Below, piece by piece: positions 1-64,000 of a DNA stretch of 64,000 bases. Origin of the DNA: Paralcaligenes ureilyticus. Its GTDB lineage: Bacteria; Pseudomonadota; Gammaproteobacteria; Burkholderiales; Burkholderiaceae_B. A program made the position numbers and the translations under genes. Below the pieces are notes generated by a model. It had not been told where the DNA came from. It was given only the letters and a program-made list of their open reading frames with translations, and made no database searches. The first letter of the stretch is position 1. Each line of letters starts with the position of its first letter. The stretch is taken from contig NZ_SMAJ01000001.1 of assembly GCF_004346225.1 (NCBI RefSeq), positions 248,001 to 312,000 on the forward strand. Reading direction: 5' to 3'.

Positions 1-1011
1 AGAACCCAGCAGCTCACTGAGATTCAATCGGGTGCCGGCAATCGACCCCTGTATGCGATCGTCCACTTCCTCGCCCGCCGCCTGACGGTTCCATTCCACC
101 TGCGCCTGCAGTGCCGAACCATCGGGCAGATGCAGGTTCAACATCGCGTCACGCAAAGGGAATCCGGCACGCGGCGCAAGGTTGGCGTTGCCGTCCAGCG
201 TCAGGCCCTGGCCATGCGCGGCCAGCACCACTTTCAAGGCATCCAGCGACCCGTCGACGGTGGTCTGCACATCCACCACGCAAGCCTCGGCCGACGCATT
301 TTCCTTATCGCCCTCGGGAATCGTTGGAACAAAATGGCGCGCGCACAAGAGCGAATCGGAGGGCAGCCCTCGGGCATGGAGCGTGAAGCGCCCCTGCATG
401 GGCCAGGGATCGGCCAGATCCAGCAGCTTCAACTCGCCATCCATATCCATATTCATGGACTCATATCCCAAGCCGATATGATGCACCGACACCAGCGCCC
501 CCTTATCGGCCGTCGAGAGCGAAGCAACCACATCCTTCACCGACATGACGATAGGCTGGCCATCGAGCTGCACCTTCAGCGTGCCCAGCGCAAATCGGTC
601 CAGCACGATGCCAACCGGCAAAGGCGGCAGCTTGAACGGCGCCGCGGCCGGCGCAGGCACGGGCGGCGCGGGGACATCCAGCTCCAACTGATCGGCGGTC
701 AGCAAACGGATGTGCAGGCGGTGATCCAGAAACTCGCTCCAGTTCACGTGTGCCTGCAGGCCCTGCGCCTTGATGGTCACTTCGGGCAAGGCAAGATCTA
801 GGCGTCCTATGCGAACCCCGCTCCAGATCGACCCTTCGACATCTTCTGCCTGGCCATCGAGCTGTCCGACCGCCGTCTGAACCACCCAGCGGGTGCCCGC
901 ATCGGTCGCCACGCACCAATACACAAAACCGCAAGCAACCGCCAGCAACAGGACTGCCGCCGGGCCCAGCCCGACCACGACGCGTCGACTCCATCGCAAC
1001 AAGGCGCTCAA
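1..1011 (-). CDS. tamB: TamB-like translocation/assembly module, N-terminal part
   Basis: This gene continues past the left window edge; 337 codons are visible. TamB is an inner-membrane-anchored periplasmic protein that works with TamA in outer-membrane protein insertion and lipid transport. The visible part has an N-terminal membrane anchor (LLRWSRRVVVGLGPAAVLLL) followed by beta-rich sequence typical of the AsmA/TamB family (repeated L-x-L strands, about residues 40-337), and no stop interrupts the frame. The start I chose is a TTG at 1011 that overlaps the tamA stop as TTGA, implying translational coupling. No ATG gives a complete signal anchor in this frame. The tamA-tamB pairing is the classic order and supports the call. 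Confidence 0.88.
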   Translation of the reverse strand, partial: MSALLRWSRRVVVGLGPAAVLLLAVACGFVYWCVATDAGTRWVVQTAVGQLDGQAEDVEGSIWSGVRIGRLDLALPEVTIKAQGLQAHVNWSEFLDHRLHIRLLTADQLELDVPAPPVPAPAAAPFKLPPLPVGIVLDRFALGTLKVQLDGQPIVMSVKDVVASLSTADKGALVSVHHIGLGYESMNMDMDGELKLLDLADPWPMQGRFTLHARGLPSDSLLCARHFVPTIPEGDKENASAEACVVDVQTTVDGSLDALKVVLAAHGQGLTLDGNANLAPRAGFPLRDAMLNLHLPDGSALQAQVEWNRQAAGEEVDDRIQGSIAGTRLNLSELLGS

Positions 1012-2789
1012 AATGCAATACCCAGAGAAAAATGTATGCGCAGCTTGTGATCGCGCTGGCCATAGGCCACATCGGCATAAAACGGACCCGCGGGGGTGCG
1101 CACCACGGCTCCTATGCCATAGCCTACGGCGAGCTTCATCTGCCCAAACGAGGCCGCAGCGTCGCCTGCATCCACAAACACGTCCATCCCGTAACGATCG
1201 TTAAAGTAATGTATGTACTCAACACTGGCTACGGCCAGCGCCGGCGCGCCGACAATCGCGGCGCCTTGCACGATCCCGATGCTCTGATAGCGGTAGCCTC
1301 GTATGGTACTGGCGCCCCCTGTGCGGTAACCGAAGTCTTCGGGCAAGCGCGCCGTATGCGACCAGACCTTGCCTACCTGGGCGCGCACCGTCAGGACATC
1401 GCGCCGGCCGACCGGCCACCATTGCTGAGCCCGTATGCTTGAACGATAAAACGGTTCGCCGCGATCCAGCGTGACTCCGGCGCCCAATCCCACGGCAATC
1501 AGGTTACCCTCGCGCGGATCGGACTTATCGTCGACGTCGCGGCGCAACCAGTCCCAGGTTCCAACCAGAGTGGGCACCTCATACTTCCCAAAGTCGGCAA
1601 TCTTGGTTTTATCGTAAGCCGCCAGCAACGCCCACTGGGTTTCATACTGTACACGGCTATCGCCGGCCGCATTGCGCTCGATCTTGCGCTTCCACCCCAG
1701 ACCGACGCGACTCGTGTCCAGCCCCTCGATATTGGAATGGCTAAAGAGCACCCCCACGCTATCTTTGTAGCCGTTCACCGTGGGTGCAAAGTGCACATCG
1801 TAAAACGCCCGCTGGCGATTCTTGTCGGCCCCGGCACCCGTTTCGATCCATACGGGCTGCCCAAACACCACGTTCTGACGATACAGGACTTCGCCGCGTA
1901 CGCCGTTGTCGCTGTCTATTCCCAGCGAGGTGGAAAACCGCCGCGCGGGCGCTTCGGACACGCGCACTTGCAGGGGCAGTTCCACCTCGCCATTGGGCAG
2001 CACCGTGCGATGGGCGGGGTTGCTGTCCAGAGTGACGAACGCGCCCCGAAAAAACCCGGTGGACTGCAAGGCCTGCTGCCAATCATCCAGCTGTGTCTGG
2101 TCGTACGGCTCGCCCGGCTCGTAGCGCACATAACGATCGATCAATTTCTGCGGTACGCGCTTCAAACCCGTGGTTGTCATGGCGCCCAGGCGCACGCGCG
2201 GCCCGCTATCCACATCCATACGTAAATCGGCGGTGGCCGAGTCGGCGTCTATCCTGGCCTGCGAACTGAGTACGTGTGCCAGAAAAAAATCTTTACTGCT
2301 CACATTGTCGATCAGCGAGGCCTTGGCCTGACGCCAATCTTCGTTGATAAAAGGCTGGCCGGCCTTGAGCTCCCAATGATTCTTGATGAGCGTGACCCGC
2401 CCCGCAAACTCGGGCGAGGCAATCTGCCCCTTGAACGAAAGATCGACCGATTCGACCTTGGTGCGCTCGCGGGGCTCAATGGTGATGTCCCAGGTTTCCC
2501 CGCCCACGTCGCGGCCCACATTAAGCGTTACCTTGGGCGAAAAATACCCCTGGGTTTCCAGCGCCGAAATGGTGGCTTCGCGCGCTCGGCGCCGCAAACG
2601 CGACAATTCGCTGGCGTCCTGGTCTGTGGCCAAACGGGTAATCACCCCCACCGAGCTGGTAATCGACTGCAGGGCCGCCGGGCCCACCCCTCCGGGATCG
2701 ATAATCACTTCGGGCGCCGCGGCCCAGGCATCGTAGCCCAGGCCCAGCGCCAACAGCAGGCAGGCGGCGCCCGCACGCATCACAACCAT
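1008..2789 (-). CDS. tamA: TamA, BamA-family outer-membrane assembly factor
   Basis: The 593-aa product is an Omp85-family protein. It starts with a Sec signal peptide (MVVMRAGAACLLLALGLGY, cleaved near AWA/A). POTRA-like repeats follow (about residues 40-270, including GYFSPKVTLNVG), and then a C-terminal 16-strand barrel domain (about 280-593) with the family's RGYRYQSIG segment. The length fits TamA. It acts in the outer membrane with TamB in assembling autotransporters and other barrels. The ATG overlaps the upstream mrp stop by one base (TAATG) and its stop overlaps the tamB start, so the three genes are probably one leftward transcript. BamA itself is unlikely because of the tamB neighbour and the shorter POTRA region. 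Confidence 0.9.
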   Translation of the reverse strand: MVVMRAGAACLLLALGLGYDAWAAAPEVIIDPGGVGPAALQSITSSVGVITRLATDQDASELSRLRRRAREATISALETQGYFSPKVTLNVGRDVGGETWDITIEPRERTKVESVDLSFKGQIASPEFAGRVTLIKNHWELKAGQPFINEDWRQAKASLIDNVSSKDFFLAHVLSSQARIDADSATADLRMDVDSGPRVRLGAMTTTGLKRVPQKLIDRYVRYEPGEPYDQTQLDDWQQALQSTGFFRGAFVTLDSNPAHRTVLPNGEVELPLQVRVSEAPARRFSTSLGIDSDNGVRGEVLYRQNVVFGQPVWIETGAGADKNRQRAFYDVHFAPTVNGYKDSVGVLFSHSNIEGLDTSRVGLGWKRKIERNAAGDSRVQYETQWALLAAYDKTKIADFGKYEVPTLVGTWDWLRRDVDDKSDPREGNLIAVGLGAGVTLDRGEPFYRSSIRAQQWWPVGRRDVLTVRAQVGKVWSHTARLPEDFGYRTGGASTIRGYRYQSIGIVQGAAIVGAPALAVASVEYIHYFNDRYGMDVFVDAGDAAASFGQMKLAVGYGIGAVVRTPAGPFYADVAYGQRDHKLRIHFSLGIAF

Positions 2790-3874
2790 TAATGCTTGAC
2801 AATGGGAGGCACCTGGCCCGCCGTGTCACGCGGCAGATCGGCCACGATCGTTGCCACCTTGTGGGCAATATCCAGGTATAAGGCCGCGTATTTTCCGGCG
2901 GGATCGGCCGCGACGGTGGGCGTGCCCGACTCGGTCTGGGTGCGGATATCCATGACCAGAGGAAGCGCGCCCAGCCACGCCAAATTGAATTCGGCCGCCA
3001 TGTTCCTGCCGCCGTCCTGGCCGAAAATCGGTTCGGCATGTCCGCAGTTGGAACAAATGTGCACCGACATGTTTTCGATCACTCCGAGCACCGGTACATT
3101 GACTTTCTGGAACATGCGCAAGGCCCTGCGGGCATCGGCCAAAGCCAGATCCTGAGGCGTCGTCACGATGACGGCGCCCGTCAACGGCACCTTCTGCGCC
3201 ATGGTCAGGGCGATATCGCCCGTTCCGGGCGGCATGTCGACGATCAGATAATCAAGATTGTCCCAATTGGTCTGGCGCAGCAATTGCTCGAGCGCCTGCG
3301 TCACCATGGGGCCGCGCCATATGGCGGGCGAGTCGGGGTCGATCAGAAAGCCGATGGAATTGGCCTGTAGGCCATGCCCGATCAGGGGCTCCATGGTTTT
3401 GCCGTCCTGGCTTTTTGGGCGGCCCGACAAGCCCAGCATCATGGGGACGCTTGGGCCGTAGATATCGGCATCGAGCAGGCCCACGCGGGCGCCTTGCGCC
3501 GACAAGGCCAAAGCCAGATTAACGGCCGACGTACTCTTGCCCACGCCCCCCTTGCCGGAAGCCACAGCAATAATATTGCGTACCGACGGCAAGGGCTTCA
3601 GACCCTGCTGCACCGCATGGGTTGCCACGGCAGCCCGGGTAATGCGCAGGTCTTTCAGATTCAAGCCCTGCGGCGCCAGTGCGGCTTCGATGCGCTTGCG
3701 CAATTCCGTCTGCCGATTGTGCAAACCCTGACCAAGGGCCAAAGTAAGGCTCAACTCGGACTCATTGAGCACAAGTTCACTGTTTTTGGGCGTCAGACCC
3801 AAGGGCGCTCCACTATTGGGGTCGATTACCTGCGCCAGCACTGCACGTACTTGTTCCAGATTTACACTCATCAC
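2789..3874 (-). CDS. mrp: Mrp/ApbC iron-sulfur cluster carrier ATPase
   Basis: The 361-aa protein belongs to the Mrp/NBP35 P-loop family, which transfers Fe-S clusters to apoproteins in the cytoplasm. An N-terminal DUF59/MIP18-like domain (residues 1-95) precedes the deviant Walker A motif GKGGVGKST (about 110-118). The DMPPGTGD segment and the conserved CSNC cysteine pair near residue 275 are both present, so cluster binding should be intact. It heads the leftward mrp-tamA-tamB set with one-base overlaps. In several relatives mrp is next to metG; here about 9.5 kb, mostly catabolic genes, lies between the two. Confidence 0.93.
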   Translation of the reverse strand: MMSVNLEQVRAVLAQVIDPNSGAPLGLTPKNSELVLNESELSLTLALGQGLHNRQTELRKRIEAALAPQGLNLKDLRITRAAVATHAVQQGLKPLPSVRNIIAVASGKGGVGKSTSAVNLALALSAQGARVGLLDADIYGPSVPMMLGLSGRPKSQDGKTMEPLIGHGLQANSIGFLIDPDSPAIWRGPMVTQALEQLLRQTNWDNLDYLIVDMPPGTGDIALTMAQKVPLTGAVIVTTPQDLALADARRALRMFQKVNVPVLGVIENMSVHICSNCGHAEPIFGQDGGRNMAAEFNLAWLGALPLVMDIRTQTESGTPTVAADPAGKYAALYLDIAHKVATIVADLPRDTAGQVPPIVKH

Positions 3875-3969
3875 ATTCCAGGCCTTTTAGGGGATTACAA
3901 TACCTATACCCTAAAGAATAGCGGATTGGCGGGAATCTTTTCCAGTGCAGCCTGGTCTATATACACAAG

Positions 3970-4218
3970 ATGAATACATTTAATCAGATACTTCGCATCG
4001 CTTTCTTTTTAGTGCTGGCTGTTTTCGGCGCAATCATGGCGTTTATTTTCATGGCGTCCACGGCTATTGCCGTGGCTGTCCTGTATGTGGTCGCCCTCGT
4101 AAAAGGGCGCCCTTTCGGCGCACGCGCCTACTGGACCCAGCGCCACCAGCCTCGCGGCAACAAAAACACCTTTAAAAACAAAGACGTGGTCGACGTCGAA
4201 ATGCGCGAGATCCACTAA
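3970..4218 (+). CDS. small single- or double-pass membrane protein, unknown function
   Basis: The 82-aa product has a strongly hydrophobic N-terminal half (about residues 8-45, IAFFLVLAVFGAIMAFIF and then AIAVAVLYVVALV), enough for one long or two short membrane segments. A basic and polar tail rich in R, K, N and Q follows (KGRPFGARAYWTQRHQPRGN). I recognise no family domain. It is divergent from mrp across a 95-bp gap, and codon use looks like the neighbouring core genes, so it is probably a real gene. A role cannot be assigned from sequence. Confidence 0.6.
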   Translation: MNTFNQILRIAFFLVLAVFGAIMAFIFMASTAIAVAVLYVVALVKGRPFGARAYWTQRHQPRGNKNTFKNKDVVDVEMREIH

Positions 4219-4459
4219 GGCGCAAACCCGCAGCATGCGCTTCAGCCCGACTGCAACAATTCGTTAGCGCGCTAAGCTTGACGAATCCTGACGACTCGTG
4301 CGCATCGCCCACAACCAGAACCGAAGAAACACTCCTCGCTTTGCCGGATTGCCATAAGCCGGACTGTATATCGCCATAACTGCGCCCCCCCTTCACGCTA
4401 CCTGGCCCGGCTCGTACCATCTGTGCTGGTTATGAAATCAAGCCACAAGGGGCGCAAGC

Positions 4460-6496
4460 ATGTATCGAATAGGTATCGACGTCGGCGGTACGTTCACGGA
4501 TTTCACATTGGTGAACGAGAACGAAGGCGGCGTCGCATTTTTCAAAGAACCGTCTACGCCGCACGATCCGTCCGAAGCCATCGACAATGGCATCCGCGGG
4601 TTGATGAACGAACACGGCATCGCACCGGACCAGATCAGCCATATCGGCCACGGAACCACAGTTGCCACCAATCTGATCATCGAACGCAAAGGTGCCCTGT
4701 GCGGGCTGATCACCACCAAGGGATTCCGCGACGTCCTGGAAATCGGACGCCAGGTTCGCCCGCACCTGTATGACTATAGCGTCATCAAACCGCCAGCGCT
4801 GGTGCCGCGGGCACTGCGCTGCGAAGCCGCCGAGCGCATTTCGGCCAAGGGTGCCATCCAGCTCGGTCTGAACGAGGATGACGTGCGCACCGCCGCGAGA
4901 TATCTGCGTGACGCGAGCGTGGAAGCCATCGCCATCTGCTTCCTGCATTCGTACCGCAATCCGCTGCACGAACAGCGCGCTCGCGACATCGTCAAGGAAG
5001 TAGCGCCTGATGTGTATATCAGCATATCTAGCGACGTCCTGCCGGAGTTCCGCGAATATGAACGACTCTCGACCACCGCGCTCAATGCCACGGTCGGGCC
5101 ACGCATGGAGCGCTATCTGCAGCGTTTCCTGGATCGGGTATCCGCGGCGGGAGTTCCGGCGCAACCGCTCACCATCCACTCCAACGGCGGCTTGATGTCG
5201 GTCGAAACAGTGCGTCACTATCCGGTGCGTACCTGCTTGTCCGGCCCGGCGGCCGGTGTGGTGGGAGCAGCCGTAGTGGGCCGTGTTGCCGGATTTCCCG
5301 AATTGGTGACCTTCGACGTCGGCGGCACCAGCACCGACGTATCGCTCATACACGAAAGCAAGCCGATCTTCACCTCGAACCGCCAGGTCGCAGGGTATCC
5401 AGTGAAGACTCCCATGGTCGACATCCACGTGATCGGAGCAGGCGGAGGCAGTATCGCGTGGCTCGATGACTCGGGCTCCTTGAAAGTCGGCCCGCACAGT
5501 GCGGGCGCCGTACCCGGGCCGGTCGGCTATGGCCGTGGCGGCACACTACCCACCATCACGGACGCCATGTTTGCACTGCAGCGCCTGAATCCCCACAGCC
5601 TGCTCAAGGGCAAGATGGCCGTTCAGGCAGCCGCGGCGCGTGCAGTCATCATGGAAAAAGTTGCCGAGCCACTGGGCTTGACGCTGGAGGCGGCCGCCGA
5701 AGGCATTATCCGCATCGCCAACGCCAACATGAGTCGGGCGATCCGCTCGGTTTCAACCGAACGCGGCTACGAATTGTCGAAATTCGCCCTGTTTGCCTTT
5801 GGCGGCGCCGGCCCGCTGCACGCCATGGACGTGGCCCGCGAATGCGGTATCCCTGTCGTCGTGGTGCCGCAGGAACCCGGCACCATGTGCGCACGCGGCA
5901 TGCTGCTGACCGATATTTCGTTTGACTTTGTCGAGAGCGATATCGCACTGGTCGACGCATCGAGCTGGGCCCGCATCATCGAAAAGATCGAGAGGCTGAC
6001 GCGCGATGCAGCACAATGGCTGGCCAGCGAAGGCGTGGATGGCGCCGATCGTGCCTACGACACGGTGATCGATGCGCGCTACGTCGGACAGAACTTCGAA
6101 GTGCAAGTAGCCATGGCGCGCGGCACCGTCCCGGATTATGCGAGTTTCGAATCGAACTTTCATGCCGCGCATCTGCGCGAGTACGGATACAACGTGCCAG
6201 AGCGCGCCATCGAGGTCATCAACTGCCGCGTCAAGGCGGTAGGCACCGTCGTCAAGGCGCCATTGGCCAAGTTGGCCGTCAAGCCAGTGCCGGCCCCCGT
6301 GTCACGGCGCGAGATTTATTTCGGCGCCGACCACGGTTGGCTGCCGGCGAACGTATACGATCGGGATCAGTTGGGCGCAGGCGCCGAATTCACAGGCCCT
6401 GTGGTCCTCGAGGAAATGAGTTCGACCACCGTGATTGCCCCCGGGCAACGCGCACGTATTGACGACTACGGCAACCTCGTCGTACGCATCGCTTGA
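4460..6496 (+). CDS. hyuA: hydantoinase/oxoprolinase subunit A (HyuA-like)
   Basis: The 678-aa protein is the HyuA-type subunit of an ATP-dependent hydantoinase/5-oxoprolinase, which opens cyclic amides at the cost of ATP. The actin-like nucleotide-binding signature GIDVGGTFTDF lies at residues 4-14. The HGTTVATNLIIERKG segment is near 63-77, a second phosphate-loop region TFDVGGTSTDVSLI near 282-295, and the FGGAGPLHA motif near 455. Length and domain order match N-methylhydantoinase A. A purine-rich RBS (AAGGGG) precedes the ATG. The B subunit follows 13 bp later. The actual substrate (N-methylhydantoin, 5-oxoproline or another lactam) cannot be read from sequence. Confidence 0.88.
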   Translation: MYRIGIDVGGTFTDFTLVNENEGGVAFFKEPSTPHDPSEAIDNGIRGLMNEHGIAPDQISHIGHGTTVATNLIIERKGALCGLITTKGFRDVLEIGRQVRPHLYDYSVIKPPALVPRALRCEAAERISAKGAIQLGLNEDDVRTAARYLRDASVEAIAICFLHSYRNPLHEQRARDIVKEVAPDVYISISSDVLPEFREYERLSTTALNATVGPRMERYLQRFLDRVSAAGVPAQPLTIHSNGGLMSVETVRHYPVRTCLSGPAAGVVGAAVVGRVAGFPELVTFDVGGTSTDVSLIHESKPIFTSNRQVAGYPVKTPMVDIHVIGAGGGSIAWLDDSGSLKVGPHSAGAVPGPVGYGRGGTLPTITDAMFALQRLNPHSLLKGKMAVQAAAARAVIMEKVAEPLGLTLEAAAEGIIRIANANMSRAIRSVSTERGYELSKFALFAFGGAGPLHAMDVARECGIPVVVVPQEPGTMCARGMLLTDISFDFVESDIALVDASSWARIIEKIERLTRDAAQWLASEGVDGADRAYDTVIDARYVGQNFEVQVAMARGTVPDYASFESNFHAAHLREYGYNVPERAIEVINCRVKAVGTVVKAPLAKLAVKPVPAPVSRREIYFGADHGWLPANVYDRDQLGAGAEFTGPVVLEEMSSTTVIAPGQRARIDDYGNLVVRIA

Positions 6497-6509
6497 ACAG
6501 GAAACAGCC

Positions 6510-8240
6510 ATGAGCAACATAGATATCATCAGCAACCCGATCGAAATGGAAGTATTCACCAATCGGCTGCTGTCGATTACGGAAGACATGAACAACACTT
6601 TGGTCCGATCGTCTTTTTCCACGAACATAAAGGAGCGCAAAGACTGCTCCGTCGCACTGTTCGACGCACGCGGACGCCTGGTTGCCCAGGGCACGCAAAT
6701 TCCCTTGCACCTGGGATCCCTGAACGGTGCCATGGCGGCGGTGCTGGCGCAGTTCGGAACAGCGGCCATCAAGGACGGCGACGCCTTCATCAGCAACGAC
6801 CCCTATATGGCGGGCGGCAGCCATTTACCCGATATCAATATCGTTACGCCGGTATTTCACCATGGCAAGCTGGTATTTTTCGCAGCCAATGTCGGCCATC
6901 ATTCGGACGTAGGCGGCGCGGTGCCAGGCTCGATAGCCGGCGGCTTGCGCACGGTTTTCGAAGAAGGCATCCGCATTCCGGTGGTGCGCATCGCACGCGA
7001 GGGCAAGACCGATGACGACATGCTGCGCCTGATCTGCGGCAACACGCGCGACCCCGAAGAGCGCATGCTCGACCTGAAGGTGCAGGTCGCCACCAACAAC
7101 CGCGGCTCGGAAGCGGTCAAAGGCCTGCTGAGCCAGATGGGTGTGGAGCGTGCGTTGACCGCGGTCGAAGATGTCATTCGCTACACCCGGGCCAGGCTGG
7201 TGCGGCGCATTTCCGAACTCAAGGCCGGCTCTTATTCATTTGTGAATGTGATGGACGACGATGGCCTGGGCGGCAGCGAACCGGTAGAGATCCACGTCAA
7301 AGTAACCGTAGGCAATGGGCGCCTGGCGTTCGATTTCACCGGCTCGGGAATACAGGCGCGCGGCGCGATGAATCTGCCGGTCAGCGCCCTGAATGCCTGC
7401 GTATACTATTCGGTCAAGGCCTTGCTCGACCCGGAACTGGCCGCCAACGCAGGCCTGTTCGACCCCCTGGATATCACGGCGCCGGCCGGCACCATCGTCA
7501 ATCCGCTGGCCCCGGCCGCGGTGGGCGCCCGGTCGCTGACCGCCCAAAAGGTGGCGGGCGCCATTTTCGGCGCTTTCCGCGGCGTGCTTCCGGAATCGCG
7601 CATCATGGCTTCCGGAAACGACGTCTGCCCCGCCATTGTGTTCTCGGGCAGGCTTGAACGCCGCGCGGGCGATTTCGTCTATTTGGAGACAGTAGCCGGC
7701 GGTGCCGGAGCAAGGGCCGACCTGGACGGCATGGACGGCGTGCACGTGCACATGACAAACTCGTCGAACCTGCCCATCGAAGCGCTGGAAAACGAATATC
7801 CGCTGCAGGTCGACGAATACGCGTTCGTGCCGGAATCGGGCGGCATCGGCCGCATGCGCGGCGGCATGGCCATTGCGCGCCAGATATCTTCCCTGGCTGA
7901 CGGCATTGTGTTTTCCGCCAGGTCGGATAATCACACCGCCGGCCGCTCCATCGGCGTTCTAGGAGGCGGCGACGGGCGGCAATCTCGGCTGCAGCGCTTC
8001 GCGATCGACGGAACAGCCGAAACCCTGTCGTCAAAGACGGCCAATATTGCGCTCAAACGAGGTGAAAGCGTGCGCCTGGAAACCTCCGGCGCAGGCGGCT
8101 TCGGCATACCCTCCGAACGCACAGCCAAGGCTCTGGCCCGCGATCTGGCCGATGGATTCATGGGTGAGAGCGCGGCGCGGGCGGCCTATGGCCCGCTGGT
8201 GGACCTGGCGCTCGCCCAACTGAATTCTCCTGCCAAGTAG
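6510..8240 (+). CDS. hyuB: hydantoinase/oxoprolinase subunit B (HyuB-like)
   Basis: The 576-aa product is the HyuB-type partner of the preceding gene. It carries the conserved stretches of the family: the N-terminal MNNTLVRSSFSTNIKERKDCS, the NDPYMAGGSHLPDI motif and the HHSDVGG metal-site-like motif near residue 130. The C-terminal GAGGFG and later glycine-rich segments are also present. I placed the start at the ATG at 6510, behind an AGGAAA ribosome site. The frame is open 25 codons further upstream, but that would run back into hyuA. The A and B chains form the functional amidohydrolase complex. Confidence 0.88.
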   Translation: MSNIDIISNPIEMEVFTNRLLSITEDMNNTLVRSSFSTNIKERKDCSVALFDARGRLVAQGTQIPLHLGSLNGAMAAVLAQFGTAAIKDGDAFISNDPYMAGGSHLPDINIVTPVFHHGKLVFFAANVGHHSDVGGAVPGSIAGGLRTVFEEGIRIPVVRIAREGKTDDDMLRLICGNTRDPEERMLDLKVQVATNNRGSEAVKGLLSQMGVERALTAVEDVIRYTRARLVRRISELKAGSYSFVNVMDDDGLGGSEPVEIHVKVTVGNGRLAFDFTGSGIQARGAMNLPVSALNACVYYSVKALLDPELAANAGLFDPLDITAPAGTIVNPLAPAAVGARSLTAQKVAGAIFGAFRGVLPESRIMASGNDVCPAIVFSGRLERRAGDFVYLETVAGGAGARADLDGMDGVHVHMTNSSNLPIEALENEYPLQVDEYAFVPESGGIGRMRGGMAIARQISSLADGIVFSARSDNHTAGRSIGVLGGGDGRQSRLQRFAIDGTAETLSSKTANIALKRGESVRLETSGAGGFGIPSERTAKALARDLADGFMGESAARAAYGPLVDLALAQLNSPAK

Positions 8241-8277
8241 GCGCACGGGCCCAAGCCGGGCCTCGCCGCCGACTCCA

Positions 8278-9198
8278 TTACGGGGCAAGCTTCAGGCCGG
8301 CGCCGCCGAATGCCGCCCCTATGCATTGGCGCAGCCAGGCATGCGCCTGGTCGTTCTGGTAGCGCTCGTGCCAATACAGCGAAATACTCAACGGCGGCAA
8401 AGGTAGCGGCGCGGGCAGCATGGCCGTCCCGGAAGCCGCCGCCAGGCTTTGCGCAATGCTTGATGGCAAGGTAGCCACCATATCGGTGGTCGCCAGCACG
8501 AACGGCGTGGCCACATAGCTGCTAAGCACAATACCAACCGTGCGACGCTGCCCTTGCGCGAGCAGGGCGGCGTCGACCTGCGTATTGAAGTAGCCAGCAT
8601 AGCCCGACGCGTCCATGTGCTGGTATTGCAGATAGGCCGCCATGTTCCATTCGCGGCCCAGCGCCGGATGCCCCTTGCGAACCAAGCAGGTGCTGGCCTC
8701 TTCAAACAAAAATCGCGCCCGCAAGCTGTCGGGCGGCTGTGGGTAGTGTCCTATGTACAACTCGACATAGTTGCCCGACAGCATATCGAGCGCGCCGGAA
8801 ACCTTGGGAGGAAGACATTGAATCTGAATATTCGGCGCCTCGGCCCTCAAGCGAGGCAGCACGCGCGGCAACACTACGTACTGCAGGTAGTCGCTGGCGT
8901 AGATAGTGTAGCCATGGGCGCTGGTGGCCGGATTGAAGGAGGCTTCCGGCGACGTCGAACGCTGCCAGGCATGCAGCAAGGGCTGGAATGTGCGATGCAA
9001 TTCCTGCGCGCGCAGCGTCGGCGTCCACTTATTGCCATCACGCTCCAAAAGAGGGTCGCCAAATAAATAGCGCAAACGGCTCAAGGCCGAACTCATCGCC
9101 GGCTGGCTGATTCCCAGAGCCTCCCCGGCCTGTGACACACTCTTGCATGTGATCAATGCATCGAAGTGAACGAGCAGGTTCAGATCAGTTGATTTCAT
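8278..9198 (-). CDS. LysR-family transcriptional regulator
   Basis: The 306-aa product has an N-terminal winged HTH (about residues 5-62, including SVSQAGEALGISQPAMSSALSRLR) and a LysR substrate-binding domain (about 90-300). It faces away from the Bug receptor gene across a 128-bp gap and ends 37 bp from hyuB on the opposite strand. It sits inside the catabolic block and probably controls the divergent Bug-dehydrogenase genes and possibly hyuAB. The ligand is unknown. The DNA-binding part resembles the NodD/NahR-like subgroup (DLNLLVHFDALI at the start), which often responds to aromatic or organic-acid inducers. Confidence 0.88.
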   Translation of the reverse strand: MKSTDLNLLVHFDALITCKSVSQAGEALGISQPAMSSALSRLRYLFGDPLLERDGNKWTPTLRAQELHRTFQPLLHAWQRSTSPEASFNPATSAHGYTIYASDYLQYVVLPRVLPRLRAEAPNIQIQCLPPKVSGALDMLSGNYVELYIGHYPQPPDSLRARFLFEEASTCLVRKGHPALGREWNMAAYLQYQHMDASGYAGYFNTQVDAALLAQGQRRTVGIVLSSYVATPFVLATTDMVATLPSSIAQSLAAASGTAMLPAPLPLPPLSISLYWHERYQNDQAHAWLRQCIGAAFGGAGLKLAP

Positions 9199-9326
9199 AA
9201 GGTAAAAGTTATGCGCTTATAAGTCTGGCATTGTCGACGCCCCAGAGAGCCCCGCGTACTATTTCAACACGGTAGCATTTTATCCAACAAGCGACCGCCA
9301 AAGCTAAAAATCCAAGGAGAAATGCA

Positions 9327-10313
9327 GTGCTGAATATGCGGAAAACGCTGGTGCAACTGGCATTGGCAACCATGGTCCTCCCTCTTGCCGGAGCAGCGTC
9401 TGCGACGGATAGCTGGCCTGGCGGCAAACCCATACATCTTATCGTGCCCTATGCCAATGGCGGGTCCACCGACCTGGTCGCACGGCAAATCGGCAATGCG
9501 CTCGGCAAGCGTCTGAACCAGACCATTGTGGTCGAAAACAAGGCCGGCGCCAGCGGCATGATCGGCACCTCTTATGTCGCGCGCCAGCCGCCGGACGGTT
9601 ACACATTGATGATAGGCACAGTATCCAGCCACGCGATCGCGCCCAGCGTCACCGCCAATCTGCCCTACGATGTAAGCAAGGACTTCACCCCTATCACCAC
9701 AATAGGCACGATACCCGACCTGATTGTCGTCAACCCCACTGTTCCGGCCAACACATTGGCCGATTTCATCAAGCTTGCCAAATCCCGCCCCGGTAAAATC
9801 AGCTACGCTTCGGCCGGGCCCGGCACCTCCAGCAACCTGGGTGCCGCCTACTTTGCCGCCGAAGCCGGCATCAGCCTGAACGGCATTCCCTATCGCGGAT
9901 CGGGGCCGGCCCTGATCGACGTCCTGGGCGGTCATGTCGACATGATGCTCGACGTGATCATGACCTCACTTGCACCTCTCAAGGCAGGCAAGCTCAAGGC
10001 TCTTGCCGTCACTTCCAAGACCCGCTCGCCGCTGCTGCCCAATGTCCCCACCGTGGCCGAAAGCGGTCTGCCAAACTTCGAAGCCATCATCTGGTTCGCC
10101 ATCCTGGCTCCCGCCCACATGCCTGAGGCCCTGCAAACCAGGATTGCCGATAATCTGGACGCCGTGTTGGCCGCTCCGGACATGAAGCAATTCCTCTTGA
10201 GCCAGGGGATAGAAGCAGTCGGCACTGGGCCAGCCCCTTTGGCGCAAACCATCAAGGCCGACACCGAAAAATGGCGTCGAATCGCGCAGATCGCCAACAT
10301 CAAACCCCAGTAG
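9327..10313 (+). CDS. Bug-family tripartite tricarboxylate transporter receptor (TctC-like)
   Basis: This is a 328-aa periplasmic solute receptor. A Sec signal peptide (about residues 1-26, ending GAASA) is followed by the Bug/TctC fold. Visible family signatures are WPGGKPIHLIVPYANGGSTD, the NKAGASGMIG loop and SYASAGPGTSSNLG. The start is a GTG at 9327, seven bases after an AAGGAG RBS; the in-frame ATG at 9336 is possible. Bug receptors are strongly expanded in Alcaligenaceae, commonly as orphans. No TctA/TctB membrane subunits accompany it here, so it must use a remote transporter or act as a sensor-like binding protein. It is likely co-transcribed with the dehydrogenase genes downstream. 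Confidence 0.9.
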   Translation: MLNMRKTLVQLALATMVLPLAGAASATDSWPGGKPIHLIVPYANGGSTDLVARQIGNALGKRLNQTIVVENKAGASGMIGTSYVARQPPDGYTLMIGTVSSHAIAPSVTANLPYDVSKDFTPITTIGTIPDLIVVNPTVPANTLADFIKLAKSRPGKISYASAGPGTSSNLGAAYFAAEAGISLNGIPYRGSGPALIDVLGGHVDMMLDVIMTSLAPLKAGKLKALAVTSKTRSPLLPNVPTVAESGLPNFEAIIWFAILAPAHMPEALQTRIADNLDAVLAAPDMKQFLLSQGIEAVGTGPAPLAQTIKADTEKWRRIAQIANIKPQ

Positions 10314-10366
10314 GCCTGACGGCCGGCCATTGGCCTGGAAACGATCTTCATGGCCAAAGGACGCCA

Positions 10367-11539
10367 ATGACACAAACCGTACAAGTGCCCGTGCCGGGCA
10401 AGGCCCGGGAACGGCGCCACCAAGGCATCTACGATGCAATCGTAGTTGGCGGCGGACTCGTGGGCGCAGCCATCGCCTACGGTCTGTCGAGCCACCTCGG
10501 TCATATCGCCGTACTCGACGAAGGCGATGTGGCTTATCGCGCCTCACGCGGCAACTTCGGGCTGGTGTGGGTGCAAAGCAAAGGCATGGGCATGCCTGCC
10601 TATGGCCAGTGGACCATGAGTTCGCAACAGCTATGGCGACAATTCGCCGACGATCTGCTGGATTTGACCGGCGTGGATGTCCATCTTGAACAACACGGCG
10701 GCCTGCATGTCCTGCTTACCGAAGAAGAAGTCGAGGCGCGCATCGGATTCTTGACGCGCTTGCATGCACAACCCGGCATGGCGCAATACCCCTGGAAAAT
10801 GCTCGACCACAAGGAAACGGCGGATCTGGTGCCCGGTTTGGGGCCGGAGGTGCTGGGCGCATCCTGGACGCCGGTGGACGGTATCGCCAATCCGCTGAAA
10901 TTGCTGCATGCCTTGCATGTCGCCTTCGACCGCCTCGATATAGACTATCTGCCGCAGCACCCAGCCACGAAAATCGCCCACAAGGATGGGATATTCGAAA
11001 TCGACACGCCCCGTGGCACCGTGCGTGCCCGCAAGCTCGTGCTGGCCTCGGGCCTGAGCAACAAGATGCTGGGCGAAAAAGTCGGGCTCGACGTTCCCGT
11101 GCGGCCTCAGCGCGGACAGATCATCGTCCTGGAACGTACCCGCCGCCTGCTGGAAACACCCATCGGCAGCCTGCGCCAGATGGATGAAGGCACTTGGCTG
11201 ATTGGCGATTCGCAGGAAGAAATGGGTTATGCCGACCAGACGACCGGCCTGCCCGTACTGGCCACGCTGGCCGATCGCGCAGTGCGCACCATTCCGGCGC
11301 TGCGCGAGGTGCGCATCGTACGCAGCTGGGCCGCGCTACGCGTGATGTCGCAGGATGGCTTTCCCATCTATGAAGAGTCCCAGACCCACCCCGGCGCGTT
11401 CGTGGCAACCTGTCACAGCGGCGTGACCCTGGCCGCAGCGCATGCGCTGCGTTATGCACCCATGGTCGCCGCCGGCTGTATCGACGACGACATGATCCCC
11501 TTCTCTACCCGGAGGTTCCATGTTCAAAAGGCTGCATGA
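10367..11539 (+). CDS. FAD-dependent amine/imino-acid dehydrogenase, DadA/HcnC-like subunit
   Basis: The 390-aa protein is a DAO-family flavoprotein. The dinucleotide-binding motif VVGGGLVGAAIAYGLS is near residue 27, and the C-terminal FAD-contact segment GAFVATCHSGVTLAAA is near 345. It resembles the beta subunits of opine oxidase, D-hydroxyproline dehydrogenase and hydrogen cyanide synthase (HcnC). I chose the ATG at 10367 behind AAAGGA, because the longer frame (from 10271) would overlap the Bug gene. The next gene starts inside its 3' end (20-bp overlap), so the three enzyme genes should be translated together. It would oxidise a secondary amine or D-amino acid. Confidence 0.85.
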   Translation: MTQTVQVPVPGKARERRHQGIYDAIVVGGGLVGAAIAYGLSSHLGHIAVLDEGDVAYRASRGNFGLVWVQSKGMGMPAYGQWTMSSQQLWRQFADDLLDLTGVDVHLEQHGGLHVLLTEEEVEARIGFLTRLHAQPGMAQYPWKMLDHKETADLVPGLGPEVLGASWTPVDGIANPLKLLHALHVAFDRLDIDYLPQHPATKIAHKDGIFEIDTPRGTVRARKLVLASGLSNKMLGEKVGLDVPVRPQRGQIIVLERTRRLLETPIGSLRQMDEGTWLIGDSQEEMGYADQTTGLPVLATLADRAVRTIPALREVRIVRSWAALRVMSQDGFPIYEESQTHPGAFVATCHSGVTLAAAHALRYAPMVAAGCIDDDMIPFSTRRFHVQKAA

Positions 11540-11828
11540 AGCGGAGGCCGCCGTCGCGCAGGCACCGGTTTCGCTGACACTGAACGGCAAGGCCGTGGCC
11601 TGTCGCGCCGGCGACAGTGTCGCGGCCGCACTTTTCGCAGCCGGATTCAGTCAATGCCGAGACACCGCGGTCAACAACGTGCCGCGCGGTCCGTATTGCA
11701 TGATGGGCGTATGCTACGACTGCCTGGTCACCATCGACGGTCAGGAGAATCAGCAGGCTTGCATGACAACGGTGCGCGCCGGCATGACGATAGAACGCCA
11801 GCCCGGCGCGCGCAGGGTGCCCGAATGA
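11520..11828 (+). CDS. (2Fe-2S)-binding subunit of the dehydrogenase complex (HcnA-like)
   Basis: The 102-aa product is a ferredoxin-like small subunit (Fer2_4 type). The cysteine pattern YCMMGVCYDC, plus a further cysteine in QQACMT, supplies the [2Fe-2S] ligands. A strong RBS (GGAGGTTCC) sits just before the ATG, inside the end of the previous gene, and the TGA overlaps the next ATG as ATGA. The subunit size matches HcnA and the small subunit of opine or hydroxyproline dehydrogenases. It is likely to pass electrons between the two flavin subunits. Confidence 0.88.
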   Translation: MFKRLHEAEAAVAQAPVSLTLNGKAVACRAGDSVAAALFAAGFSQCRDTAVNNVPRGPYCMMGVCYDCLVTIDGQENQQACMTTVRAGMTIERQPGARRVPE

Positions 11829-13270
11829 CATCGATCCGGAAATGCCAATTGCTGCTGATCGGCGCGGGTCCGGCCGGGATGGCGGCAGCCACGCAAGCCG
11901 CGACTCTGGGTGTGGACACCTTGCTGCTGGACGAACAGACGGCGCCGGGAGGCCAGATCTACCGCGCCATCACCAGCACTCCGATCCAGGATCGCCGCAT
12001 ACTGGGCGCAGACTACTGGCACGGCGCGACGCTGGTCGAGTCCTTCAGGCAATCGGGCGCGCGCTACGAACCGGGAGCCACGGTATGGGCTATCGAAGAC
12101 ATGGCCGCTTCCGCCGAAGCCGAAGGCTACGAGGTCGCCTATTCCGTCGGAGGCGAGGCGTACATGGTCCATGCACGCCACATCCTGCTGGCGACCGGCG
12201 CGCAAGAGCGTCCATTTCCGATCCCCGGCTGGACACTGCCCGGCGTAATCAGCGCGGGAGCGGCCCAGATCCTGCTCAAACAGGCAGGTATCGTGCCCTC
12301 GGACCGCACAGTACTGGCCGGTTGTGGCCCCTTGCTCTACCTGATCGCCTGGCAGTATCTGAATGCCGGCGTCAAGATTGAAGCCATACTGGAAACCGCT
12401 CCACCCGGGCGCATGGCCAAGGCCCTGCCGCATGCCTGGGGCTTCCTGCGCTCGCCTTACTTGGCCAAAGGGCTGAAGCTGCTGCGCACGGTCAAAGCGG
12501 TGGTTCCCATCATCAAGAACGTCACGCGCATCGAAGCGCAGGGCGACCAGGGCACGCTGGCCCGAGTCCATTTTGAAACAGCCGGCGAAAACAGGACACT
12601 GGACGCCAATCAATTGATGCTGCATCAAGGCGTAGTGCCCAATATCAATCTATCGCAGGCCTTGGGCATCGCGCACCGCTGGGACGAAGCGCTGGCGTGC
12701 TGGGAACCCACGGTCGACGAATGGGGAACGACCTCCACCCCTCACATCGGCATGGCCGGGGATGGCGCGGGCATCGCCGGCGCATTGGCGGCGGAACATC
12801 GCGGCCGCATCGCCGCGCTGCAAGCCGCGTTCATGCTCGGCGCCATAGACTCCGGCGCACGCGACCGTCATGCGCAGACACATCGCGCCGCCCTGGCTCG
12901 CGCCGTGCAAGGACGGAAATTCTTCGACACCCTGTACATGGCGCCGGAGGCGTTCCGGCGCCCCGTAGGCGACACCATAGTCTGTCGTTGCGAAGAAGTC
13001 ACCGCGGCCCAACTGCGCGACACCGTAAAGCTCGGAGTGACCGGGCCCAACCAGATGAAGTCTTTTCTGCGTTGCGGCATGGGCCCCTGCCAAGGCCGTT
13101 TCTGCGGCCTGACAGTCAGCGAGATCATTGCCGAGGAACGCGGCCTCTCGCCCGAGGAAGTCGGCTACTACCGGCTGCGCTTTCCCACCAAGCCTCTGAC
13201 ACTGGGCGAACTGGCCTCCTTGCCGCAAACCGAGGCCAGCCGCAAAGCCGTCATCCGATTCAAGAAATAA
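11825..13270 (+). CDS. FAD/NAD(P)-binding oxidoreductase, HcnB/OoxA-like subunit with BFD-type Fe-S domain
   Basis: The 481-aa protein has an N-terminal dinucleotide-binding motif (LLLIGAGPAGMAAA, residues 8-21), a central pyridine-nucleotide-disulfide oxidoreductase fold, and a C-terminal cysteine cluster. The cluster consists of VCRCEEV near 392 and CGMGPCQGRFCG near 425, as in BFD-like [2Fe-2S] domains. This layout is that of the large subunit of opine oxidase, D-hydroxyproline dehydrogenase or HcnB. The start at 11825 overlaps the preceding stop by ATGA; the frame extends upstream only into the small-subunit gene. With its two partners it forms one predicted heteromeric dehydrogenase. HCN production itself is less likely in this catabolic context. 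Confidence 0.87.
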   Translation: MTSIRKCQLLLIGAGPAGMAAATQAATLGVDTLLLDEQTAPGGQIYRAITSTPIQDRRILGADYWHGATLVESFRQSGARYEPGATVWAIEDMAASAEAEGYEVAYSVGGEAYMVHARHILLATGAQERPFPIPGWTLPGVISAGAAQILLKQAGIVPSDRTVLAGCGPLLYLIAWQYLNAGVKIEAILETAPPGRMAKALPHAWGFLRSPYLAKGLKLLRTVKAVVPIIKNVTRIEAQGDQGTLARVHFETAGENRTLDANQLMLHQGVVPNINLSQALGIAHRWDEALACWEPTVDEWGTTSTPHIGMAGDGAGIAGALAAEHRGRIAALQAAFMLGAIDSGARDRHAQTHRAALARAVQGRKFFDTLYMAPEAFRRPVGDTIVCRCEEVTAAQLRDTVKLGVTGPNQMKSFLRCGMGPCQGRFCGLTVSEIIAEERGLSPEEVGYYRLRFPTKPLTLGELASLPQTEASRKAVIRFKK

Positions 13271-13467
13271 CAATCAATATGATCGCCCCCCTCGGCGCTC
13301 GAGTCATCACCGTGCGCGGCGGTCGGGCACGACCGCTCGACGGCCCTGCCCGACCGGATTCCCGTCACCGGCGCTGGAACTGGAACTGGAGCCGGCCGTT
13401 ATGCCATACTGTACGCTCCGCCCAAAAGCCCTAAAATCGCTTTTTCACATTCCCATACGCATCACAC

Positions 13468-15540
13468 ATGTCGCGCACGCTATTTGTTACCACTGCCCTG
13501 CCCTACGCCAACGGCTCATTTCACATCGGTCACATCATGGAATATATCCAGGCCGATATCTGGGTTCGTTCGATGCGCATGGCCGGGCATACTGTGCACT
13601 TCGTCGGAGCCGACGACGCACACGGCGCGCCCATCATGCTCAAGGCCGAAAGCGAGGGCATCAGCCCGCAAGACCTGGTGGCGCGTTATGCCGGGGAACG
13701 CCCGCAGTATCTGAACGGTTTCCATATCCGCTTCGACCACTGGCATTCCACCGATTCGGCTGAAAACGTGGCGCTGTCGCAAGACATTTACCGCCGCTTG
13801 CGTGATGCAGGCCTGATTTTCTCTCGTCCAGTCGAGCAGTTTTACGACCCCGTAAAAGGCATGTTCCTGCCCGACCGGTACATCAAGGGGGAATGCCCCA
13901 ACTGCCACACCAAGGATCAATACGGCGATTCCTGCGAGTCCTGCGGCGCCGTCTATGCGCCCACCGACCTGATCGACCCCTATTCCACGCTGACCAAAGC
14001 CCGCCCGGTGCTCAAATCGTCGGAGCACTTCTTCTTCAAGCTCTCCGATCCGCGCTGCGTCGAATTCCTGCAGGCCTGGACGACAGGCAGCAACGCCAGC
14101 GGCCAAAAGCGGCTGCAGGCCGAAGTGCTGGCCAAAACGCGCGAGTGGCTGGGCAGCGGCGCGCCCGACAGCGAGTCCAACCTGGCCGATTGGGACATCT
14201 CGCGCGACGCCCCCTACTTCGGCATCCCCATCCCCGACGCGCCGGGCAAGTTTTTTTATGTCTGGCTCGACGCCCCCGTGGGCTACCTGGCATCGCTGCA
14301 GGCCTATTGCACCAAACAGGGCCTGGACTTCGAGGCCCTGCTCGACCCGCAAAGCAGTACCGAACAAGTGCATTTCATCGGCAAGGACATCGTGTATTTC
14401 CATGCATTGTTCTGGCCGGCGATGCTTAAATTTGCCGGACGCAAAACGCCCGATGCGTTGAACGTACACGGTTTCATTACCGTGAGCGGCGAAAAAATGT
14501 CCAAGAGCCGCGGCACCGGCATTTCGCCATTGCGCTACCTGGATATCGGCATGGACGCACAATGGCTGCGCTACTACATCGCCGCCAAGCTTAACGCGCA
14601 CGTCGAAGACCTGGACTTCAACCCCGAGGACTTCACCGCCCGCGTCAACAGCGATCTGATCGGCAAGTATGTCAACATCGCGAGCCGCGCCGCCAACTTC
14701 ATCAGCAAACACTTCGACGGCCAGTTGGGCTACCACGGCGACACCCAAGCCTTGCAGGCCGAACTGCGGCAAGTGGCCCAAAGCGTACAGGCCGACTTCG
14801 AGGCGCGCGAATACGGCCGGGCCATACGCACCATCATGGGCCATGCCGACCGGATCAATCAGGCCTTCGATACTGCCCAGCCCTGGGTCATGGCCAAGGG
14901 CATTGCACAGGCCGATGCCGCGCAAAAAGCAGTGCTGCAAGACGTCTGCGCCCGGGCCCTGGCCGGGTTCAAGGCCTTGTCCGTCATGCTGACCCCGGTG
15001 CTGCCCGTGTTGACGGAAACAGTCGCGCTGGAGCTGTTTGGGGCCGCGCAGGCCTTTCGGTGGTCGGACGCCGACCAATTGCCCACCCATATCGCGCCAT
15101 TCAAGCATTTGATGCAGCGGGTCGACCCCAAAATGCTCGACGCCCTGTTCGAGCCGCCCGAAGTCGCCACCCCGCTGCCCGGCGGCAGCGCCATCGCCGA
15201 GATCATCGACATCAAAGACTTCGGAAAAATCGATTTGCGTATCGCCAAAATCATCGACTGCCAGGCGGTCGAGGGCTCCGACAAATTGCTGCGCTTAAGT
15301 CTGGATGTGGGCGAAGGCCGTTACCGGCAGGTGTTTTCGGGCATCAAGTCGGCCTATGCGCCGCAAGACCTGATCGGACGCCTCACCGTAGTGGTGGCCA
15401 ACCTGGCGCCGCGCAAAATGCGTTTCGGCATTTCCGAGGGCATGGTGCTCGCGGCCAGCCATGACGACGAGAAGATCGACGCCGGCCTCTATATACTGGA
15501 ACCCTGGGCCGGCGCTCAACCCGGCATGCGCATCAACTAG
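13468..15540 (+). CDS. metG: methionyl-tRNA synthetase
   Basis: The 690-aa cytoplasmic enzyme charges tRNA-Met. The class I HIGH motif appears as HIGHI at about residues 20-24, and the KMSKS loop at about 343-347. Zinc-binding cysteines occur as [18 protein letters not shown] near 143-160. The C-terminal 110 residues form the dimerising tRNA-binding domain ([16 protein letters not shown]), so this is the long dimeric bacterial form. The ATG at 13468 is followed immediately by the conserved first strand ([14 protein letters not shown]). Confidence 0.97.
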
Positions 15541-15579
15541 CCGCGGCCCTCGATACCGCCACGGCCCCAAGAATTTCCC

Positions 15580-16485
15580 ATGGACGCACGCTTCGAAACA
15601 AAACGCCAGACCGCAGGACATCGCAGCACGTTGGTGAGCGTAGCGGTCAATATCGTATTGACCCTCATCCAGATAATTGTAGGCGTCCTGGCTCACTCGC
15701 AGGCCTTGATTGCCGACGCGATCCACTCCCTGTCGGATCTGATATCGGATGCCGTCGTCCTGGTTGCCAACAAGCAGGGCCAGAAAGCACCCGACGCCGA
15801 TCATCCCTACGGTCACCTGCGCTTCGAAACAGCCGCCTCGCTGATCCTGGGCGCATTGCTGCTGACGGTCGGCCTGGGCCTGTTGTGGGCGGCCTTCGTC
15901 AAACTTCAAAATCCCGCCGCCATCCCCAAAGTGCATGCCATTGCCCTGATCGTGGCAATCGTCGCGCTGATGTCCAAGGAACTGTTGTTCCGCTACATGC
16001 TGCAAGTCGCCCAGGGTGTGCGCTCATCCATGCTGATTGCCAATGCCTGGCACGCCCGTTCGGACGCCGCCTCGTCGCTGGTGGTGGCGATCGGCATCAT
16101 TGCCAATCTGGCCGGTTTCCCGATGGCGGATCCCCTGGCCGCGCTTATCGTCGGAATCATGGTGGCGCGCATAGGCTGGAAATTTTTCTTCAGCGCCTTC
16201 AACGACCTGATGGATCGCGCGGTCGACGTGGAAACCGAGAACCGGATTCGCGGCCACCTTGCCTCAACGCCCGGCGTACAGGGCATACACGGGCTTAAAA
16301 CCCGGAAGATGGGAGACATGATCTGGGTCGAGGTCGATCTTGAAATGGATGCTACATTGACCATAGCCCAGGGCCATGCCATTGCCGAAGACGCACGCAA
16401 TCGGGTCATGCAGCACGAAGCCGTGCTCGATGTCACGACCCATTTCGATCCGGTGCAAGTCAATCGCGCCGGCGCGCCGCCGTAA
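15580..16485 (+). CDS. cation diffusion facilitator (FieF/CzcD-type) metal exporter
   Basis: The 301-aa inner-membrane protein has about six hydrophobic segments between residues 15 and 200 and a cytoplasmic C-terminal domain (210-295). The family's metal-site residues are visible in the second helix, IADAIHSLSDLISDAVVL (H and two D), and in the fifth, NAWHARSDAASSLVV (H and D). A DHPYGHLRFET loop follows the second helix. It exports divalent metals such as zinc or iron by proton exchange; the metal cannot be fixed from sequence. It lies 39 bp after metG. Confidence 0.88.
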   Translation: MDARFETKRQTAGHRSTLVSVAVNIVLTLIQIIVGVLAHSQALIADAIHSLSDLISDAVVLVANKQGQKAPDADHPYGHLRFETAASLILGALLLTVGLGLLWAAFVKLQNPAAIPKVHAIALIVAIVALMSKELLFRYMLQVAQGVRSSMLIANAWHARSDAASSLVVAIGIIANLAGFPMADPLAALIVGIMVARIGWKFFFSAFNDLMDRAVDVETENRIRGHLASTPGVQGIHGLKTRKMGDMIWVEVDLEMDATLTIAQGHAIAEDARNRVMQHEAVLDVTTHFDPVQVNRAGAPP

Positions 16486-16539
16486 CGCAAACGGCATTCA
16501 TAGCGGTCGAGAGCTCTTTGTTTTTTCTGGAGATGGAAT

Positions 16540-17418
16540 ATGACGGACACCCGCGAGTACACACCCCCTAAAGTCTGGGTCTGGAACAAGCCCAATGGCG
16601 GCGCCTTCGAGAGCATCAACCGGCCCATCGCCGGTCCCACCCACGACAAGGCGCTGCCGGTCGGGCGCCACCCGCTGCAGCTCTATTCGCTCGCCACGCC
16701 GAACGGCCAGAAGGTCACCATCATGCTGGAAGAGCTGCTTGCCCTGGGCCACGCCGGCGCCGAATACGACGCGTGGCTGATCAGGATCCGCGAGGGCGAC
16801 CAGTTCGGCAGCGGTTTCGTCGAAGTAAACCCGAACTCCAAGATCCCGGCGCTGATGGACCGTTCAGGCCCGAAACCGGTGCGGGTGTTCGAATCCGGCG
16901 CGATCCTCCTCTACCTCGCCGAAAAGTTCGGCGCCTTGCTTCCGGCCACGCAACCGGCCCGTGCCGAATGCCTGTCCTGGCTGTTCTGGCAGATGGGTAG
17001 CGCGCCCTATCTAGGCGGCGGCTTCGGCCATTTTTACGCCTACGCACCGACCAAGATCGAATACGCCATCGATCGCTTTGCCATGGAGGTCAAGCGCCAG
17101 CTCGACGTGCTGGATCGCCGCCTGGCCGAAAGCGAATTTCTGGGTGGAGCCGACTACACCATCGCCGACATCGCGGTGTTTCCCTGGTACGGCCGCCTGG
17201 CCAAAGGCTGGCAGTACGGCGCGGGCGAGTTCCTGTCGGTGCAGGACTACAAGCACGTCGTGCGCTGGGCCGACACGATTCTCGCGCGGCCGGCGGTAGT
17301 TCGCGGGCGCATGGTCAATAACGTATCCGGCGATCCCTCCACGCAGCTGCACGAGCGCCACGACGCGGACGACTTCAATACCAAAACGCAAGACAAGCTT
17401 GCAGAAGAACCATCATGA
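16540..17418 (+). CDS. yghU: glutathione S-transferase of the YghU/Ure2-like class
   Basis: The 292-aa protein has a GST N-terminal thioredoxin-like domain (about residues 45-135, with NSKIPALMD and the ES glutathione-binding dyad in [17 protein letters not shown]). An all-helical C-terminal domain follows (about 150-260, [14 protein letters not shown]). The extra N-terminal arm ([17 protein letters not shown]) is characteristic of the YghU group, which reduces organic hydroperoxides with glutathione. A GGAG ribosome site precedes the ATG. The 3' end lies 13 bp from the tRNA-Gly gene on the other strand. Confidence 0.88.
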
Positions 17419-17430
17419 AAATCGAGGAAA

Positions 17431-17504
17431 TGGAGCGGGTGAAGGGAATCGAACCCTCGTCTTAAGCTTGGGAAGCTCGCGTTCTACCATTGAACCACAC
17501 CCGC
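17431..17504 (-). tRNA. tRNA-Gly(CCC)
   Basis: Read on the minus strand, the 74-nt sequence starts GCGGGTG and pairs with CACCCGC before TCCA, so the CCA end is encoded. The D arm is GTTC-AATGGTA-GAAC and the T arm carries GGTTCGATT. The anticodon loop TTCCCAA gives anticodon CCC. It closely matches known tRNA-Gly(CCC) genes; the outermost anticodon-stem pair appears to be a C-A mismatch. Confidence 0.95.
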
Positions 17505-17617
17505 CCTGGGCTGAAAATTTACGTGGCCAGCCTTCGGCCAGAAAAATGCAGCGCTCGCATTATAGCGCCTGTATGCAACCCGCACGCAAACCGGCCGCAG
17601 TGACTACAATTGCGCCC

Positions 17618-19311
<1,694 letters not shown>

Positions 19312-19341
19312 ATTGGTGGGCGATAGGTATTTTTAGGAATA

Positions 19342-19412
19342 TGGCACCCACAAGGGGTGCCGCTACATGATTCACCGACACGTTTTTGTAGCGGCACCCC
19401 TTGTGGGTGCCA
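19342..19412. repeat. inverted pair of REP-like palindromic repeats between convergent genes
   Basis: Two copies of a 26-bp sequence with core GCGGCACCCCTTGTGGGTGC lie in opposite orientation at 19342-19367 and 19387-19412, separated by 19 bp. Each copy is itself partly palindromic. They sit between the convergent pip and ffh genes and can fold into a long hairpin, so a transcription-termination or mRNA-stability role is plausible. The same unit recurs at 22642, 22725 (variant) and 25645. Confidence 0.85.
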
Positions 19413-19422
19413 CCACCTCCCC

Positions 19423-20838
19423 CTACCGCATCCCGCCAAAACCACCCTTGCCCAAACCCTTCATGCCGCCCATGGCACGCATCATTTTGGCCATGCCGCC
19501 TTTTTTCATCTGCTTCATCATGCCCTGCATCTGATCGAATTGCGCAAGCAAACGGTTGACTTCCTGCACGGGCACGCCGGCGCCGGCTGCGATGCGGCGC
19601 TTGCGCGTGGCTTTCAACACCTCGGGCTTGCTGCGCTCCGCGGGCGTCATCGAATTCAATATCCCTTCGCTGCGGCGCAACTGCTTTTCGGCCTGGCCGC
19701 CCTGCAACTGTCCAGCGGCCTGCGCAAACTGCGCGGGCAATTTTTCCAGCAAGGACCCCATGTCGCCCATTTTCTTGACTTGCTGCAACTGGTCGCGAAA
19801 ATCGTTCAGGTCGAAACGATTGCCCGACTTGATCTTGGCCGCCAGCTTTTGCGCCTCGGCGATATCGACATTTTTGTGCGCCTGCTCGACCAGCGACACA
19901 ATATCGCCCATGCCCAGCACCCGTTGCGCCATGCGCTCGGGATAAAAAGGCTCCAGGCCGTCGAGCTTTTCCGACACGCCCACGAATTTAAGCGGCTTGC
20001 CGGTTACCTGGCGTACCGACAGGGCCGCGCCGCCCCGCGCATCGCCATCCAGCTTGGTGAGCACCACCCCGGTCAGCGGCAGGGCGTCGGCGAAGGCTTT
20101 GGCCACATTGACCGCATCCTGGCCCTGCATGGCATCGACCACAAACAGGGTTTCCACAGGATTGAGCAAGTCGTATAAGGCGCGAATTTCGCGCATCATG
20201 GCCTCATCAATACCCAAACGCCCGGCGGTATCGACAATGAGTACTTCGTGGTGGTGGAGCTTGGCATATTCGAGCGCCGCTCGCGCGATATCTTCAGGCT
20301 TTTGCGACGGATCGGACGGCAGGAAATCCACTTGGGCCTGCCCAGCCACGGTTTTCAACTGCTCGATAGCCGCCGGGCGATACACGTCGGCGCTGACGAC
20401 CAGCACCTTTTTCTTGCCCGTTTTGCGCCCATTTTGAACATGGCCACCCTCAGCCAGCCATTTGGCAAGCTTGCCTGTAGTAGTGGTTTTACCGGCCCCT
20501 TGCAGGCCCGCCATCAGGATGACCGCGGGGGGCTGCGTGGCAAGCGACAACTCGCTTTCCTGGGCGCTTTGCTCGCCGCCCATCAGCGCCGTCAACTCTT
20601 TATGCACGACACCCACGAGCGCCTGGCCCGGATTCAGGCTGCCCACCACCTCCTGGCCCAGCGCGCGTTCTTTGACGCGGGCCACGAAATCGCGCACCAC
20701 CGGCAGGGACACGTCCGCCTCAAGGAGCGCCATGCGCACTTCGCGCAGCATTTCCTGCGTATTGGCTTCGGTAAGCCGGGCCTGGCCACGCATGGTTTTC
20801 ACCACGCGCGACAAACGTTGAGTCAGATTGTCGAGCAT
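19423..20838 (-). CDS. ffh: signal recognition particle GTPase Ffh
   Basis: The 471-aa protein binds 4.5S RNA and directs inner-membrane proteins to FtsY. It shows the N domain (1-90) and the GTPase P-loop GLQGAGKTTTTGKLA near residue 105. DTAGRLGIDEAM near 190 and TKLDGDARGGAAL near 248 follow. The C-terminal methionine-rich M domain ends in MMKQMKKGGMAKMMRAMGG and a glycine tail. I placed the start at 20838 (MLDNLTQRLSRVVKTMRG), the universal Ffh N-terminus; the frame is open 28 codons upstream without conservation. It is divergent from the ypjD-like gene. Confidence 0.97.
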   Translation of the reverse strand: MLDNLTQRLSRVVKTMRGQARLTEANTQEMLREVRMALLEADVSLPVVRDFVARVKERALGQEVVGSLNPGQALVGVVHKELTALMGGEQSAQESELSLATQPPAVILMAGLQGAGKTTTTGKLAKWLAEGGHVQNGRKTGKKKVLVVSADVYRPAAIEQLKTVAGQAQVDFLPSDPSQKPEDIARAALEYAKLHHHEVLIVDTAGRLGIDEAMMREIRALYDLLNPVETLFVVDAMQGQDAVNVAKAFADALPLTGVVLTKLDGDARGGAALSVRQVTGKPLKFVGVSEKLDGLEPFYPERMAQRVLGMGDIVSLVEQAHKNVDIAEAQKLAAKIKSGNRFDLNDFRDQLQQVKKMGDMGSLLEKLPAQFAQAAGQLQGGQAEKQLRRSEGILNSMTPAERSKPEVLKATRKRRIAAGAGVPVQEVNRLLAQFDQMQGMMKQMKKGGMAKMMRAMGGMKGLGKGGFGGMR

Positions 20839-20939
20839 AACGATGGTTTCGCTTAAACTAGTTGGTCGCTGGGGATAAAGGCTAAAATCACCGGGTCGGG
20901 CATTGTGCCCTGCCCGGTTCAATCAGAATATCAGGGATT

Positions 20940-21782
20940 ATGTCTGCAGGTATTGTATTTCACTCGCTCGCCGCGCTGGCTTACGCCGTTTTGGCCGTTT
21001 CGCTCTGGCGCCCGCTGACCCGCGGCGACGCACAGGCCCATGCAGGGAAAGTCGGCCGGATCTGCCTGCTTAGCGCCATTATCCTGCACGGCATCGGTCT
21101 GCAACAGTCCATACTTTTACCCAACAGCCTGCACCTGGGCTGGGCGCTGGGTCTGTCGGCCGCCATCTGGCTGGGCATGATCATCTTCTGGCTCGAAAGC
21201 CTGGTTTTGCGCATCGATGGCCTGCTGCTTATATTACTGCCCGCGGTCACGCTCGTTGCCATCCTGGCCGCCGTATTTCCGGAAGGCCATAACGTTCCAC
21301 ACGCCAACAACGACTGGCTGCGCGCGCATCTGCTCATTGCACTGACGGCCTATGGCCTTATCACCGTTGCCGCCCTGCAGGCCATGCTCATGACCGCTCT
21401 GGACCGGCAACTGCACCGGCCCGTCGAACAAGAGGCCAACCGCAACTTCATCAGCCGGGCGCTGGATTCGATGCCGCCCCTGCTGGTGCAGGAGCACCTG
21501 CTGTTTCGCCTGATCTGGATCGGTTTTTTCGTGCTCACCCTGGCGGTGATCTCGGGCGCCGTGGTGTCCGTGGGGCTTACCGGCAAACCCTTTCCACTCG
21601 ATCACAAGACGGTTTTCACCCTCTTGTCGTGGCTGACATTCGGCGGGCTGCTGCTGGGGCGCTATGCCCGCGGCTGGCGCGGCCGCGTTGCCCTGCGCTG
21701 GACGCTGGTGGGGTTCGCCTTTTTATTGCTGGCCTATACCGGCAGCCGATTTGTGCTCGACGTAATACTGCAACGAGGTTAA
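20940..21782 (+). CDS. YpjD-like membrane protein of the CcsA/HemX cytochrome-assembly family
   Basis: The 280-aa inner-membrane protein has about eight hydrophobic segments and the CcsA-type core near residues 125-225. Histidines at ILHGIGL, HLLIALTAYGL and FPLDHKTVFTLLSWLTFGGLL match the positions used for haem in this family. Genes of this type commonly sit divergent from ffh, as here. Its exact role is not established; it is not one of the essential cytochrome c maturation genes. The stop is two bases before the next start. Confidence 0.82.
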   Translation: MSAGIVFHSLAALAYAVLAVSLWRPLTRGDAQAHAGKVGRICLLSAIILHGIGLQQSILLPNSLHLGWALGLSAAIWLGMIIFWLESLVLRIDGLLLILLPAVTLVAILAAVFPEGHNVPHANNDWLRAHLLIALTAYGLITVAALQAMLMTALDRQLHRPVEQEANRNFISRALDSMPPLLVQEHLLFRLIWIGFFVLTLAVISGAVVSVGLTGKPFPLDHKTVFTLLSWLTFGGLLLGRYARGWRGRVALRWTLVGFAFLLLAYTGSRFVLDVILQRG

Positions 21783-21783
21783 T

Positions 21784-22047
21784 GTGGGAAAAGTCATATT
21801 CTGGGTCGTCGTCATTATTGGCGGCCTGTTCCTCGCCCGCATCCTGGCCCAGCAAAACGCCAAAGAGCGGGCCGACGAGCGCCAGCCCAAGCAAGCCGCA
21901 AAGCGCAATAGGCCGCCCATCCAGCATCCTGAATCCATGGTGCGCTGCGAACACTGCGGCATCCATTTGCCGCGCTCCGAAGCCGTGCTGATCGGCGGCA
22001 AGACCTGGTGCAGCCAGGAGCACGCCAAGCTGGGCAAGCGCGCGTGA
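21784..22047 (+). CDS. PP0621-like small membrane protein with a C-terminal zinc-ribbon-like motif
   Basis: The 87-aa product has one N-terminal membrane segment (VIFWVVVIIGGLFLARIL), a basic linker, and a C-terminal CEHCGIHLPRSEAV...WCSQEH motif. The motif has two cysteine pairs, C-x2-C and a Cys/His pair, that could bind zinc. The start is a GTG at 21784. Its TGA overlaps the GTG of ampD (GTGA). The family is of unknown function; the linkage to ampD is a frequent arrangement in Burkholderiales. Confidence 0.75.
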   Translation: MGKVIFWVVVIIGGLFLARILAQQNAKERADERQPKQAAKRNRPPIQHPESMVRCEHCGIHLPRSEAVLIGGKTWCSQEHAKLGKRA

Positions 22048-22622
22048 GCCTGGCGCTAGACCGCCACGGCTGGCTGCAGCCCCAGCGCAAAGTCCGCCGC
22101 GCCCGGTCACCCAACCAGGATGCACGCCCGGCTGGCAGCGAACCCATTTTGCTGGTCATACACAATATCAGCCTGCCGCCGGGCGTATTCGGCGGCACCG
22201 AAGTGGCGGATCTGTTTCAGAACCGGCTGGATGTCAGCACCCATCCATGGCTGGCACGCTTGCGCGATCTGCGTGTATCGGCTCATTTCTTCGTGCGCCG
22301 CGATGGTGGCGTTGTGCAGTTCGTCGCCAGCACCCAACGCGCTTGGCACGCTGGCGTTTCAACCTTTGAAGGCCGCGAGCGCTGCAACGATTTCTCGATA
22401 GGGATCGAACTGGAAGGCACCGATACTGTGCCTTATACCGACGCGCAATATCAAACGCTGGCGGAGCTGACCACAGTGTTGCGCGCGCGCCATGCATTGA
22501 AGGCGGTGCGCGGCCACGAGCATATTGCGCCGGGGCGCAAGACCGATCCGGGGCCTAGTTTTGATTGGGAAAGGTATGGTCGTGAGGCCGGGTGGTTCAG
22601 GCGGCAATTGCCGCCTGTTTGA
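22044..22622 (+). CDS. ampD: 1,6-anhydro-N-acetylmuramyl-L-alanine amidase AmpD
   Basis: The 192-aa zinc amidase cleaves the anhydromuramyl-peptide bond in peptidoglycan recycling, in the cytoplasm. The family features are the first zinc histidine in LLVIHNISLPPG near residue 36, the second in HAGVSTF...CNDFSIGIELEG, and the C-terminal HEHIAPGRKTDPGPSFDW with the third ligand. The start is a GTG coupled to the preceding stop. Loss of AmpD usually derepresses AmpC-type beta-lactamases; no ampC or ampR is in this window. Confidence 0.93.
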   Translation: MSLALDRHGWLQPQRKVRRARSPNQDARPAGSEPILLVIHNISLPPGVFGGTEVADLFQNRLDVSTHPWLARLRDLRVSAHFFVRRDGGVVQFVASTQRAWHAGVSTFEGRERCNDFSIGIELEGTDTVPYTDAQYQTLAELTTVLRARHALKAVRGHEHIAPGRKTDPGPSFDWERYGREAGWFRRQLPPV

Positions 22623-22641
22623 AGAGCGACTGGCACGTCTT

Positions 22642-22750
22642 TGTAGCGGCACCCCTTGTGGGTGCCATCTCCGCCAGCAACGGCCCTATCATTTGCAACC
22701 GCCGCCTTGGCCATCAAAGATTTTTGGCAGCCACAAGGGCTGCCGCTACA
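22642..22750. repeat. second REP-like pair between convergent ampD and htpG
   Basis: A perfect copy of the 26-bp unit lies at 22642-22667. A diverged inverted copy at 22725-22750 carries two compensating changes in its own arms (GGCAGCC/GGGCTGCC instead of GGCACCC/GGGGTGCC), so its hairpin is preserved. The pair occupies the space between two convergent genes, like the pair at 19.3 kb. Confidence 0.8.
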
Positions 22751-22756
22751 TTAGCC

Positions 22757-24676
22757 TTAGCCGGCGCTTCCGCCCAACAACAACCGATTCATGCGCTTCA
22801 CAAACCCGGCGGCATCGGCTAAATGCGCGCCTTCGGCCAGCATCGCCTGATCGAGCAGCAACTGCGACCACTCGCCGAAATCCCCATCGGACGACGCCTG
22901 TATGCGCGCAATCAAGGCATGCTCGGGATTGATCTCGAGTATCGGCTTCACATCAGGCGCGGTCTGCCCGGCCGATTGCAACATGCGCAACAAATGCGGG
23001 CTGAGCTCGTTTTCATCCACTACCACGCACGCCGGCGAATCCACCAGACGCCCCGTAACGCGCACGTCTTTGACCTTCTCGGTTAGCGCCGCCTTCAGGC
23101 GCTCGACCAAGGGCTTGAACGTTTCGGCCACTTCCGTCTGATGCTTTTTCTCGTCGTCATCGGCCAACTGGTCCAGGTCCAGGCCGCCCTTGGCAATCGA
23201 CACCAGAGACTTGCCGTCAAAATCGCGCAGATACGACAGCATCCACTCATCGACCCGGTCGGACAGCAACAAGACCTCGAGCCCTTTCTTGCGGAAAATC
23301 TCCAGATGCGGACTATGGCTGGCAGCCGCAAACGAATCAGCGCTGACATAATAAATCTTGTCCTGCCCTTCTTTCATGCGGCCAACATAATCCGCAAACG
23401 ATACCGTTTGCGCCGCGTTATCGGCATGCGTCGACGCAAAGCGCAGGAGCTTCGCGATGCGCTCTTTATTGGCCGTGTCTTCACCCGTGCCTTCTTTAAT
23501 CACCTGGCCAAACTGCTCCCAGAACGTCGTGTACTGCTCGGGCTTGTTCTCGGCCAGATCTTCCAGCAACGACAACACCCGCTTGGTCGACCCCTCGCGG
23601 ATCACACGCACATCGCGGCTTTCCTGCAAAAGCTCGCGCGACACATTAAGCGGCAAATCGGCCGAATCGATCACCCCGCGCACAAAGCGCAGATACATGG
23701 GCAACAGTTGCTCGGCGTCGTCCATAATGAAAACACGCTTCACATACAGCTTGACGCCGCGCTTACCCTCGCGATCCCACAAATCCATAGGCGCGTGCTT
23801 GGGGATATACAGCAACTGCGTATATTCGCTGCGGCCTTCCACGCGATTGTGCGTCCAGGCCAGGGCATCCTCATAATCATGCGCAACGTGCTTGTAGAAC
23901 TCCTGATACTGCTCATCGGTAATATCCGACTTGCCGCGCGTCCACAAGGCATTGGCCTGGTTAATCGTTTCCCATTCAGTCTTTTTAACCTGCTCGGATT
24001 TTTCGCTATCCCACTCTTCCTTCAGCATCTGGATAGGCAGCGAAATATGGTCGGAATAACGGCGCAGCACCTCGCGCAACTTCCAGCCGCTCAGGAATTC
24101 GTCTTCGCCCTCGCGCAAATACAAGGTCACCGACGTACCGCGATCGGCCTTCTCGACCTGAGTCACCGAAAACTCGCCCTGACCGTCGGACTCCCACAAC
24201 ACCGCATCCGTTTCCACCGCGCCCGCGCGCCGGCTTAGTACCGACACCTTTTGCGCCACGATAAACGAAGAATAAAAACCCACGCCGAACTGGCCGATCA
24301 GCTGCGCATCCTTCTGCTTGTCGCCCGTCAGCCGGGAAAAGAATTCTTTGGTGCCAGAGCGCGCGATCGTCCCCAGATGGGAAACTGCCTCGTCGCGCGA
24401 CATGCCCACGCCGTTATCGGATATCGTTACACTGCGCGCCGCCGCATCGTACTCAACGCGGATACGCAAATCGGTATCACCTTGCAACAAATCGGGCTCA
24501 TCAATGGCCTCGAAACGCAGCTTGTCGCACGCGTCCGACGCATTGGACACCAGCTCGCGCAAAAAGATTTCTTTGTTACTGTACAAAGAATGGATCATCA
24601 AATGCAGCAACTGTTTGACTTCGGCCTGAAAACCCAGTGTTTCAGCGCCGTGAACAGAAGTATCGGTTTCGCTCAT
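22757..24676 (-). CDS. htpG: chaperone HtpG (Hsp90)
   Basis: The 639-aa cytoplasmic chaperone shows the Hsp90 N-terminal ATPase signature [18 protein letters not shown] at residues 34-51. [11 protein letters not shown] near 95 and [13 protein letters not shown] near 128 follow. The middle domain has the catalytic-arginine region [15 protein letters not shown] near 345. The C-terminal dimerisation domain is complete. Length and motifs are normal for the bacterial protein. Confidence 0.96.
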
Positions 24677-24737
24677 AATGGCTTTAATTAATCAATAATT
24701 TAACGAAGGTAGCCCTGTATGGGCTTGAGTGGCGTAT

Positions 24738-25616
24738 ATGAGGGCGAAAATCGGGAATTCAAGGGTAGGCACAAACGCCAACATGGGTATCTGCTACATG
24801 CTCTTCGGCATCCTGACCCTAAGCCTGAGCGATGCGGCCGTCAAATCCCTGGACGGCCGCTACCCGGCCATGCAAGTCCTGTTCCTGCGCGCAGCCATTG
24901 CCCTGCCGTTCGTCACCGCCCTGGCCCTAAGCCTGGAAGGACGCCGCGCACTATACACCCGGCAACTGGGCCTGCACATGACGCGTGGTTTACTAAACGT
25001 AATAGGCGCCACCGCCTTTTACCTGGGACTGGTGCATCTGCACCTGGCTGAAACCACCGCCATCGCCTACGCCGCCCCCATTTTCGTGGTGCTCCTGTCC
25101 AGGCTAGCCCTGAAAGAAAAGCTCGACGCCTACCGCAGCATGGCCATCGCACTGGGCTTTGCCGGAGTCGTGATCATCGTGCGCCCCGGCGGCGACGCCT
25201 TCCAGACAGCTTCCTTTTACCCGCTGATTACCGCCATGACCTATGCCACCATGATGGTCAGCGCCCGGCGCATCGACCCCACGCAAAGCTTTCCCAACCT
25301 GATGTTCTACTCCGTCATGCCGCAAGTGGTCTTCAGCGTCATCCCCCAGCCCTGGATATGGCAGCCCGTGGCCGGCCCCGACTGGCTGATCATGATCGCC
25401 ATCGGCATCTTCAGCAGCATAGGCATCAGCCTGATATCCCAGGCCTTCCGCTTCGCCCCCGCCTCCATCGTCGCCCCCTTCGACTACACCGGCCTGCTGT
25501 GGGCCACCTTCTTTGGTTGGCTGATCTGGGGGGAACTGCCCGATGCCGTCAGCTATGTGGGGATGGTGCTCATCATCGGGGCGGGGTTGATTGGGGCGCT
25601 GCGCCGACGGGCCTAA
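24738..25616 (+). CDS. DMT-family (EamA) drug/metabolite transporter
   Basis: The product of about 292 aa has ten predicted membrane segments arranged as two EamA repeats (about residues 15-135 and 150-290). A typical TAFYLGLVHLHLAETTAIAYAAPIFV segment ends the first repeat and YTGLLWATFFGWLIWGE lies in the second. The start is uncertain: ATG at 24738 gives a short extra N-terminus, while ATG at 24783 begins right at the first membrane helix. Such proteins export or import small metabolites; the substrate is not predictable. Confidence 0.85.
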   Translation: MRAKIGNSRVGTNANMGICYMLFGILTLSLSDAAVKSLDGRYPAMQVLFLRAAIALPFVTALALSLEGRRALYTRQLGLHMTRGLLNVIGATAFYLGLVHLHLAETTAIAYAAPIFVVLLSRLALKEKLDAYRSMAIALGFAGVVIIVRPGGDAFQTASFYPLITAMTYATMMVSARRIDPTQSFPNLMFYSVMPQVVFSVIPQPWIWQPVAGPDWLIMIAIGIFSSIGISLISQAFRFAPASIVAPFDYTGLLWATFFGWLIWGELPDAVSYVGMVLIIGAGLIGALRRRA

Positions 25617-25644
25617 CCGGTATCGCACTTATATGGCGGCGCCC

Positions 25645-25670
25645 TGTAGCGGCACCCCTTGTGGGTGCCA
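25645..25670 (+). repeat. single REP-like palindromic unit
   Basis: An exact 26-bp copy of the unit found at 19387 and 22642 (core GCGGCACCCCTTGTGGGTGC) lies 28 bp after the transporter stop. It can form a stem with GGCACCC pairing GGGTGCC and may help terminate the transcript. Confidence 0.75.
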
Positions 25671-25689
25671 TAATGAAAAGAACCCGTTT

Positions 25690-25718
25690 TTGCAAAGTCC
25701 GCCCACGCTGCGTATAAT
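25690..25718 (+). promoter_or_regulatory. sigma-70 promoter of tRNA-Leu
   Basis: TTGCAA at 25690-25695 and a perfect TATAAT at 25713-25718 are separated by 17 bp. They lie 52 bp upstream of the tRNA-Leu 5' end, which fits a stable-RNA promoter with a short leader. Confidence 0.75.
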
Positions 25719-25770
25719 CGCGTTCTCTTCTATCAGGCGTTATGCGGCTGCGCATAAACGTTCCTCTCAG

Positions 25771-25855
25771 GCCCGGGTGGTGAAATTGGTAGACGCAGGG
25801 GACTCAAAATCCCCCGCCGCAAGGCGTGCCGGTTCGATTCCGGCCCCGGGCACCA
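25771..25855 (+). tRNA. tRNA-Leu(CAA), probable island attachment gene
   Basis: The 85-nt gene has the acceptor stem GCCCGGG...CCCGGGC with encoded ACCA, a class II long variable arm (CGCCGCAAGGCGT) and T loop GGTTCGATTCC. The anticodon loop CTCAAAA gives CAA. A decayed tyrosine integrase follows 130 bp downstream, the usual layout when an element has inserted into the 3' end of a tRNA. I found no second copy of the tRNA 3' end in the window. Confidence 0.96.
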
Positions 25856-25987
25856 GCTTAAAATCCCTAGTGTTTATAAGGCCCTAGCGCGATTTATAGC
25901 TTCTACCCCAAGACTGGGGGATTTTCCAAGATTGCGAGTCAGGTACAGTGGTGCAGCACCGCGTGTACTTTCGGAGCTTTTCCTCGC

Positions 25988-27053
25988 ATAGCTACTATTG
26001 TTAAGACCCCTTCTGGAACCTGGAAAGCCGTCATTCGCAAGATGGGCTGGCCAACTGCATCCAAAACATTCAGGACCAAACGGGATGCAGAGGACTGAGC
26101 CAGGCGTACCGAAGATGACATGGTGCGCGGCGTGTACATTCAGCGAGTACCGGCTGGGCGAATGGCGGTCGAGGCAGCGCTGAGGCGCTACCTGCGGGAA
26201 GTGACACCGACCAAGCGGGAATCCACCCGCGTATCAGAGCATAAGAAAACACAGCCCTTGCTACGACATCTTGGCAAATACTCACTGGCTGCCCTGAGCG
26301 CCGACATTGTGGCGCAGTACCGCGACATGCGCCTGGCTGACGACCCGGATGAAAACGGCAAGCTGGTACCACGCAGCAACAACACCGTCCGGCTGGAACT
26401 GGCACTGCTGAGTGCACCTGTTTACCGTAGCCATCAAAGAGTGGGGTATGGGGCTGCCCTTTAATCCCGTATCTCAAATCCGCCGCCCTGCTCCCGGTGC
26501 CGGTCGGAATCGCCGGCTGACGCCGACGGAGAACAAATGCCTGCTGGCTGCGGTGGATACCGTACTCGAATCCGATCTTCAGCTGGATCGTACGGATCGC
26601 CTTGGAAACGGGGATGCGGCTGTCAGAGATCGGCGGACTACACCTTGGTCAGGTGGATCTGTAGAAGCGGGTTGTACGGCTGGACATCACGAAGAACTCA
26701 TCGTCCCGGACTGTACCGCTGACGAAAGCCGCTACGGCAGCGTTTCAGGCCGCGATTGATAACCCGATTCAACCGCCCGAGACCGACCTGGTGTTCTTTG
26801 GTGAACCTGGTCGGGATGGAGTGCGACGGCCTTATTTGATAAGGCTTGGACTGACGCCAAGAAAGCGGCTGGGCTGACGGATTTCCGGTTCCATGATCTG
26901 CGGCATGAGGCGGTGAGCCGACTGGTGGAGGCGGGGCTGTCAGATCAGGAGGTGGCAGCGATCAGTGGACATAAGTCTATGTAAATACTGAAGCGGTATA
27001 CTCATTTGAGGGCTGAAGACTTGGTGGGGAAGCTAGATAAGATACAGAGCTGA
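25988..27053 (+). pseudogene. tyrosine-recombinase (phage/ICE integrase) remnant
   Basis: Piecing the three frames together gives a full-length site-specific recombinase. The start would be near 25988, where ATA stands in place of ATG before ATIVKTPSGTWKAVIRK. A premature TGA interrupts at 26096. The N-terminal core-binding domain covers 26120-26410. Frameshifts lie near 26410, 26580 and 26840, and stops at 26662 (TAG) and 26982 (TAA). The catalytic domain is still recognisable from ALETGMRLSEIGGLHLGQ, HDLRHEAVSRL, AAISGHKSM and the tyrosine in RYTHLRAEDL. The gene is dead but marks an insertion event beside tRNA-Leu. Confidence 0.9.
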
Positions 27054-27068
27054 ACGCCTGTTTTCGAC

Positions 27069-27209
27069 CGAGGCTATGCGAAAACGCAGAAATAAACTGC
27101 GCTTCGAAAGGTTGACGCATCAGAACGCTCGCCATTCAATTTTTTCGTGCTCGGGAACGGTAAGAGCACCCGAGGAAATAGGCTATTGCTGCGTTTTCAC
27201 ACAGCCTCG
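27069..27209 (+). mobile_element. 141-bp MITE-like element, copy 1
   Basis: The element has imperfect terminal inverted repeats of about 27 bp. The left end begins CGAGGCTATGCGAAAACGCA and the right end, reversed, begins CGAGGCTGTGTGAAAACGCA; I count four mismatches over 27 bp. It has no coding capacity. A second 141-bp element with the same ends and a related centre (around ATTCAA...GGGAACGGT) lies at 35843-35983 in the opposite orientation. I see no clear target duplication. Confidence 0.7.
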
Positions 27210-27329
27210 ACCCAAAGCGGAAATCCGATCCTAGAGAATGACTGCTACCAAGTGGTCGTTGGTCTATGCGATCAATAACGTACTACCTGCTATGGAGTCC
27301 GGTTAGCTCGCACAGCCTAGTCATAAAAT

Positions 27330-29762
27330 TTAGGCCGCAACCGCCTGATCGGGCACCCAAATTTGCGGCTCGTAGTTGACGACTGTCTTGCCATCTGCAG
27401 CACGGCCAATATCGATCGTGATTAGACGGTCACTCTGAAATGCAGGGCTGAGTTCAAGGGCCAAATAGTCGAATAGTGGCTTCTCATGGACCGCGACTAC
27501 GATCTGGCGACCGTGCTGCTTGGATAGTGTCCGCAGCAATGCTGCAAACTGCGCAATGTGAACTTCGTCCATGCTTTGGATGGGGTCATCAATCAGCAAC
27601 CAGGGAAGCGCTGGCTTTACCGATAGGTGAAGCGCCAGGAACAGCGTCAGTGCGGCCGTGTTTAAGTTGCCTGCACTCAACATAGCGCGCGGATTCCCGC
27701 CCTTGCCACCACTGCGGTAAAGAGTCTCCAGGACAGCCTCGACCGCGCCTCCATCTGATTCAGGCAAGGCGAACGCTGGCACGAATGGCTCATCTGGCGC
27801 CAAGCGAACGAACAGGTCGCGCCAAATTGCGTTCAAAGATTCGTTAAAGACTCGGCGGACAATTGCAGTACGTTGATCGCGCGCGCGATGACTGAGCTCT
27901 TTAGCCTGAGTTATGCGCCTGTCGGCAACTACCTTGAGTTGGCTCATCCGCGCGAGTCGCCTCTTGTTGTCAGCAATCACTTTGGTCAGCGATTGCGTCT
28001 GGCCGTCCAGGATGTTGAACTGCTTCAGGCCGGCATTCGCATCCCTACGCGCCGACTCTTTGGCAGTAAGGACGTCCGCGGTCGTCGATACGTGGCTCTG
28101 AAAGCGCTGCAGCGCCTCAACCAGCGGCTCACTCTCACCAATTGGTTGAATGCTCAGATCAACGGTGAACTTCTGTGCAGCGGCCCGAATGGTCGTAGCC
28201 TTCTGATCCTTCGCGCGCAACACATTCAAACTTGCCGATGCGTCACTGGCATCATTTAGGCACTTCTCGCCCTCAATGGCTGCGGGCTCGAATTGTTGCA
28301 GTGCAAGTTCGAACTCAGAAAGTGTTGCCACTCTCGTCTTGAGATCATCACGGGCCTCATTTGTCAACAGTCGTCCAGCAACGAGTGCGCGGCTCTGCTC
28401 TGCGTTGGTCAACAAAGTGGAGCCTTCAACCCGTTCCTTGGAAAGTGTCCGAAGTCGTCCTGCGCTCGCGGTCAGCGCGGAGATCTGGCTCGCCAAATAC
28501 TCACTAAGCGGTTTGTCCGAGATTTCGCCGAAATCTCTGCTGCAAACCGGACATTCCTCCGAATGCACATGAGAGAGGACACTATTGAGTGCCTCCGCCA
28601 AGCTGCCAGATGCGGCGGCATGCTTCGCAATTTGCTCATCGAGAATCGCGATCCGCGAACGTGACTTGCCGATTCCTTCATCTAGCGCTGCAAGCTGCTT
28701 GGTGTCGTCGACATCGCGTGCCAGGATGGACCTACAGCGCTTCAACTCAGTTGAGACGGTTTCCAACGCGACCGAGCGCGCGTGGGTTGGACGTGTGGAA
28801 GACGGCGATGGTAGGTCAGAAAAATAGGCTGCCATCGCCGACAAGACCGACTCGAGTTGTTTGCCGTCGCCATCACGCCAGCACTGCAACACTTCACTTG
28901 CAATTTTCAATCGCACCTCCGCTGCGTCGCGCTCCTGCGCTGTGACGCCAGACTGAACCGACGACCATTGCTCTATAACGGCACCAATGTCGCGACTGAT
29001 CTTCGCGAGCCTCTGCAGTTCGGGCTCGCTCGCCTCGCTTTGCAACTGATTCAAGACTTGTTGTGATCGAATATCGGTCTGTTCTGGCAAACCCATCACC
29101 ATCAATCTGGACTGCACACTTTGGGTCAGGTGTTGGATCTCGACATTCAATGCCGACTGCTCCTTTGTGAGTCGTGCGATCTCACCTTCGAGCTTTGGAA
29201 TCGCGTCTCGCATGTCCCAGTACAATGGTGCACCATTTCTTAGGCGCCTGACGTTACCTGCATCGTGCAGGCCCTCCACCAGCGCATCCAGTTGGTCGAG
29301 GCCAAGCAAGTCCTTTACAAATTTGGTCAAGGGCGAATCGGTGAGCCGCGCGTCCTTGTGCTGGTAGATCTCCAGCAACCGCGCCAAGGTTGACTGGGCC
29401 AAGTAGCAACGCTCCCCGTAGAACCGGGAGAGCTCCGGAGACAGAAGCCCCTTCCCACTGAAGCTCCTATTGGTGGACGTGATCTTCACGGACTGGTCCA
29501 AGTCAGCCAGACCCTCAACCGTGACGGATACTTGTCCCTCCGTTGCTTCCTTGTGCACCAAATGAGAACTGGATGTCGAGTCTATCTTGACCAACGATGC
29601 AACCTGTCCCGTCAGGCCAAGCTCAATGGCTGACAGCAGGCTCGTCTTTCCAGCACCATTCTGCCCGTGAATTAGTACCACTGGACTATCAAGTGGGACC
29701 GTTACCGTGCCACGAATGCTCCGGAAATCAGTGATCGTAACGGATTTCAATCGAGGAATCAT
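27330..29762 (-). CDS. SMC/Rad50-like ABC ATPase, Lamassu LmuB / ABC-3C-type
   Basis: The 810-aa protein begins with an ABC half-site: FRSIRGTV and Walker A GQNGAGKTS at residues 33-41. Two long coiled-coil arms (about 170-390 and 420-660) flank a zinc-hook-like CPVC at 404-407. The second half-site carries a signature-like LSAGNLNTAALTL at about 695-707 and Walker B LLIDDPIQSMD at about 721-731. An H-loop-like VAVHEK follows. This is the layout of Rad50/SMC proteins and of the ATPase in Lamassu systems. It is the last gene of a three-gene operon, overlapping the middle gene by ATGA. In family terms it would sense DNA ends or replication structures and release the effector; that role is inferred. 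Confidence 0.8.
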   Translation of the reverse strand: MIPRLKSVTITDFRSIRGTVTVPLDSPVVLIHGQNGAGKTSLLSAIELGLTGQVASLVKIDSTSSSHLVHKEATEGQVSVTVEGLADLDQSVKITSTNRSFSGKGLLSPELSRFYGERCYLAQSTLARLLEIYQHKDARLTDSPLTKFVKDLLGLDQLDALVEGLHDAGNVRRLRNGAPLYWDMRDAIPKLEGEIARLTKEQSALNVEIQHLTQSVQSRLMVMGLPEQTDIRSQQVLNQLQSEASEPELQRLAKISRDIGAVIEQWSSVQSGVTAQERDAAEVRLKIASEVLQCWRDGDGKQLESVLSAMAAYFSDLPSPSSTRPTHARSVALETVSTELKRCRSILARDVDDTKQLAALDEGIGKSRSRIAILDEQIAKHAAASGSLAEALNSVLSHVHSEECPVCSRDFGEISDKPLSEYLASQISALTASAGRLRTLSKERVEGSTLLTNAEQSRALVAGRLLTNEARDDLKTRVATLSEFELALQQFEPAAIEGEKCLNDASDASASLNVLRAKDQKATTIRAAAQKFTVDLSIQPIGESEPLVEALQRFQSHVSTTADVLTAKESARRDANAGLKQFNILDGQTQSLTKVIADNKRRLARMSQLKVVADRRITQAKELSHRARDQRTAIVRRVFNESLNAIWRDLFVRLAPDEPFVPAFALPESDGGAVEAVLETLYRSGGKGGNPRAMLSAGNLNTAALTLFLALHLSVKPALPWLLIDDPIQSMDEVHIAQFAALLRTLSKQHGRQIVVAVHEKPLFDYLALELSPAFQSDRLITIDIGRAADGKTVVNYEPQIWVPDQAVAA

Positions 29763-30337
29763 GTGGTACCGTCCTCTTTGATGTCGTCCACTGCGGCGTC
29801 GATGATCTTGTGTAGTTGCACCTGAACGGCTCGGCTGCCTTGCTTTGCTGGAACTACCAAGTCGGCGATCTCCTGGTCGAGACCTTCACCCAGCTTTGAA
29901 AACTGCTCAACGGCGTCCGCAATGGGTGCTTGTGCCTCTGGCAGTCGCAGAGGCAGGAGCACGGCAAGCCAGTTTCGGAGTGAATCTTCCGCGTCCTTGT
30001 CGAGCACGGTTCCCGTGGGAAGCACTCGGCAAACACGGGCCATAGCCTCGAGATTCGCCGAAGTGGGGCGTGGTCCAGCAACCACAACAGTCAGAGGCCG
30101 CTTCGATCTAGCTACATCAAGCGCGCGGGCAACACCCTCCAGCTTGACTACAAGACGTTCTTCCAGCTCGAACGTAGTGTCGGCGATCAGTATTAAGTCC
30201 GGCGAAGGCTCGGTTCCGACCAGCGCAGCTGGAAAGACGAACTTCAGTCCACCAATGACAAGCGGTGCTGAAACGGATCGATAACCTGCCTCCTCCAACA
30301 AGGTTGTAATGCGTCCCACCGGGGTGGTGTCGTTCAT
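29759..30337 (-). CDS. small middle protein of the SIR2-SMC operon (LmuC/ABC-3C middle-component position)
   Basis: The 192-aa product has no motif I can name. It reads as a mixed alpha/beta protein with no signal or membrane segment: hydrophobic strands near residues 28-36 (LKFVFPAAL), 47-52 (LILIAD) and 80-88 (PLTVVVAGP), then a helical C-terminal half ending in acidic residues. It overlaps both neighbours by ATGA, so all three proteins are probably made in a fixed ratio. Size and position match the middle component of Lamassu/ABC-3C systems, but sequence alone does not prove homology. Confidence 0.6.
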   Translation of the reverse strand: MNDTTPVGRITTLLEEAGYRSVSAPLVIGGLKFVFPAALVGTEPSPDLILIADTTFELEERLVVKLEGVARALDVARSKRPLTVVVAGPRPTSANLEAMARVCRVLPTGTVLDKDAEDSLRNWLAVLLPLRLPEAQAPIADAVEQFSKLGEGLDQEIADLVVPAKQGSRAVQVQLHKIIDAAVDDIKEDGTT

Positions 30338-32055
30338 ATCGCGAGCTCCTCGCGGAATCGCTGAAACAGATCATCAAGGGTCGCCGAGGACTCCATCAGG
30401 GTGGCAATGCTCACCTCCCTCGCGACGAGTCGGCCCGTCCGTCCTGGAGCACTGCGCGGCGATCGGGGCATAGCGGGCACGAGCTTATGCCCGTGTATCA
30501 CGACTGGCTCGTCGGCATCCACCACATGCCCATCTTGCCTTAGCTGTAGAGCCGAGATCGGCCCGGATGTCAGAAACACCTTGGCCTCCCCCGACGAAGT
30601 GTTCAAACGAAACATTCCATCACGTACAGAGTTCGCTGCTGGGGAAGCGATTTTCCACTCACCGCGCGCGGCGCCATACCCAAGGACTCCAACCGCTACA
30701 CCGGTCTCGCACATGCCTGATGCAGGCAAATTTGGATTGATGTGAATGTTGGCAATCGACTCAACCGTCAAGGGCTGGTAGCGACCTGTCACACGGGTCA
30801 AGCTTCCGTTGCGGATCAGATTCAGAGATCGTCCCCACTGATCGATGAAGGCGTTGATGAAAGCCAACGGATCTGGCGCGACGCACGCGGCCAGTTGATC
30901 CCTGAGCGCAACGACACCGTCTCGCAGTGGCTGGCGATCGGCCGGCGGTATCGCACCCGCAGCAAGGTCGACAAGCGTCCGGACCTTGCTGCAAAGCAGG
31001 TGGAGTACTAGAGCAAGCAACAGCGGCTTCGCATAGGCTTGAATCCGAGACCCGTCGACGATCTGCTGGCGATTCGCAGGCGTGAGGTCCTGCCGATAGA
31101 CGTTTTGGAGCAGCCCCTGCTGGTCTCCGCCTAATTCGTTTGCAGAGAACACGTAGCTTGGTCGGTCGCCCGGCCACCGCCACGGCATGTTCACTGCAGC
31201 CTCTGCGAAGAGCGCTTGGATGTTGGCATCCTGGGCTGAGAGGCCAATCATGAGCGTTGGCTTTGTCGCGACAAGGTCCTCCAGTCGGCCTCGGAGCGCT
31301 GCGTTCTCCGGACGGGTAAGCCAGCCGTTTATCTGTGACTGCCGCGCAACCAAGAACGGCCGGTAGGCCGCCTCGTTCTGTGTGGCCCGTACAGCGCACC
31401 CGTGGAACTTGATCAATCGGCCATGGGCCGCTGGTTCTCGCAAATCCTCAGGGCGGGCGCACACCGAAAGCGCAGGCTGCCCACCCGTCAGAGCGGTGAT
31501 GGAGCCCTCGATGAGACCATCCCAGTTGGCCGATACGATGTCAGAGCTCGCGCCTTCCAGGACGAGGATCGCGAGACACATGTGTTCTACATCAGGCAGC
31601 TTGCCCGGGGCCGCGAACGTCCCTCGGACATCAACGGCCTCCCAGAGCAAGTAATCATCGGGCTCGCCCTCCACGTTGACGTCTAGCAGCCGGGCGTAGT
31701 TGTTGCACAACCGATCAACGATCTCGTTGTGATCAGGCCAGTCTGCAAACGGCTGGGTCAAGTCGACTCGGGCGTTTTCTGGATCGGTGAGTGGAGCAAG
31801 GTCCAGTGCGGCTCTCAGCGCCCTGCCGAACCGGCAAGCTGGGTCGCCTGGTGTGATTCGTACGCGTAGGAACTCCAGAACCCGTGCGATAATTTGACGA
31901 AGTCCATCGACGCGACTGAGGGAAATTCCGGATCCGAGCCAGAGCACGTATCTATCCTCGGCAACTCCTTTGGCCACAGAGGCGAATGACCCATCTAGAA
32001 GGGCCAATGTCTCAGGTACAGTGATCGTTGCCGCTATGGGCGCATCGGGTGGCAT
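30334..32055 (-). CDS. SIR2-domain protein, predicted NAD-consuming effector
   Basis: The 573-aa protein carries an N-terminal SIR2-like Rossmann domain (about residues 35-290). GSGIS lies at 41-45, SANWD at 175-179 (the N and D of the usual TxNxD), the HG pair in KFHGC at 217-220, and GLSAQD at 271-276. In SIR2 defence proteins these residues bind and hydrolyse NAD. The C-terminal 280 residues match nothing I know and would be the part that meets the partner proteins. It is the first gene of the leftward operon. Its start follows an AT-rich 200-bp region. The predicted role is NAD depletion upon infection, by analogy with Thoeris, DSR and Lamassu-Sir2. Confidence 0.78.
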   Translation of the reverse strand: MPPDAPIAATITVPETLALLDGSFASVAKGVAEDRYVLWLGSGISLSRVDGLRQIIARVLEFLRVRITPGDPACRFGRALRAALDLAPLTDPENARVDLTQPFADWPDHNEIVDRLCNNYARLLDVNVEGEPDDYLLWEAVDVRGTFAAPGKLPDVEHMCLAILVLEGASSDIVSANWDGLIEGSITALTGGQPALSVCARPEDLREPAAHGRLIKFHGCAVRATQNEAAYRPFLVARQSQINGWLTRPENAALRGRLEDLVATKPTLMIGLSAQDANIQALFAEAAVNMPWRWPGDRPSYVFSANELGGDQQGLLQNVYRQDLTPANRQQIVDGSRIQAYAKPLLLALVLHLLCSKVRTLVDLAAGAIPPADRQPLRDGVVALRDQLAACVAPDPLAFINAFIDQWGRSLNLIRNGSLTRVTGRYQPLTVESIANIHINPNLPASGMCETGVAVGVLGYGAARGEWKIASPAANSVRDGMFRLNTSSGEAKVFLTSGPISALQLRQDGHVVDADEPVVIHGHKLVPAMPRSPRSAPGRTGRLVAREVSIATLMESSATLDDLFQRFREELAI

Positions 32056-32265
32056 GTAAGTCGTATGTGAATGGTCTCAGGGAACGGGCAGGAGAGGCTG
32101 CGGCACCAAGTGGCTGCTCGCGGTTGACAGTGGCTGTTGTCAGCCTCACGATAACGAAACTAACAAAATATATCAATACGTGTCCATGTTAATACACTTT
32201 AAGACAATAATTTCTTTACCGACGGACAACTAACGCGTCGCCCCATCTAGAGGCCCCCAATGAAC
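32056..32265. promoter_or_regulatory. AT-rich control region upstream of the SIR2 operon
   Basis: This 210-bp gap contains an 80-bp AT-rich stretch (about 32150-32225) in otherwise GC-rich surroundings, and a dyad TGACA-N8-TGTCA at 32125-32142. It lies where the operon promoter must be, since the SIR2 gene is read leftward from 32055. The dyad could be an operator. I could not settle on one -35/-10 pair. Confidence 0.35.
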
Positions 32266-33099
32266 GAACGCTGAAGAATGGAACGACTTCGGTCGCCCGC
32301 TGCTGCGGGAGACGGCCAAGAAACTCTATCAATCGCAGGGCGAGCAATCCAGCATCATGGACTTATTCCGCCTGTGCACCATCGAAGACCCCAAGGTCTT
32401 GAAGCAATTCCTTGAAGGCACCCTAGCCGAATCTCTGTTTGTTGGCTCCAGCAAAGCCCTATCCTCCGCCCGTTTTGTTCTGTCGAACAAGCTATCGGAA
32501 CACACTCGCATGAAACCGGGAAAATTCTCCATCCGAGATTGGCCGGGCAAGCCAGGCAGCGGTAACTTGTACATCAATTGGCGCGAAGACATGATAAGTT
32601 CCATGAAGCCGCTGGTGTCGTCGTGGGCCGACGTGTTCATCACTTCGATTCTGTCTGTGCCAGAAAGCGCCCACCGGCGCTGGTGGCTGTTTATTGATGA
32701 ACTGCCAGCCTGGAAGCCCTGCCTTCATTAGAAGCCGGTTTGACCAAAGGGCGCAAGAACGGCCTGCGCATCATCGCTGGATTGCAGAGCACATCCCAGC
32801 TGGAACACATCTACGGACGCACAATGGCCACCACCATCCGGGCGAGCTTCCGTAACCTGGCTGTACCGGGCGGCTCCCGCACTGACCCGCAAACGGCAAA
32901 GGACATGAGTGAAAGTCTCGGAGAGCACGAGGCCGAGCGACCAAAGTACAGCATCAGCCGCAGTGTCGATCATCGGAACACGTCGGACAACATGGACCGC
33001 ACGACAGAAGACGTCGTGACGGCTGCGCAGATACAGGCACTGCCAGCGCTCGGGGGTTATATGTTGCTTTGGCGGGGGATTTCTCGATTGCGAGGGTAA
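32266..33099 (+). pseudogene. TraD-like conjugative coupling protein fragment, frameshifted
   Basis: The region encodes the middle and C-terminal part of a TraD/VirD4-family DNA-pumping ATPase. DFGRPLLRETAKKLY and SRWWLFIDELPA-like sequence are in the first frame, and LEALPSLEAGLTKGRKNGL plus IIAGLQSTSQLEHIYG are in the second. The frame changes at about 32710, inside the Walker B-DELPAL region, consistent with a one-base deletion. The N-terminal membrane part and Walker A are absent. It is a remnant of an integrative conjugative element or plasmid and supports a mobile origin for the island. Confidence 0.82.
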
Positions 33100-33280
33100 G
33101 CTTGCCGTTCATGGAGTTTGCTGTTTCTGCGACGGCATTTCAAGAGTCAGGGAAAGTGCTTAATACTGCTGCATCCACGACGATGCAATCAAACAGATAG
33201 AATACCCGGAAGATCTTAATCGGCCAGAAGCCGACACGCCGCTGATCCAGAAATTTTTAGGTTTGCCTAGGTATACACAT

Positions 33281-33910
33281 ATGAGCACTTCGTCTTTCAC
33301 CCCCAATCCCGAAACTCACGTCGGTGCCGGCGGGGACTTTGCGCGAGTGTTTGACCATGAAGACTATCTGATCATGTTTAACTCGCTTGACCAAGTCAGC
33401 GTGGTGCTTCGAGCACACATGATCTTGGAGGAGTTTCTAAACATATGGTGCAGTCGAACGACTGGAACAGAAGACCTTTTCGCCGGTACGTTTGTCCCCT
33501 TCAAGACTAAGTTGATCGTTGCACGCAATCTGGGGCTAGCGTCGGAATACGAAGAAATTCTCGATAAGTTCAATGAATTTCGAAACCGCTACTCTCACAG
33601 ACGAAAGTACGAACTTGAACAATCAAAGTTGGACAGTATCAAGGATAAGGTCAACGCCTTGCACTCTGAACCGCCTATGCTTCCATGCGAGCAGTTTCAC
33701 ATCTATGCGCAGGGAAAGGATCAATTTGGACGTCCTCAAGAGGTCCAGCACGAATGGTCTTCAACCGACACCAAGAAGAAAGTTCTCTTGGTTGTCATAC
33801 AGCTCGTGATGAAATTCGTCCAATGGATGCAGGCTGAGTTCAATCATCGTGGAATTCAATACAACCTGGTGGTTTGGCCCGCTCAAGAAAGCTATGGCGG
33901 CGCGGCCTAA
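33281..33910 (+). CDS. HEPN/MtlR-like protein carried in an integron-type cassette
   Basis: The 209-aa soluble protein has helical sequence with LRAHMILEEFLNIWC near residue 42, a KTKLIVARNLGL segment near 72, and an RNRYSH (R-x4-H) motif near 101-106. This pattern is seen in HEPN-like and MtlR-like helical proteins. In toxins the R-x4-H residues cut RNA; in MtlR-like proteins they do not. The ATG at 33281 follows the TTG at 33263, which is less likely. The stop codon lies inside an attC site, as is usual for integron cassettes. Codon use differs from the core genes. The function is unproven. Confidence 0.65.
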   Translation: MSTSSFTPNPETHVGAGGDFARVFDHEDYLIMFNSLDQVSVVLRAHMILEEFLNIWCSRTTGTEDLFAGTFVPFKTKLIVARNLGLASEYEEILDKFNEFRNRYSHRRKYELEQSKLDSIKDKVNALHSEPPMLPCEQFHIYAQGKDQFGRPQEVQHEWSSTDTKKKVLLVVIQLVMKFVQWMQAEFNHRGIQYNLVVWPAQESYGGAA

Positions 33911-33966
33911 CCTTTCATTGCAGCAGACCGCCCCCCCCCCGGCGCCGCTGAGTTGAAACGTTAGAC
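33905..33966 (+). other. integron attC recombination site (59-base-element type)
   Basis: The 62-bp site starts with GCCTAAC (R'' type, RYYYAAC) at 33905-33911 and ends with GTTAGAC (R' type, GTTRRRY) at 33960-33966. Between them, CTTTCATTGCAGC and GCTGAGTTGAAAC pair as imperfect arms with unpaired bases, and a ten-C run lies in the loop. It overlaps the end of the preceding gene. No integron integrase is present in the window. Confidence 0.72.
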
Positions 33967-34296
33967 CATAGGGAGCTTCTCATCAAATCGCAAGAACTCT
34001 TCGAGTACATGCTTAAGCTCATTGAGCTTCTCCGGCCAACGTTCTACAACCGGATCCACATGGGTGATAGTGGTTGCAGGATTTACTTAACGTTAACGCC
34101 CATGGTTAGCGCCCATCGGAGACAACAGGGGAGAGTGAAGCTATCGAAGAATGCCGACGAGGTGTGTTCCACCAATCAGCCATACCCACTCGCCGCAATC
34201 AGTAGAATGCCAACATCGACGCCCGGCACGGCCTCTGGCAGCGGCATTCCGAAACCAAGGAGTCGTCAACGAACCTTTGAACATGGATAAATACTG
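33967..34296 (+). other. non-coding or decayed cassette DNA after attC
   Basis: The 330 bp between attC and the protease gene hold no gene I can support. A 93-codon frame (34009-34290) begins plausibly (FEYMLKLIELLRPTFYNRIH) but turns into low-complexity basic sequence, so it may be a broken second cassette. The protease start at 34297 has no strong ribosome site. Confidence 0.4.
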
Positions 34297-35769
34297 ATGA
34301 CTTCAGCCCGCATCACCGAAGACAATCCAGCACTGGCGACGCTGCGACGATCCTGGGTCACCGCCGTCTACACCAGCGATGACGGTATTGCGCCTATGGG
34401 GTCGTTGCACGAGGCTGGGGATGCGCTGGTTGCCCTCGCCTTGATGGAAGAAAACGGCCCCACCGTCTTGGGCAGCGGCGTCATGATTGGCCCCGGATTG
34501 GTCGTGGCTGCCACGCACGTCCTTGCAGAGTTCACTGCGCAGAATGCCGATCCGGTGCTACTGACATTCCTGCCAGACGGGGCGCGTGCTTGGCTGCCAC
34601 GCGAGAGATCAACATTGACGGGCCCCAGTATCTTCGAAGCGGATCGCCGGATCGTCTCAGACGTCTCGCTTTTGAGCTGCACGCTGAACTCCGAGGCGCT
34701 CGAGCACCATCCACTGACGCTTGCGCCATTGCAGATTTCTCTGCCCCTTGTCGGTGAGCGCCTGTGGGCGTTCGGCTACCGACACGACGCGCTGCAAGGC
34801 GCTGCGGCGCTGATCACCCCATTGGTTACCTCCGGGGTAGTGACTGCGGTATTCCCGCAAGGCCGAGGCGAACGCATGCCTTCCGCGTGCATCGAGGTGG
34901 CGATGGATACGAAGGGTGGCATGAGCGGTGGGCCGGTAGTGAACGCTAACGGTGACTTGGTAGGCATCGTCTCATCGTCATTCGATGGCGGACCGTCGTA
35001 CGTCACTCTCATCTGGGAGGCGCTTCGGATAAAAGTCTCCAGTCGGCTGCCATCGCTTGCGCTGAGGGGCGAAATCGACCTGTTCGCTGCCCGGGATCTC
35101 GGACTCGTAAAGCTCAAGGGGAAGGTCAAAAGGAGCAAGCGCGGCAACGTCACGATTATGTTGAGCGAGCCTGAGAGCGAACTGATGGCAGTGTCGGCGA
35201 ATCCCGAGTCAATTGTGTTGCCGCCGCCAGGCAGCAGGCCTCTTGTCGGTCTGCAGTTGGAGGACTTCGAAGAACGCTGGCCGTCTGAGGTAGAGGCAGC
35301 AGCAGCCGACGCCGCACTGGCACACTTGAAAAGGTTAGAACTGCCGTTGGTACGTAGCTTTCTGTCGGCATCTGATGTTCCCGAAGCGTGCTTAGCATCG
35401 ATCTGCGAATTCACTGTCGAGGACTTCGAGGGGTTAGAGAATCCCGACCTTCAGTCTGCCCGGGAGGACGAGGATGGTACCGTCGTCATAGCCTTCGCCT
35501 TTGATCTGCTATCGGTCGTGTGGACGATGCAAGTGCCCGCTTCGGACTATCTAGCGCAGGCTAGAGACTACGACTCTCACTTCATGAACATCACGGTCGA
35601 TAGCTCAACGGCAAGCATGGAGTTAGTCCAGCGCTGCCATTTCGAGGCGACGCTGACCCTTGAGCGAGAGGCCGCAGAGTTCACGAAAGCGTCGATTACT
35701 TTTTCTGGCGTGATACGCCCTAAGCCGCGTGCCCCGCGTATGTACCACATTCCTGCTCTTAATGGCTGA
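34297..35769 (+). CDS. trypsin-like serine peptidase with unknown C-terminal domain
   Basis: The 490-aa protein has a chymotrypsin-fold protease domain at about residues 50-240. The catalytic triad can be read as H74 (VVAATHV), D122 (VSDVSLLS) and S210 (GGMSGGPVV), so it should be active. There is no signal peptide, which points to a cytoplasmic enzyme. The remaining 250 residues are acidic and match nothing I recognise; they may be a sensor or target-binding region. Trypsin-like domains of this kind occur in several conflict systems as effectors. It stands alone between the attC cassette and a MITE-like element. Confidence 0.75.
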   Translation: MTSARITEDNPALATLRRSWVTAVYTSDDGIAPMGSLHEAGDALVALALMEENGPTVLGSGVMIGPGLVVAATHVLAEFTAQNADPVLLTFLPDGARAWLPRERSTLTGPSIFEADRRIVSDVSLLSCTLNSEALEHHPLTLAPLQISLPLVGERLWAFGYRHDALQGAAALITPLVTSGVVTAVFPQGRGERMPSACIEVAMDTKGGMSGGPVVNANGDLVGIVSSSFDGGPSYVTLIWEALRIKVSSRLPSLALRGEIDLFAARDLGLVKLKGKVKRSKRGNVTIMLSEPESELMAVSANPESIVLPPPGSRPLVGLQLEDFEERWPSEVEAAAADAALAHLKRLELPLVRSFLSASDVPEACLASICEFTVEDFEGLENPDLQSAREDEDGTVVIAFAFDLLSVVWTMQVPASDYLAQARDYDSHFMNITVDSSTASMELVQRCHFEATLTLEREAAEFTKASITFSGVIRPKPRAPRMYHIPALNG

Positions 35770-35842
35770 TCGCTTCTTTGCCCACCTGTGAATAGCAACT
35801 TCAAAGATAGGGGCGCACGCCGAGTCAATGTCCTCAATGGGT

Positions 35843-35983
35843 CGAGGCTGTGTGAAAACTCAAATGTCGTGAAAACGCGTGGGTAGGGAGACCGTTCCCA
35901 ACGCCAAAAATTTGAATAGCAGTCGATCTGAAAGGTCGATTTTTTAGCGCCCCAAGATTTTTTAACGTTTTCACACAGCCTCG
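35843..35983 (-). mobile_element. 141-bp MITE-like element, copy 2 (inverted relative to copy 1)
   Basis: The terminal inverted repeats CGAGGCTGTGTGAAAAC and GTTTTCACACAGCCTCG are perfect over 17 bp. The length equals that of copy 1 at 27069, and the reversed interior shares TATTCAAATTTTT...GGGAACGGT with it. Together the copies bracket the SIR2-SMC operon, traD remnant, cassette and protease (8.6 kb between them) and could have moved it, or provide sites for inversion. Confidence 0.72.
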
Positions 35984-36449
35984 GTCGTTAGCTGCCGCCT
36001 ACTCATCACAGAATCTGTGGATAACCATGTGTAAGCCCGTCCTCCCTCCCCTCAAGAGTCAGCACTGACGCGGGTTAGCATGAGGTAACGTGTTCCATTT
36101 TCCTGTTCCTTCAAAAGCCGGTTGGTTTCCTGCTGACCAGGGCCGAAGATTTCGAGCCTGGTCGTAGGTTTTCGGCGTTCGCAGTAATACGGTTCCTGCG
36201 GGGTTGCCGCCGTTGCCGTGAGTTCGTCGCCTTGCCGTGCTGAACTGCTGGCCGGGGCTGATGAACAGGAGCGTGGAATATATGGAGGGGACCCGCCTTG
36301 CGGGGAGGAAGCCGTTTATGCCGCGAAAGCCAGGGCAGCGGATACGGATGGCGGTACAGTCGGCGTTTTGGGCCGTGCACTCATGACAACGGGACCGACG
36401 GCCCGATATGCACTGATTGCGAATGCTGGCCCGCGCGGCGCGCGCCCCT
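35984..36449. other. gene-free stretch beside the Gabija operon
   Basis: No gene can be supported here. Several frames are open for 60-150 codons on both strands (for example 36218-36685), but they are GC-driven, mutually overlapping and without recognisable domains, and one runs into gajB. The sequence may be the decayed remains of mobile-element DNA. Confidence 0.4.
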
Positions 36450-36465
36450 ACCGCCTGTTGGCGGT
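36450..36465. terminator. hairpin downstream of gajB
   Basis: ACCGCC-TGTT-GGCGGT forms a perfect six-base-pair stem 45 bp beyond the gajB stop. On the plus side it is followed by a T-rich tract (CTTATTTATATTCTT). It could act as a terminator, mainly for plus-strand transcription running toward gajB, or as a 3' end stabiliser for the leftward mRNA. Confidence 0.4.
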
Positions 36466-36510
36466 CTTATTTATATTCTTACAGTCCGGTGGTAGCGAAA
36501 CTCGAAGGCT

Positions 36511-38037
36511 TCAGAGCTTGAAAAGAGGGCTGGGATTAGATGTTGGAACCACTAAAGTCAGACTCTTCTTCGCCCTGCTGAGGGCGACATACATTTTGGA
36601 CTTCGCGTACAAAGTTGATGTGAACTGCATCTTGTCACAAGCCATCAGCATCACATGGTCGCATTCTAGGCCCTTCGCTTTGTGAATGCTGCTGACGACC
36701 TTCTTTGGCGGAGATGGACGAGCGTATGAGCGAATACGCGATATCTCAGCGAAACCTTCGTCGGGATCCGCGAACTGTCCGATTCGTATCGCATCTCTGA
36801 ACTCAGAACGATAATCAATCTTCACCTTATCAAAGCCCGGAGCAGTCTCTTGTATCAAGGCGTGAATCTTCTGCAGTGCAATCGAGACTCCAATATGCGT
36901 TGGATCATTCAGGAGGCATCGTGCAATTGCCTGTATGCTGGCAGGCTTTCCAGTAGTGGGTTTGGCTGCTTCAGTACGGACCTCTTGAATCAATCTGTTT
37001 CCATGGCTTGATGGGCTAAATCCGGCAGCAACACTGTCCATAAAGGAAGCTACACCTTGCGCCAACGCCTCCGCATTCCCCTGTTCGCTACGCAGCGTCT
37101 GTACAAGCGTAACCAATGCCTCACGCGTATGCCCTTCCCATATCGGGACCGATCTTCCCCAGAAGGCCCGAAGCGCAACCACTAGGTCATTCTGCGAGGC
37201 CAAGATCATCAACTGAGTGGTGTTGCGCAACACCCTGTCAATCGAGACTCGATGTTCCCTGGACAGTTGATAGCCAGTACGCATCTGGGATAGGTTGTTG
37301 CCCACTAACACCCTAACCGACGAGGGAAGGTTATTTTTTAAATCGATTGGCAACCCTTGCTCCATACTCTCCCGAGCCTTGATAATCCAGGCTCCCAGAT
37401 GAGGGCAGCCATCTTGCCAGCGATGCGGAATGATCAATTTTTCGCTGGCTCCTTGCGCCTTCAATGCATCCCAGCGAGCACGGTCCTCTCGCGCAGCCTT
37501 ATCGCTCTTGGCGCCATAGATCCGCTGCATGGGATCACCAAAGATGCGGACTATCGCACCAGCGGCCAACAGCGACATAACGACACTATGCTGGTCGAAA
37601 CTGGAGTCTTGATGCTCATCACAGACGATTACTGGAAATCGCCGTGCAAGCGCACGCGCCACCATAGGCTGTAAGCAAAGAAATCTCGCCACCTTGGAAG
37701 CCATGATCTCGAACCCCTGTCCGCCGTCCTGCCAGGCCCAGGACATTATGTTGGGAGGGAGATCCAGAGCCTTGTGATATGCCAGAGCAATTTGCGAAAT
37801 CAAGGCATCAATAGTCTTGATTTCCACACGGGAGCCAGCTGTTTTAGTGCGAGCTGCAAATACGGAACATGCAGCATGAGTATGCGTCAAGATGAGCAAA
37901 CGGCCATCACCAAGGTGCCCAACTACGTCCTTGGCGTAAGCGGCACCCTGGTATGTTTTACCGCAGCCTGCGGCAGCCTCAATGACCACCAGTGGCTCGC
38001 GCGATCGAAGAAGCGTAGCGACGGCCTCGTCACTCAT
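36511..38037 (-). CDS. gajB: Gabija protein GajB, UvrD-like helicase
   Basis: The 508-aa protein is a superfamily 1 helicase-like ATPase. Walker A AAAGCGKTY lies at residues 21-29, and LTHTHAACSVFAAR is motif Ia. VCDEHQDSS is the Walker B region near 133, QRIYGAKSD is a motif III/IV-like segment, and IHKAKGLECDHVML is motif V near 455. Length and short domain set match GajB, the partner of the GajA nuclease. The ATG overlaps the gajA stop by four bases. In Gabija, GajB associates with GajA and is thought to respond to DNA ends and nucleotide levels during phage infection. Confidence 0.85.
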   Translation of the reverse strand: MSDEAVATLLRSREPLVVIEAAAGCGKTYQGAAYAKDVVGHLGDGRLLILTHTHAACSVFAARTKTAGSRVEIKTIDALISQIALAYHKALDLPPNIMSWAWQDGGQGFEIMASKVARFLCLQPMVARALARRFPVIVCDEHQDSSFDQHSVVMSLLAAGAIVRIFGDPMQRIYGAKSDKAAREDRARWDALKAQGASEKLIIPHRWQDGCPHLGAWIIKARESMEQGLPIDLKNNLPSSVRVLVGNNLSQMRTGYQLSREHRVSIDRVLRNTTQLMILASQNDLVVALRAFWGRSVPIWEGHTREALVTLVQTLRSEQGNAEALAQGVASFMDSVAAGFSPSSHGNRLIQEVRTEAAKPTTGKPASIQAIARCLLNDPTHIGVSIALQKIHALIQETAPGFDKVKIDYRSEFRDAIRIGQFADPDEGFAEISRIRSYARPSPPKKVVSSIHKAKGLECDHVMLMACDKMQFTSTLYAKSKMYVALSRAKKSLTLVVPTSNPSPLFKL

Positions 38038-39794
38038 AGATCAAGTTTTTCCAAAGCGGGACGCCCCGCTGCCACTAGCACCGAATTAATAAGCGGAAGC
38101 AGTTGCGGTTGTATGTCGCTCCATGCACCCAGTGCGACCATCCTCTCGGCTAGCTCACGCCCACCAGCATTAGACTTGAACCATTGTTGAGAATGTTTCT
38201 TCCAGGCTTTACCCTGCCCTTCGGGAGCGTCCTCTTTATTGCCAGTGGCAGCCGCAATAATCAGAGTTCGCAAAGTCTGTCCCGATATATGCAGTGCGGT
38301 GCTGATCGCATCCAGCGTCTTTTCCTGAATACCGAGCCGATCCGCCAAAGTTCGCAGTCGGTAGCCATCTAGTTCGCCCTCACTATCCTTCAGCAGCTCA
38401 AGAAGATTTTCTTCAGACACAGCCCCAAGCACATAGTCTTCCGTGCAACCATTTGGCCATTGATACAGGCGTTCCTTCAATTTCCCCTTAAGTCTCATCC
38501 AGCGTTGAGGCGCAGTACCCTCATTATCCACCAACCCAGCGAATAACAACCCGGAAGTGGCAAGCGTCTCAAGCAGATCTAAGGTGGCATCGTTGCCTTG
38601 GCCGTCACATACTCGAACACCATGGTCTAGCGGATTGCCTCCAAAAGCCTCTTCCAACAAATATTGCAGAAAGCCGACCTCAGTAGGTCCTTCCGCTATG
38701 ACAGCAATACGTGCTAGAAATGTCTCAGGATCCCTCTTTTGCTGCGGGCCAATCTTGTCCCGCGGTAGCGAACCTATTGCGCCCTGGTTGTCCAAATACC
38801 AGAGATGTGCTGACTCCGCGCAGGCGATGGCAACCGGACTGTGAGTCGTAATAAATATTTGTCCCGGTTGATCGGCCAAGGCGTTGATCAGCTTGCGCAG
38901 GCGGTAAGGCTCCAAACCACGCTCAATTTCATCGACCAAGGTGACACTTGCCTCCTTCTCCGTTGACGAGGCAATTTCCAGCGCAGCCATCCGACGCGTG
39001 CCAGCCCCCCAACTGCTTAGGGGCAACGTAATGCCATTTTTGGCCGCCAACAACCCGATCAGTGCACCGATGGACAACCCTTGGCTGCCCATGAGGCCAA
39101 GCTTTAATGCATTAGGAAGGGCTGCATTTGCCATGCGTGTGTCCAGCAACTCAATTGCCTGCATCCCCTCATCATTGAGAGCCTTGTGCAGGTCAAGGCC
39201 AGATACCTGTTTGCCAAGGCGGGCACGCAAAGTATTGTCGGAGAGCAACCGATCCAGAGCAGATCCGTAGACCAAGCGAAGGTCACGGTCATTGCGCCCA
39301 TCTGCGCTCATCCGAACCAAGCCAAGGCGCCGGCGTATAGCAGCGGAGAAATGATTACATTCATCGTTGGGCTGGACGATCTCCCATACAAGTTCCAGCT
39401 CTGTGGTCCCTCTTACACGCACTCGGTACACCGGCTCGCCAGAGCTTGACAGATCATCGTCCGTATCTGCAGGTGGAATAATGGCATCCTGCCCATCCCA
39501 CAACCATGGCCATGCGAAAGTGTTCTGTGATCCAATCCCTGTGGCATCGGACAGTGTCATAACTGCTTCGATTTGGAACTCTTGCGTACTGTCCCGCTCC
39601 CAATAGTCGACCTCGGAGAGGACTGTAGTGTTCGATGGCGAGAGCAGCAAAGCAATCGCTTCCAGGATCGTCGTCTTTCCAACGTCTCCTCCACCCAGAA
39701 TCACATTCATGCCACCCGCCGGAAGCCATGTTAGGGACTGGATACCCCTGAAGTGCTGAATCGTTAACTTGCGGATCCATGCTATTGAAGCCAC
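38034..39794 (-). CDS. gajA: Gabija protein GajA, OLD-family ATPase-TOPRIM nuclease
   Basis: The 586-aa protein has an ABC-type ATPase domain. FRGIQSL and Walker A GGGDVGKTT lie at residues 34-42, and VDEIERGLEPYRLRKLI is the Walker B region near 295. A TOPRIM domain follows from about 365 (VIAEGPTEVGFLQYLLEE, then the acidic VRVCDGQGND and LVDNEG), which supplies the nicking endonuclease. This architecture and the coupled UvrD-like gene identify a Gabija anti-phage pair. The promoter must lie in the 117-bp gap to the divergent helicase operon at 39912. Confidence 0.87.
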   Translation of the reverse strand: MASIAWIRKLTIQHFRGIQSLTWLPAGGMNVILGGGDVGKTTILEAIALLLSPSNTTVLSEVDYWERDSTQEFQIEAVMTLSDATGIGSQNTFAWPWLWDGQDAIIPPADTDDDLSSSGEPVYRVRVRGTTELELVWEIVQPNDECNHFSAAIRRRLGLVRMSADGRNDRDLRLVYGSALDRLLSDNTLRARLGKQVSGLDLHKALNDEGMQAIELLDTRMANAALPNALKLGLMGSQGLSIGALIGLLAAKNGITLPLSSWGAGTRRMAALEIASSTEKEASVTLVDEIERGLEPYRLRKLINALADQPGQIFITTHSPVAIACAESAHLWYLDNQGAIGSLPRDKIGPQQKRDPETFLARIAVIAEGPTEVGFLQYLLEEAFGGNPLDHGVRVCDGQGNDATLDLLETLATSGLLFAGLVDNEGTAPQRWMRLKGKLKERLYQWPNGCTEDYVLGAVSEENLLELLKDSEGELDGYRLRTLADRLGIQEKTLDAISTALHISGQTLRTLIIAAATGNKEDAPEGQGKAWKKHSQQWFKSNAGGRELAERMVALGAWSDIQPQLLPLINSVLVAAGRPALEKLDL

Positions 39795-39911
39795 TATTGC
39801 CCCCTCCTTGTTACAAGCCGCCTAGCTAGCTAAGCACGCTCCATAGGCCAATTACATCCTACCCATGTATCATATTGCAACGCCCAAGAAAACAATAGGC
39901 AACGCATATCC

Positions 39912-42900
39912 ATGCAAATCATCGACAACATCAACCACTTACTGGGCGATGACCTGAAGCAGACGCTGAAACCCGGCGCAAAACTCAAGATCGCCGCGTC
40001 CTGCTTCTCGATGTATGCCTACGAGGCCCTGCGCTCCGAACTCGAAAAAATCGACTCCCTACAGTTCATCTTCACGGCACCCACCTTTCTAGCCAGTGAG
40101 GTTACCGATAAGGTCCGACGCGAGCGCCGGGAATTCTTCATCCCCAAGCTGGACCGCGAACGCAGCCTGTACGGCAGTGAATTCGAGATCCAGCTACGCA
40201 ACAAGCTCACGCAAAAGGCCATTGCACGGGAATGTGCCGACTGGCTGCGCCGCAAGGCGACATTCAAAAGCAACCGCAACAAGGCTCCCATGCAGCAATT
40301 TGCCTGTATACAGTCCACACAAGCGGATGCGGCCTACCTACCGCTGCAGGGTTTCACGGCTGTGGACCTGGGCTACCAGCAGGGCGATGCAGTGTCGAAC
40401 CTGGTCAACAAGCTCGACGATGCTCCACTAACCACCACGTATCTGACCCTGTTCGACCAAATCTGGAACGCCCCGGAGAAGCTGGAGGACGTGACAGAGC
40501 GCATCTGCGACCACATTGCCTCGGTCTATCAGGAAAATTCCCCCGAAAGCCTCTATTTTTTGATGCTCTATCATATCTTCAACGAGTTTCTGGATGACAT
40601 CAGCGAAGACGTACTGCCCAACGAGCACACGGGCTATCTGGATACCTTGGTCTGGAACAAGCTCTTCAACTACCAACGTGATGCGGCAACTGGCATCATC
40701 AACAAGCTGGAAACCTACAACGGCTGCATCTTGGCCGACAGCGTCGGCCTGGGCAAGACCTTCACGGCGCTGGCCGTCGTCAAATACTACGAGCTGCGCA
40801 ATAAGTCCGTACTCGTGCTCTGCCCCAAAAAGCTGGCCGACAATTGGCTGACCTACTGCCGCAACCTCACCACCAACATCTTCGCCCGTGACCGCTTCAG
40901 CTATGACGTGCTCTGCCACACCGACCTAGGACGCAGCAAGGGCGAATCCTTCGGCATGCCGCTGAACCGCGTGAACTGGGGCAATTACGATCTGGTCGTC
41001 ATCGACGAGTCACACAATTTCCGCAACAACGACGCATTCAAGGATAGGGAAACCCGCTACCAGCGCCTGATGCGCCAGGTGATTCAGGAAGGCGTGAAAA
41101 CCAAGGTGCTGATGCTCTCGGCCACGCCGGTCAACAATCGCTTCACTGACCTGCGAAATCAGCTGGCACTGGCCTACGAGGGCCAGTCAGAAAATCTTAG
41201 CCAGAAACTGCACACCGAAAAAAGCATCGACGACATTTTTCGCAGTGCTCAGGCCGCCTTCAATACCTGGGCCAAGCTGCCACCGGAACAGCGCACCGCA
41301 CAGGCGATCCTGGACGCTTTGGATTTCGATTTTTTCGAACTGCTGGACAGTGTCACCATCGCCCGCTCACGCAAGCATATCCAGAACTTTTACGACACTA
41401 AGGATATCGGCCCCTTCCCGGACCGACGCAAACCGCTGTCATTTCGCTGCCCCTTGACCCAACTCACAGATGCTCCCGACTTCAACGAAATCTTCAAACA
41501 GCTCTCACAACTGACGCTGGCCGTTTATGCCCCCATCAGCTATATCCTGCCCAGCCGTCTGAAACACTACGAAGACCTGTATGACACCAAAGTTGGCCAG
41601 GCTGGCACCCTGCGCCAGTCCGACCGGGAAAAGAGCCTGCAACGGCTAATGACCACCAACCTGCTCAAGCGCCTGGAAAGCTCGGTAGCGTCCTTTCGCC
41701 TGACGCTGCAATCCCTACAGAACAACCACCTGGATACGCTCACCAAGATTACCGCGCATCAACAAAGCGGCACGGCCCTCACAGTGGGCGACCGCACAGC
41801 GGCCCTGGAAGACCTGGACCCCGACGAAGACGAGCTTTCCGATCTGGATGATGAATCCTCGGAGATCGGCAGCAAGGTACGCATCAACTTGGCCGACATG
41901 GACCTGCCCTCGTGGGAGTTCGACCTGAAGGCCGACCTGGACGTCATCCAGAACCTGCTGGACGCCATGACCCAGATCACGCCCCAGGACGACGCCAAGC
42001 TACAGCACCTTATTGCCCATGTCTTGAACAAGATTACCCAACCGATCAACCCGGCCAACCGCAAGATACTAATCTTCACGGCCTTTGCCGACACGGCTGA
42101 CTACCTGTTCAAGCAACTGGCCCCTATGCTGCAGGCTGAACATCATCTCCATAGTGCCAAAATCACCGGCAAAAGTGCCCCCAGGTCCACCCTGAAGAAA
42201 ACCTACGACTTCCAGGAACTGCTGACCCTGTTTTCCCCAAAATCCAAGGAAAAGGCGGCCGTCCTACCGCAGGAGCCTGCCGAGATCGAACTGCTGATCG
42301 CCACGGATTGCATTTCTGAAGGCCAAAATCTGCAGGATTGCGACTATCTGATCAATTACGATATCCACTGGAACCCGGTACGTATCATCCAGCGCTTTGG
42401 CCGCATCGACCGCATCGGGTCCTTCAACCAGAGCATCCAGTTGGTGAATTACTGGCCGGATATTTCGCTGGATGAGTACATCAATCTGAAGGAACGTGTC
42501 GAAAGCCGCATGATGATTGCCGATGTCACAGCCACGGGCGACGACAATGTACTGTCGGCCAAGGCGAACGACATCGCCTATCGCAAGGAACAGCTACAAC
42601 GCCTGCAGGAAGAGGTGATCGAGCTGGAGGATCTGAAGACCGGGGTGTCCATCACCGACCTGGGTCTGAACGAGTTTCGCATGGATCTGCTGAACTTCAT
42701 CGACATCTACGGTGAGCCTCACAATACCCCCAACGGCCTGCATGCTGTCGTAGCCGCTCAGCTGGAGCTCGGCCTGGTGCCGGGCGTCATCTTTACCTTG
42801 CGCAACCGTAACTCGGGCGTCAATATCCGTCAGCAGAACCGGCTGCATCCGTATTATCTGATTTACATGCGGCAAGACGGCACCGTGGTGCACAACCATA

Positions 42901-43187
42901 CCGAAGTCAAGCGCCTCCTGGACTTGGCCCGCAGCGCCTGCAAAGGCCAGGCAGTACCCGTGGCAGACGTTTGCCGTACGTTCAATGAGGTCACGCAAGA
43001 TGGGCGCCAAATGCAGGCCTATTCCAGCCTGCTGGGCGAGGCGATCCAATCTATGATCACGGTCAAGGAAGAAAGCGATCTGGACAGCCTCTTTTCCGGC
43101 GGCCCCACTACGGCTCTGAAGGACACCATTACCGGCCTGGACGATTTTGAATTGATCAGCTTCCTGGTGATCCAGGAGGCGGCATGA
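39912..43187 (+). CDS. SNF2/DEAH helicase with PLD-like N-terminal domain
   Basis: In the 1091-aa protein, residues 1-190 resemble a phospholipase-D-like domain (LKIAASCFSMYAYEAL, then YLPLQGFTAVDLG where a GSxNFT loop is expected). No HxK catalytic motif is visible, so it may be inactive. The helicase core has Walker A DSVGLGKTFTAL near 275-286, DESHNFR near 366, LMLSATPVNN near 397, and motifs V-VI (ATDCISEGQN and QRFGRIDRIGS near 827-837). It is the first gene of a four-gene operon with a DUF4391-like gene and type III mod/res, linked by ATGA. It may translocate on DNA as part of an extended restriction system; this is inference. Confidence 0.82.
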   Translation: MQIIDNINHLLGDDLKQTLKPGAKLKIAASCFSMYAYEALRSELEKIDSLQFIFTAPTFLASEVTDKVRRERREFFIPKLDRERSLYGSEFEIQLRNKLTQKAIARECADWLRRKATFKSNRNKAPMQQFACIQSTQADAAYLPLQGFTAVDLGYQQGDAVSNLVNKLDDAPLTTTYLTLFDQIWNAPEKLEDVTERICDHIASVYQENSPESLYFLMLYHIFNEFLDDISEDVLPNEHTGYLDTLVWNKLFNYQRDAATGIINKLETYNGCILADSVGLGKTFTALAVVKYYELRNKSVLVLCPKKLADNWLTYCRNLTTNIFARDRFSYDVLCHTDLGRSKGESFGMPLNRVNWGNYDLVVIDESHNFRNNDAFKDRETRYQRLMRQVIQEGVKTKVLMLSATPVNNRFTDLRNQLALAYEGQSENLSQKLHTEKSIDDIFRSAQAAFNTWAKLPPEQRTAQAILDALDFDFFELLDSVTIARSRKHIQNFYDTKDIGPFPDRRKPLSFRCPLTQLTDAPDFNEIFKQLSQLTLAVYAPISYILPSRLKHYEDLYDTKVGQAGTLRQSDREKSLQRLMTTNLLKRLESSVASFRLTLQSLQNNHLDTLTKITAHQQSGTALTVGDRTAALEDLDPDEDELSDLDDESSEIGSKVRINLADMDLPSWEFDLKADLDVIQNLLDAMTQITPQDDAKLQHLIAHVLNKITQPINPANRKILIFTAFADTADYLFKQLAPMLQAEHHLHSAKITGKSAPRSTLKKTYDFQELLTLFSPKSKEKAAVLPQEPAEIELLIATDCISEGQNLQDCDYLINYDIHWNPVRIIQRFGRIDRIGSFNQSIQLVNYWPDISLDEYINLKERVESRMMIADVTATGDDNVLSAKANDIAYRKEQLQRLQEEVIELEDLKTGVSITDLGLNEFRMDLLNFIDIYGEPHNTPNGLHAVVAAQLELGLVPGVIFTLRNRNSGVNIRQQNRLHPYYLIYMRQDGTVVHNHTEVKRLLDLARSACKGQAVPVADVCRTFNEVTQDGRQMQAYSSLLGEAIQSMITVKEESDLDSLFSGGPTTALKDTITGLDDFELISFLVIQEAA

Positions 43188-43885
43188 GCGCCCAGGCACT
43201 ACTCACTCCCCACCCTATCTTCATCCGCTACCCGGAACAGGCCGCCGTCAACCGGTCCTTGCCAAAAAACAAGGTCTATCAGCACAGTGGCGCCGGCGCC
43301 CGCATCAAAGACCTGTTCGTGGAGCAGGTAGACCAGATTGTCTGGGCATACAAACTGGCGCCCGACACCATCAACCTGCCCGCCCAGTCTGAGGTGCAGG
43401 AAATCCAGATCTTCCACCTAGCCTTGAAAACCCCAGCACTGCATCACGACGTGCTGCACTGCCTGGATGACGCCATTCCGCTGCCCATTATTTTCGAGCT
43501 GTATCACCAAGGCCGCACACAAGCCATTGCTGCCTACAAGCGCCCTGCTCTGTCCGGCGGCAAATCGGATCCTGAACACTGGGTACACTCTAGCTACTTC
43601 AGCACTGCATGGCTGCCATCTGATACCCCCAGAACAGCACTGCCTAGCACACTCGACCTGAGCGGGCTCTATGAGACCTTGCTACGGCAGTTGATTCCCC
43701 TGGCTGCACGATCCAAGGAAACCCTGACGGAACAGGTAGAGCGTGTCGCCCAGGTAACAATCATGCAGCGCGAAATCGACCAAATGGCCAGCCGATTGGC
43801 CAAAGAGAAACAATTCAATCGCAAGGTAGACATTAACCATGCCTTGCGAAAACTGAAGAATGAACTGCAAGAGATTATGACGTGA
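43184..43885 (+). CDS. DUF4391-like protein of the helicase-Mod-Res operon
   Basis: The 233-aa protein has a mixed N-terminal part with KNKVYQHSGAGARIKDLFVEQVDQIVWAYKLAPDT, followed by a C-terminal coiled region (about 180-233, REIDQMASRLAKEKQFNRKVDI). The pattern and gene context match DUF4391 proteins, which are repeatedly found between such helicases and type III methylases; no function is established. It overlaps the helicase stop and the mod start, so it is coupled to both. I see no nuclease motif that I would rely on. Confidence 0.7.
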   Translation: MSAQALLTPHPIFIRYPEQAAVNRSLPKNKVYQHSGAGARIKDLFVEQVDQIVWAYKLAPDTINLPAQSEVQEIQIFHLALKTPALHHDVLHCLDDAIPLPIIFELYHQGRTQAIAAYKRPALSGGKSDPEHWVHSSYFSTAWLPSDTPRTALPSTLDLSGLYETLLRQLIPLAARSKETLTEQVERVAQVTIMQREIDQMASRLAKEKQFNRKVDINHALRKLKNELQEIMT

Positions 43886-45756
43886 TGGATAAACTGAAAA
43901 TGCATAGCCCCGACCTAACCCAGGAAAATATCGCCCATATCAGGAAGCGATTCCCCGGCTGCGTCACGGAAACCCGGGATACACGCGGTGCTATTCGATT
44001 GGCGGTAGATTTCGATCTGCTACGCCAAGAATTGGCTGACGTCATCATCGAAGGCCCGCAAGAACGCTACCAACTCACTTGGCCCGGAAAACGTGAAGCC
44101 CTGCTCACGGCCAATGCCCCCATTTCAAAAACCCTGCGGCCCTGCCGGGAAGAAAGCGTGGATTTCGACACGACGAAAAATTTGTTCATCGAGGGCGATA
44201 ATCTCGATGCGTTGAAGCTGCTTCAGGAAACGTATCTCGGGAAAGTGAAGGTCATCTATATTGATCCGCCCTATAACACCGGGCGCGACTTTATCTATGA
44301 TGATGATTACAGCGCCGAAACGGATGAATACCTGACCGATTCCGGTCAGAAGGACGATCAAGGCGGCAGACTGGTCGCAAACACAGAGTCCAATGGACGG
44401 TTTCACTCGGACTGGCTGAGCATGATGGCCCCAAGGCTCCGTCTAGCCAGAACACTCCTAAAAGAGGATGGCAGTATCTTCATCAGCATAGATGACGGCG
44501 AGGTCCAAAACCTCAGATCCCTTTGCGACGAAATATTTGGTGCTGAAAATTTCATCGCCACAATCATATGGCACAAAATGGATAGCCCAAAAAACTCTGC
44601 TAAGTATTTGAGTGAAGATCACGATTACATTTTGTTGTATGCGAAGAACTCCAACATTTGGCGACCGAAACTTCTTCCACGCAGCGATAAAATGGTAGAG
44701 CGCTACAAAAACCCAGACAATGACTCGAGAGGGCCGTGGCTCCTCGGAGATCTTGCTGCCCGTAATTTTTACAGTAAAGGGACCTATCCAATCACCACAC
44801 CAGCCGGTAGAACCATTAGCGGACCACCGGCAGGAAGCTATTGGCGTGTATCAAAAGAAAAATTTAATGAACTTTTGACGGACAACAGAATTTGGTGGGG
44901 TGAGTCCAGTGATAACAGACCAGGTATTAAGAAATTTCTTTCAGAAGTAAGGGACGGTGTAATCCCGCAGACCTATTGGCCATGGAAAGAGGTTGGCAGC
45001 ACGCGAAACGCAAAGCAGGAATTAAGCAAGCTTCTTCAAGCATCTAGCGGCGATGACATATTCATTACACCCAAGCCCGTTAAGCTAATTCAGCGAATAC
45101 TGGAAATATCGACTGACTCATATGAGCAGGAGATTGTGTTGGACTTTTTTGCCGGTTCTGGCACGACAGCACATGCTGCATTCTCAAGCAATTCATTAGA
45201 TGGCGGCAATAGACGCTGGATCATGATTCAGCTACCAGAAGCCATGTCTTCTGAATCGACCATATCAGAAATGTGTATCACCCGTATCAAGCGAGCAGGC
45301 ACACAACTGTCCGGGCATACAAAGGGGATGATGCCAAACGTCGATACCGGCTTCCGCGTCCTAAAAGTTGACTCCACCAATATGGATGACGTATTGAGCA
45401 CTCCAGACGTCCTATCCCAGGCCGACCTGCTTAATAGCCTTGACAACATCAAGCCAGACCGCACAGCCGAAGACCTGCTGTTTCAGGTCATGCTGGACTG
45501 GGGTGTGGACCTGGCCCTGTCCATCGAGAAGAGAACAATCCAGGGCAAGGACATCTACTTCGTCGATGGCAACGCGCTGGCCGCCTGCTTCGATGCCCAT
45601 GGCGGTGTTGACGAGGCCCTCGTCAAGGAACTGGCTACCTATCAACCTTTGCGCGTGGTCTTCCGCGATGCCGGATTCCGTGACAGCGCGGCCAAAATCA
45701 ACGTAGAGCAGATTTTCAGAACGGCATCCCCAGCCACTGACGTCAAGTGCATTTGA
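43885..45756 (+). CDS. mod: type III restriction-modification DNA methyltransferase (Mod)
   Basis: The protein of about 623 aa is a beta-class adenine-N6 methyltransferase. The catalytic [16 protein letters not shown] lies near residues 127-142, before the SAM-binding [12 protein letters not shown] near 420-431, the order typical of type III Mod. The centre (about 230-400) is the variable target-recognition region and looks AT-richer than the flanks, as often seen when specificity domains are exchanged. The start is either the GTG at 43882 (GTGA overlap) or the ATG at 43885, which I prefer. It gives the recognition site for both methylation and restriction. Confidence 0.9.
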
Positions 45757-45766
45757 GGCCCCTGTC

Positions 45767-48700
45767 ATGAAGCTTAAATTCAAGACCCAGGCCTACCAGA
45801 CTGCGGCGGTAGAGGCGGTGGTGGACTGCTTCAACGGCCAGCTAGCGGCTCACGGCGGCATCCGCTACCGCTTGGACCCCGGTATTCAGCCAGTAAAACC
45901 TGCGAATCCCCAGGCCGTGTTGGATATGGAAGCTCCCGTCACCGCCGATCTGGATGCGGCTTTTCGCAACGCTGATATCGGTTTGCTGGATGATGATCTT
46001 TTGCAAAATATCCAGGCCATTCAGAGACAGCAAAATCTGCCTGTCTCGGCCTCCCTGACTGATTTTCATGCCTTGGATGCCAAAGGCCAGCGCACGGCGG
46101 CAAAGAAGGCCTATAAGGATCTGGCCCAACAGATCGCCCCTGTACATCTCGATATCGAGATGGAAACCGGCACCGGCAAGACCTACTGCTATATCAAGAC
46201 GATCTTCGAGTTGAACCGCCAATATGGCTGGAGCAAGTTCATCATCGTTGTGCCCAGCATAGCCATCCGCGAGGGCGTGGCCAAGTCCATCAGTATCACG
46301 GCGGATCACTTTCTGGAAACGTACGAAAAGAAAGCTCGCTTCTTCATCTACGATTCCAGGCAGTTGCATCACCTGGAAAGCTTTTCATCGGATGCCGGCA
46401 TCAACCTTATGATTATCAATGTCCAGGCCTTCAATGCTACGGGCAAGGACAATCGCCGCATCTACGAAGAACTGGACGATTTTCAGTCGCGCAGGCCGAT
46501 CGACGTCATCAGCGCCAACCGTCCTATTCTGATTCTGGACGAACCCCAGAAAATGGAAGGCACGAAGACCTTGGAATCGCTCACACACTTCAAAGCCTTG
46601 ATGGTGTTGCGCTACTCGGCCACACACAAGACCACCCACAACCGGATCCACCGCCTGGATGCGCTGGACGCCTACAATCAGAGGCTGGTGAAGAAGATTG
46701 CCGTGCGCGGTATCGCCGTCAAGGGCCTGGATGGCACCAACAGCTATCTGTATCTGCAATCCATCGAAATTTCCACTAAACGGCCACCCGTGGCAACAGT
46801 AGAACTGGAGCAGAAACGGGCCAGCGGCGCTATTCGTCGTGTCACCCGCAAACTGTCCAGGGGCGACAACTTGTTTGACCTGTCCAATGGACTGGATCAG
46901 TATCGCCAGGGTTATGTCGTCAGCGACATCAATGCCAATACGGATACTTTAAGCTTCACTAACGGGGTCGAACTGGTTGTTGGCGACGCTCTGGGCGATG
47001 TCAATGAAACCACCCTACGACGCATCCAGATCCGCGAAGCAATCAAGGCACACTTCGATAAGGAACAGGCTCTCTTTTCCCAGGGGGTAAAGGTGCTGAC
47101 CCTGTTCTTCATCGACGAGGTCGTCAAATACCGCGATTACAGCGCAGCCGATGAAAAAGGGGAATACGCGCGCATCTTCGAAGAGGAATACGTCCAAGCG
47201 CTGAATGAAGTCCTGGACCTGGACGAAACCCCGTACATCCAGTATGTAAAGCACATTAGCGCCGCCGAGACCCACTGCGGCTACTTTGCCATCGACAAGA
47301 AAAGCAGCCGGCTCGTCGACCCCAAGGCCGCCGCACGTGGCGAAAACGCGGGCCTTTCAGACGATGTGGACGCCTATGATCTGATCTTGAAAGACAAGGA
47401 AACCTTGCTGTCGCTGCCCACGCCTCACGATAATGCGCAGGCACGAGCTAGGAAAAATGTACGCTTCATCTTTTCGCATTCAGCACTGCGAGAAGGTTGG
47501 GACAACCCGAATGTGTTCGTGATCTGCGCTCTAAAACACAGCGACAACACGATTTCCCGCCGCCAGGAAGTCGGCCGGGGCCTGCGCCTGGCGGTCAACC
47601 AACAGGGCGAACGCATGGACAACCCGGCCACGGTACACGACATTAATGTGCTCACGGTCGTAGCCAGCGAAAGCTACAAGCATTTTGTCGCGGCCCTGCA
47701 GCAGGACATCAGCGAATCACTTTCGGAACGCCCACGCATTGCGGATCAAGCCTACTTTACCGGCAAGATGCTGCAAACCGAAGTTGGCCAAATTGCCGTA
47801 ACCGAGGCCATGGCGGGCGATATCGAGTTCTACCTGATCCAGAACGGGTATGTGGATCGACAACGCCATATCACGGACAAATACTACCAGGAACGCCAGG
47901 CAGGTGTCCTGGCCGAGCTGCCAGATGCCTTGCAGATTCACGCCGAACTGGTCTTGCAACTAATCGACAGCGTCTTCAGCCAGGCGCAGGTGCCCGCCAT
48001 TGAAGACGACCGCCGCCCAAAGAAGAACCCAGTCAACGATAATTTTGAAAAGCAGGAATTCAAGGCCCTGTGGCAACGAATCAACCACAAGGCCGCCTAC
48101 AGCGTGGCCTTTGACAATAAGGAACTAATCCGCAAGGCAACCGAGACCCTGGATGCCAGCCTGCGGGTTACGCCTCTGACCTACACCATTCAGCATGGCG
48201 AGCAAGCCACTCGCGCCACCTTCGACGATATCAAAGGCGGCACTAGCTTTGCCCTGACCATGACGGACACCAAATCTGAGCGGCATTCGGTACATTCCGC
48301 AGTGCGCTACGATCTGATCGGCAAACTGGCCGAAGGCACGCAATTGACCCGCCGTACTATTGCTGCCATTTTGCAGGGCGTCAATGTAGCCGTGTTCGCC
48401 CAGTTCAAACAGAACCCCGAGCATTTCATCGCAGAGGGCAGGCGGCTTATCAATGAACAAAAGGCCACCTGCGTCATTGAGCACCTGGCTTACGACGCCA
48501 TCGAAGACCGTTACGACATGACGATCTTCACCGATGGTCAGACCAAGCAGGACTTCAGCAAGGCCGGCAACAGGCTGCAACACCATATCTACGACTATGT
48601 GCTGACGGACTCCAAGATTGAACGACAGTTCGTACAAGAACTGGACACGTCCAATGACGTGGTGGTCTATGCCAAGCTGCCCCGAGGCTTTCTGATCCCG

Positions 48701-48943
48701 ACCCCCGTGGGCGACTACAACCCCGACTGGGCTATCGCCTTTCGAGAAGGCAGCGTGAAGCACATCTATTTCGTGGCTGAGACCAAGGGCTCCATGTCAT
48801 CCCTTGAATTACGAGAGATCGAGCGTACAAAGATCGAGTGCGCCCGCAAGTTCTTTGCCGAAATGAACAAACGCTTCGCCCCGGAAAACGTCCGCTACGA
48901 TGTCGTGGACAGCTTTGGAAAGCTCATGGAAGTTGTGCAGTAG
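45767..48943 (+). CDS. res: type III restriction endonuclease subunit Res
   Basis: The 1058-aa protein has superfamily 2 helicase motifs: Walker [14 protein letters not shown] at residues 133-145, DEPQ near 258-261, SATHKT near 284, and REGWDNPN...[10 protein letters not shown] near 578-608. At the C-terminus, YNPDWAI near 985 and VAETKGS near 1003 form a PD-ExK nuclease site. All parts needed for cleavage are present and the length is normal. It follows mod by 10 bp. With Mod it makes the cleavage complex, which needs two inversely oriented sites. Confidence 0.92.
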
Positions 48944-49228
48944 ACGTGCTCATGAGTGGAATTTTGAATGCCCAGAATGGGGGGCTTTGTGCAAGCGAAG
49001 GCCTTTCCTAGCCCTCCCCTGAACTCCGGCTAGCTCTGCCACCAGCCATACGGACGCAACTGCCTCCAGGTACATGCGAGCGACGTCGCCGACCTCATCG
49101 ACACCACGTAGGATTTATTTCAGTTCGCATAACACTGCGTCGTGGTCTTCAACGCATGCGATGATGGAGGTGATAGGGTCAAGGATACGACCCGACAGAA
49201 TGATTGAATTTCGTTCCATTTTTCAATT
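48944..49228. other. gene-free stretch after res
   Basis: No convincing gene, repeat or terminator is seen in these 285 bases. Short frames on both strands have no recognisable domain. Confidence 0.4.
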
Positions 49229-49408
49229 ATGGATAGAAATTTTCGACTTACTCTAATCGAACGGCCGCAATCCGGTCTTCCGCGCGATGCGCCGTTTAAC
49301 TCGACTACCTTGGCCACTCTTAGGGGGATTACCGGGGTGCCGCCTACGGTTCGCCTGCTGCTCGCGGCTAGAGTCACGGCTGGAATCAAGAATTTATTGC
49401 AACTGTGA
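49229..49408 (+). CDS. possible 59-aa small protein, unknown
   Basis: An ATG frame of 59 codons (starting MDRNFRLTLIERPQSGLPR) ends just before the repeat region upstream of the Fic gene. It has no recognisable domain and no strong ribosome site. It could be a remnant of a longer gene or a chance frame, and I keep it only as a candidate. Confidence 0.2.
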   Translation: MDRNFRLTLIERPQSGLPRDAPFNSTTLATLRGITGVPPTVRLLLAARVTAGIKNLLQL

Positions 49409-49421
49409 TAAGCCCATCAAA

Positions 49422-49596
49422 TAATCGAATTTGTGCAGAATTACTAATTTTTAATCGTTTCCGAGTAGGCGTAATCGATTTTGTGCAACAACCAGAGTGA
49501 AAAACCCAGTTTGCTGCCGAGCAGATATAAAAATCAAATTTTCACTGGAAAAGACTTTTCTAACTGATTTTATGCAGGCATAATCGAATTAACGCG
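49422..49596 (+). repeat. 16-bp direct repeats upstream of the Fic gene
   Basis: TAATCGAATTTGTGCA (49422-49437) and TAATCGATTTTGTGCA (49472-49487) differ at one base and start 50 bp apart. TAACTGATTTTATGCA (49561-49576) is a diverged third copy, and TAATCGAATT recurs at 49581. The repeats lie in AT-rich DNA ending about 60 bp before the Fic start. Their position suggests an operator, perhaps for autoregulation, or iteron-like binding sites. Confidence 0.6.
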
Positions 49597-49655
49597 TTGC
49601 CAGCATAAATTCATCATTTTTGCGCATCCTGCGGCAACAGCACCAGGAACATTCC

Positions 49656-51275
49656 ATGAGTGAGCTTCCCAACAACCCTATTGGCGCGGCGTGGCTAGCC
49701 CGGGCGTATCAGCTTCTCCCGACCGGGCGTATACCAGTACAAAGCCAGATCGGCGGGCGACGGGCCACACAGATCAGTAACGGCGGCAGACTGGAAACCT
49801 ACCCGGAGACCATGCGCCCTTCACGTGAGCCCGCAGCACACCTTCAATTCCACCTGCGCCACGAAGTGCCGCACCTCGAATTCCTGTCTCGCCTGTTCGC
49901 CAAGACCGGTCCCTCCTTTGTTCAGGCCTGGGTCGATGCCGAACCGACCGGGCAGTATGCCCGCCGGGCTGGCTTTCTGTACGAGTGGTTGACCGAAGAT
50001 ACCTTACAGATACCGGAACGCATCGGCGGCAATTATGTCGATGTCATCGACAACACCAAACTTGTAGCGGCTTCAGCAGATCGCATGGTGAAAGTGCCGC
50101 GCTGGCGCATCAACGACAATTTGCCGGGTACACGATACTTTTGCCCGACCATCGTCAAGACTGACGCAACGATCCTGGCCATGGCCTTGGATGTACCGCA
50201 GCTCTTCCAGAACCTGACGGACGAATTCGGCGAAGACCTGCTGCAACGCGCCGCCGTGTGGATGACCCTACGTGAAAGCAAGGCCAGTTTTGCCATTGAG
50301 GGTGAAGCAGACCGCGCCAGCCGCATCGAACGGTTCGCCGAGGTCATGGCCCGAAGAACAGGCCACGGCGACAGCCCGTTGAGCGACACCGCGCTTGCTC
50401 AACTACAAAGCGAGATACTGGGCGAGCGCACTACGCTCACCCATTTCGGCTTACGCCAATCGCCCGTCTTCGTAGGAGAAACTGTACGCTATCAGGATGT
50501 TGTGCATTATGTGGCGCCACCAGCAGATGACGTCGCGGCCATGCTGGAAGGCCTTCGCGTTTTCCTTGAGCGCACACAAGGACAATCGCCTGTCATGCGC
50601 AGTGCCGTAGCCGCTTTCGGCTTCGTCTACATTCATCCGCTGGCTGACGGCAATGGTCGCGTGCACCGTTTTCTGATCAACGACACATTGCGGCGCGATG
50701 GTGCGGTGCCCGAGCCGGTGATTCTCCCCGTATCAGCAGTCATCACCGACGATTCTGGAGAGCGTCGCAATTATGATCGCGTGCTGGATGAGGTATCCAA
50801 ACCCCTGATGCAAGAGGCGCGTGAACATATAACGTTCACATCCAGGCATACCAGTTATCCGGATGGCGTCGTTTCCAACTTCGAGTTCAACGGAAATGAA
50901 CAGGTTCGCCCTGTGTGGCGCTATCTTGATTTGGGGCCGCATGTGGTCTACCTGTCCAACATCGTCACACGTACTCTGACAGAACAGATGCGCGAGCAAT
51001 CACGCTACCTGCGCAACCACGGGCGCGCTCGCCAGGCGCTCAAAGAGGTTGTCGAAATGCCTGACCACCAGGCAGACCGCATCCTTAGATCGATTGAGCA
51101 AAACAACGGTGAATTGAGCAATGCACTGGCCAAGCAAATGCCAATACTGAGTGAGCCCGGCGTATGGACGGAGATCATCGAGACCGTATCCCTGGCTTTC
51201 CAAAAGGACCCTCCCGCCGATAGTCATATCCTCGACCGCTACCATCCTTCACGGCCCGCTGGCAGGGAATCATGA
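49656..51275 (+). CDS. Fic-domain protein with N-terminal inhibitory motif (class II)
   Basis: The 539-aa protein carries the Fic active-site motif HPLADGNGRVHRF from residue 327, with all key residues (H, D, G-N-G-R), so it should transfer AMP or a related group to target proteins. The segment SFAIEG (211-216) fits the [S/T]xxxE[G/N] inhibitory helix, placing it in the self-inhibited class II. N-terminal residues 1-200 are a DUF4172-like helical region, and the C-terminal 140 residues look like a winged-helix part (ALKEVVEMPDHQADRILR). The ATG at 49656 follows AGGAAC; the frame is open 12 codons further. It stands alone after the R-M operon. Confidence 0.85.
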   Translation: MSELPNNPIGAAWLARAYQLLPTGRIPVQSQIGGRRATQISNGGRLETYPETMRPSREPAAHLQFHLRHEVPHLEFLSRLFAKTGPSFVQAWVDAEPTGQYARRAGFLYEWLTEDTLQIPERIGGNYVDVIDNTKLVAASADRMVKVPRWRINDNLPGTRYFCPTIVKTDATILAMALDVPQLFQNLTDEFGEDLLQRAAVWMTLRESKASFAIEGEADRASRIERFAEVMARRTGHGDSPLSDTALAQLQSEILGERTTLTHFGLRQSPVFVGETVRYQDVVHYVAPPADDVAAMLEGLRVFLERTQGQSPVMRSAVAAFGFVYIHPLADGNGRVHRFLINDTLRRDGAVPEPVILPVSAVITDDSGERRNYDRVLDEVSKPLMQEAREHITFTSRHTSYPDGVVSNFEFNGNEQVRPVWRYLDLGPHVVYLSNIVTRTLTEQMREQSRYLRNHGRARQALKEVVEMPDHQADRILRSIEQNNGELSNALAKQMPILSEPGVWTEIIETVSLAFQKDPPADSHILDRYHPSRPAGRES

Positions 51276-51327
51276 ACGCACAGCAATGAGGAAATTTATA
51301 GTAGATCATTACAAGCGCTGATCTCAG

Positions 51328-51377
51328 CTGTACCGAACTGTACCGCCACACCTTATTTCGGTACAGTACAGGTACAG
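51328..51377. repeat. large imperfect inverted repeat built from a CTGTACCG unit
   Basis: CTGTACCG occurs twice in direct order (51328-51335 and 51338-51345), followed after 13 bases by CGGTACAG (51359-51366) and GGTACAG (51371-51377). The arms pair nearly completely. It lies between convergent genes (Fic and MBL), so it can be a bidirectional terminator, but the repeated units also resemble recombinase or regulator half-sites. Confidence 0.6.
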
Positions 51378-51498
51378 TCACCACTTCTGACTGATTTCGC
51401 TAAAATACGTTAACTCATTGATTAATAACTTATTTTACCTATTTCAATCTACACTCACAGCCTTCTCCGATTCGTTGGATGCCTAATAACGTCAGGAA

Positions 51499-52572
51499 TT
51501 ACCGACGCTCATCCACTCGGCGAGCAGGCTGGAAACGAAAGCCATCGTCGGCCGGCTCGATCCAGCCTACCCCTGGGAAGGGGAAATGCGGCGCAAACAT
51601 GAGCTCATGTGTGCTGGCCAACCGCTGCAGTTCATGGCGGCGCGTCTTGACGGCTTCGTTCTTGTCGGAATCCCACGCGAGCGTCCACTCGGGCTCCGCC
51701 AATGAGATGATCGAACTGTGGACGATGTCACCCGTATCGATCAGCTTGTCGCTCCGCGAAACGATCTCGTAACCCACCTGTCCGGGCGTATGGCCGGGCA
51801 ACGCCATAGACGTGATCCTCGGCAGGACCTGGTGGCCGGGTTCGAATGTTTTGACCTGCGCTTCAATTACTGGAACCTCGGCGCGGGCGTCGGCTTCGTG
51901 ATGCATGAATGCCCACTCCTTGGCGGACATCCAGATCGTGGCCTTCGGGAAGGCGGGGTGGCCCTGCGCATCAACGAGGCCGCCGATGTGGTCGGGATGG
52001 GCATGGGTAATCAGAATGTCGGTGATCTCGCCCGGTGAGACCCCAACCAAGGCCAGACTCTGCTGTACAACGCTGCGGCCAGCCACGCCGTACCCAGCGT
52101 CGATCAGCACGAGATGTTTCGGCGTCCGCACCAGCAGGGTGTCGACGTCGAGCCGGATCGTGTCCGTTCGCGCCCCGGCTTTGCGGAGTACCTCGGCCAC
52201 GGCCGCAGGGCCCACATTGAAGCCGAAAATAGTGCCATCGTTGGGAAAGACCAGGGCACTGTCGCGCAACACCGAGATCTTGAGTGCGCCGAGCTCGAAG
52301 GTCCTTGCTTCTGGTGGGGTCCGCACGACTTGGGCGAATACGTTCGGCGCGACACCCGTAATCAAGAGCGCCAGTGCCGCTGTCACCATGAATCGCCGAA
52401 GCAGGTGTTGACGCCCTGTCCGGCGCGCTATATGTCGGCTCCTTTCACCTTCCGCATCACGCGCGGCAGTGGGCACCAGGTCGGCCGAATAGTTAGGGGC
52501 CAGCATGAGTAATACCTGACTTGTCATCCTTCGGGTTTCCCTCTGAATCACGGATGTGTACACGCACATCAA
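51499..52572 (-). CDS. exported metallo-beta-lactamase-fold hydrolase
   Basis: The protein of up to 357 aa has the MBL signature THAHPDHIGG (HxHxDH) near residue 190, further ligands in ALPGHTPGQ and DTGDIVHSS, and a C-terminal APHFPFPG. The likely signal region is RRFMVTAALALLITGVAPNV followed by FAQ, starting near residue 60. The true start may therefore lie downstream (ATG at 52527 or the ATG before VTAALALL) rather than at 52572. It resembles periplasmic MBL proteins annotated as lactonase or quorum-quenching-like; the substrate is unknown. Confidence 0.8.
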   Translation of the reverse strand: MMCVYTSVIQRETRRMTSQVLLMLAPNYSADLVPTAARDAEGERSRHIARRTGRQHLLRRFMVTAALALLITGVAPNVFAQVVRTPPEARTFELGALKISVLRDSALVFPNDGTIFGFNVGPAAVAEVLRKAGARTDTIRLDVDTLLVRTPKHLVLIDAGYGVAGRSVVQQSLALVGVSPGEITDILITHAHPDHIGGLVDAQGHPAFPKATIWMSAKEWAFMHHEADARAEVPVIEAQVKTFEPGHQVLPRITSMALPGHTPGQVGYEIVSRSDKLIDTGDIVHSSIISLAEPEWTLAWDSDKNEAVKTRRHELQRLASTHELMFAPHFPFPGVGWIEPADDGFRFQPARRVDERR

Positions 52573-52687
52573 TTAGTATACGACCAGAAAATGTGAATTG
52601 CTCAGCAATGTACATTGCTACTGGCCAAACCACCTGGAAAAGAAACATCCGTATAGCCGTGACCGTTGATGATGCAACCATCGACAA

Positions 52688-53311
52688 TTACGCGCTTTCA
52701 CCTCGTGTAAATAGTTTTGCGGATCTGCCAAACGTTCCCTCAAATACGAAGTCTTTAAAATCTGCGCGGATACGCTGCTGTATTTCTCGCTCATGAAATT
52801 CCGCGGGCAGGCGAAGCAATTCACCCGGATAGCCCACGGCGCAGCCGATGACCGGTTCAAAATCCTCAGGCACAAGATAGAGCTCGGTCACCCGTCGCAG
52901 GTGAATCCCCTGTAGTTGGCATACGAACAAGTCCATGGCCGTCGCCTGAATCAAAAAATTGCCCATGGACAGTCCGATGTCGTGAGTGTGCACGCGGTTT
53001 GGCTTACCGTTGTAGGTAAACGTCTTCTTCGATAGCCCAATCATGAGAAATGGTACGCCGCTGCTCCTGATCCATCTTTGGTTCTTATCCATCAGGCACG
53101 AGAGCATTTTGTCGAATTCACCCCGTTGGTCCCGTGTGGCGATGATGAACCGCCAGGGTTGTTCGTTAAATGAGGAAGGAGCCCACCGGGCTGCCTCGAA
53201 CAAGCACCGAAGCTTTTCCACTTCGATCGCGCGATCCGAAAAGGCGCGCTGTGTCCAACGCTGCCTAAGCAAGTCGTGAATGGGGTATGTCGTTTGAGCT
53301 GGCTTATTCAT
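52688..53311 (-). CDS. nitroreductase-family flavoprotein
   Basis: The protein of about 207 aa is an FMN-dependent oxidoreductase. RWTQRAFSD near residue 20 and FEAARWAPSSFNEQPWRFI near 40-58 bind FMN phosphate. The dimer-interface segment SMGNFLIQATAMDLFVCQLQG and the late IGCAVGYPGE are typical of the family. I take the start as ATG 53311 (MNKPAQTTYPI) rather than 53329. It is transcribed in the same direction as the MBL gene. The substrate is unknown; this group reduces quinones or nitro compounds. Confidence 0.83.
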   Translation of the reverse strand: MNKPAQTTYPIHDLLRQRWTQRAFSDRAIEVEKLRCLFEAARWAPSSFNEQPWRFIIATRDQRGEFDKMLSCLMDKNQRWIRSSGVPFLMIGLSKKTFTYNGKPNRVHTHDIGLSMGNFLIQATAMDLFVCQLQGIHLRRVTELYLVPEDFEPVIGCAVGYPGELLRLPAEFHEREIQQRIRADFKDFVFEGTFGRSAKLFTRGESA

Positions 53312-53629
53312 GATTTCGAATGAATCCAATGCGTTGCGGGCTGCTACTTGGGATTTTCCGGATTTTGAGAATTCACTGTTTTTGCCTCTGACGATGAATC
53401 ACTTCTCTCGGTCATGTTGTGCAGGCAGTGCGTCCCGGCAGCTTCTTCGCACCACAGACACACCTTCCCTTGCGTTGACTTTGGGTTTCCATGGTCTCCA
53501 CAGTCCGTTCTCCCTCGGGGAGATGGCTGCGCAGTAGCGTCCAAAGAACTTGTCACCAAAACTCCATGTCACATTTAAGGGGCCAGAAGCGTCATACTCA
53601 TGACACGTGTACCACTCCGGATGTGACCG

Positions 53630-54517
53630 ATGACCTCGACGCAATTGCTAACAGATCGCCTGCAGACCAGCCGACCACGGCTTAAATCGCTCGCTTATCG
53701 CATGCTGGGCAGCGCTGCGGATGCCGAAGACGTATTACAGGACGTCTGGATCCGAATCAGACTATTCGATCTGGAAAAGCAGGAAGAAGTTGAAAACGCC
53801 GAGGGATGGCTGACCACTGTCGTTGCCCGGACTTGCATGAACAAATTACGTGCGCGAAAGACGCGGCACGAAGACGCTGCAAACCCGACTGTTTCGGACT
53901 TACTTGTCAGCGTGACAGATAACTCGAGTCCAGAACAGGACGTGCAGCTAGCAGAGGAGGTAGGGCTCGCTCTTCAAGTTGTACTCGAAACGCTGTCCCC
54001 TTCTGAACGAGTTGCCTTCGTGTTGCACGACCTTTTCGATCGTTCCTATTCCGAAATCGCGGCGCTACTGGATTGCAGTGTCGACGCAGCGCGGCAACTT
54101 GCCAGCCGCGGACGCCGCCGCACCCGAAGCGGCAGACGGAGCTCCAACGATTGCGATCCCGTCGCCGAGCGGCGGATCGTCGACGCGTTCTTCGCAGCGT
54201 CGCAGAATGGCGACCTTGCCGAGCTTCTGAAGATCCTACATCCGGATGTCGTGTTCCGTGCGGACGGCGGCGTAACCCGCCCGGCAGCCACGGCGGTCAT
54301 TCACGGCGCACGGGAAGTCGCAAACCGGGCGAAAACGTTCGCCGTTGCTGGCGCGGCGCTTCAGCCGGTACAGGTCAACGGATCGACTGGGGTCATCGTG
54401 CGAGTTGGGAAACTCCCGGTCGCGATCATGGCTTTCAGCATCTCTGCCGGTCAGATCAGCGAGATTTACTGCTTGCTTGATACAAACCACATCCCTCAAT
54501 TGCTTCCGCCCACATAA
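53630..54517 (+). CDS. ECF RNA polymerase sigma factor with SnoaL-like C-terminal domain (SigJ type)
   Basis: In the 295-aa protein, sigma region 2 lies at about residues 15-85 (LAYRMLGSAADAEDVLQDVWIRI). Region 4 lies at about 110-165 (LSPSERVAFVLHDLFDRSYSEIAALLDCSVDAARQLASRGRR). A C-terminal SnoaL-like fold spans about 180-290 (AFFAASQNGDLAELLKILHPDVVFRADGG). This is the SigJ/ECF41-like design, where the extra domain controls activity in place of an anti-sigma factor. It faces away from the nitroreductase, which may be a target. No anti-sigma gene is nearby. Confidence 0.87.
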   Translation: MTSTQLLTDRLQTSRPRLKSLAYRMLGSAADAEDVLQDVWIRIRLFDLEKQEEVENAEGWLTTVVARTCMNKLRARKTRHEDAANPTVSDLLVSVTDNSSPEQDVQLAEEVGLALQVVLETLSPSERVAFVLHDLFDRSYSEIAALLDCSVDAARQLASRGRRRTRSGRRSSNDCDPVAERRIVDAFFAASQNGDLAELLKILHPDVVFRADGGVTRPAATAVIHGAREVANRAKTFAVAGAALQPVQVNGSTGVIVRVGKLPVAIMAFSISAGQISEIYCLLDTNHIPQLLPPT

Positions 54518-54600
54518 ACCCCTCAAGCGAACAGGCCTCTGCGGGGAATACTCATTGCAGCCTAGGCATCGCCCAACGCCTCAAACACCTAAGAACAAAT

Positions 54601-54783
54601 GCATACTCAATCATTTCTTCCCACCACTGCGGTTGCTTTCCAGCTTCTAGCCAAAGCGTGATTTCCGAGATTCTGGCGGGCCGCAGGATGCCCAACACAC
54701 GCCAGATCGCAGCCCTGGTCGAACGCTTCCATGTTAGCGCTGATGCTTTCATAGAACGTCGCGGCGCACACGCGGCGGCGTGA
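54601..54783 (+). pseudogene. remnant of a HigA-type (XRE) antitoxin gene
   Basis: The last 42 codons before the TGA at 54781-54783 read VISEILAGRRMPNTRQIAAL and then VERFHVSADAFIERR. This is the recognition helix and C-terminal helices of a HigA-like antitoxin. The preceding AFQLLAKA is in another frame, so the gene is truncated and frameshifted. No toxin gene is next to it. It looks like decayed mobile toxin-antitoxin DNA. Confidence 0.6.
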
Positions 54784-54858
54784 TGCGCATTTATGCCATC
54801 TCCGCCCAGCGGTGTTGCCCGCCCGTTTAGACCGACCGAACGTTAACGGCAGAATTTT

Positions 54859-56238
54859 CTAATCGCTGCCGCGCGTCAACAGACGCGTCAACGCACCAAC
54901 ATCCGCCTGCTGGTCGAATTCGTGCAGCAAAGACAGACTGTCCTCCACCTGCGCGGGCCCTACTCCGCCCAAAGGAACCAGGCGCCGGTACTTGGCGTTG
55001 ATATCATCCCAGAGCACACCGCGTGGACCGGAGCCTCGCGGTGCGACGCAAGTGCTCGCGAATTCCCTACCGTCCTTTAACAGGATGGTGACGCTGCCGC
55101 CGTGGCGATGCGGGAAGCGGTCGGGCAGCGGAGCGGGCGACGGGTCGAACACGACCTTATCTTGAACGCGAGCGATAACGGAGTCCGCCATCTTGCTGAT
55201 GCTCATGGCGTCCCAGCCGAACTTTCCGTCCACGATTGATGCCGCCACGAAATACACCAGGCTGTGTGCGGCATCGACGAGGTTGCGTGGATGCGGTTCG
55301 CCTTTGAAATTGGTCCATTGCACCGCCGCGGAAATGGTGACCCGCTCAATGTCATCGGGAATAACCTTGCCAATTCGAGCCGCGGCGGCCGCCGCTTCGG
55401 CCGTGGCATGAAACGGATGTGCGCCAGGCATGAGTTTGATGGCCATATCGGTGACGATATCCCAGTCGTCTCCCAGGCCCCGAGTAATGTCCTCGGTGGC
55501 CTGGCCGTTCATCGCGCTAAGAAATCCACGTGGGGTCTCAAGAATGCTCAAATCCGCCTGGAAATCCCGTAGGGCGGCCAGGGCCGCCTGCACGCCTATC
55601 ATGGCTGCGTTGCCGGCATGATATTCGCGGGCACAGCTATTGTCGGCGGCCACGGCCATGCCGCCTATGGACGTGGCCGCAAGCGCGATGGTGTGAGCCA
55701 TGCGGCCCGAATCCAGGCCAAGCAGGCGGCCGGCCGCAACGGCTGCGCCAAATACGGTTGACACCGATCCGTGAAAGCCGCGCTGCATGCGGCCAGGTGT
55801 TAACGATTCATCGATTCGGCCTGCCACTTCGTAGCCCAGCGCCATGGCGGCGAGAAGGTCTTGGCCTGACCTGCCCGTGTATTCGCCCAAAGCGACGGCG
55901 ACGGTGGAGACTATGGTGCCGATATGGGCGATGCTGCGCAGGTCGCTGTCGTCCGATGCCGCCGCGTCGCTGGCGACGGCGTTTACCCTGACCACTCTGG
56001 ACAAAGGCAGGCGGCTGCCCTCAAACCAAACGGTGGCTTGCCCTGCCCCGCCGTCTTCCAGCTCCAGCGTACGCAAAATGCGGGACGAAGCGATTTCGTA
56101 CCCCATGGCTGCGCTGGCTATGGTGCTGGCCAAGCTCATTTTGGCGCGTTCGATCGCGAGCGCGGGAATGTCCTTGGATCGAATGCCGGAAACGAAGCTG
56201 GCCAGGACTTGGGCGATAGTGGTCGTGCTGTTCCTCAA
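54859..56238 (-). CDS. MmgE/PrpD family protein (copy 1)
   Basis: The 459-aa protein shows the MmgE/PrpD all-helical domain (about residues 5-270, with IGTIVSTVAVALGEYTGRSG and GFHGSVSTVFGAAVAAGRLLG). A C-terminal domain (about 275-450) includes AIKLMPGAHPFHATAEAAAAA and the NLVDAAHSLVYFVAASIVDG segment. Family members dehydrate 2-methylcitrate or isomerise aconitate-like acids, but many act on unknown substrates. The start I chose is a TTG at 56238 that overlaps the permease stop as TTGA; no ATG is available before conserved sequence. It is coupled to the ABC permease, which links the enzyme to uptake. Confidence 0.82.
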   Translation of the reverse strand: MRNSTTTIAQVLASFVSGIRSKDIPALAIERAKMSLASTIASAAMGYEIASSRILRTLELEDGGAGQATVWFEGSRLPLSRVVRVNAVASDAAASDDSDLRSIAHIGTIVSTVAVALGEYTGRSGQDLLAAMALGYEVAGRIDESLTPGRMQRGFHGSVSTVFGAAVAAGRLLGLDSGRMAHTIALAATSIGGMAVAADNSCAREYHAGNAAMIGVQAALAALRDFQADLSILETPRGFLSAMNGQATEDITRGLGDDWDIVTDMAIKLMPGAHPFHATAEAAAAAARIGKVIPDDIERVTISAAVQWTNFKGEPHPRNLVDAAHSLVYFVAASIVDGKFGWDAMSISKMADSVIARVQDKVVFDPSPAPLPDRFPHRHGGSVTILLKDGREFASTCVAPRGSGPRGVLWDDINAKYRRLVPLGGVGPAQVEDSLSLLHEFDQQADVGALTRLLTRGSD

Positions 56239-57105
56239 GTTTGCATACCCCAGCGTCCGATAGTGCGCCGCTCCAGGACGCGGAAGATCAGGTTCTCGAC
56301 CAGCAAGCCGAACAGAATTACGGTGAGCAAACCGGCGAATACATTGGGTATATCCAGCATGTTCTTGTTCTGGAATATATACCAGCCCAAGCCGCCCGAC
56401 CCGGAGCTGGAACCGAATACAAGCTCTGCGGCGATCAGGGTACGCCAGGCAAAAGCCCATCCTATTTTCATGCCGGTCAAAATACTGGGGAAGGCGCCCG
56501 GAACCAATATTTTGCAGACATAGCCCATACGCGATAGCCCGTAATTGCGACCCACCATGCGCCAAGTCAGGCTGACCGAGCGGAACCCGGAATGAGTATT
56601 TAGTGCAACGGCCCACAGGACGGCGTGAACCAGGACAAAGATAATGCTGGCGTTGCCCAGCCCAAACCAAATCATCGATAGCGGCAGCAAGGCAATGGAA
56701 GGCAGGGGGTTGAACATGGATGTCAAGCAGATCTGCACCCACGCGGGTTGCACTGGCAAAAGCGGTGAACAGCGCGGCTATCAGCAGGCCCACGGCATAC
56801 CCTTGCAGCAATAGCGCAATTGACGTCCAGGTTGCCAACAATAGCGTGCCCGACATAATGCCCGAGAAAAATGCCCGCATCGTGGAGGCGAAGGTAGGAA
56901 AGAGCAAGGGATTTCCAGACCATCTGGCGTAGGCCTCCCACACAATGGCCAGCATCAACAGCATGACGGCCTTGCGAAAAACGCCGTTATCCAGAATGCG
57001 CTCCCAAACGCTTAACGGCTTTTCGATGATGCCGAAATCTTCTTCTTCCAAGGTATTGATGATCTCATCGCGGTAAGCTGGCCTCGTTGATATTGCATCA
57101 GTCAT
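56235..57105 (-). pseudogene. ABC transporter permease (SsuC/TauC type), frameshifted
   Basis: The N-terminal half (57105 to about 56735) is in one frame and ends in ATRVGADLL. The C-terminal half, starting TSMFNPLPSIALLPLSMIW, is in another. Removing one base near 56733 restores a continuous 289-aa permease with about six membrane segments and the EAA-like region (YVCKILVPGAFPSILTGMKI). A real mutation or a sequencing error are both possible. It would form the channel of a sulfonate- or nitrate-type importer with the ATPase and receptor upstream. The start overlaps the ATPase gene by eight bases. Confidence 0.85.
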
Positions 57106-57886
57106 GCGAAATTCCCCCTTGCGTTGCGGCCTCTTTAAAGAGCAGTTCTTCGATCCGCTCCTCGAGCCGCCTGCCATCGGGTGCCTTGGTGTCGGCACCT
57201 TCGCTGTGCAGTTCTGCTCGAACCCGGCCGGGATGGGGGCTTAGCAACAAAATACGGCTACCGATCTTGACGGCCTCGGATATGGAGTGCGTAACAAACA
57301 GCACGGTAAACCGGGTGTCGTCCCACAACTGCAGGAGCTCGTCCTGCATCTTGGCGCGCGTCAATGCATCCAGTGCGGCAAAAGGCTCGTCCATTAACAA
57401 AATGTCCGGTTCCATGGCCATGCCGCGCGCGATGGCCACGCGTTGCTTCATTCCTCCTGAAAGGATATGAGGATAACTATTGGCAAACGCCGACAAATTT
57501 ACCTTGTCGATATAGTGCAAGGCTTTTTCTTCAGCGGCCTTGCCCTTGAGGCGTCCGCTGGCGGTTAACGCAAATACCACGTTTTCCTTGACGGTTTTCC
57601 AGGGCAGCAATTGATCGAACTCCTGGAACACCATGACCCTATCGGGCCCAGGTTTGACGATCTCCTGATTGTTCAGTTTTATCTGCCCTTCAACCGCGCG
57701 CAGATAGCCCCCAACGGCCTTCAATAATGTGGATTTGCCGCAGCCCGACGGCCCCACGATAACAAAACGGTCGGAGCGGTAAACATCGAAGCTGACCCGA
57801 TAGGTTGCGGTGACAAGGTGATCTTTGGTGCGATAGCGCAGGGTGACCCCTTGAACCGACAGCAAAGGTGTCGCGGTTTGAGGCAT
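57098..57886 (-). CDS. ABC transporter ATP-binding protein (SsuB/TauB type)
   Basis: The 262-aa ATPase has Walker A GPSGCGKSTLL near residue 40, the Q-loop in VFQEFDQLLPWKTV, the signature LSGGMKQRVAIAR near 142, Walker B ILLMDEPFAALD near 162, and the switch histidine in VTHSISEA. Everything needed for activity is present. It lies between receptor and permease genes and overlaps the latter. The closest groups import taurine, alkanesulfonates, nitrate or thiamine precursors. Confidence 0.93.
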   Translation of the reverse strand: MPQTATPLLSVQGVTLRYRTKDHLVTATYRVSFDVYRSDRFVIVGPSGCGKSTLLKAVGGYLRAVEGQIKLNNQEIVKPGPDRVMVFQEFDQLLPWKTVKENVVFALTASGRLKGKAAEEKALHYIDKVNLSAFANSYPHILSGGMKQRVAIARGMAMEPDILLMDEPFAALDALTRAKMQDELLQLWDDTRFTVLFVTHSISEAVKIGSRILLLSPHPGRVRAELHSEGADTKAPDGRRLEERIEELLFKEAATQGGISHD

Positions 57887-57956
57887 GAAAGACTGTCTCC
57901 AGGCATTTTTTGGACGTCACACATCCGACCGCGACCGGATGTGTTGTTCCTGTTTG

Positions 57957-58958
57957 TCAGTTACCGGCAGAAATGGCAGGGCCGGGAAAGAATAGATCGG
58001 CGAGCGTCTCGGGCCGATTTTTTATTGTCTTGATATCGTTCATGAACTTTGCGTACTTCATGACTTTTTCTGGTTTGGCGGTGTACTTGGTGGACGGGTC
58101 GTTCAAGATTGCGACCATTTCAGTGACGTCGCCGCCACCGCCCATGGAGGCAATAAGCACCTTGGCTGCAGCCTGTTTGTCTGCCTTGATCATATCCTGC
58201 GCTTCTTGAAGCGCAGCTACGAACGCGGCGTAAATCTTGGGATTTTTGTCGTGAAAGGCAGTCGTTGTAGATACCATGGTAAACGTGGTTGACCCGCCCA
58301 TGACGTCATCTGAATTTTGGATAGTGCGCACTCCCTTTGTTTTCATTTCGCGCTGGGCAAGCGGCGATGATGCGTAATGCGCGGCGATGTTTCCGCTACC
58401 CGATATCAGCGACACCGCGGCATCGGAGTGTTTCATGGTGACGGTATAGGGGTCGAAGCGGAACACCTGGTCCTTGCCGTACTTTTCCATGGCGTACATT
58501 TGCATCACGATAGACGGAATGGACGACTTTACAGAAGTGACTGCAATTTTGTCGCCTTGCTTCAGGTCGTCGATAGACTTCAAATGCGGTACGCGTGTAT
58601 TCAGATACATGGGCATGGAACTGATGGCCGCCACGCCTTTGACGTTTGCCGTGCCTTTGGTGCGATCCCACAAAAGCAGGAAGGAAGGTGGGCCAGCCGA
58701 GATGAAGTCGGCGGAACCCGACAGCAAGGCGTCTATCATCACCGAAGGCCCACCGATATTGGCCCAGCTGATCGTCACTTTTTGCCCTGCCTTCTCGGCG
58801 TATTTCTCGATGAGCTTGTGCTCTTTCATCATGTAAAGCGGTAAAAATCCGAACCCGCCAGCCCCCAGCGGGATATTCAGCTTACTGACTTCAGCATTTG
58901 CGCCCAGGGGCATTAGCCCCGCGGCAGCCAGTAAAACCATGGTAATTTGCTTTTTCAT
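57957..58958 (-). CDS. ABC transporter periplasmic substrate-binding protein (SsuA/TauA/NMT1-like)
   Basis: The 333-aa receptor has a Sec signal peptide (MKKQITMVLLAAAGLMPLGA, then NA/E). The NMT1/SsuA fold follows with PSVMIDALLSGSADFISAGPP near residue 70 and DDLKQGDKIAVTSVKSS near 128. It is the first gene of the import set and the most likely determinant of substrate. The genomic link to PrpD, HIBADH and carboxymuconolactone-decarboxylase-like enzymes favours an organic acid over taurine, but this is inference. Confidence 0.9.
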   Translation of the reverse strand: MKKQITMVLLAAAGLMPLGANAEVSKLNIPLGAGGFGFLPLYMMKEHKLIEKYAEKAGQKVTISWANIGGPSVMIDALLSGSADFISAGPPSFLLLWDRTKGTANVKGVAAISSMPMYLNTRVPHLKSIDDLKQGDKIAVTSVKSSIPSIVMQMYAMEKYGKDQVFRFDPYTVTMKHSDAAVSLISGSGNIAAHYASSPLAQREMKTKGVRTIQNSDDVMGGSTTFTMVSTTTAFHDKNPKIYAAFVAALQEAQDMIKADKQAAAKVLIASMGGGGDVTEMVAILNDPSTKYTAKPEKVMKYAKFMNDIKTIKNRPETLADLFFPGPAISAGN

Positions 58959-59032
58959 TGTCTTCTCCTTTGGTGGTTGTACCGCGCCTCCTGCATTATT
59001 CGCCGGCCTGGAATACGCCGACAGATAAGGTG

Positions 59033-59947
59033 CTACGGCGATGGGGGCTTACTTATCTGGATACCGGCGAGCTGCTCGCTGAGCAACGCGACGGCGGTGT
59101 GATCGGCCTGAGGGCCCAATACGGCGCTGGCGCCGGCCCATAGGTTGCGACACAGATCCGAGAATGGCGCATTCACGTTGTTCTCATGCGCAATACCCAG
59201 AGCGATGTTCAAGTCTTTGACCATAAGGCTCATGGCGAAGCCTGAATTGAACTTACGCGAAAGCACGTACTGCTTGAACTTCTTCTGTGTGCTGTTGTTC
59301 ATGCCCGTTGACACATTTAAGACATCCACCATGGTTTCCGGTTCTATACCAAAACGCGAGCCGATGATAAGCGCCTCGATACCGATCAGGTATCCCGCGG
59401 ACGACACCAGGTTGTTCAGTGCCTTCATGGCATGGCCGGTACCCACTTTCCCGATGCTGATGACGCTGCCCAACGCATTCAAGATAGGCATGGCGGCGTC
59501 GATATCAGCCTTTTCTCCACCCGCCATAATGGTCAGTTCGCCCGTTCGGGCCCTGGGCACGCCGCCCGAGACCGGTGCATCGAACAAAACGACCCCTTGT
59601 CGGGCAAGTCGTTCGCTGAACTCCACCGTCTGGCTGGGAATGCCCGAGGTCATCTCGATGACGACCGTGCCGGGCCGCAAGCTGGCGGCCAGGCCTTGCG
59701 GACCGAACAGTACGTCCTGCACGATGGCGCTGTTAGGCAAAATCGTTATGATGACGTCAGACTCTTTGCCCAGTGCGGCAAGCGTGTCGGTGGGCTTGAT
59801 GCCATAATCTTTGGCAAAGGCGGCTGTCCGGTCTGGGTTGTTGTCGAAGACAGCAAGCGGGTAGCCCGCCTTGAGCAGGCACCCAGCCATGGGCGCGCCC
59901 ATGGCACCGACGCCCACGAAGCCAATTTTGGGTTTCGTCAAGGCCAT
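59033..59947 (-). CDS. 3-hydroxyisobutyrate-dehydrogenase-family NAD(P)-dependent oxidoreductase
   Basis: The 304-aa enzyme has the N-terminal GFVGVGAMGAPMAGCLLKAG (GxGxxG, residues 9-28) for NAD(P). DAPVSGGVPRARTGELTIMAGG near 125 and the catalytic lysine region GTGHAMKALNNLVS near 172 complete the beta-hydroxyacid dehydrogenase pattern. The family oxidises or reduces small hydroxy acids (hydroxyisobutyrate, tartronate semialdehyde). Its start overlaps the stop of the upstream decarboxylase-like gene by one base. Confidence 0.9.
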   Translation of the reverse strand: MALTKPKIGFVGVGAMGAPMAGCLLKAGYPLAVFDNNPDRTAAFAKDYGIKPTDTLAALGKESDVIITILPNSAIVQDVLFGPQGLAASLRPGTVVIEMTSGIPSQTVEFSERLARQGVVLFDAPVSGGVPRARTGELTIMAGGEKADIDAAMPILNALGSVISIGKVGTGHAMKALNNLVSSAGYLIGIEALIIGSRFGIEPETMVDVLNVSTGMNNSTQKKFKQYVLSRKFNSGFAMSLMVKDLNIALGIAHENNVNAPFSDLCRNLWAGASAVLGPQADHTAVALLSEQLAGIQISKPPSP

Positions 59948-60360
59948 TATTTTGCTCCAGCCGGTTTACGTTTCGCCTTTTCCTCGGCGATGACTTCTGC
60001 GGCAACCTTCATGCCGTCTAGAGCGGCGGGTACGCCGCAGTAAATCGCGACCTGAAGGAAGATCTCCTTGATGTCATCCTGGGTGAGGCCATTATTAAGC
60101 GCGCCACGCACATGCAGTCGGATTTCGTGCGGCCGATTCAGGGCCGATAACATCGACAAATTAACGATGCTGCGCGTGCGGCGGTCCAGACCCGGCCGCC
60201 CCCAGAGCTCTCCCCAACACCACTCGGTGACCAGCTTTTGCATGTCCGCCGTGAAATCGTCGGCAGCGTCGAGGGATTTTTGCACGTGCTCGGCGCCGAG
60301 TACCTCTTGGCGGTTTTTCAAGCCTTTGGCAAACAGCTCGGTGTTGAATTCTTTGCGCAT
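59947..60360 (-). CDS. carboxymuconolactone-decarboxylase-family protein
   Basis: The 137-aa product has the CMD helical fold: LWGRPGLDRRTRSIVNLSML near residue 55, EIRLHVRGALNNGLT near 82, and EIFLQVAIYCGVPAAL near 103. It lacks the CxxC pair of AhpD-type peroxidases, so it is closer to PcaC, which decarboxylates gamma-carboxymuconolactone. No other pca gene is present, so the real substrate may differ. It is the first gene of the leftward group and faces the second prpD across an AT-rich gap. Confidence 0.87.
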   Translation of the reverse strand: MRKEFNTELFAKGLKNRQEVLGAEHVQKSLDAADDFTADMQKLVTEWCWGELWGRPGLDRRTRSIVNLSMLSALNRPHEIRLHVRGALNNGLTQDDIKEIFLQVAIYCGVPAALDGMKVAAEVIAEEKAKRKPAGAK

Positions 60361-60415
60361 GAAGTTTTGGCTCCTGAATGGGTGACGAGGAAATACGGCG
60401 AAGTATGATTATAAA

Positions 60416-60449
60416 AATACAATCTGTCAATCATATCGTAATACAATCT
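60416..60449. promoter_or_regulatory. candidate GntR operator in the divergent promoter region
   Basis: AATACAATCT occurs twice (60416-60425 and 60440-60449), 24 bp apart, in the AT-rich gap between the decarboxylase-like gene and prpD copy 2. The reverse motif ATTGTATT occurs at 62013-62020, upstream of the gntR-type gene. A shared element at both promoters is what a local regulator would bind; the assignment is inference. Confidence 0.4.
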
Positions 60450-60507
60450 ACATATAGTTTTTCAGTATTACATTGATGTCTCCCACTGACAGGAACGCAA
60501 TCACCTC

Positions 60508-61881
60508 ATGGAAACCAGAACGCCAGCAGCACCATCAAGTCCAGTCTCGGCACAACTCGCCGCTTTTATCAGCGATGCCTCATGGGAAGTGATCCCCGAC
60601 CACATCCGTCACGAGGCCAAGCGGTCGGTGCTGAATTATTTTGCGGTGGCTCTAGCGGGCTGCAACGACCCCACCCTGGATCGCGCCGTAGAGACTTATG
60701 CGCGCTTCTCCGCCGGCCCCCAAGCCACACTGGTTGGCCGGCGTGAACGACTGGACATGCTTAACGCCGGGGCATTGAACGCCATGAGCGCGAACGTGTA
60801 CGACTACGACGACACGCATATCCCAACCATTATTCACCCGACGTCGCCCGTCGCCTCCTCCTTGTTCGCCTTTAGCGAAACCCAGCCTCTTTCGGGAAAG
60901 GACTTCATGCTGGCCTTTGTGCTCGGCGTCGAGGCCCAATGCCGTATCGGCCTTGCCATCTCCCCCTTCCACTACAACAGAGGCTGGCACATTACCTCTA
61001 CCTGTGGCGTATTCGGCTCCGCCATGGCCATCGGAAAGACGCTGAAATTGACTCCCACCGAGCTATGCTGGGCTTTGGGTTCGGCAGCCTGCCAGGCCGG
61101 AGGACTTGTGGAATCCCTGGGAACCATGTCCAAAAGCGTCAGTGTGGGCAACGCGGCCCGCAATGGCATGCTGGCGGCGCTTCTGGCCAAGGAGGGCTTC
61201 GATGGCCCGGCACAGCCGCTGGAAGGCGTAAACGGGTTTCTCCGAGTTTTTGGCGACGAGCCGAACTTCAGTGCCGTGACCCGGAGTTTGGGTGAAAGCT
61301 GGGAAATCGCCAAGGTAGCCTACAAGCCCTACCCCTGCGGAGTGGTGCTCAACCCCGTGCTGGATGCATGTCTGGCATTGTCCGCCCGCATTGATCCACG
61401 CAGGCTCGACACGATCGAATCCATTGATCTCACCGGCCACCCTTTGCTGCGCCAGCGCACCGATCGACCGGATATCAAGACGGGGCGCGAATCACAGGTC
61501 AGCGCCCAGCACGCCGTGCCAGTCTCTTTGCTTCGCGGCAGCGCAGGTTTGGACGCGTTCTCCGACCAGGCCGTCGGTGACCCGAAGCTGCGTGCGCTAG
61601 GATCGCTCCTACGCTTCCATGACGATGAAACGTACTCAATAGACAGCGCCAAAGTCATGCTGCGATTCCGTGATCAGTCGACCGAGCAAGAGCATGTGCA
61701 AATGGCGCGGGGGTCGCTGCAGCGGCCGTTGACAGACGATGAAATAGAAGCCAAACTGCGCGACCTTTGCCGCTATGGGCGCTCGGGATGCGACGCCGGC
61801 CGTTTGATCCAGGCTGTCTGGGACATGGAAGATGCTGCAGACATGGGACGCCTGGCCAGACTGGCCGAAGCGCCTAATTGA
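60508..61881 (+). CDS. MmgE/PrpD family protein (copy 2)
   Basis: The 457-aa protein has the MmgE/PrpD domain, with NAMSANVYDYDDTHIPTIIH near residue 92, HITSTCGVFGSAMAIGKTL near 155 and a C-terminal part with AYKPYPCGVVLNPVLDAC near 270. It is clearly paralogous in fold to copy 1 but only distantly similar. It probably catalyses a dehydratase or isomerase step on the same substrate chain. The DDTH segment keeps the residues typical of the family. Confidence 0.87.
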   Translation: METRTPAAPSSPVSAQLAAFISDASWEVIPDHIRHEAKRSVLNYFAVALAGCNDPTLDRAVETYARFSAGPQATLVGRRERLDMLNAGALNAMSANVYDYDDTHIPTIIHPTSPVASSLFAFSETQPLSGKDFMLAFVLGVEAQCRIGLAISPFHYNRGWHITSTCGVFGSAMAIGKTLKLTPTELCWALGSAACQAGGLVESLGTMSKSVSVGNAARNGMLAALLAKEGFDGPAQPLEGVNGFLRVFGDEPNFSAVTRSLGESWEIAKVAYKPYPCGVVLNPVLDACLALSARIDPRRLDTIESIDLTGHPLLRQRTDRPDIKTGRESQVSAQHAVPVSLLRGSAGLDAFSDQAVGDPKLRALGSLLRFHDDETYSIDSAKVMLRFRDQSTEQEHVQMARGSLQRPLTDDEIEAKLRDLCRYGRSGCDAGRLIQAVWDMEDAADMGRLARLAEAPN

Positions 61882-62264
61882 GCATGCCTATTGAACATAC
61901 CTATTATTTTGCCTGCTGCGCCGGCCAAAGCACGATGCCCGCAAACACATGCAGAGTTACCAGTCGAACACACAGCAATTATTCTGTCGGCCATTGTGAT
62001 TTTTTACCTAATATTGTATTATTGAATTATCGAATTAATACATATTTTGACCTTCAGCATTGTCGGAAGATCGCCCTCATGGCGCTCGCCCCAGGTCTAA
62101 ACGGCTGGGCGATACTGGCCAATTCCGACAGCTTGGAAAACAACAGGGCGAAGGAAAAGGCGGCGGCTGGACTAAACTTGGCATCTATGCACGTTTCAGG
62201 TACGGAACCAAGCGCCTGAGACGTGCGCACCTTTTTTAACGCTCGCTAAATACAGAGAAATAAT
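61882..62264. other. AT-rich intergenic region before the GntR gene
   Basis: The 383-bp gap holds an AT-rich stretch at about 62000-62060 with ATTGTATT, the reverse of the AATACAAT element found at 60416 and 60440. A 113-codon frame (61878-62219) crosses it but has no domain and overlaps prpD copy 2, so I do not call it a gene. The promoter of the regulator gene is expected here. Confidence 0.4.
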
Positions 62265-62945
62265 ATGAAGCCCCAAGATGCGGATGATGATTTCAAGGTG
62301 CATCGTGTCGCAGCGGTGTTGCGCCATAGCGTTACGGAAAGCATACGCAATGCCATTCTGGCGCGCCGCTTTCTGCCAGGGGATCGCCTGCCTGAACGAG
62401 AACTGTGCGAGATGACGGGCGTGAGTCGCACTTTGGTGCGTGAAGCGCTGCGCGAACTCGAAACCGAACGATTGATCAAAGTCATCCCGCATCGCGGGCC
62501 AGTCGTCGAGACCATCACACCCGAACAGGCCGACGGCATCTATAGGGTACGGGAAGAGCTTGAAGGCTTGGCCAGCCAGCTTTTCGCCGAACGCGCCACA
62601 CCGGATCACCTCAAGGCCCTGAAAAAGGCCTACACGGATCTTAAAGCTTCGCATACCAAAGTTGATCCGTTGGGTCAACTGAAAGCCAAGAATAATTTTT
62701 ACCGATGCTTGCTCAATGGCGCGGGCAACGAAGCGCTGTCCAATAGCCTACGCCTGCTCAATTCGCAGATCATGCTGCTACGTTCGATGTCCATGGCGGC
62801 ACCTGGACGCGCCAACAAAAGCCTTGCTGAATTGGGCGAGCTACTGAAGGCGCTTGAGGCTAAAGATGAGAAGGCCGCTCGCAAGGCGGGAAGCCGCCAC
62901 GTCCGAAACGCATCGGCCATCGCGATCACGCTGTTACGCCAGTAA
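62265..62945 (+). CDS. GntR-family regulator, FadR/FCD subgroup
   Basis: In the 226-aa protein, a winged HTH (about residues 15-80, with RFLPGDRLPERELCEMTGVSRTLVREALRELE) is followed by an FCD ligand domain (about 88-215). FCD regulators normally respond to organic-acid metabolites such as lactate, pyruvate derivatives or dicarboxylates. It sits between prpD copy 2 and the MBL gene and likely represses the surrounding cluster, binding the AATACAAT elements. The ligand is unknown. Confidence 0.9.
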   Translation: MKPQDADDDFKVHRVAAVLRHSVTESIRNAILARRFLPGDRLPERELCEMTGVSRTLVREALRELETERLIKVIPHRGPVVETITPEQADGIYRVREELEGLASQLFAERATPDHLKALKKAYTDLKASHTKVDPLGQLKAKNNFYRCLLNGAGNEALSNSLRLLNSQIMLLRSMSMAAPGRANKSLAELGELLKALEAKDEKAARKAGSRHVRNASAIAITLLRQ

Positions 62946-63055
62946 GAAGGAAGCAACCCGCCCAAAGGCCTAAGGCAATTTTCGGCCACCCGGAACAACA
63001 AGACTACGCGCCAGCCCGCTGGCCCATTATTAAACAGGACCCTGGAGACAAACCC

Positions 63056-63877
63056 ATGGATACTCAAGGCATTGCGCCATTTGAACTCTACGCCATCAGA
63101 TATGCGCGCCATGGCGGCCGCAAGGCGCAGGACAACTATATGGGCACCGTTGACTTCCATGATGCCGAGTCTGACCTTGATTATTATGTATGGGTGGCCA
63201 GGCGCCACAGCGAGATATATGTCATCGACACTGGCTTCGAAGAGCAGTCGGCACGGGAACGCGGGCGCGAGATCCTCATCTCGGTCAAAGATGGCCTGGC
63301 TCTTCTCGGGGTGGCCACCGAAACCGTCGAACACGTCATTCTTACTCATCTGCACTACGACCACGCGGGCACTCTGGACCAGTTCCCCAAAGCTAAGTTC
63401 CATATCCAGGATGCAGAATCAGCCTACGCAACGGGCAGATGCATGTGCCATCCAGCCTTGCGCCACCCTTTCAATGTGGAAGACACAGTCAGCTTTGTTC
63501 GCAAGCTCTATGGCGGCCAGGTGGAGTTCCATCGCGGCGATGCGGAACTGGCGCCCGGCTTGACGCTGCATCTGGTTGGAGGCCATACGATGGGCCTGCA
63601 AGTTGTCCGTGTCTGGACCCAACGCGGCTGGGTGGTTATTGCGTCCGACGCCACTCACCTTTACGGAAACATCGATCGCCAGATACCGTTTCCCATCGTC
63701 TATAACGTCGGCGACATGATGGAAGGCCACAAGCTGGTGCGACGTCTGGCCGACTCGTCCCAACACATTATTCCTGGTCACGACCCACAGGTCATGCGGC
63801 GGTACCCTGCCCTGTCGCCCGACACCGCCGGAAAAGTGGTCCGGTTGGATGCGGCCCCCAATCATTCGACCGAATAA
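63056..63877 (+). CDS. AiiA-like metallo-beta-lactamase-fold lactonase/hydrolase
   Basis: The 273-aa protein has the motif HLHYDHAG (HxHxDH) near residues 99-106, a further ligand in LVGGHTMGLQ near 180, ASDATHLYGN near 200 and HIIPGHDP near 242. This set is that of the AHL-lactonase-like branch, with two metal ions. A GGAG ribosome site precedes the ATG. It has no signal peptide, so it acts in the cytoplasm. In this cluster it more likely opens a lactone intermediate than a quorum signal; the assignment is inference. Confidence 0.88.
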   Translation: MDTQGIAPFELYAIRYARHGGRKAQDNYMGTVDFHDAESDLDYYVWVARRHSEIYVIDTGFEEQSARERGREILISVKDGLALLGVATETVEHVILTHLHYDHAGTLDQFPKAKFHIQDAESAYATGRCMCHPALRHPFNVEDTVSFVRKLYGGQVEFHRGDAELAPGLTLHLVGGHTMGLQVVRVWTQRGWVVIASDATHLYGNIDRQIPFPIVYNVGDMMEGHKLVRRLADSSQHIIPGHDPQVMRRYPALSPDTAGKVVRLDAAPNHSTE

Positions 63878-64000
63878 GCGCCCTTGGCGCCCGGCGTACG
63901 GGCAGATGGCCGAACAACCGCCTGAGCCGGTTGCGGATACGTAGAAACTTCAAGACGCATCCCTCGAAAACGCCGAGACGCTGAGGCGGCACAGGGCCTC

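Follow-up and report, generated by a model that had tools for sequence, protein, structure and literature searches.

Two genes are usually held to be needed for a type III DNA-cutting system, and the locus described here raises the question of whether two further genes that precede mod and res belong to the system and what they contribute to it. According to the available text of PMC4490356, type III enzymes consist of Mod and Res, and their motor acts as a sliding switch rather than as a step-by-step translocase. We analysed a window of 64,000 nucleotides from Paralcaligenes ureilyticus (contig NZ_SMAJ01000001.1, positions 248,001 to 312,000), in which mod and res follow genes for an SNF2-family motor, here called HEL, and for a small DUF4391 protein. 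A literature search covering sources other than subscription journals and REBASE returned no description of such a four-gene cassette, and the single paper found to name DUF4391 does so, in the part available, in a table entry comparing bacterial hosts of TM7x. Here we report that the two-gene system is part of a conserved four-gene set across many bacterial groups, in which the DUF4391 protein is probably the linker.

Layout of the cassette and its type III core

The preliminary description had listed four rightward genes that overlap or are separated by 10 bp, and the coordinates and reading frames proved to be exactly so (Table 1). None of the four open reading frames contains an internal stop, and the junctions consist of two 4-bp overlaps (HEL/DUF4391 and DUF4391/Mod) and a 10-bp gap between Mod and Res. 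A consensus scan of the divergent intergenic region detected no promoter-like site, and the scanned region showed no excess over shuffles. The scanned flanking proteins of the window include Gabija-like, Fic, trypsin-like, SIR2 and SMC proteins.

Table 1. Features of the cassette, in positions of the window
Feature	Position	Strand	Description
Divergent intergenic region, Gabija-like pair / HEL	39795..39911		117 bp, expected place of the cassette promoter
HEL	39912..43187	+	1091 aa, SNF2-family motor, ATPase motifs intact
N-terminal PLD-derived region of HEL, without HxK	39912..40406	+	About residues 1-165
DUF4391 protein	43184..43885	+	233 aa, proposed adaptor, PF14335 match
DUF4391 core, residues 68-137	43385..43594	+	Resembles sister methyltransferase N-terminus (hhalign)
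DUF4391 C-terminal helical-hairpin tip, residues 208-217, conserved	43805..43834	+	Model helices and conservation
Mod	43882..45756	+	624 aa, GTG start, beta-class adenine methyltransferase
Res	45767..48943	+	1058 aa, SF2 ATPase and PD-ExK nuclease

The identities first given to the four products, an SNF2-like helicase, a DUF4391-like protein, an intact beta-class Mod and an intact Res with a PD-ExK end, were borne out. Direct reading of HEL located the motor motifs GLGKT (279), DESHN (365) and QRFGRIDR (827), and the DUF4391 protein matches PF14335 over its full length (193 bits against a curated cut-off of 29.9, profile positions 2-232 of 232). Mod contains an N6_N4_Mtase domain with DPPY (128) ahead of FAGSGT (423), i.e., in beta order, scores 753 bits against the PADLOC model MTase_III, and matches Mod 6k0w (7.7e-80) and EcoP15I Mod (5.1e-54) in the PDB. 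Res, which adjoins mod, combines ResIII and RE_endonuc domains with the motifs GTGKT (135), DEPQ (258), PDWA (986) and ETKG (1005), scores 1066 bits against REase_III and matches EcoP15I Res at 5.5e-70. The alignment of the window Res with EcoP15I Res includes the Pin region of the latter (residues 288-365; available text of PMC4490356), and the type III core thus appears complete. We considered whether HEL replaces sliding by Res and rejected this, as the Pin region retains aligned sequence in the window Res with no sign of loss. Judged by motifs, the core of the cassette is type III; restriction of this type is further marked by ATP-dependent cutting that requires two inverted unmethylated sites and by methylation of one strand.

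Conservation and co-inheritance of the four genes

A neighbourhood check was carried out on the genome contigs, using the best 80 of at least 567 relatives, a set that leans to close relatives and covers at least 12 named phyla. HEL, DUF4391, mod and res occur in this order in 60 of the 61 of these loci that have 9 kb or more of downstream sequence, and likewise in 38/46 viral-contig loci and in all 18 plasmid or phylum-sample loci with the same downstream length. These counts indicate that the arrangement is more than chance. Homologues standing mostly apart from mod and res were looked for and this is not the case, and the reading as an extended type III operon therefore holds. Gene gaps were measured between stop-to-stop open reading frames and their values are thus lower bounds.

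Seen from the DUF4391 side, HEL adjoins 49 of 57 loci in four phylum samples, the other eight being five contig ends, one remnant, one fragment and one fusion; HEL was present at every full-length DUF4391 that had sufficient upstream sequence. These counts omit G398-G400, three centre genomes selected for carrying the family, and the split matches in G336 and G559 were joined into one locus each; the three further samples are named after the phylum of their centre organism. Among viral contigs, 60 of 75 HEL loci contain DUF4391, and of the remainder nine end at most 10 bases from HEL, five belong to the sister system described below, and in one (L187) HEL adjoins Res without DUF4391 or Mod. 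DUF4391 was also found in three records of the phages collection. Pairwise identities across 79 loci under 85% HEL identity correlate at 0.91 for HEL-Res, 0.82 for HEL-DUF4391 and 0.80 for HEL-Mod, compared with a highest value of 0.16 for these pairs in 200 permutations. The four genes are a conserved, co-inherited unit.

The cassette is not universal among related Res proteins. The 398 genomes contain 30 non-classical Res whose context is informative; 22 of these lie in a cassette, two next to a DrmD helicase and six next to neither. Among these six Mod/Res cases without a HEL match, one (L209) has a partial Mod and another (L210) no detectable Mod. The existence of same-clade Mod/Res without a HEL match suggests that the motor may be dispensable. 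In the Res tree, which like the HEL tree was a quick search with SH-aLRT support only, helicase-free rows are nested among HEL-linked rows and the cassette label requires 9 changes (shuffled mean 18.4), suggesting that the cassette was gained or lost several times. Such helicase-free relatives are what one would expect if the type III system here were of the usual two-gene kind and the helicase pair hitch-hiked with it, a reading that we consider highly improbable given the conserved gene order and relative distances, the spread of the sampled genome loci over phyla, the constant presence of HEL wherever a full-length DUF4391 had room upstream, and the 4-bp gene overlaps in the window.

HEL, the DUF4391 protein and a sister system

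The best PADLOC model for HEL is C3a139 'HKD+Snf2' (411.8 bits), and Foldseek ranked RapA first for the HEL model (E 3e-16, TMq 0.26, rmsd 21), the low TM-score indicating that the common part is essentially the motor. The N-terminus had been called PLD-like without an HxK motif. This obtained indirect support, as PF13091 (PLDc_2) matches the aligned region of the scanned homologues at L190 and L230, and an alignment places the HEL N-terminus opposite HGK...GSSNFT of sister HELs, whereas PLD models gave no match to the window protein itself. HEL also falls below the cut-off of the PLD-helicase anti-phage model NF042964 (116.8 vs 1100 bits) and has no HxK at the PLD position. The catalytic PLD pattern was read in 7/7 sister HELs paired with a type IIG-like enzyme and in 0/170 other HELs, and one branch of the HEL tree separates the two groups. 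By this reading of sequences the pattern is absent from the lineage of the window HEL, and the correlation probably reflects a single loss.

The sister system (L189-L192, L203, L230 and L270) consists of a PLD-SNF2 helicase and a type IIG-like methyltransferase, followed at L189, L190 and L203 by an ATPase gene. Its HELs are homologous to the window HEL (38-40% identity at five viral loci). In contrast to the cassette, the PLD pattern is intact, an Eco57I-type methyltransferase replaces Mod, and no type III Res was found. We also considered the distant HEL loci as Hma and rejected this, because the scanned methylases match type IIG-like or Eco57I models and not m5C. A DUF4391-like domain was detected in the aligned N-termini of the sister methyltransferases: the L190 enzyme matches PF14335 at E 8.6e-5, under the curated cut-off, and in genome G932 the match rises above the cut-off within a 1288-aa open reading frame one gene away from HEL. 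The hhalign score between the DUF4391 core and the sister N-terminus was 44.1, whereas 100 column shuffles reached at most 21.6; the likeness extends over 66-92 residues at 11-12% identity with a pairwise hhalign probability of 81-85%. Taken one by one, few sequences reveal the domain, and the family model matches two of the four strong Bacteroidota methyltransferases, at 19.1 and 13.6 bits. The DUF4391 core thus resembles, at profile level and well above controls, a domain fused to the sister methyltransferase. Scanning viral contigs with this N-terminus yielded seven loci, five of them already known; L275 starts part-way through the gene. At L277 (31% identity) the matching stretch lies in no long frame, and the 16.6 kb of sequence contained no HEL match. 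Plasmids gave two further partial matches.

The AlphaFold2 model of the DUF4391 protein has a mean pLDDT of 93.7 and a pTM of 0.88, with helices 181-207 and 211-232 forming a C-terminal hairpin whose tip is conserved (E208 in 73/84, Q210 in 78/84 and N212 in 64/84 sequences). The best conserved well-filled columns are P17, K28, Q210, E73, T62 and E208. Foldseek searches of the PDB and BFVD with the predicted fold returned nothing at E < 0.05, a second structural aligner matched the full-length model mainly through the generic hairpin (residues 177-233, best Z 8.0), and a profile search of PDB sequences yielded three helical chains, none with E below 0.09. The lack of a Foldseek match, together with the partial conservation of K28, E73, K119 and R120, might point to a nuclease or a modification reader with a new fold. 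We regard this as very doubtful, given that no conserved acidic pair and lysine of the PD-ExK kind was seen, and a nuclease assignment was rejected in the absence of such a set among the conserved residues.

Other defence-type genes (AlbA_2, RhuM, Fic, GmrSD, Abi_2, TIR) ride as cargo inside some cassette operons; an alignment covered 83 of the 105 inserted genes with a length of 100 aa or more, these being open reading frame predictions of which some may be spurious. Such company would suit a second, independent defence in which HEL and DUF4391 act as a guard and fire when a phage blocks the Mod/Res pair. The cargo changes from locus to locus, however, whereas HEL and DUF4391 are almost always present, and neither a PLD pattern in HEL nor a recognisable catalytic set in DUF4391 was found, so that a guard role appears improbable.

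A proposed four-component system and its relation to known systems

The suggestion that the first two proteins alter how DNA is recognised or destroyed is plausible from the sequences, and the fusion now adds a clue. On balance we lean towards a four-component type III restriction-modification system in which DUF4391 would connect the motor with the methyltransferase complex and Res would cut. Mod would recognise an asymmetric site and methylate one adenine. Where a site lacks this methylation, the complex of Mod and Res would recruit HEL via DUF4391. The SNF2 motor would travel along or remodel double-stranded phage DNA, displacing bound proteins or drawing remote complexes together, and the cut would be made by Res. 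The PLD domain of HEL may have been kept for DNA binding or as a structural element, having lost its nuclease function upon the pairing of the motor with Res.

HEL and DUF4391 could instead act after or around restriction, in a RapA-like clearing of stalled Mod-Res, polymerases and forks from half-methylated host DNA that limits self-damage. RapA being the top-ranked solved fold for HEL, and type III Mod methylating one strand only (EcoP15I; available text of PMC4490356), would agree with such a role, but clearing alone leaves unexplained both the DUF4391-like fusion to the sister methyltransferase and the PLD-derived domain on the motor, and we consider it unlikely. Returning to the four-component system, it is tempting to speculate, quite tentatively, that SNF2 plus DUF4391 is a portable add-on that makes methyltransferase-guided restriction actively translocating, with the adaptor fused in IIG-like systems and separate in type III, where the PLD nuclease of the motor was given up; the four-gene form, rather than the two-gene EcoP form, may even be ancestral for much of the diversity of type III Res. 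If, across a phylogenetically broad group, most members encode an SNF2-type motor as their second one together with a dedicated linking protein, the textbook enzymes would represent one branch only, and PF14335, a DUF family without a matching solved structure in our searches, would acquire a role that can be tested. In PADLOC, Mod, Res and HEL each receive a label of their own and DUF4391 is not matched, and cassettes may therefore be counted as plain type III.

Among known systems, RapA of E. coli serves in the recycling of RNA polymerase, according to the title of PDB entry 6bog, and its likeness to HEL is essentially that of the motor. Hma, which in the available text of PMC8565338 comprises a helicase, a methylase and an ATPase with HmaB as an m5C methyltransferase, shares the idea of pairing helicase and methylase; in contrast, the window Mod belongs to the N6_N4 family, the four-gene cassette has no ATPase-only third partner, and HEL scores 88.9 bits against HmaA compared with 411.8 bits against C3a139. 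A comparison with DISARM had also been proposed: HEL is an SNF2 helicase of the DrmD group, but stays below the DrmD cut-offs (150.5 of 610 and 97.9 of 950 bits), and no DrmA, DrmB or DrmC was found among the scanned flanking proteins, a subset of the window's open reading frames. At L212 and L228 a DrmD helicase, i.e., a second helicase lineage, stands next to Mod and Res; unlike in the cassette, no DUF4391 was detected there. By sequence comparison Res is far from EcoP1 and EcoP15: it shares 28% identity with phage P1 Res, scores 372.8 bits against the EcoP-type equivalog NF012027 (NCBIfam; cut-off 564 bits), and is set apart by a long branch of the Res tree from the Res that pass this cut-off. 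EcoP1I and EcoP15I are like the cassette in their adjacent mod and res, beta-class adenine methyltransferase and SF2 ATPase with PD-ExK, and differ from it in that the cassette operon has two more genes.

The four-gene cassette and its surroundings

The cassette consists of HEL, an SNF2-family helicase with a PLD-derived N-terminus, followed by DUF4391, Mod and Res. All four genes are open reading frames without internal stops, spaced by two successive 4-bp overlaps and then a 10-bp gap, and motor, methyltransferase and nuclease motifs were all found in their products. PADLOC matched HEL as 'HKD+Snf2' (C3a139, 411.8 bits), Mod as MTase_III (753 bits) and Res as REase_III (1066 bits), while no PADLOC model matched DUF4391. 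The Res of EcoP15I aligned with the window Res at 5.5e-70, including the sequence opposite the Pin region, and the PDB Mod chains 6k0w and 4zcf align with the window Mod. Open-licence papers were searched for DUF4391, for PF14335, and for type III restriction in combination with a helicase, SNF2, PLD or DrmD, and no description of the cassette turned up.

Features of the window and of two related loci
Feature	Position	Strand	Basis
HEL	39912-43187	+	Pfam SNF2-rel_dom, Helicase_C, ResIII
DUF4391	43184-43885	+	Pfam DUF4391, 193 bits
Mod	43882-45756	+	Pfam N6_N4_Mtase
Res	45767-48943	+	Pfam ResIII and RE_endonuc
Gabija-like pair, divergent, beside the type III cassette	36511-39794	-	GajA-like and GajB-like matches
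SMC-like, 192-aa and SIR2_2 proteins in one run	27330-32055	-	
Fic-domain protein, just 3' of the cassette	49620-51275	+	candidate defence family PDC-S24, 585 bits
tRNA-Leu gene	25771-25855		
124-aa ORF	32357-32731	+	matches part of a type IV secretion coupling protein (TrwB_AAD_bind)
DrmD-type helicase, Mod and Res	L212:3146-10997	-	same Res clade as cassette
DrmD-type helicase, Mod and Res	L228:3634-11960	-	same Res clade as cassette

The neighbouring Gabija-like pair comprises a GajA-like ATPase/TOPRIM protein (236 bits) and a GajB-like UvrD helicase (183 bits). Further upstream, the run containing an SMC-like protein (PADLOC LmuB, 117 bits) and a 192-aa protein with no matches resembles, by these assignments, a Lamassu-type system in which SIR2 would be the effector. 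Near the tRNA-Leu gene the G+C content, taken in 2-kb windows, falls from 0.58-0.63 to 0.51-0.57 in most windows and 0.60-0.61 in two. This drop may mark a defence-island boundary; no repeat of the tRNA region was found elsewhere in the window with 15- or 18-base words. The 124-aa ORF is perhaps a mobile-element remnant.

Conservation of the four-gene unit

We scanned a HEL alignment against genome contigs, retaining the best 80 of 567 relatives, and against viral contigs (75 loci), and read synteny with family models, each built from the window and 14-22 loci. The best 80 genome loci span at least 12 named phyla, the largest being Pseudomonadota (40) and Actinomycetota (13). HEL is followed by DUF4391, Mod and Res in 60 of the 61 of these loci with at least 9 kb downstream; in the sole exception, L060, Mod is cut short and followed by insertion-sequence-like genes. 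With the same downstream length, the full set was present in 38/46 viral loci (the others being L154, L160, L187, L189, L190, L191, L202 and L203) and in 18/18 plasmid and phylum-sample loci, which were picked via DUF4391.

Starting from DUF4391 instead, matches were found in 23 of 398 genomes of the window's phylum, 17 of 199 Bacillota, 3 of 198 Actinomycetota and 10 of 198 Bacteroidota, the last three samples being named after the phyla given for the loci at their centres. We read 57 DUF4391 loci together with flanking sequence of up to 1.5 kb, omitting the three centre genomes and keeping the window. HEL adjoins DUF4391 in 49 of them (window's phylum 21/25, Bacillota 17/18, Actinomycetota 2/2, Bacteroidota 9/12). 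Five of the remaining eight lie at contig ends (L005, L007, L021, L024, L235), L265 is a deletion remnant beside Mod, L269 is a fragment close to a contig end and L266 is a DUF4391-methyltransferase fusion. Pairwise identities across 79 loci correlated at 0.91 for HEL-Res, 0.82 for HEL-DUF4391, 0.80 for HEL-Mod and 0.83 for Mod-Res, with no permuted correlation above 0.174. HEL-DUF4391-Mod-Res is a conserved unit.

Among 150 loci carrying HEL together with DUF4391 and Mod, additional ORFs of 80 aa or more occur between DUF4391 and Mod in 41, between Mod and Res in 45 and between HEL and DUF4391 in 10. The 83 inserted proteins scanned included SLFN_AlbA_2 (14), 23S_rRNA_IVP (6), RhuM, Fic and Bro-N (5 each) and GmrSD (3); the core four genes are constant while the inserted genes vary.

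Several loci depart from this layout. On a viral contig (L187:5858-12111, + strand) Res directly follows HEL, with no DUF4391 or Mod detected, and decayed or interrupted cassettes (L239, L250/L253, L209, L029, L060) show a gapped HEL, HEL pieces, a partial Mod or an IS-interrupted Mod. Two Mod-like genes lie consecutively or close together in L110, L113, L126, L133, L146 and L198, which may give a single Res two specificities. Complete E. coli genomes seldom carry the cassette found on an E. coli plasmid (L028): it occurs in 10 of 5426, and 10 of its 11 places are on plasmids.

A sister system and a predicted role for DUF4391

At loci L189-L192 and L203 on viral contigs, and in genomes G071 (L230) and G932 (L270), a HEL homologue (38-40% identical in the viral loci) lies upstream of a large type IIG-like methyltransferase of Eco57I type; L189, L190 and L203 also have an ATPase gene. 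The PLD catalytic pattern HxK...GSSNFT is present in these sister HELs (6/6 in one set, 1/1 in another) and absent from each of the 170 other HELs read; 159 of those have DUF4391 on the same locus. As one fully supported branch of the HEL tree splits the two groups, the difference probably reflects one event; loss rather than gain would be the natural, if unproven, direction.

A DUF4391-like domain lies close to the N-terminus of the sister methyltransferase. Pfam DUF4391 matched the G932 protein at 32 bits, over the curated cut-off, and the L190 protein at E 8.6e-5, under it; our family model matched weakly in L230, L278 (G932 again) and L281, and gave no match to the methyltransferases of L279 and L280. 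Profile-profile comparison of DUF4391 with ten sister N-termini scored 44.1 (probability 81), whereas controls gave 21.6 or less over 100 column shuffles, 17.7 with the reversed profile and 14.5-18.9 with HEL, Mod and Res; an earlier run with six N-termini gave a probability of 85. The N-terminal model matched seven of 203 Bacteroidota genomes, four strongly. HEL lies directly upstream in three of these four, and in the fourth, G932, a 358-aa gene (L270:6563-7636, + strand), DUF1016-type in appearance by eye only, stands between HEL and the methyltransferase. Upstream of the three weaker matches are helicase frames with a poorer fit to the HEL model (27-231 bits).

Where one system encodes a domain as a separate protein and its sister carries it as part of a fusion, a physical link is usually indicated. 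Since DUF4391 is separate in the cassette and a DUF4391-like domain is fused in the sister, we infer that it is likely to bridge the SNF2 motor and a methyltransferase-containing complex. Its confidently predicted structure (pLDDT 93.7) opens with a mixed alpha-beta domain and continues into a long helical hairpin, which bears the conserved E208 and Q210 at its tip; this shape appears suited to partner contact. The HEL model, of fair quality (pLDDT 78.2, pTM 0.70), is similar to SNF2 motors including RapA. In the proposed mechanism, the methyltransferase-containing complex would recruit HEL via DUF4391 at unmethylated sites, and Res would do the cutting.

Relation to classical type III and DrmD-type loci

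Within the 398 genomes of the window's phylum, 44 places in 42 genomes matched the type III Res model. Five exceed the curated cut-off (564 bits, EcoP-type equivalog NF012027) and have the appearance of classical mod-res pairs; flanking sequence was read for L213, L221 and L223, and L211 and L226 reach contig ends. Cassette genomes hold 22 of the 44 places, 19 sharing a contig with HEL or DUF4391 and 3 elsewhere in fragmented assemblies. In L212 and L228 a DrmD-type (DISARM) helicase adjoins Mod and Res and DUF4391 was not detected; these loci are a second helicase-type III pairing within the same Res clade. The fetched stretches of L209, L210, L215, L216, L227 and L229 contained no HEL match; L209 has only a partial Mod and L210 shows none. 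With nine places left out as contig ends or partial matches, 22 of the 30 non-classical informative places carry the cassette.

On a tree of 93 Res rows, a long branch sets the over-cut-off rows apart, and rows without a helicase are dispersed among those linked to HEL. Explaining the cassette label takes 9 changes, against a shuffled mean of 18.4. Cassette losses would be the simpler reading of this quick tree, whose HEL-linked rows were partly chosen via HEL. By its core features the cassette belongs to type III, to which it adds two conserved subunits, and its Res group lies far from the EcoP prototypes.
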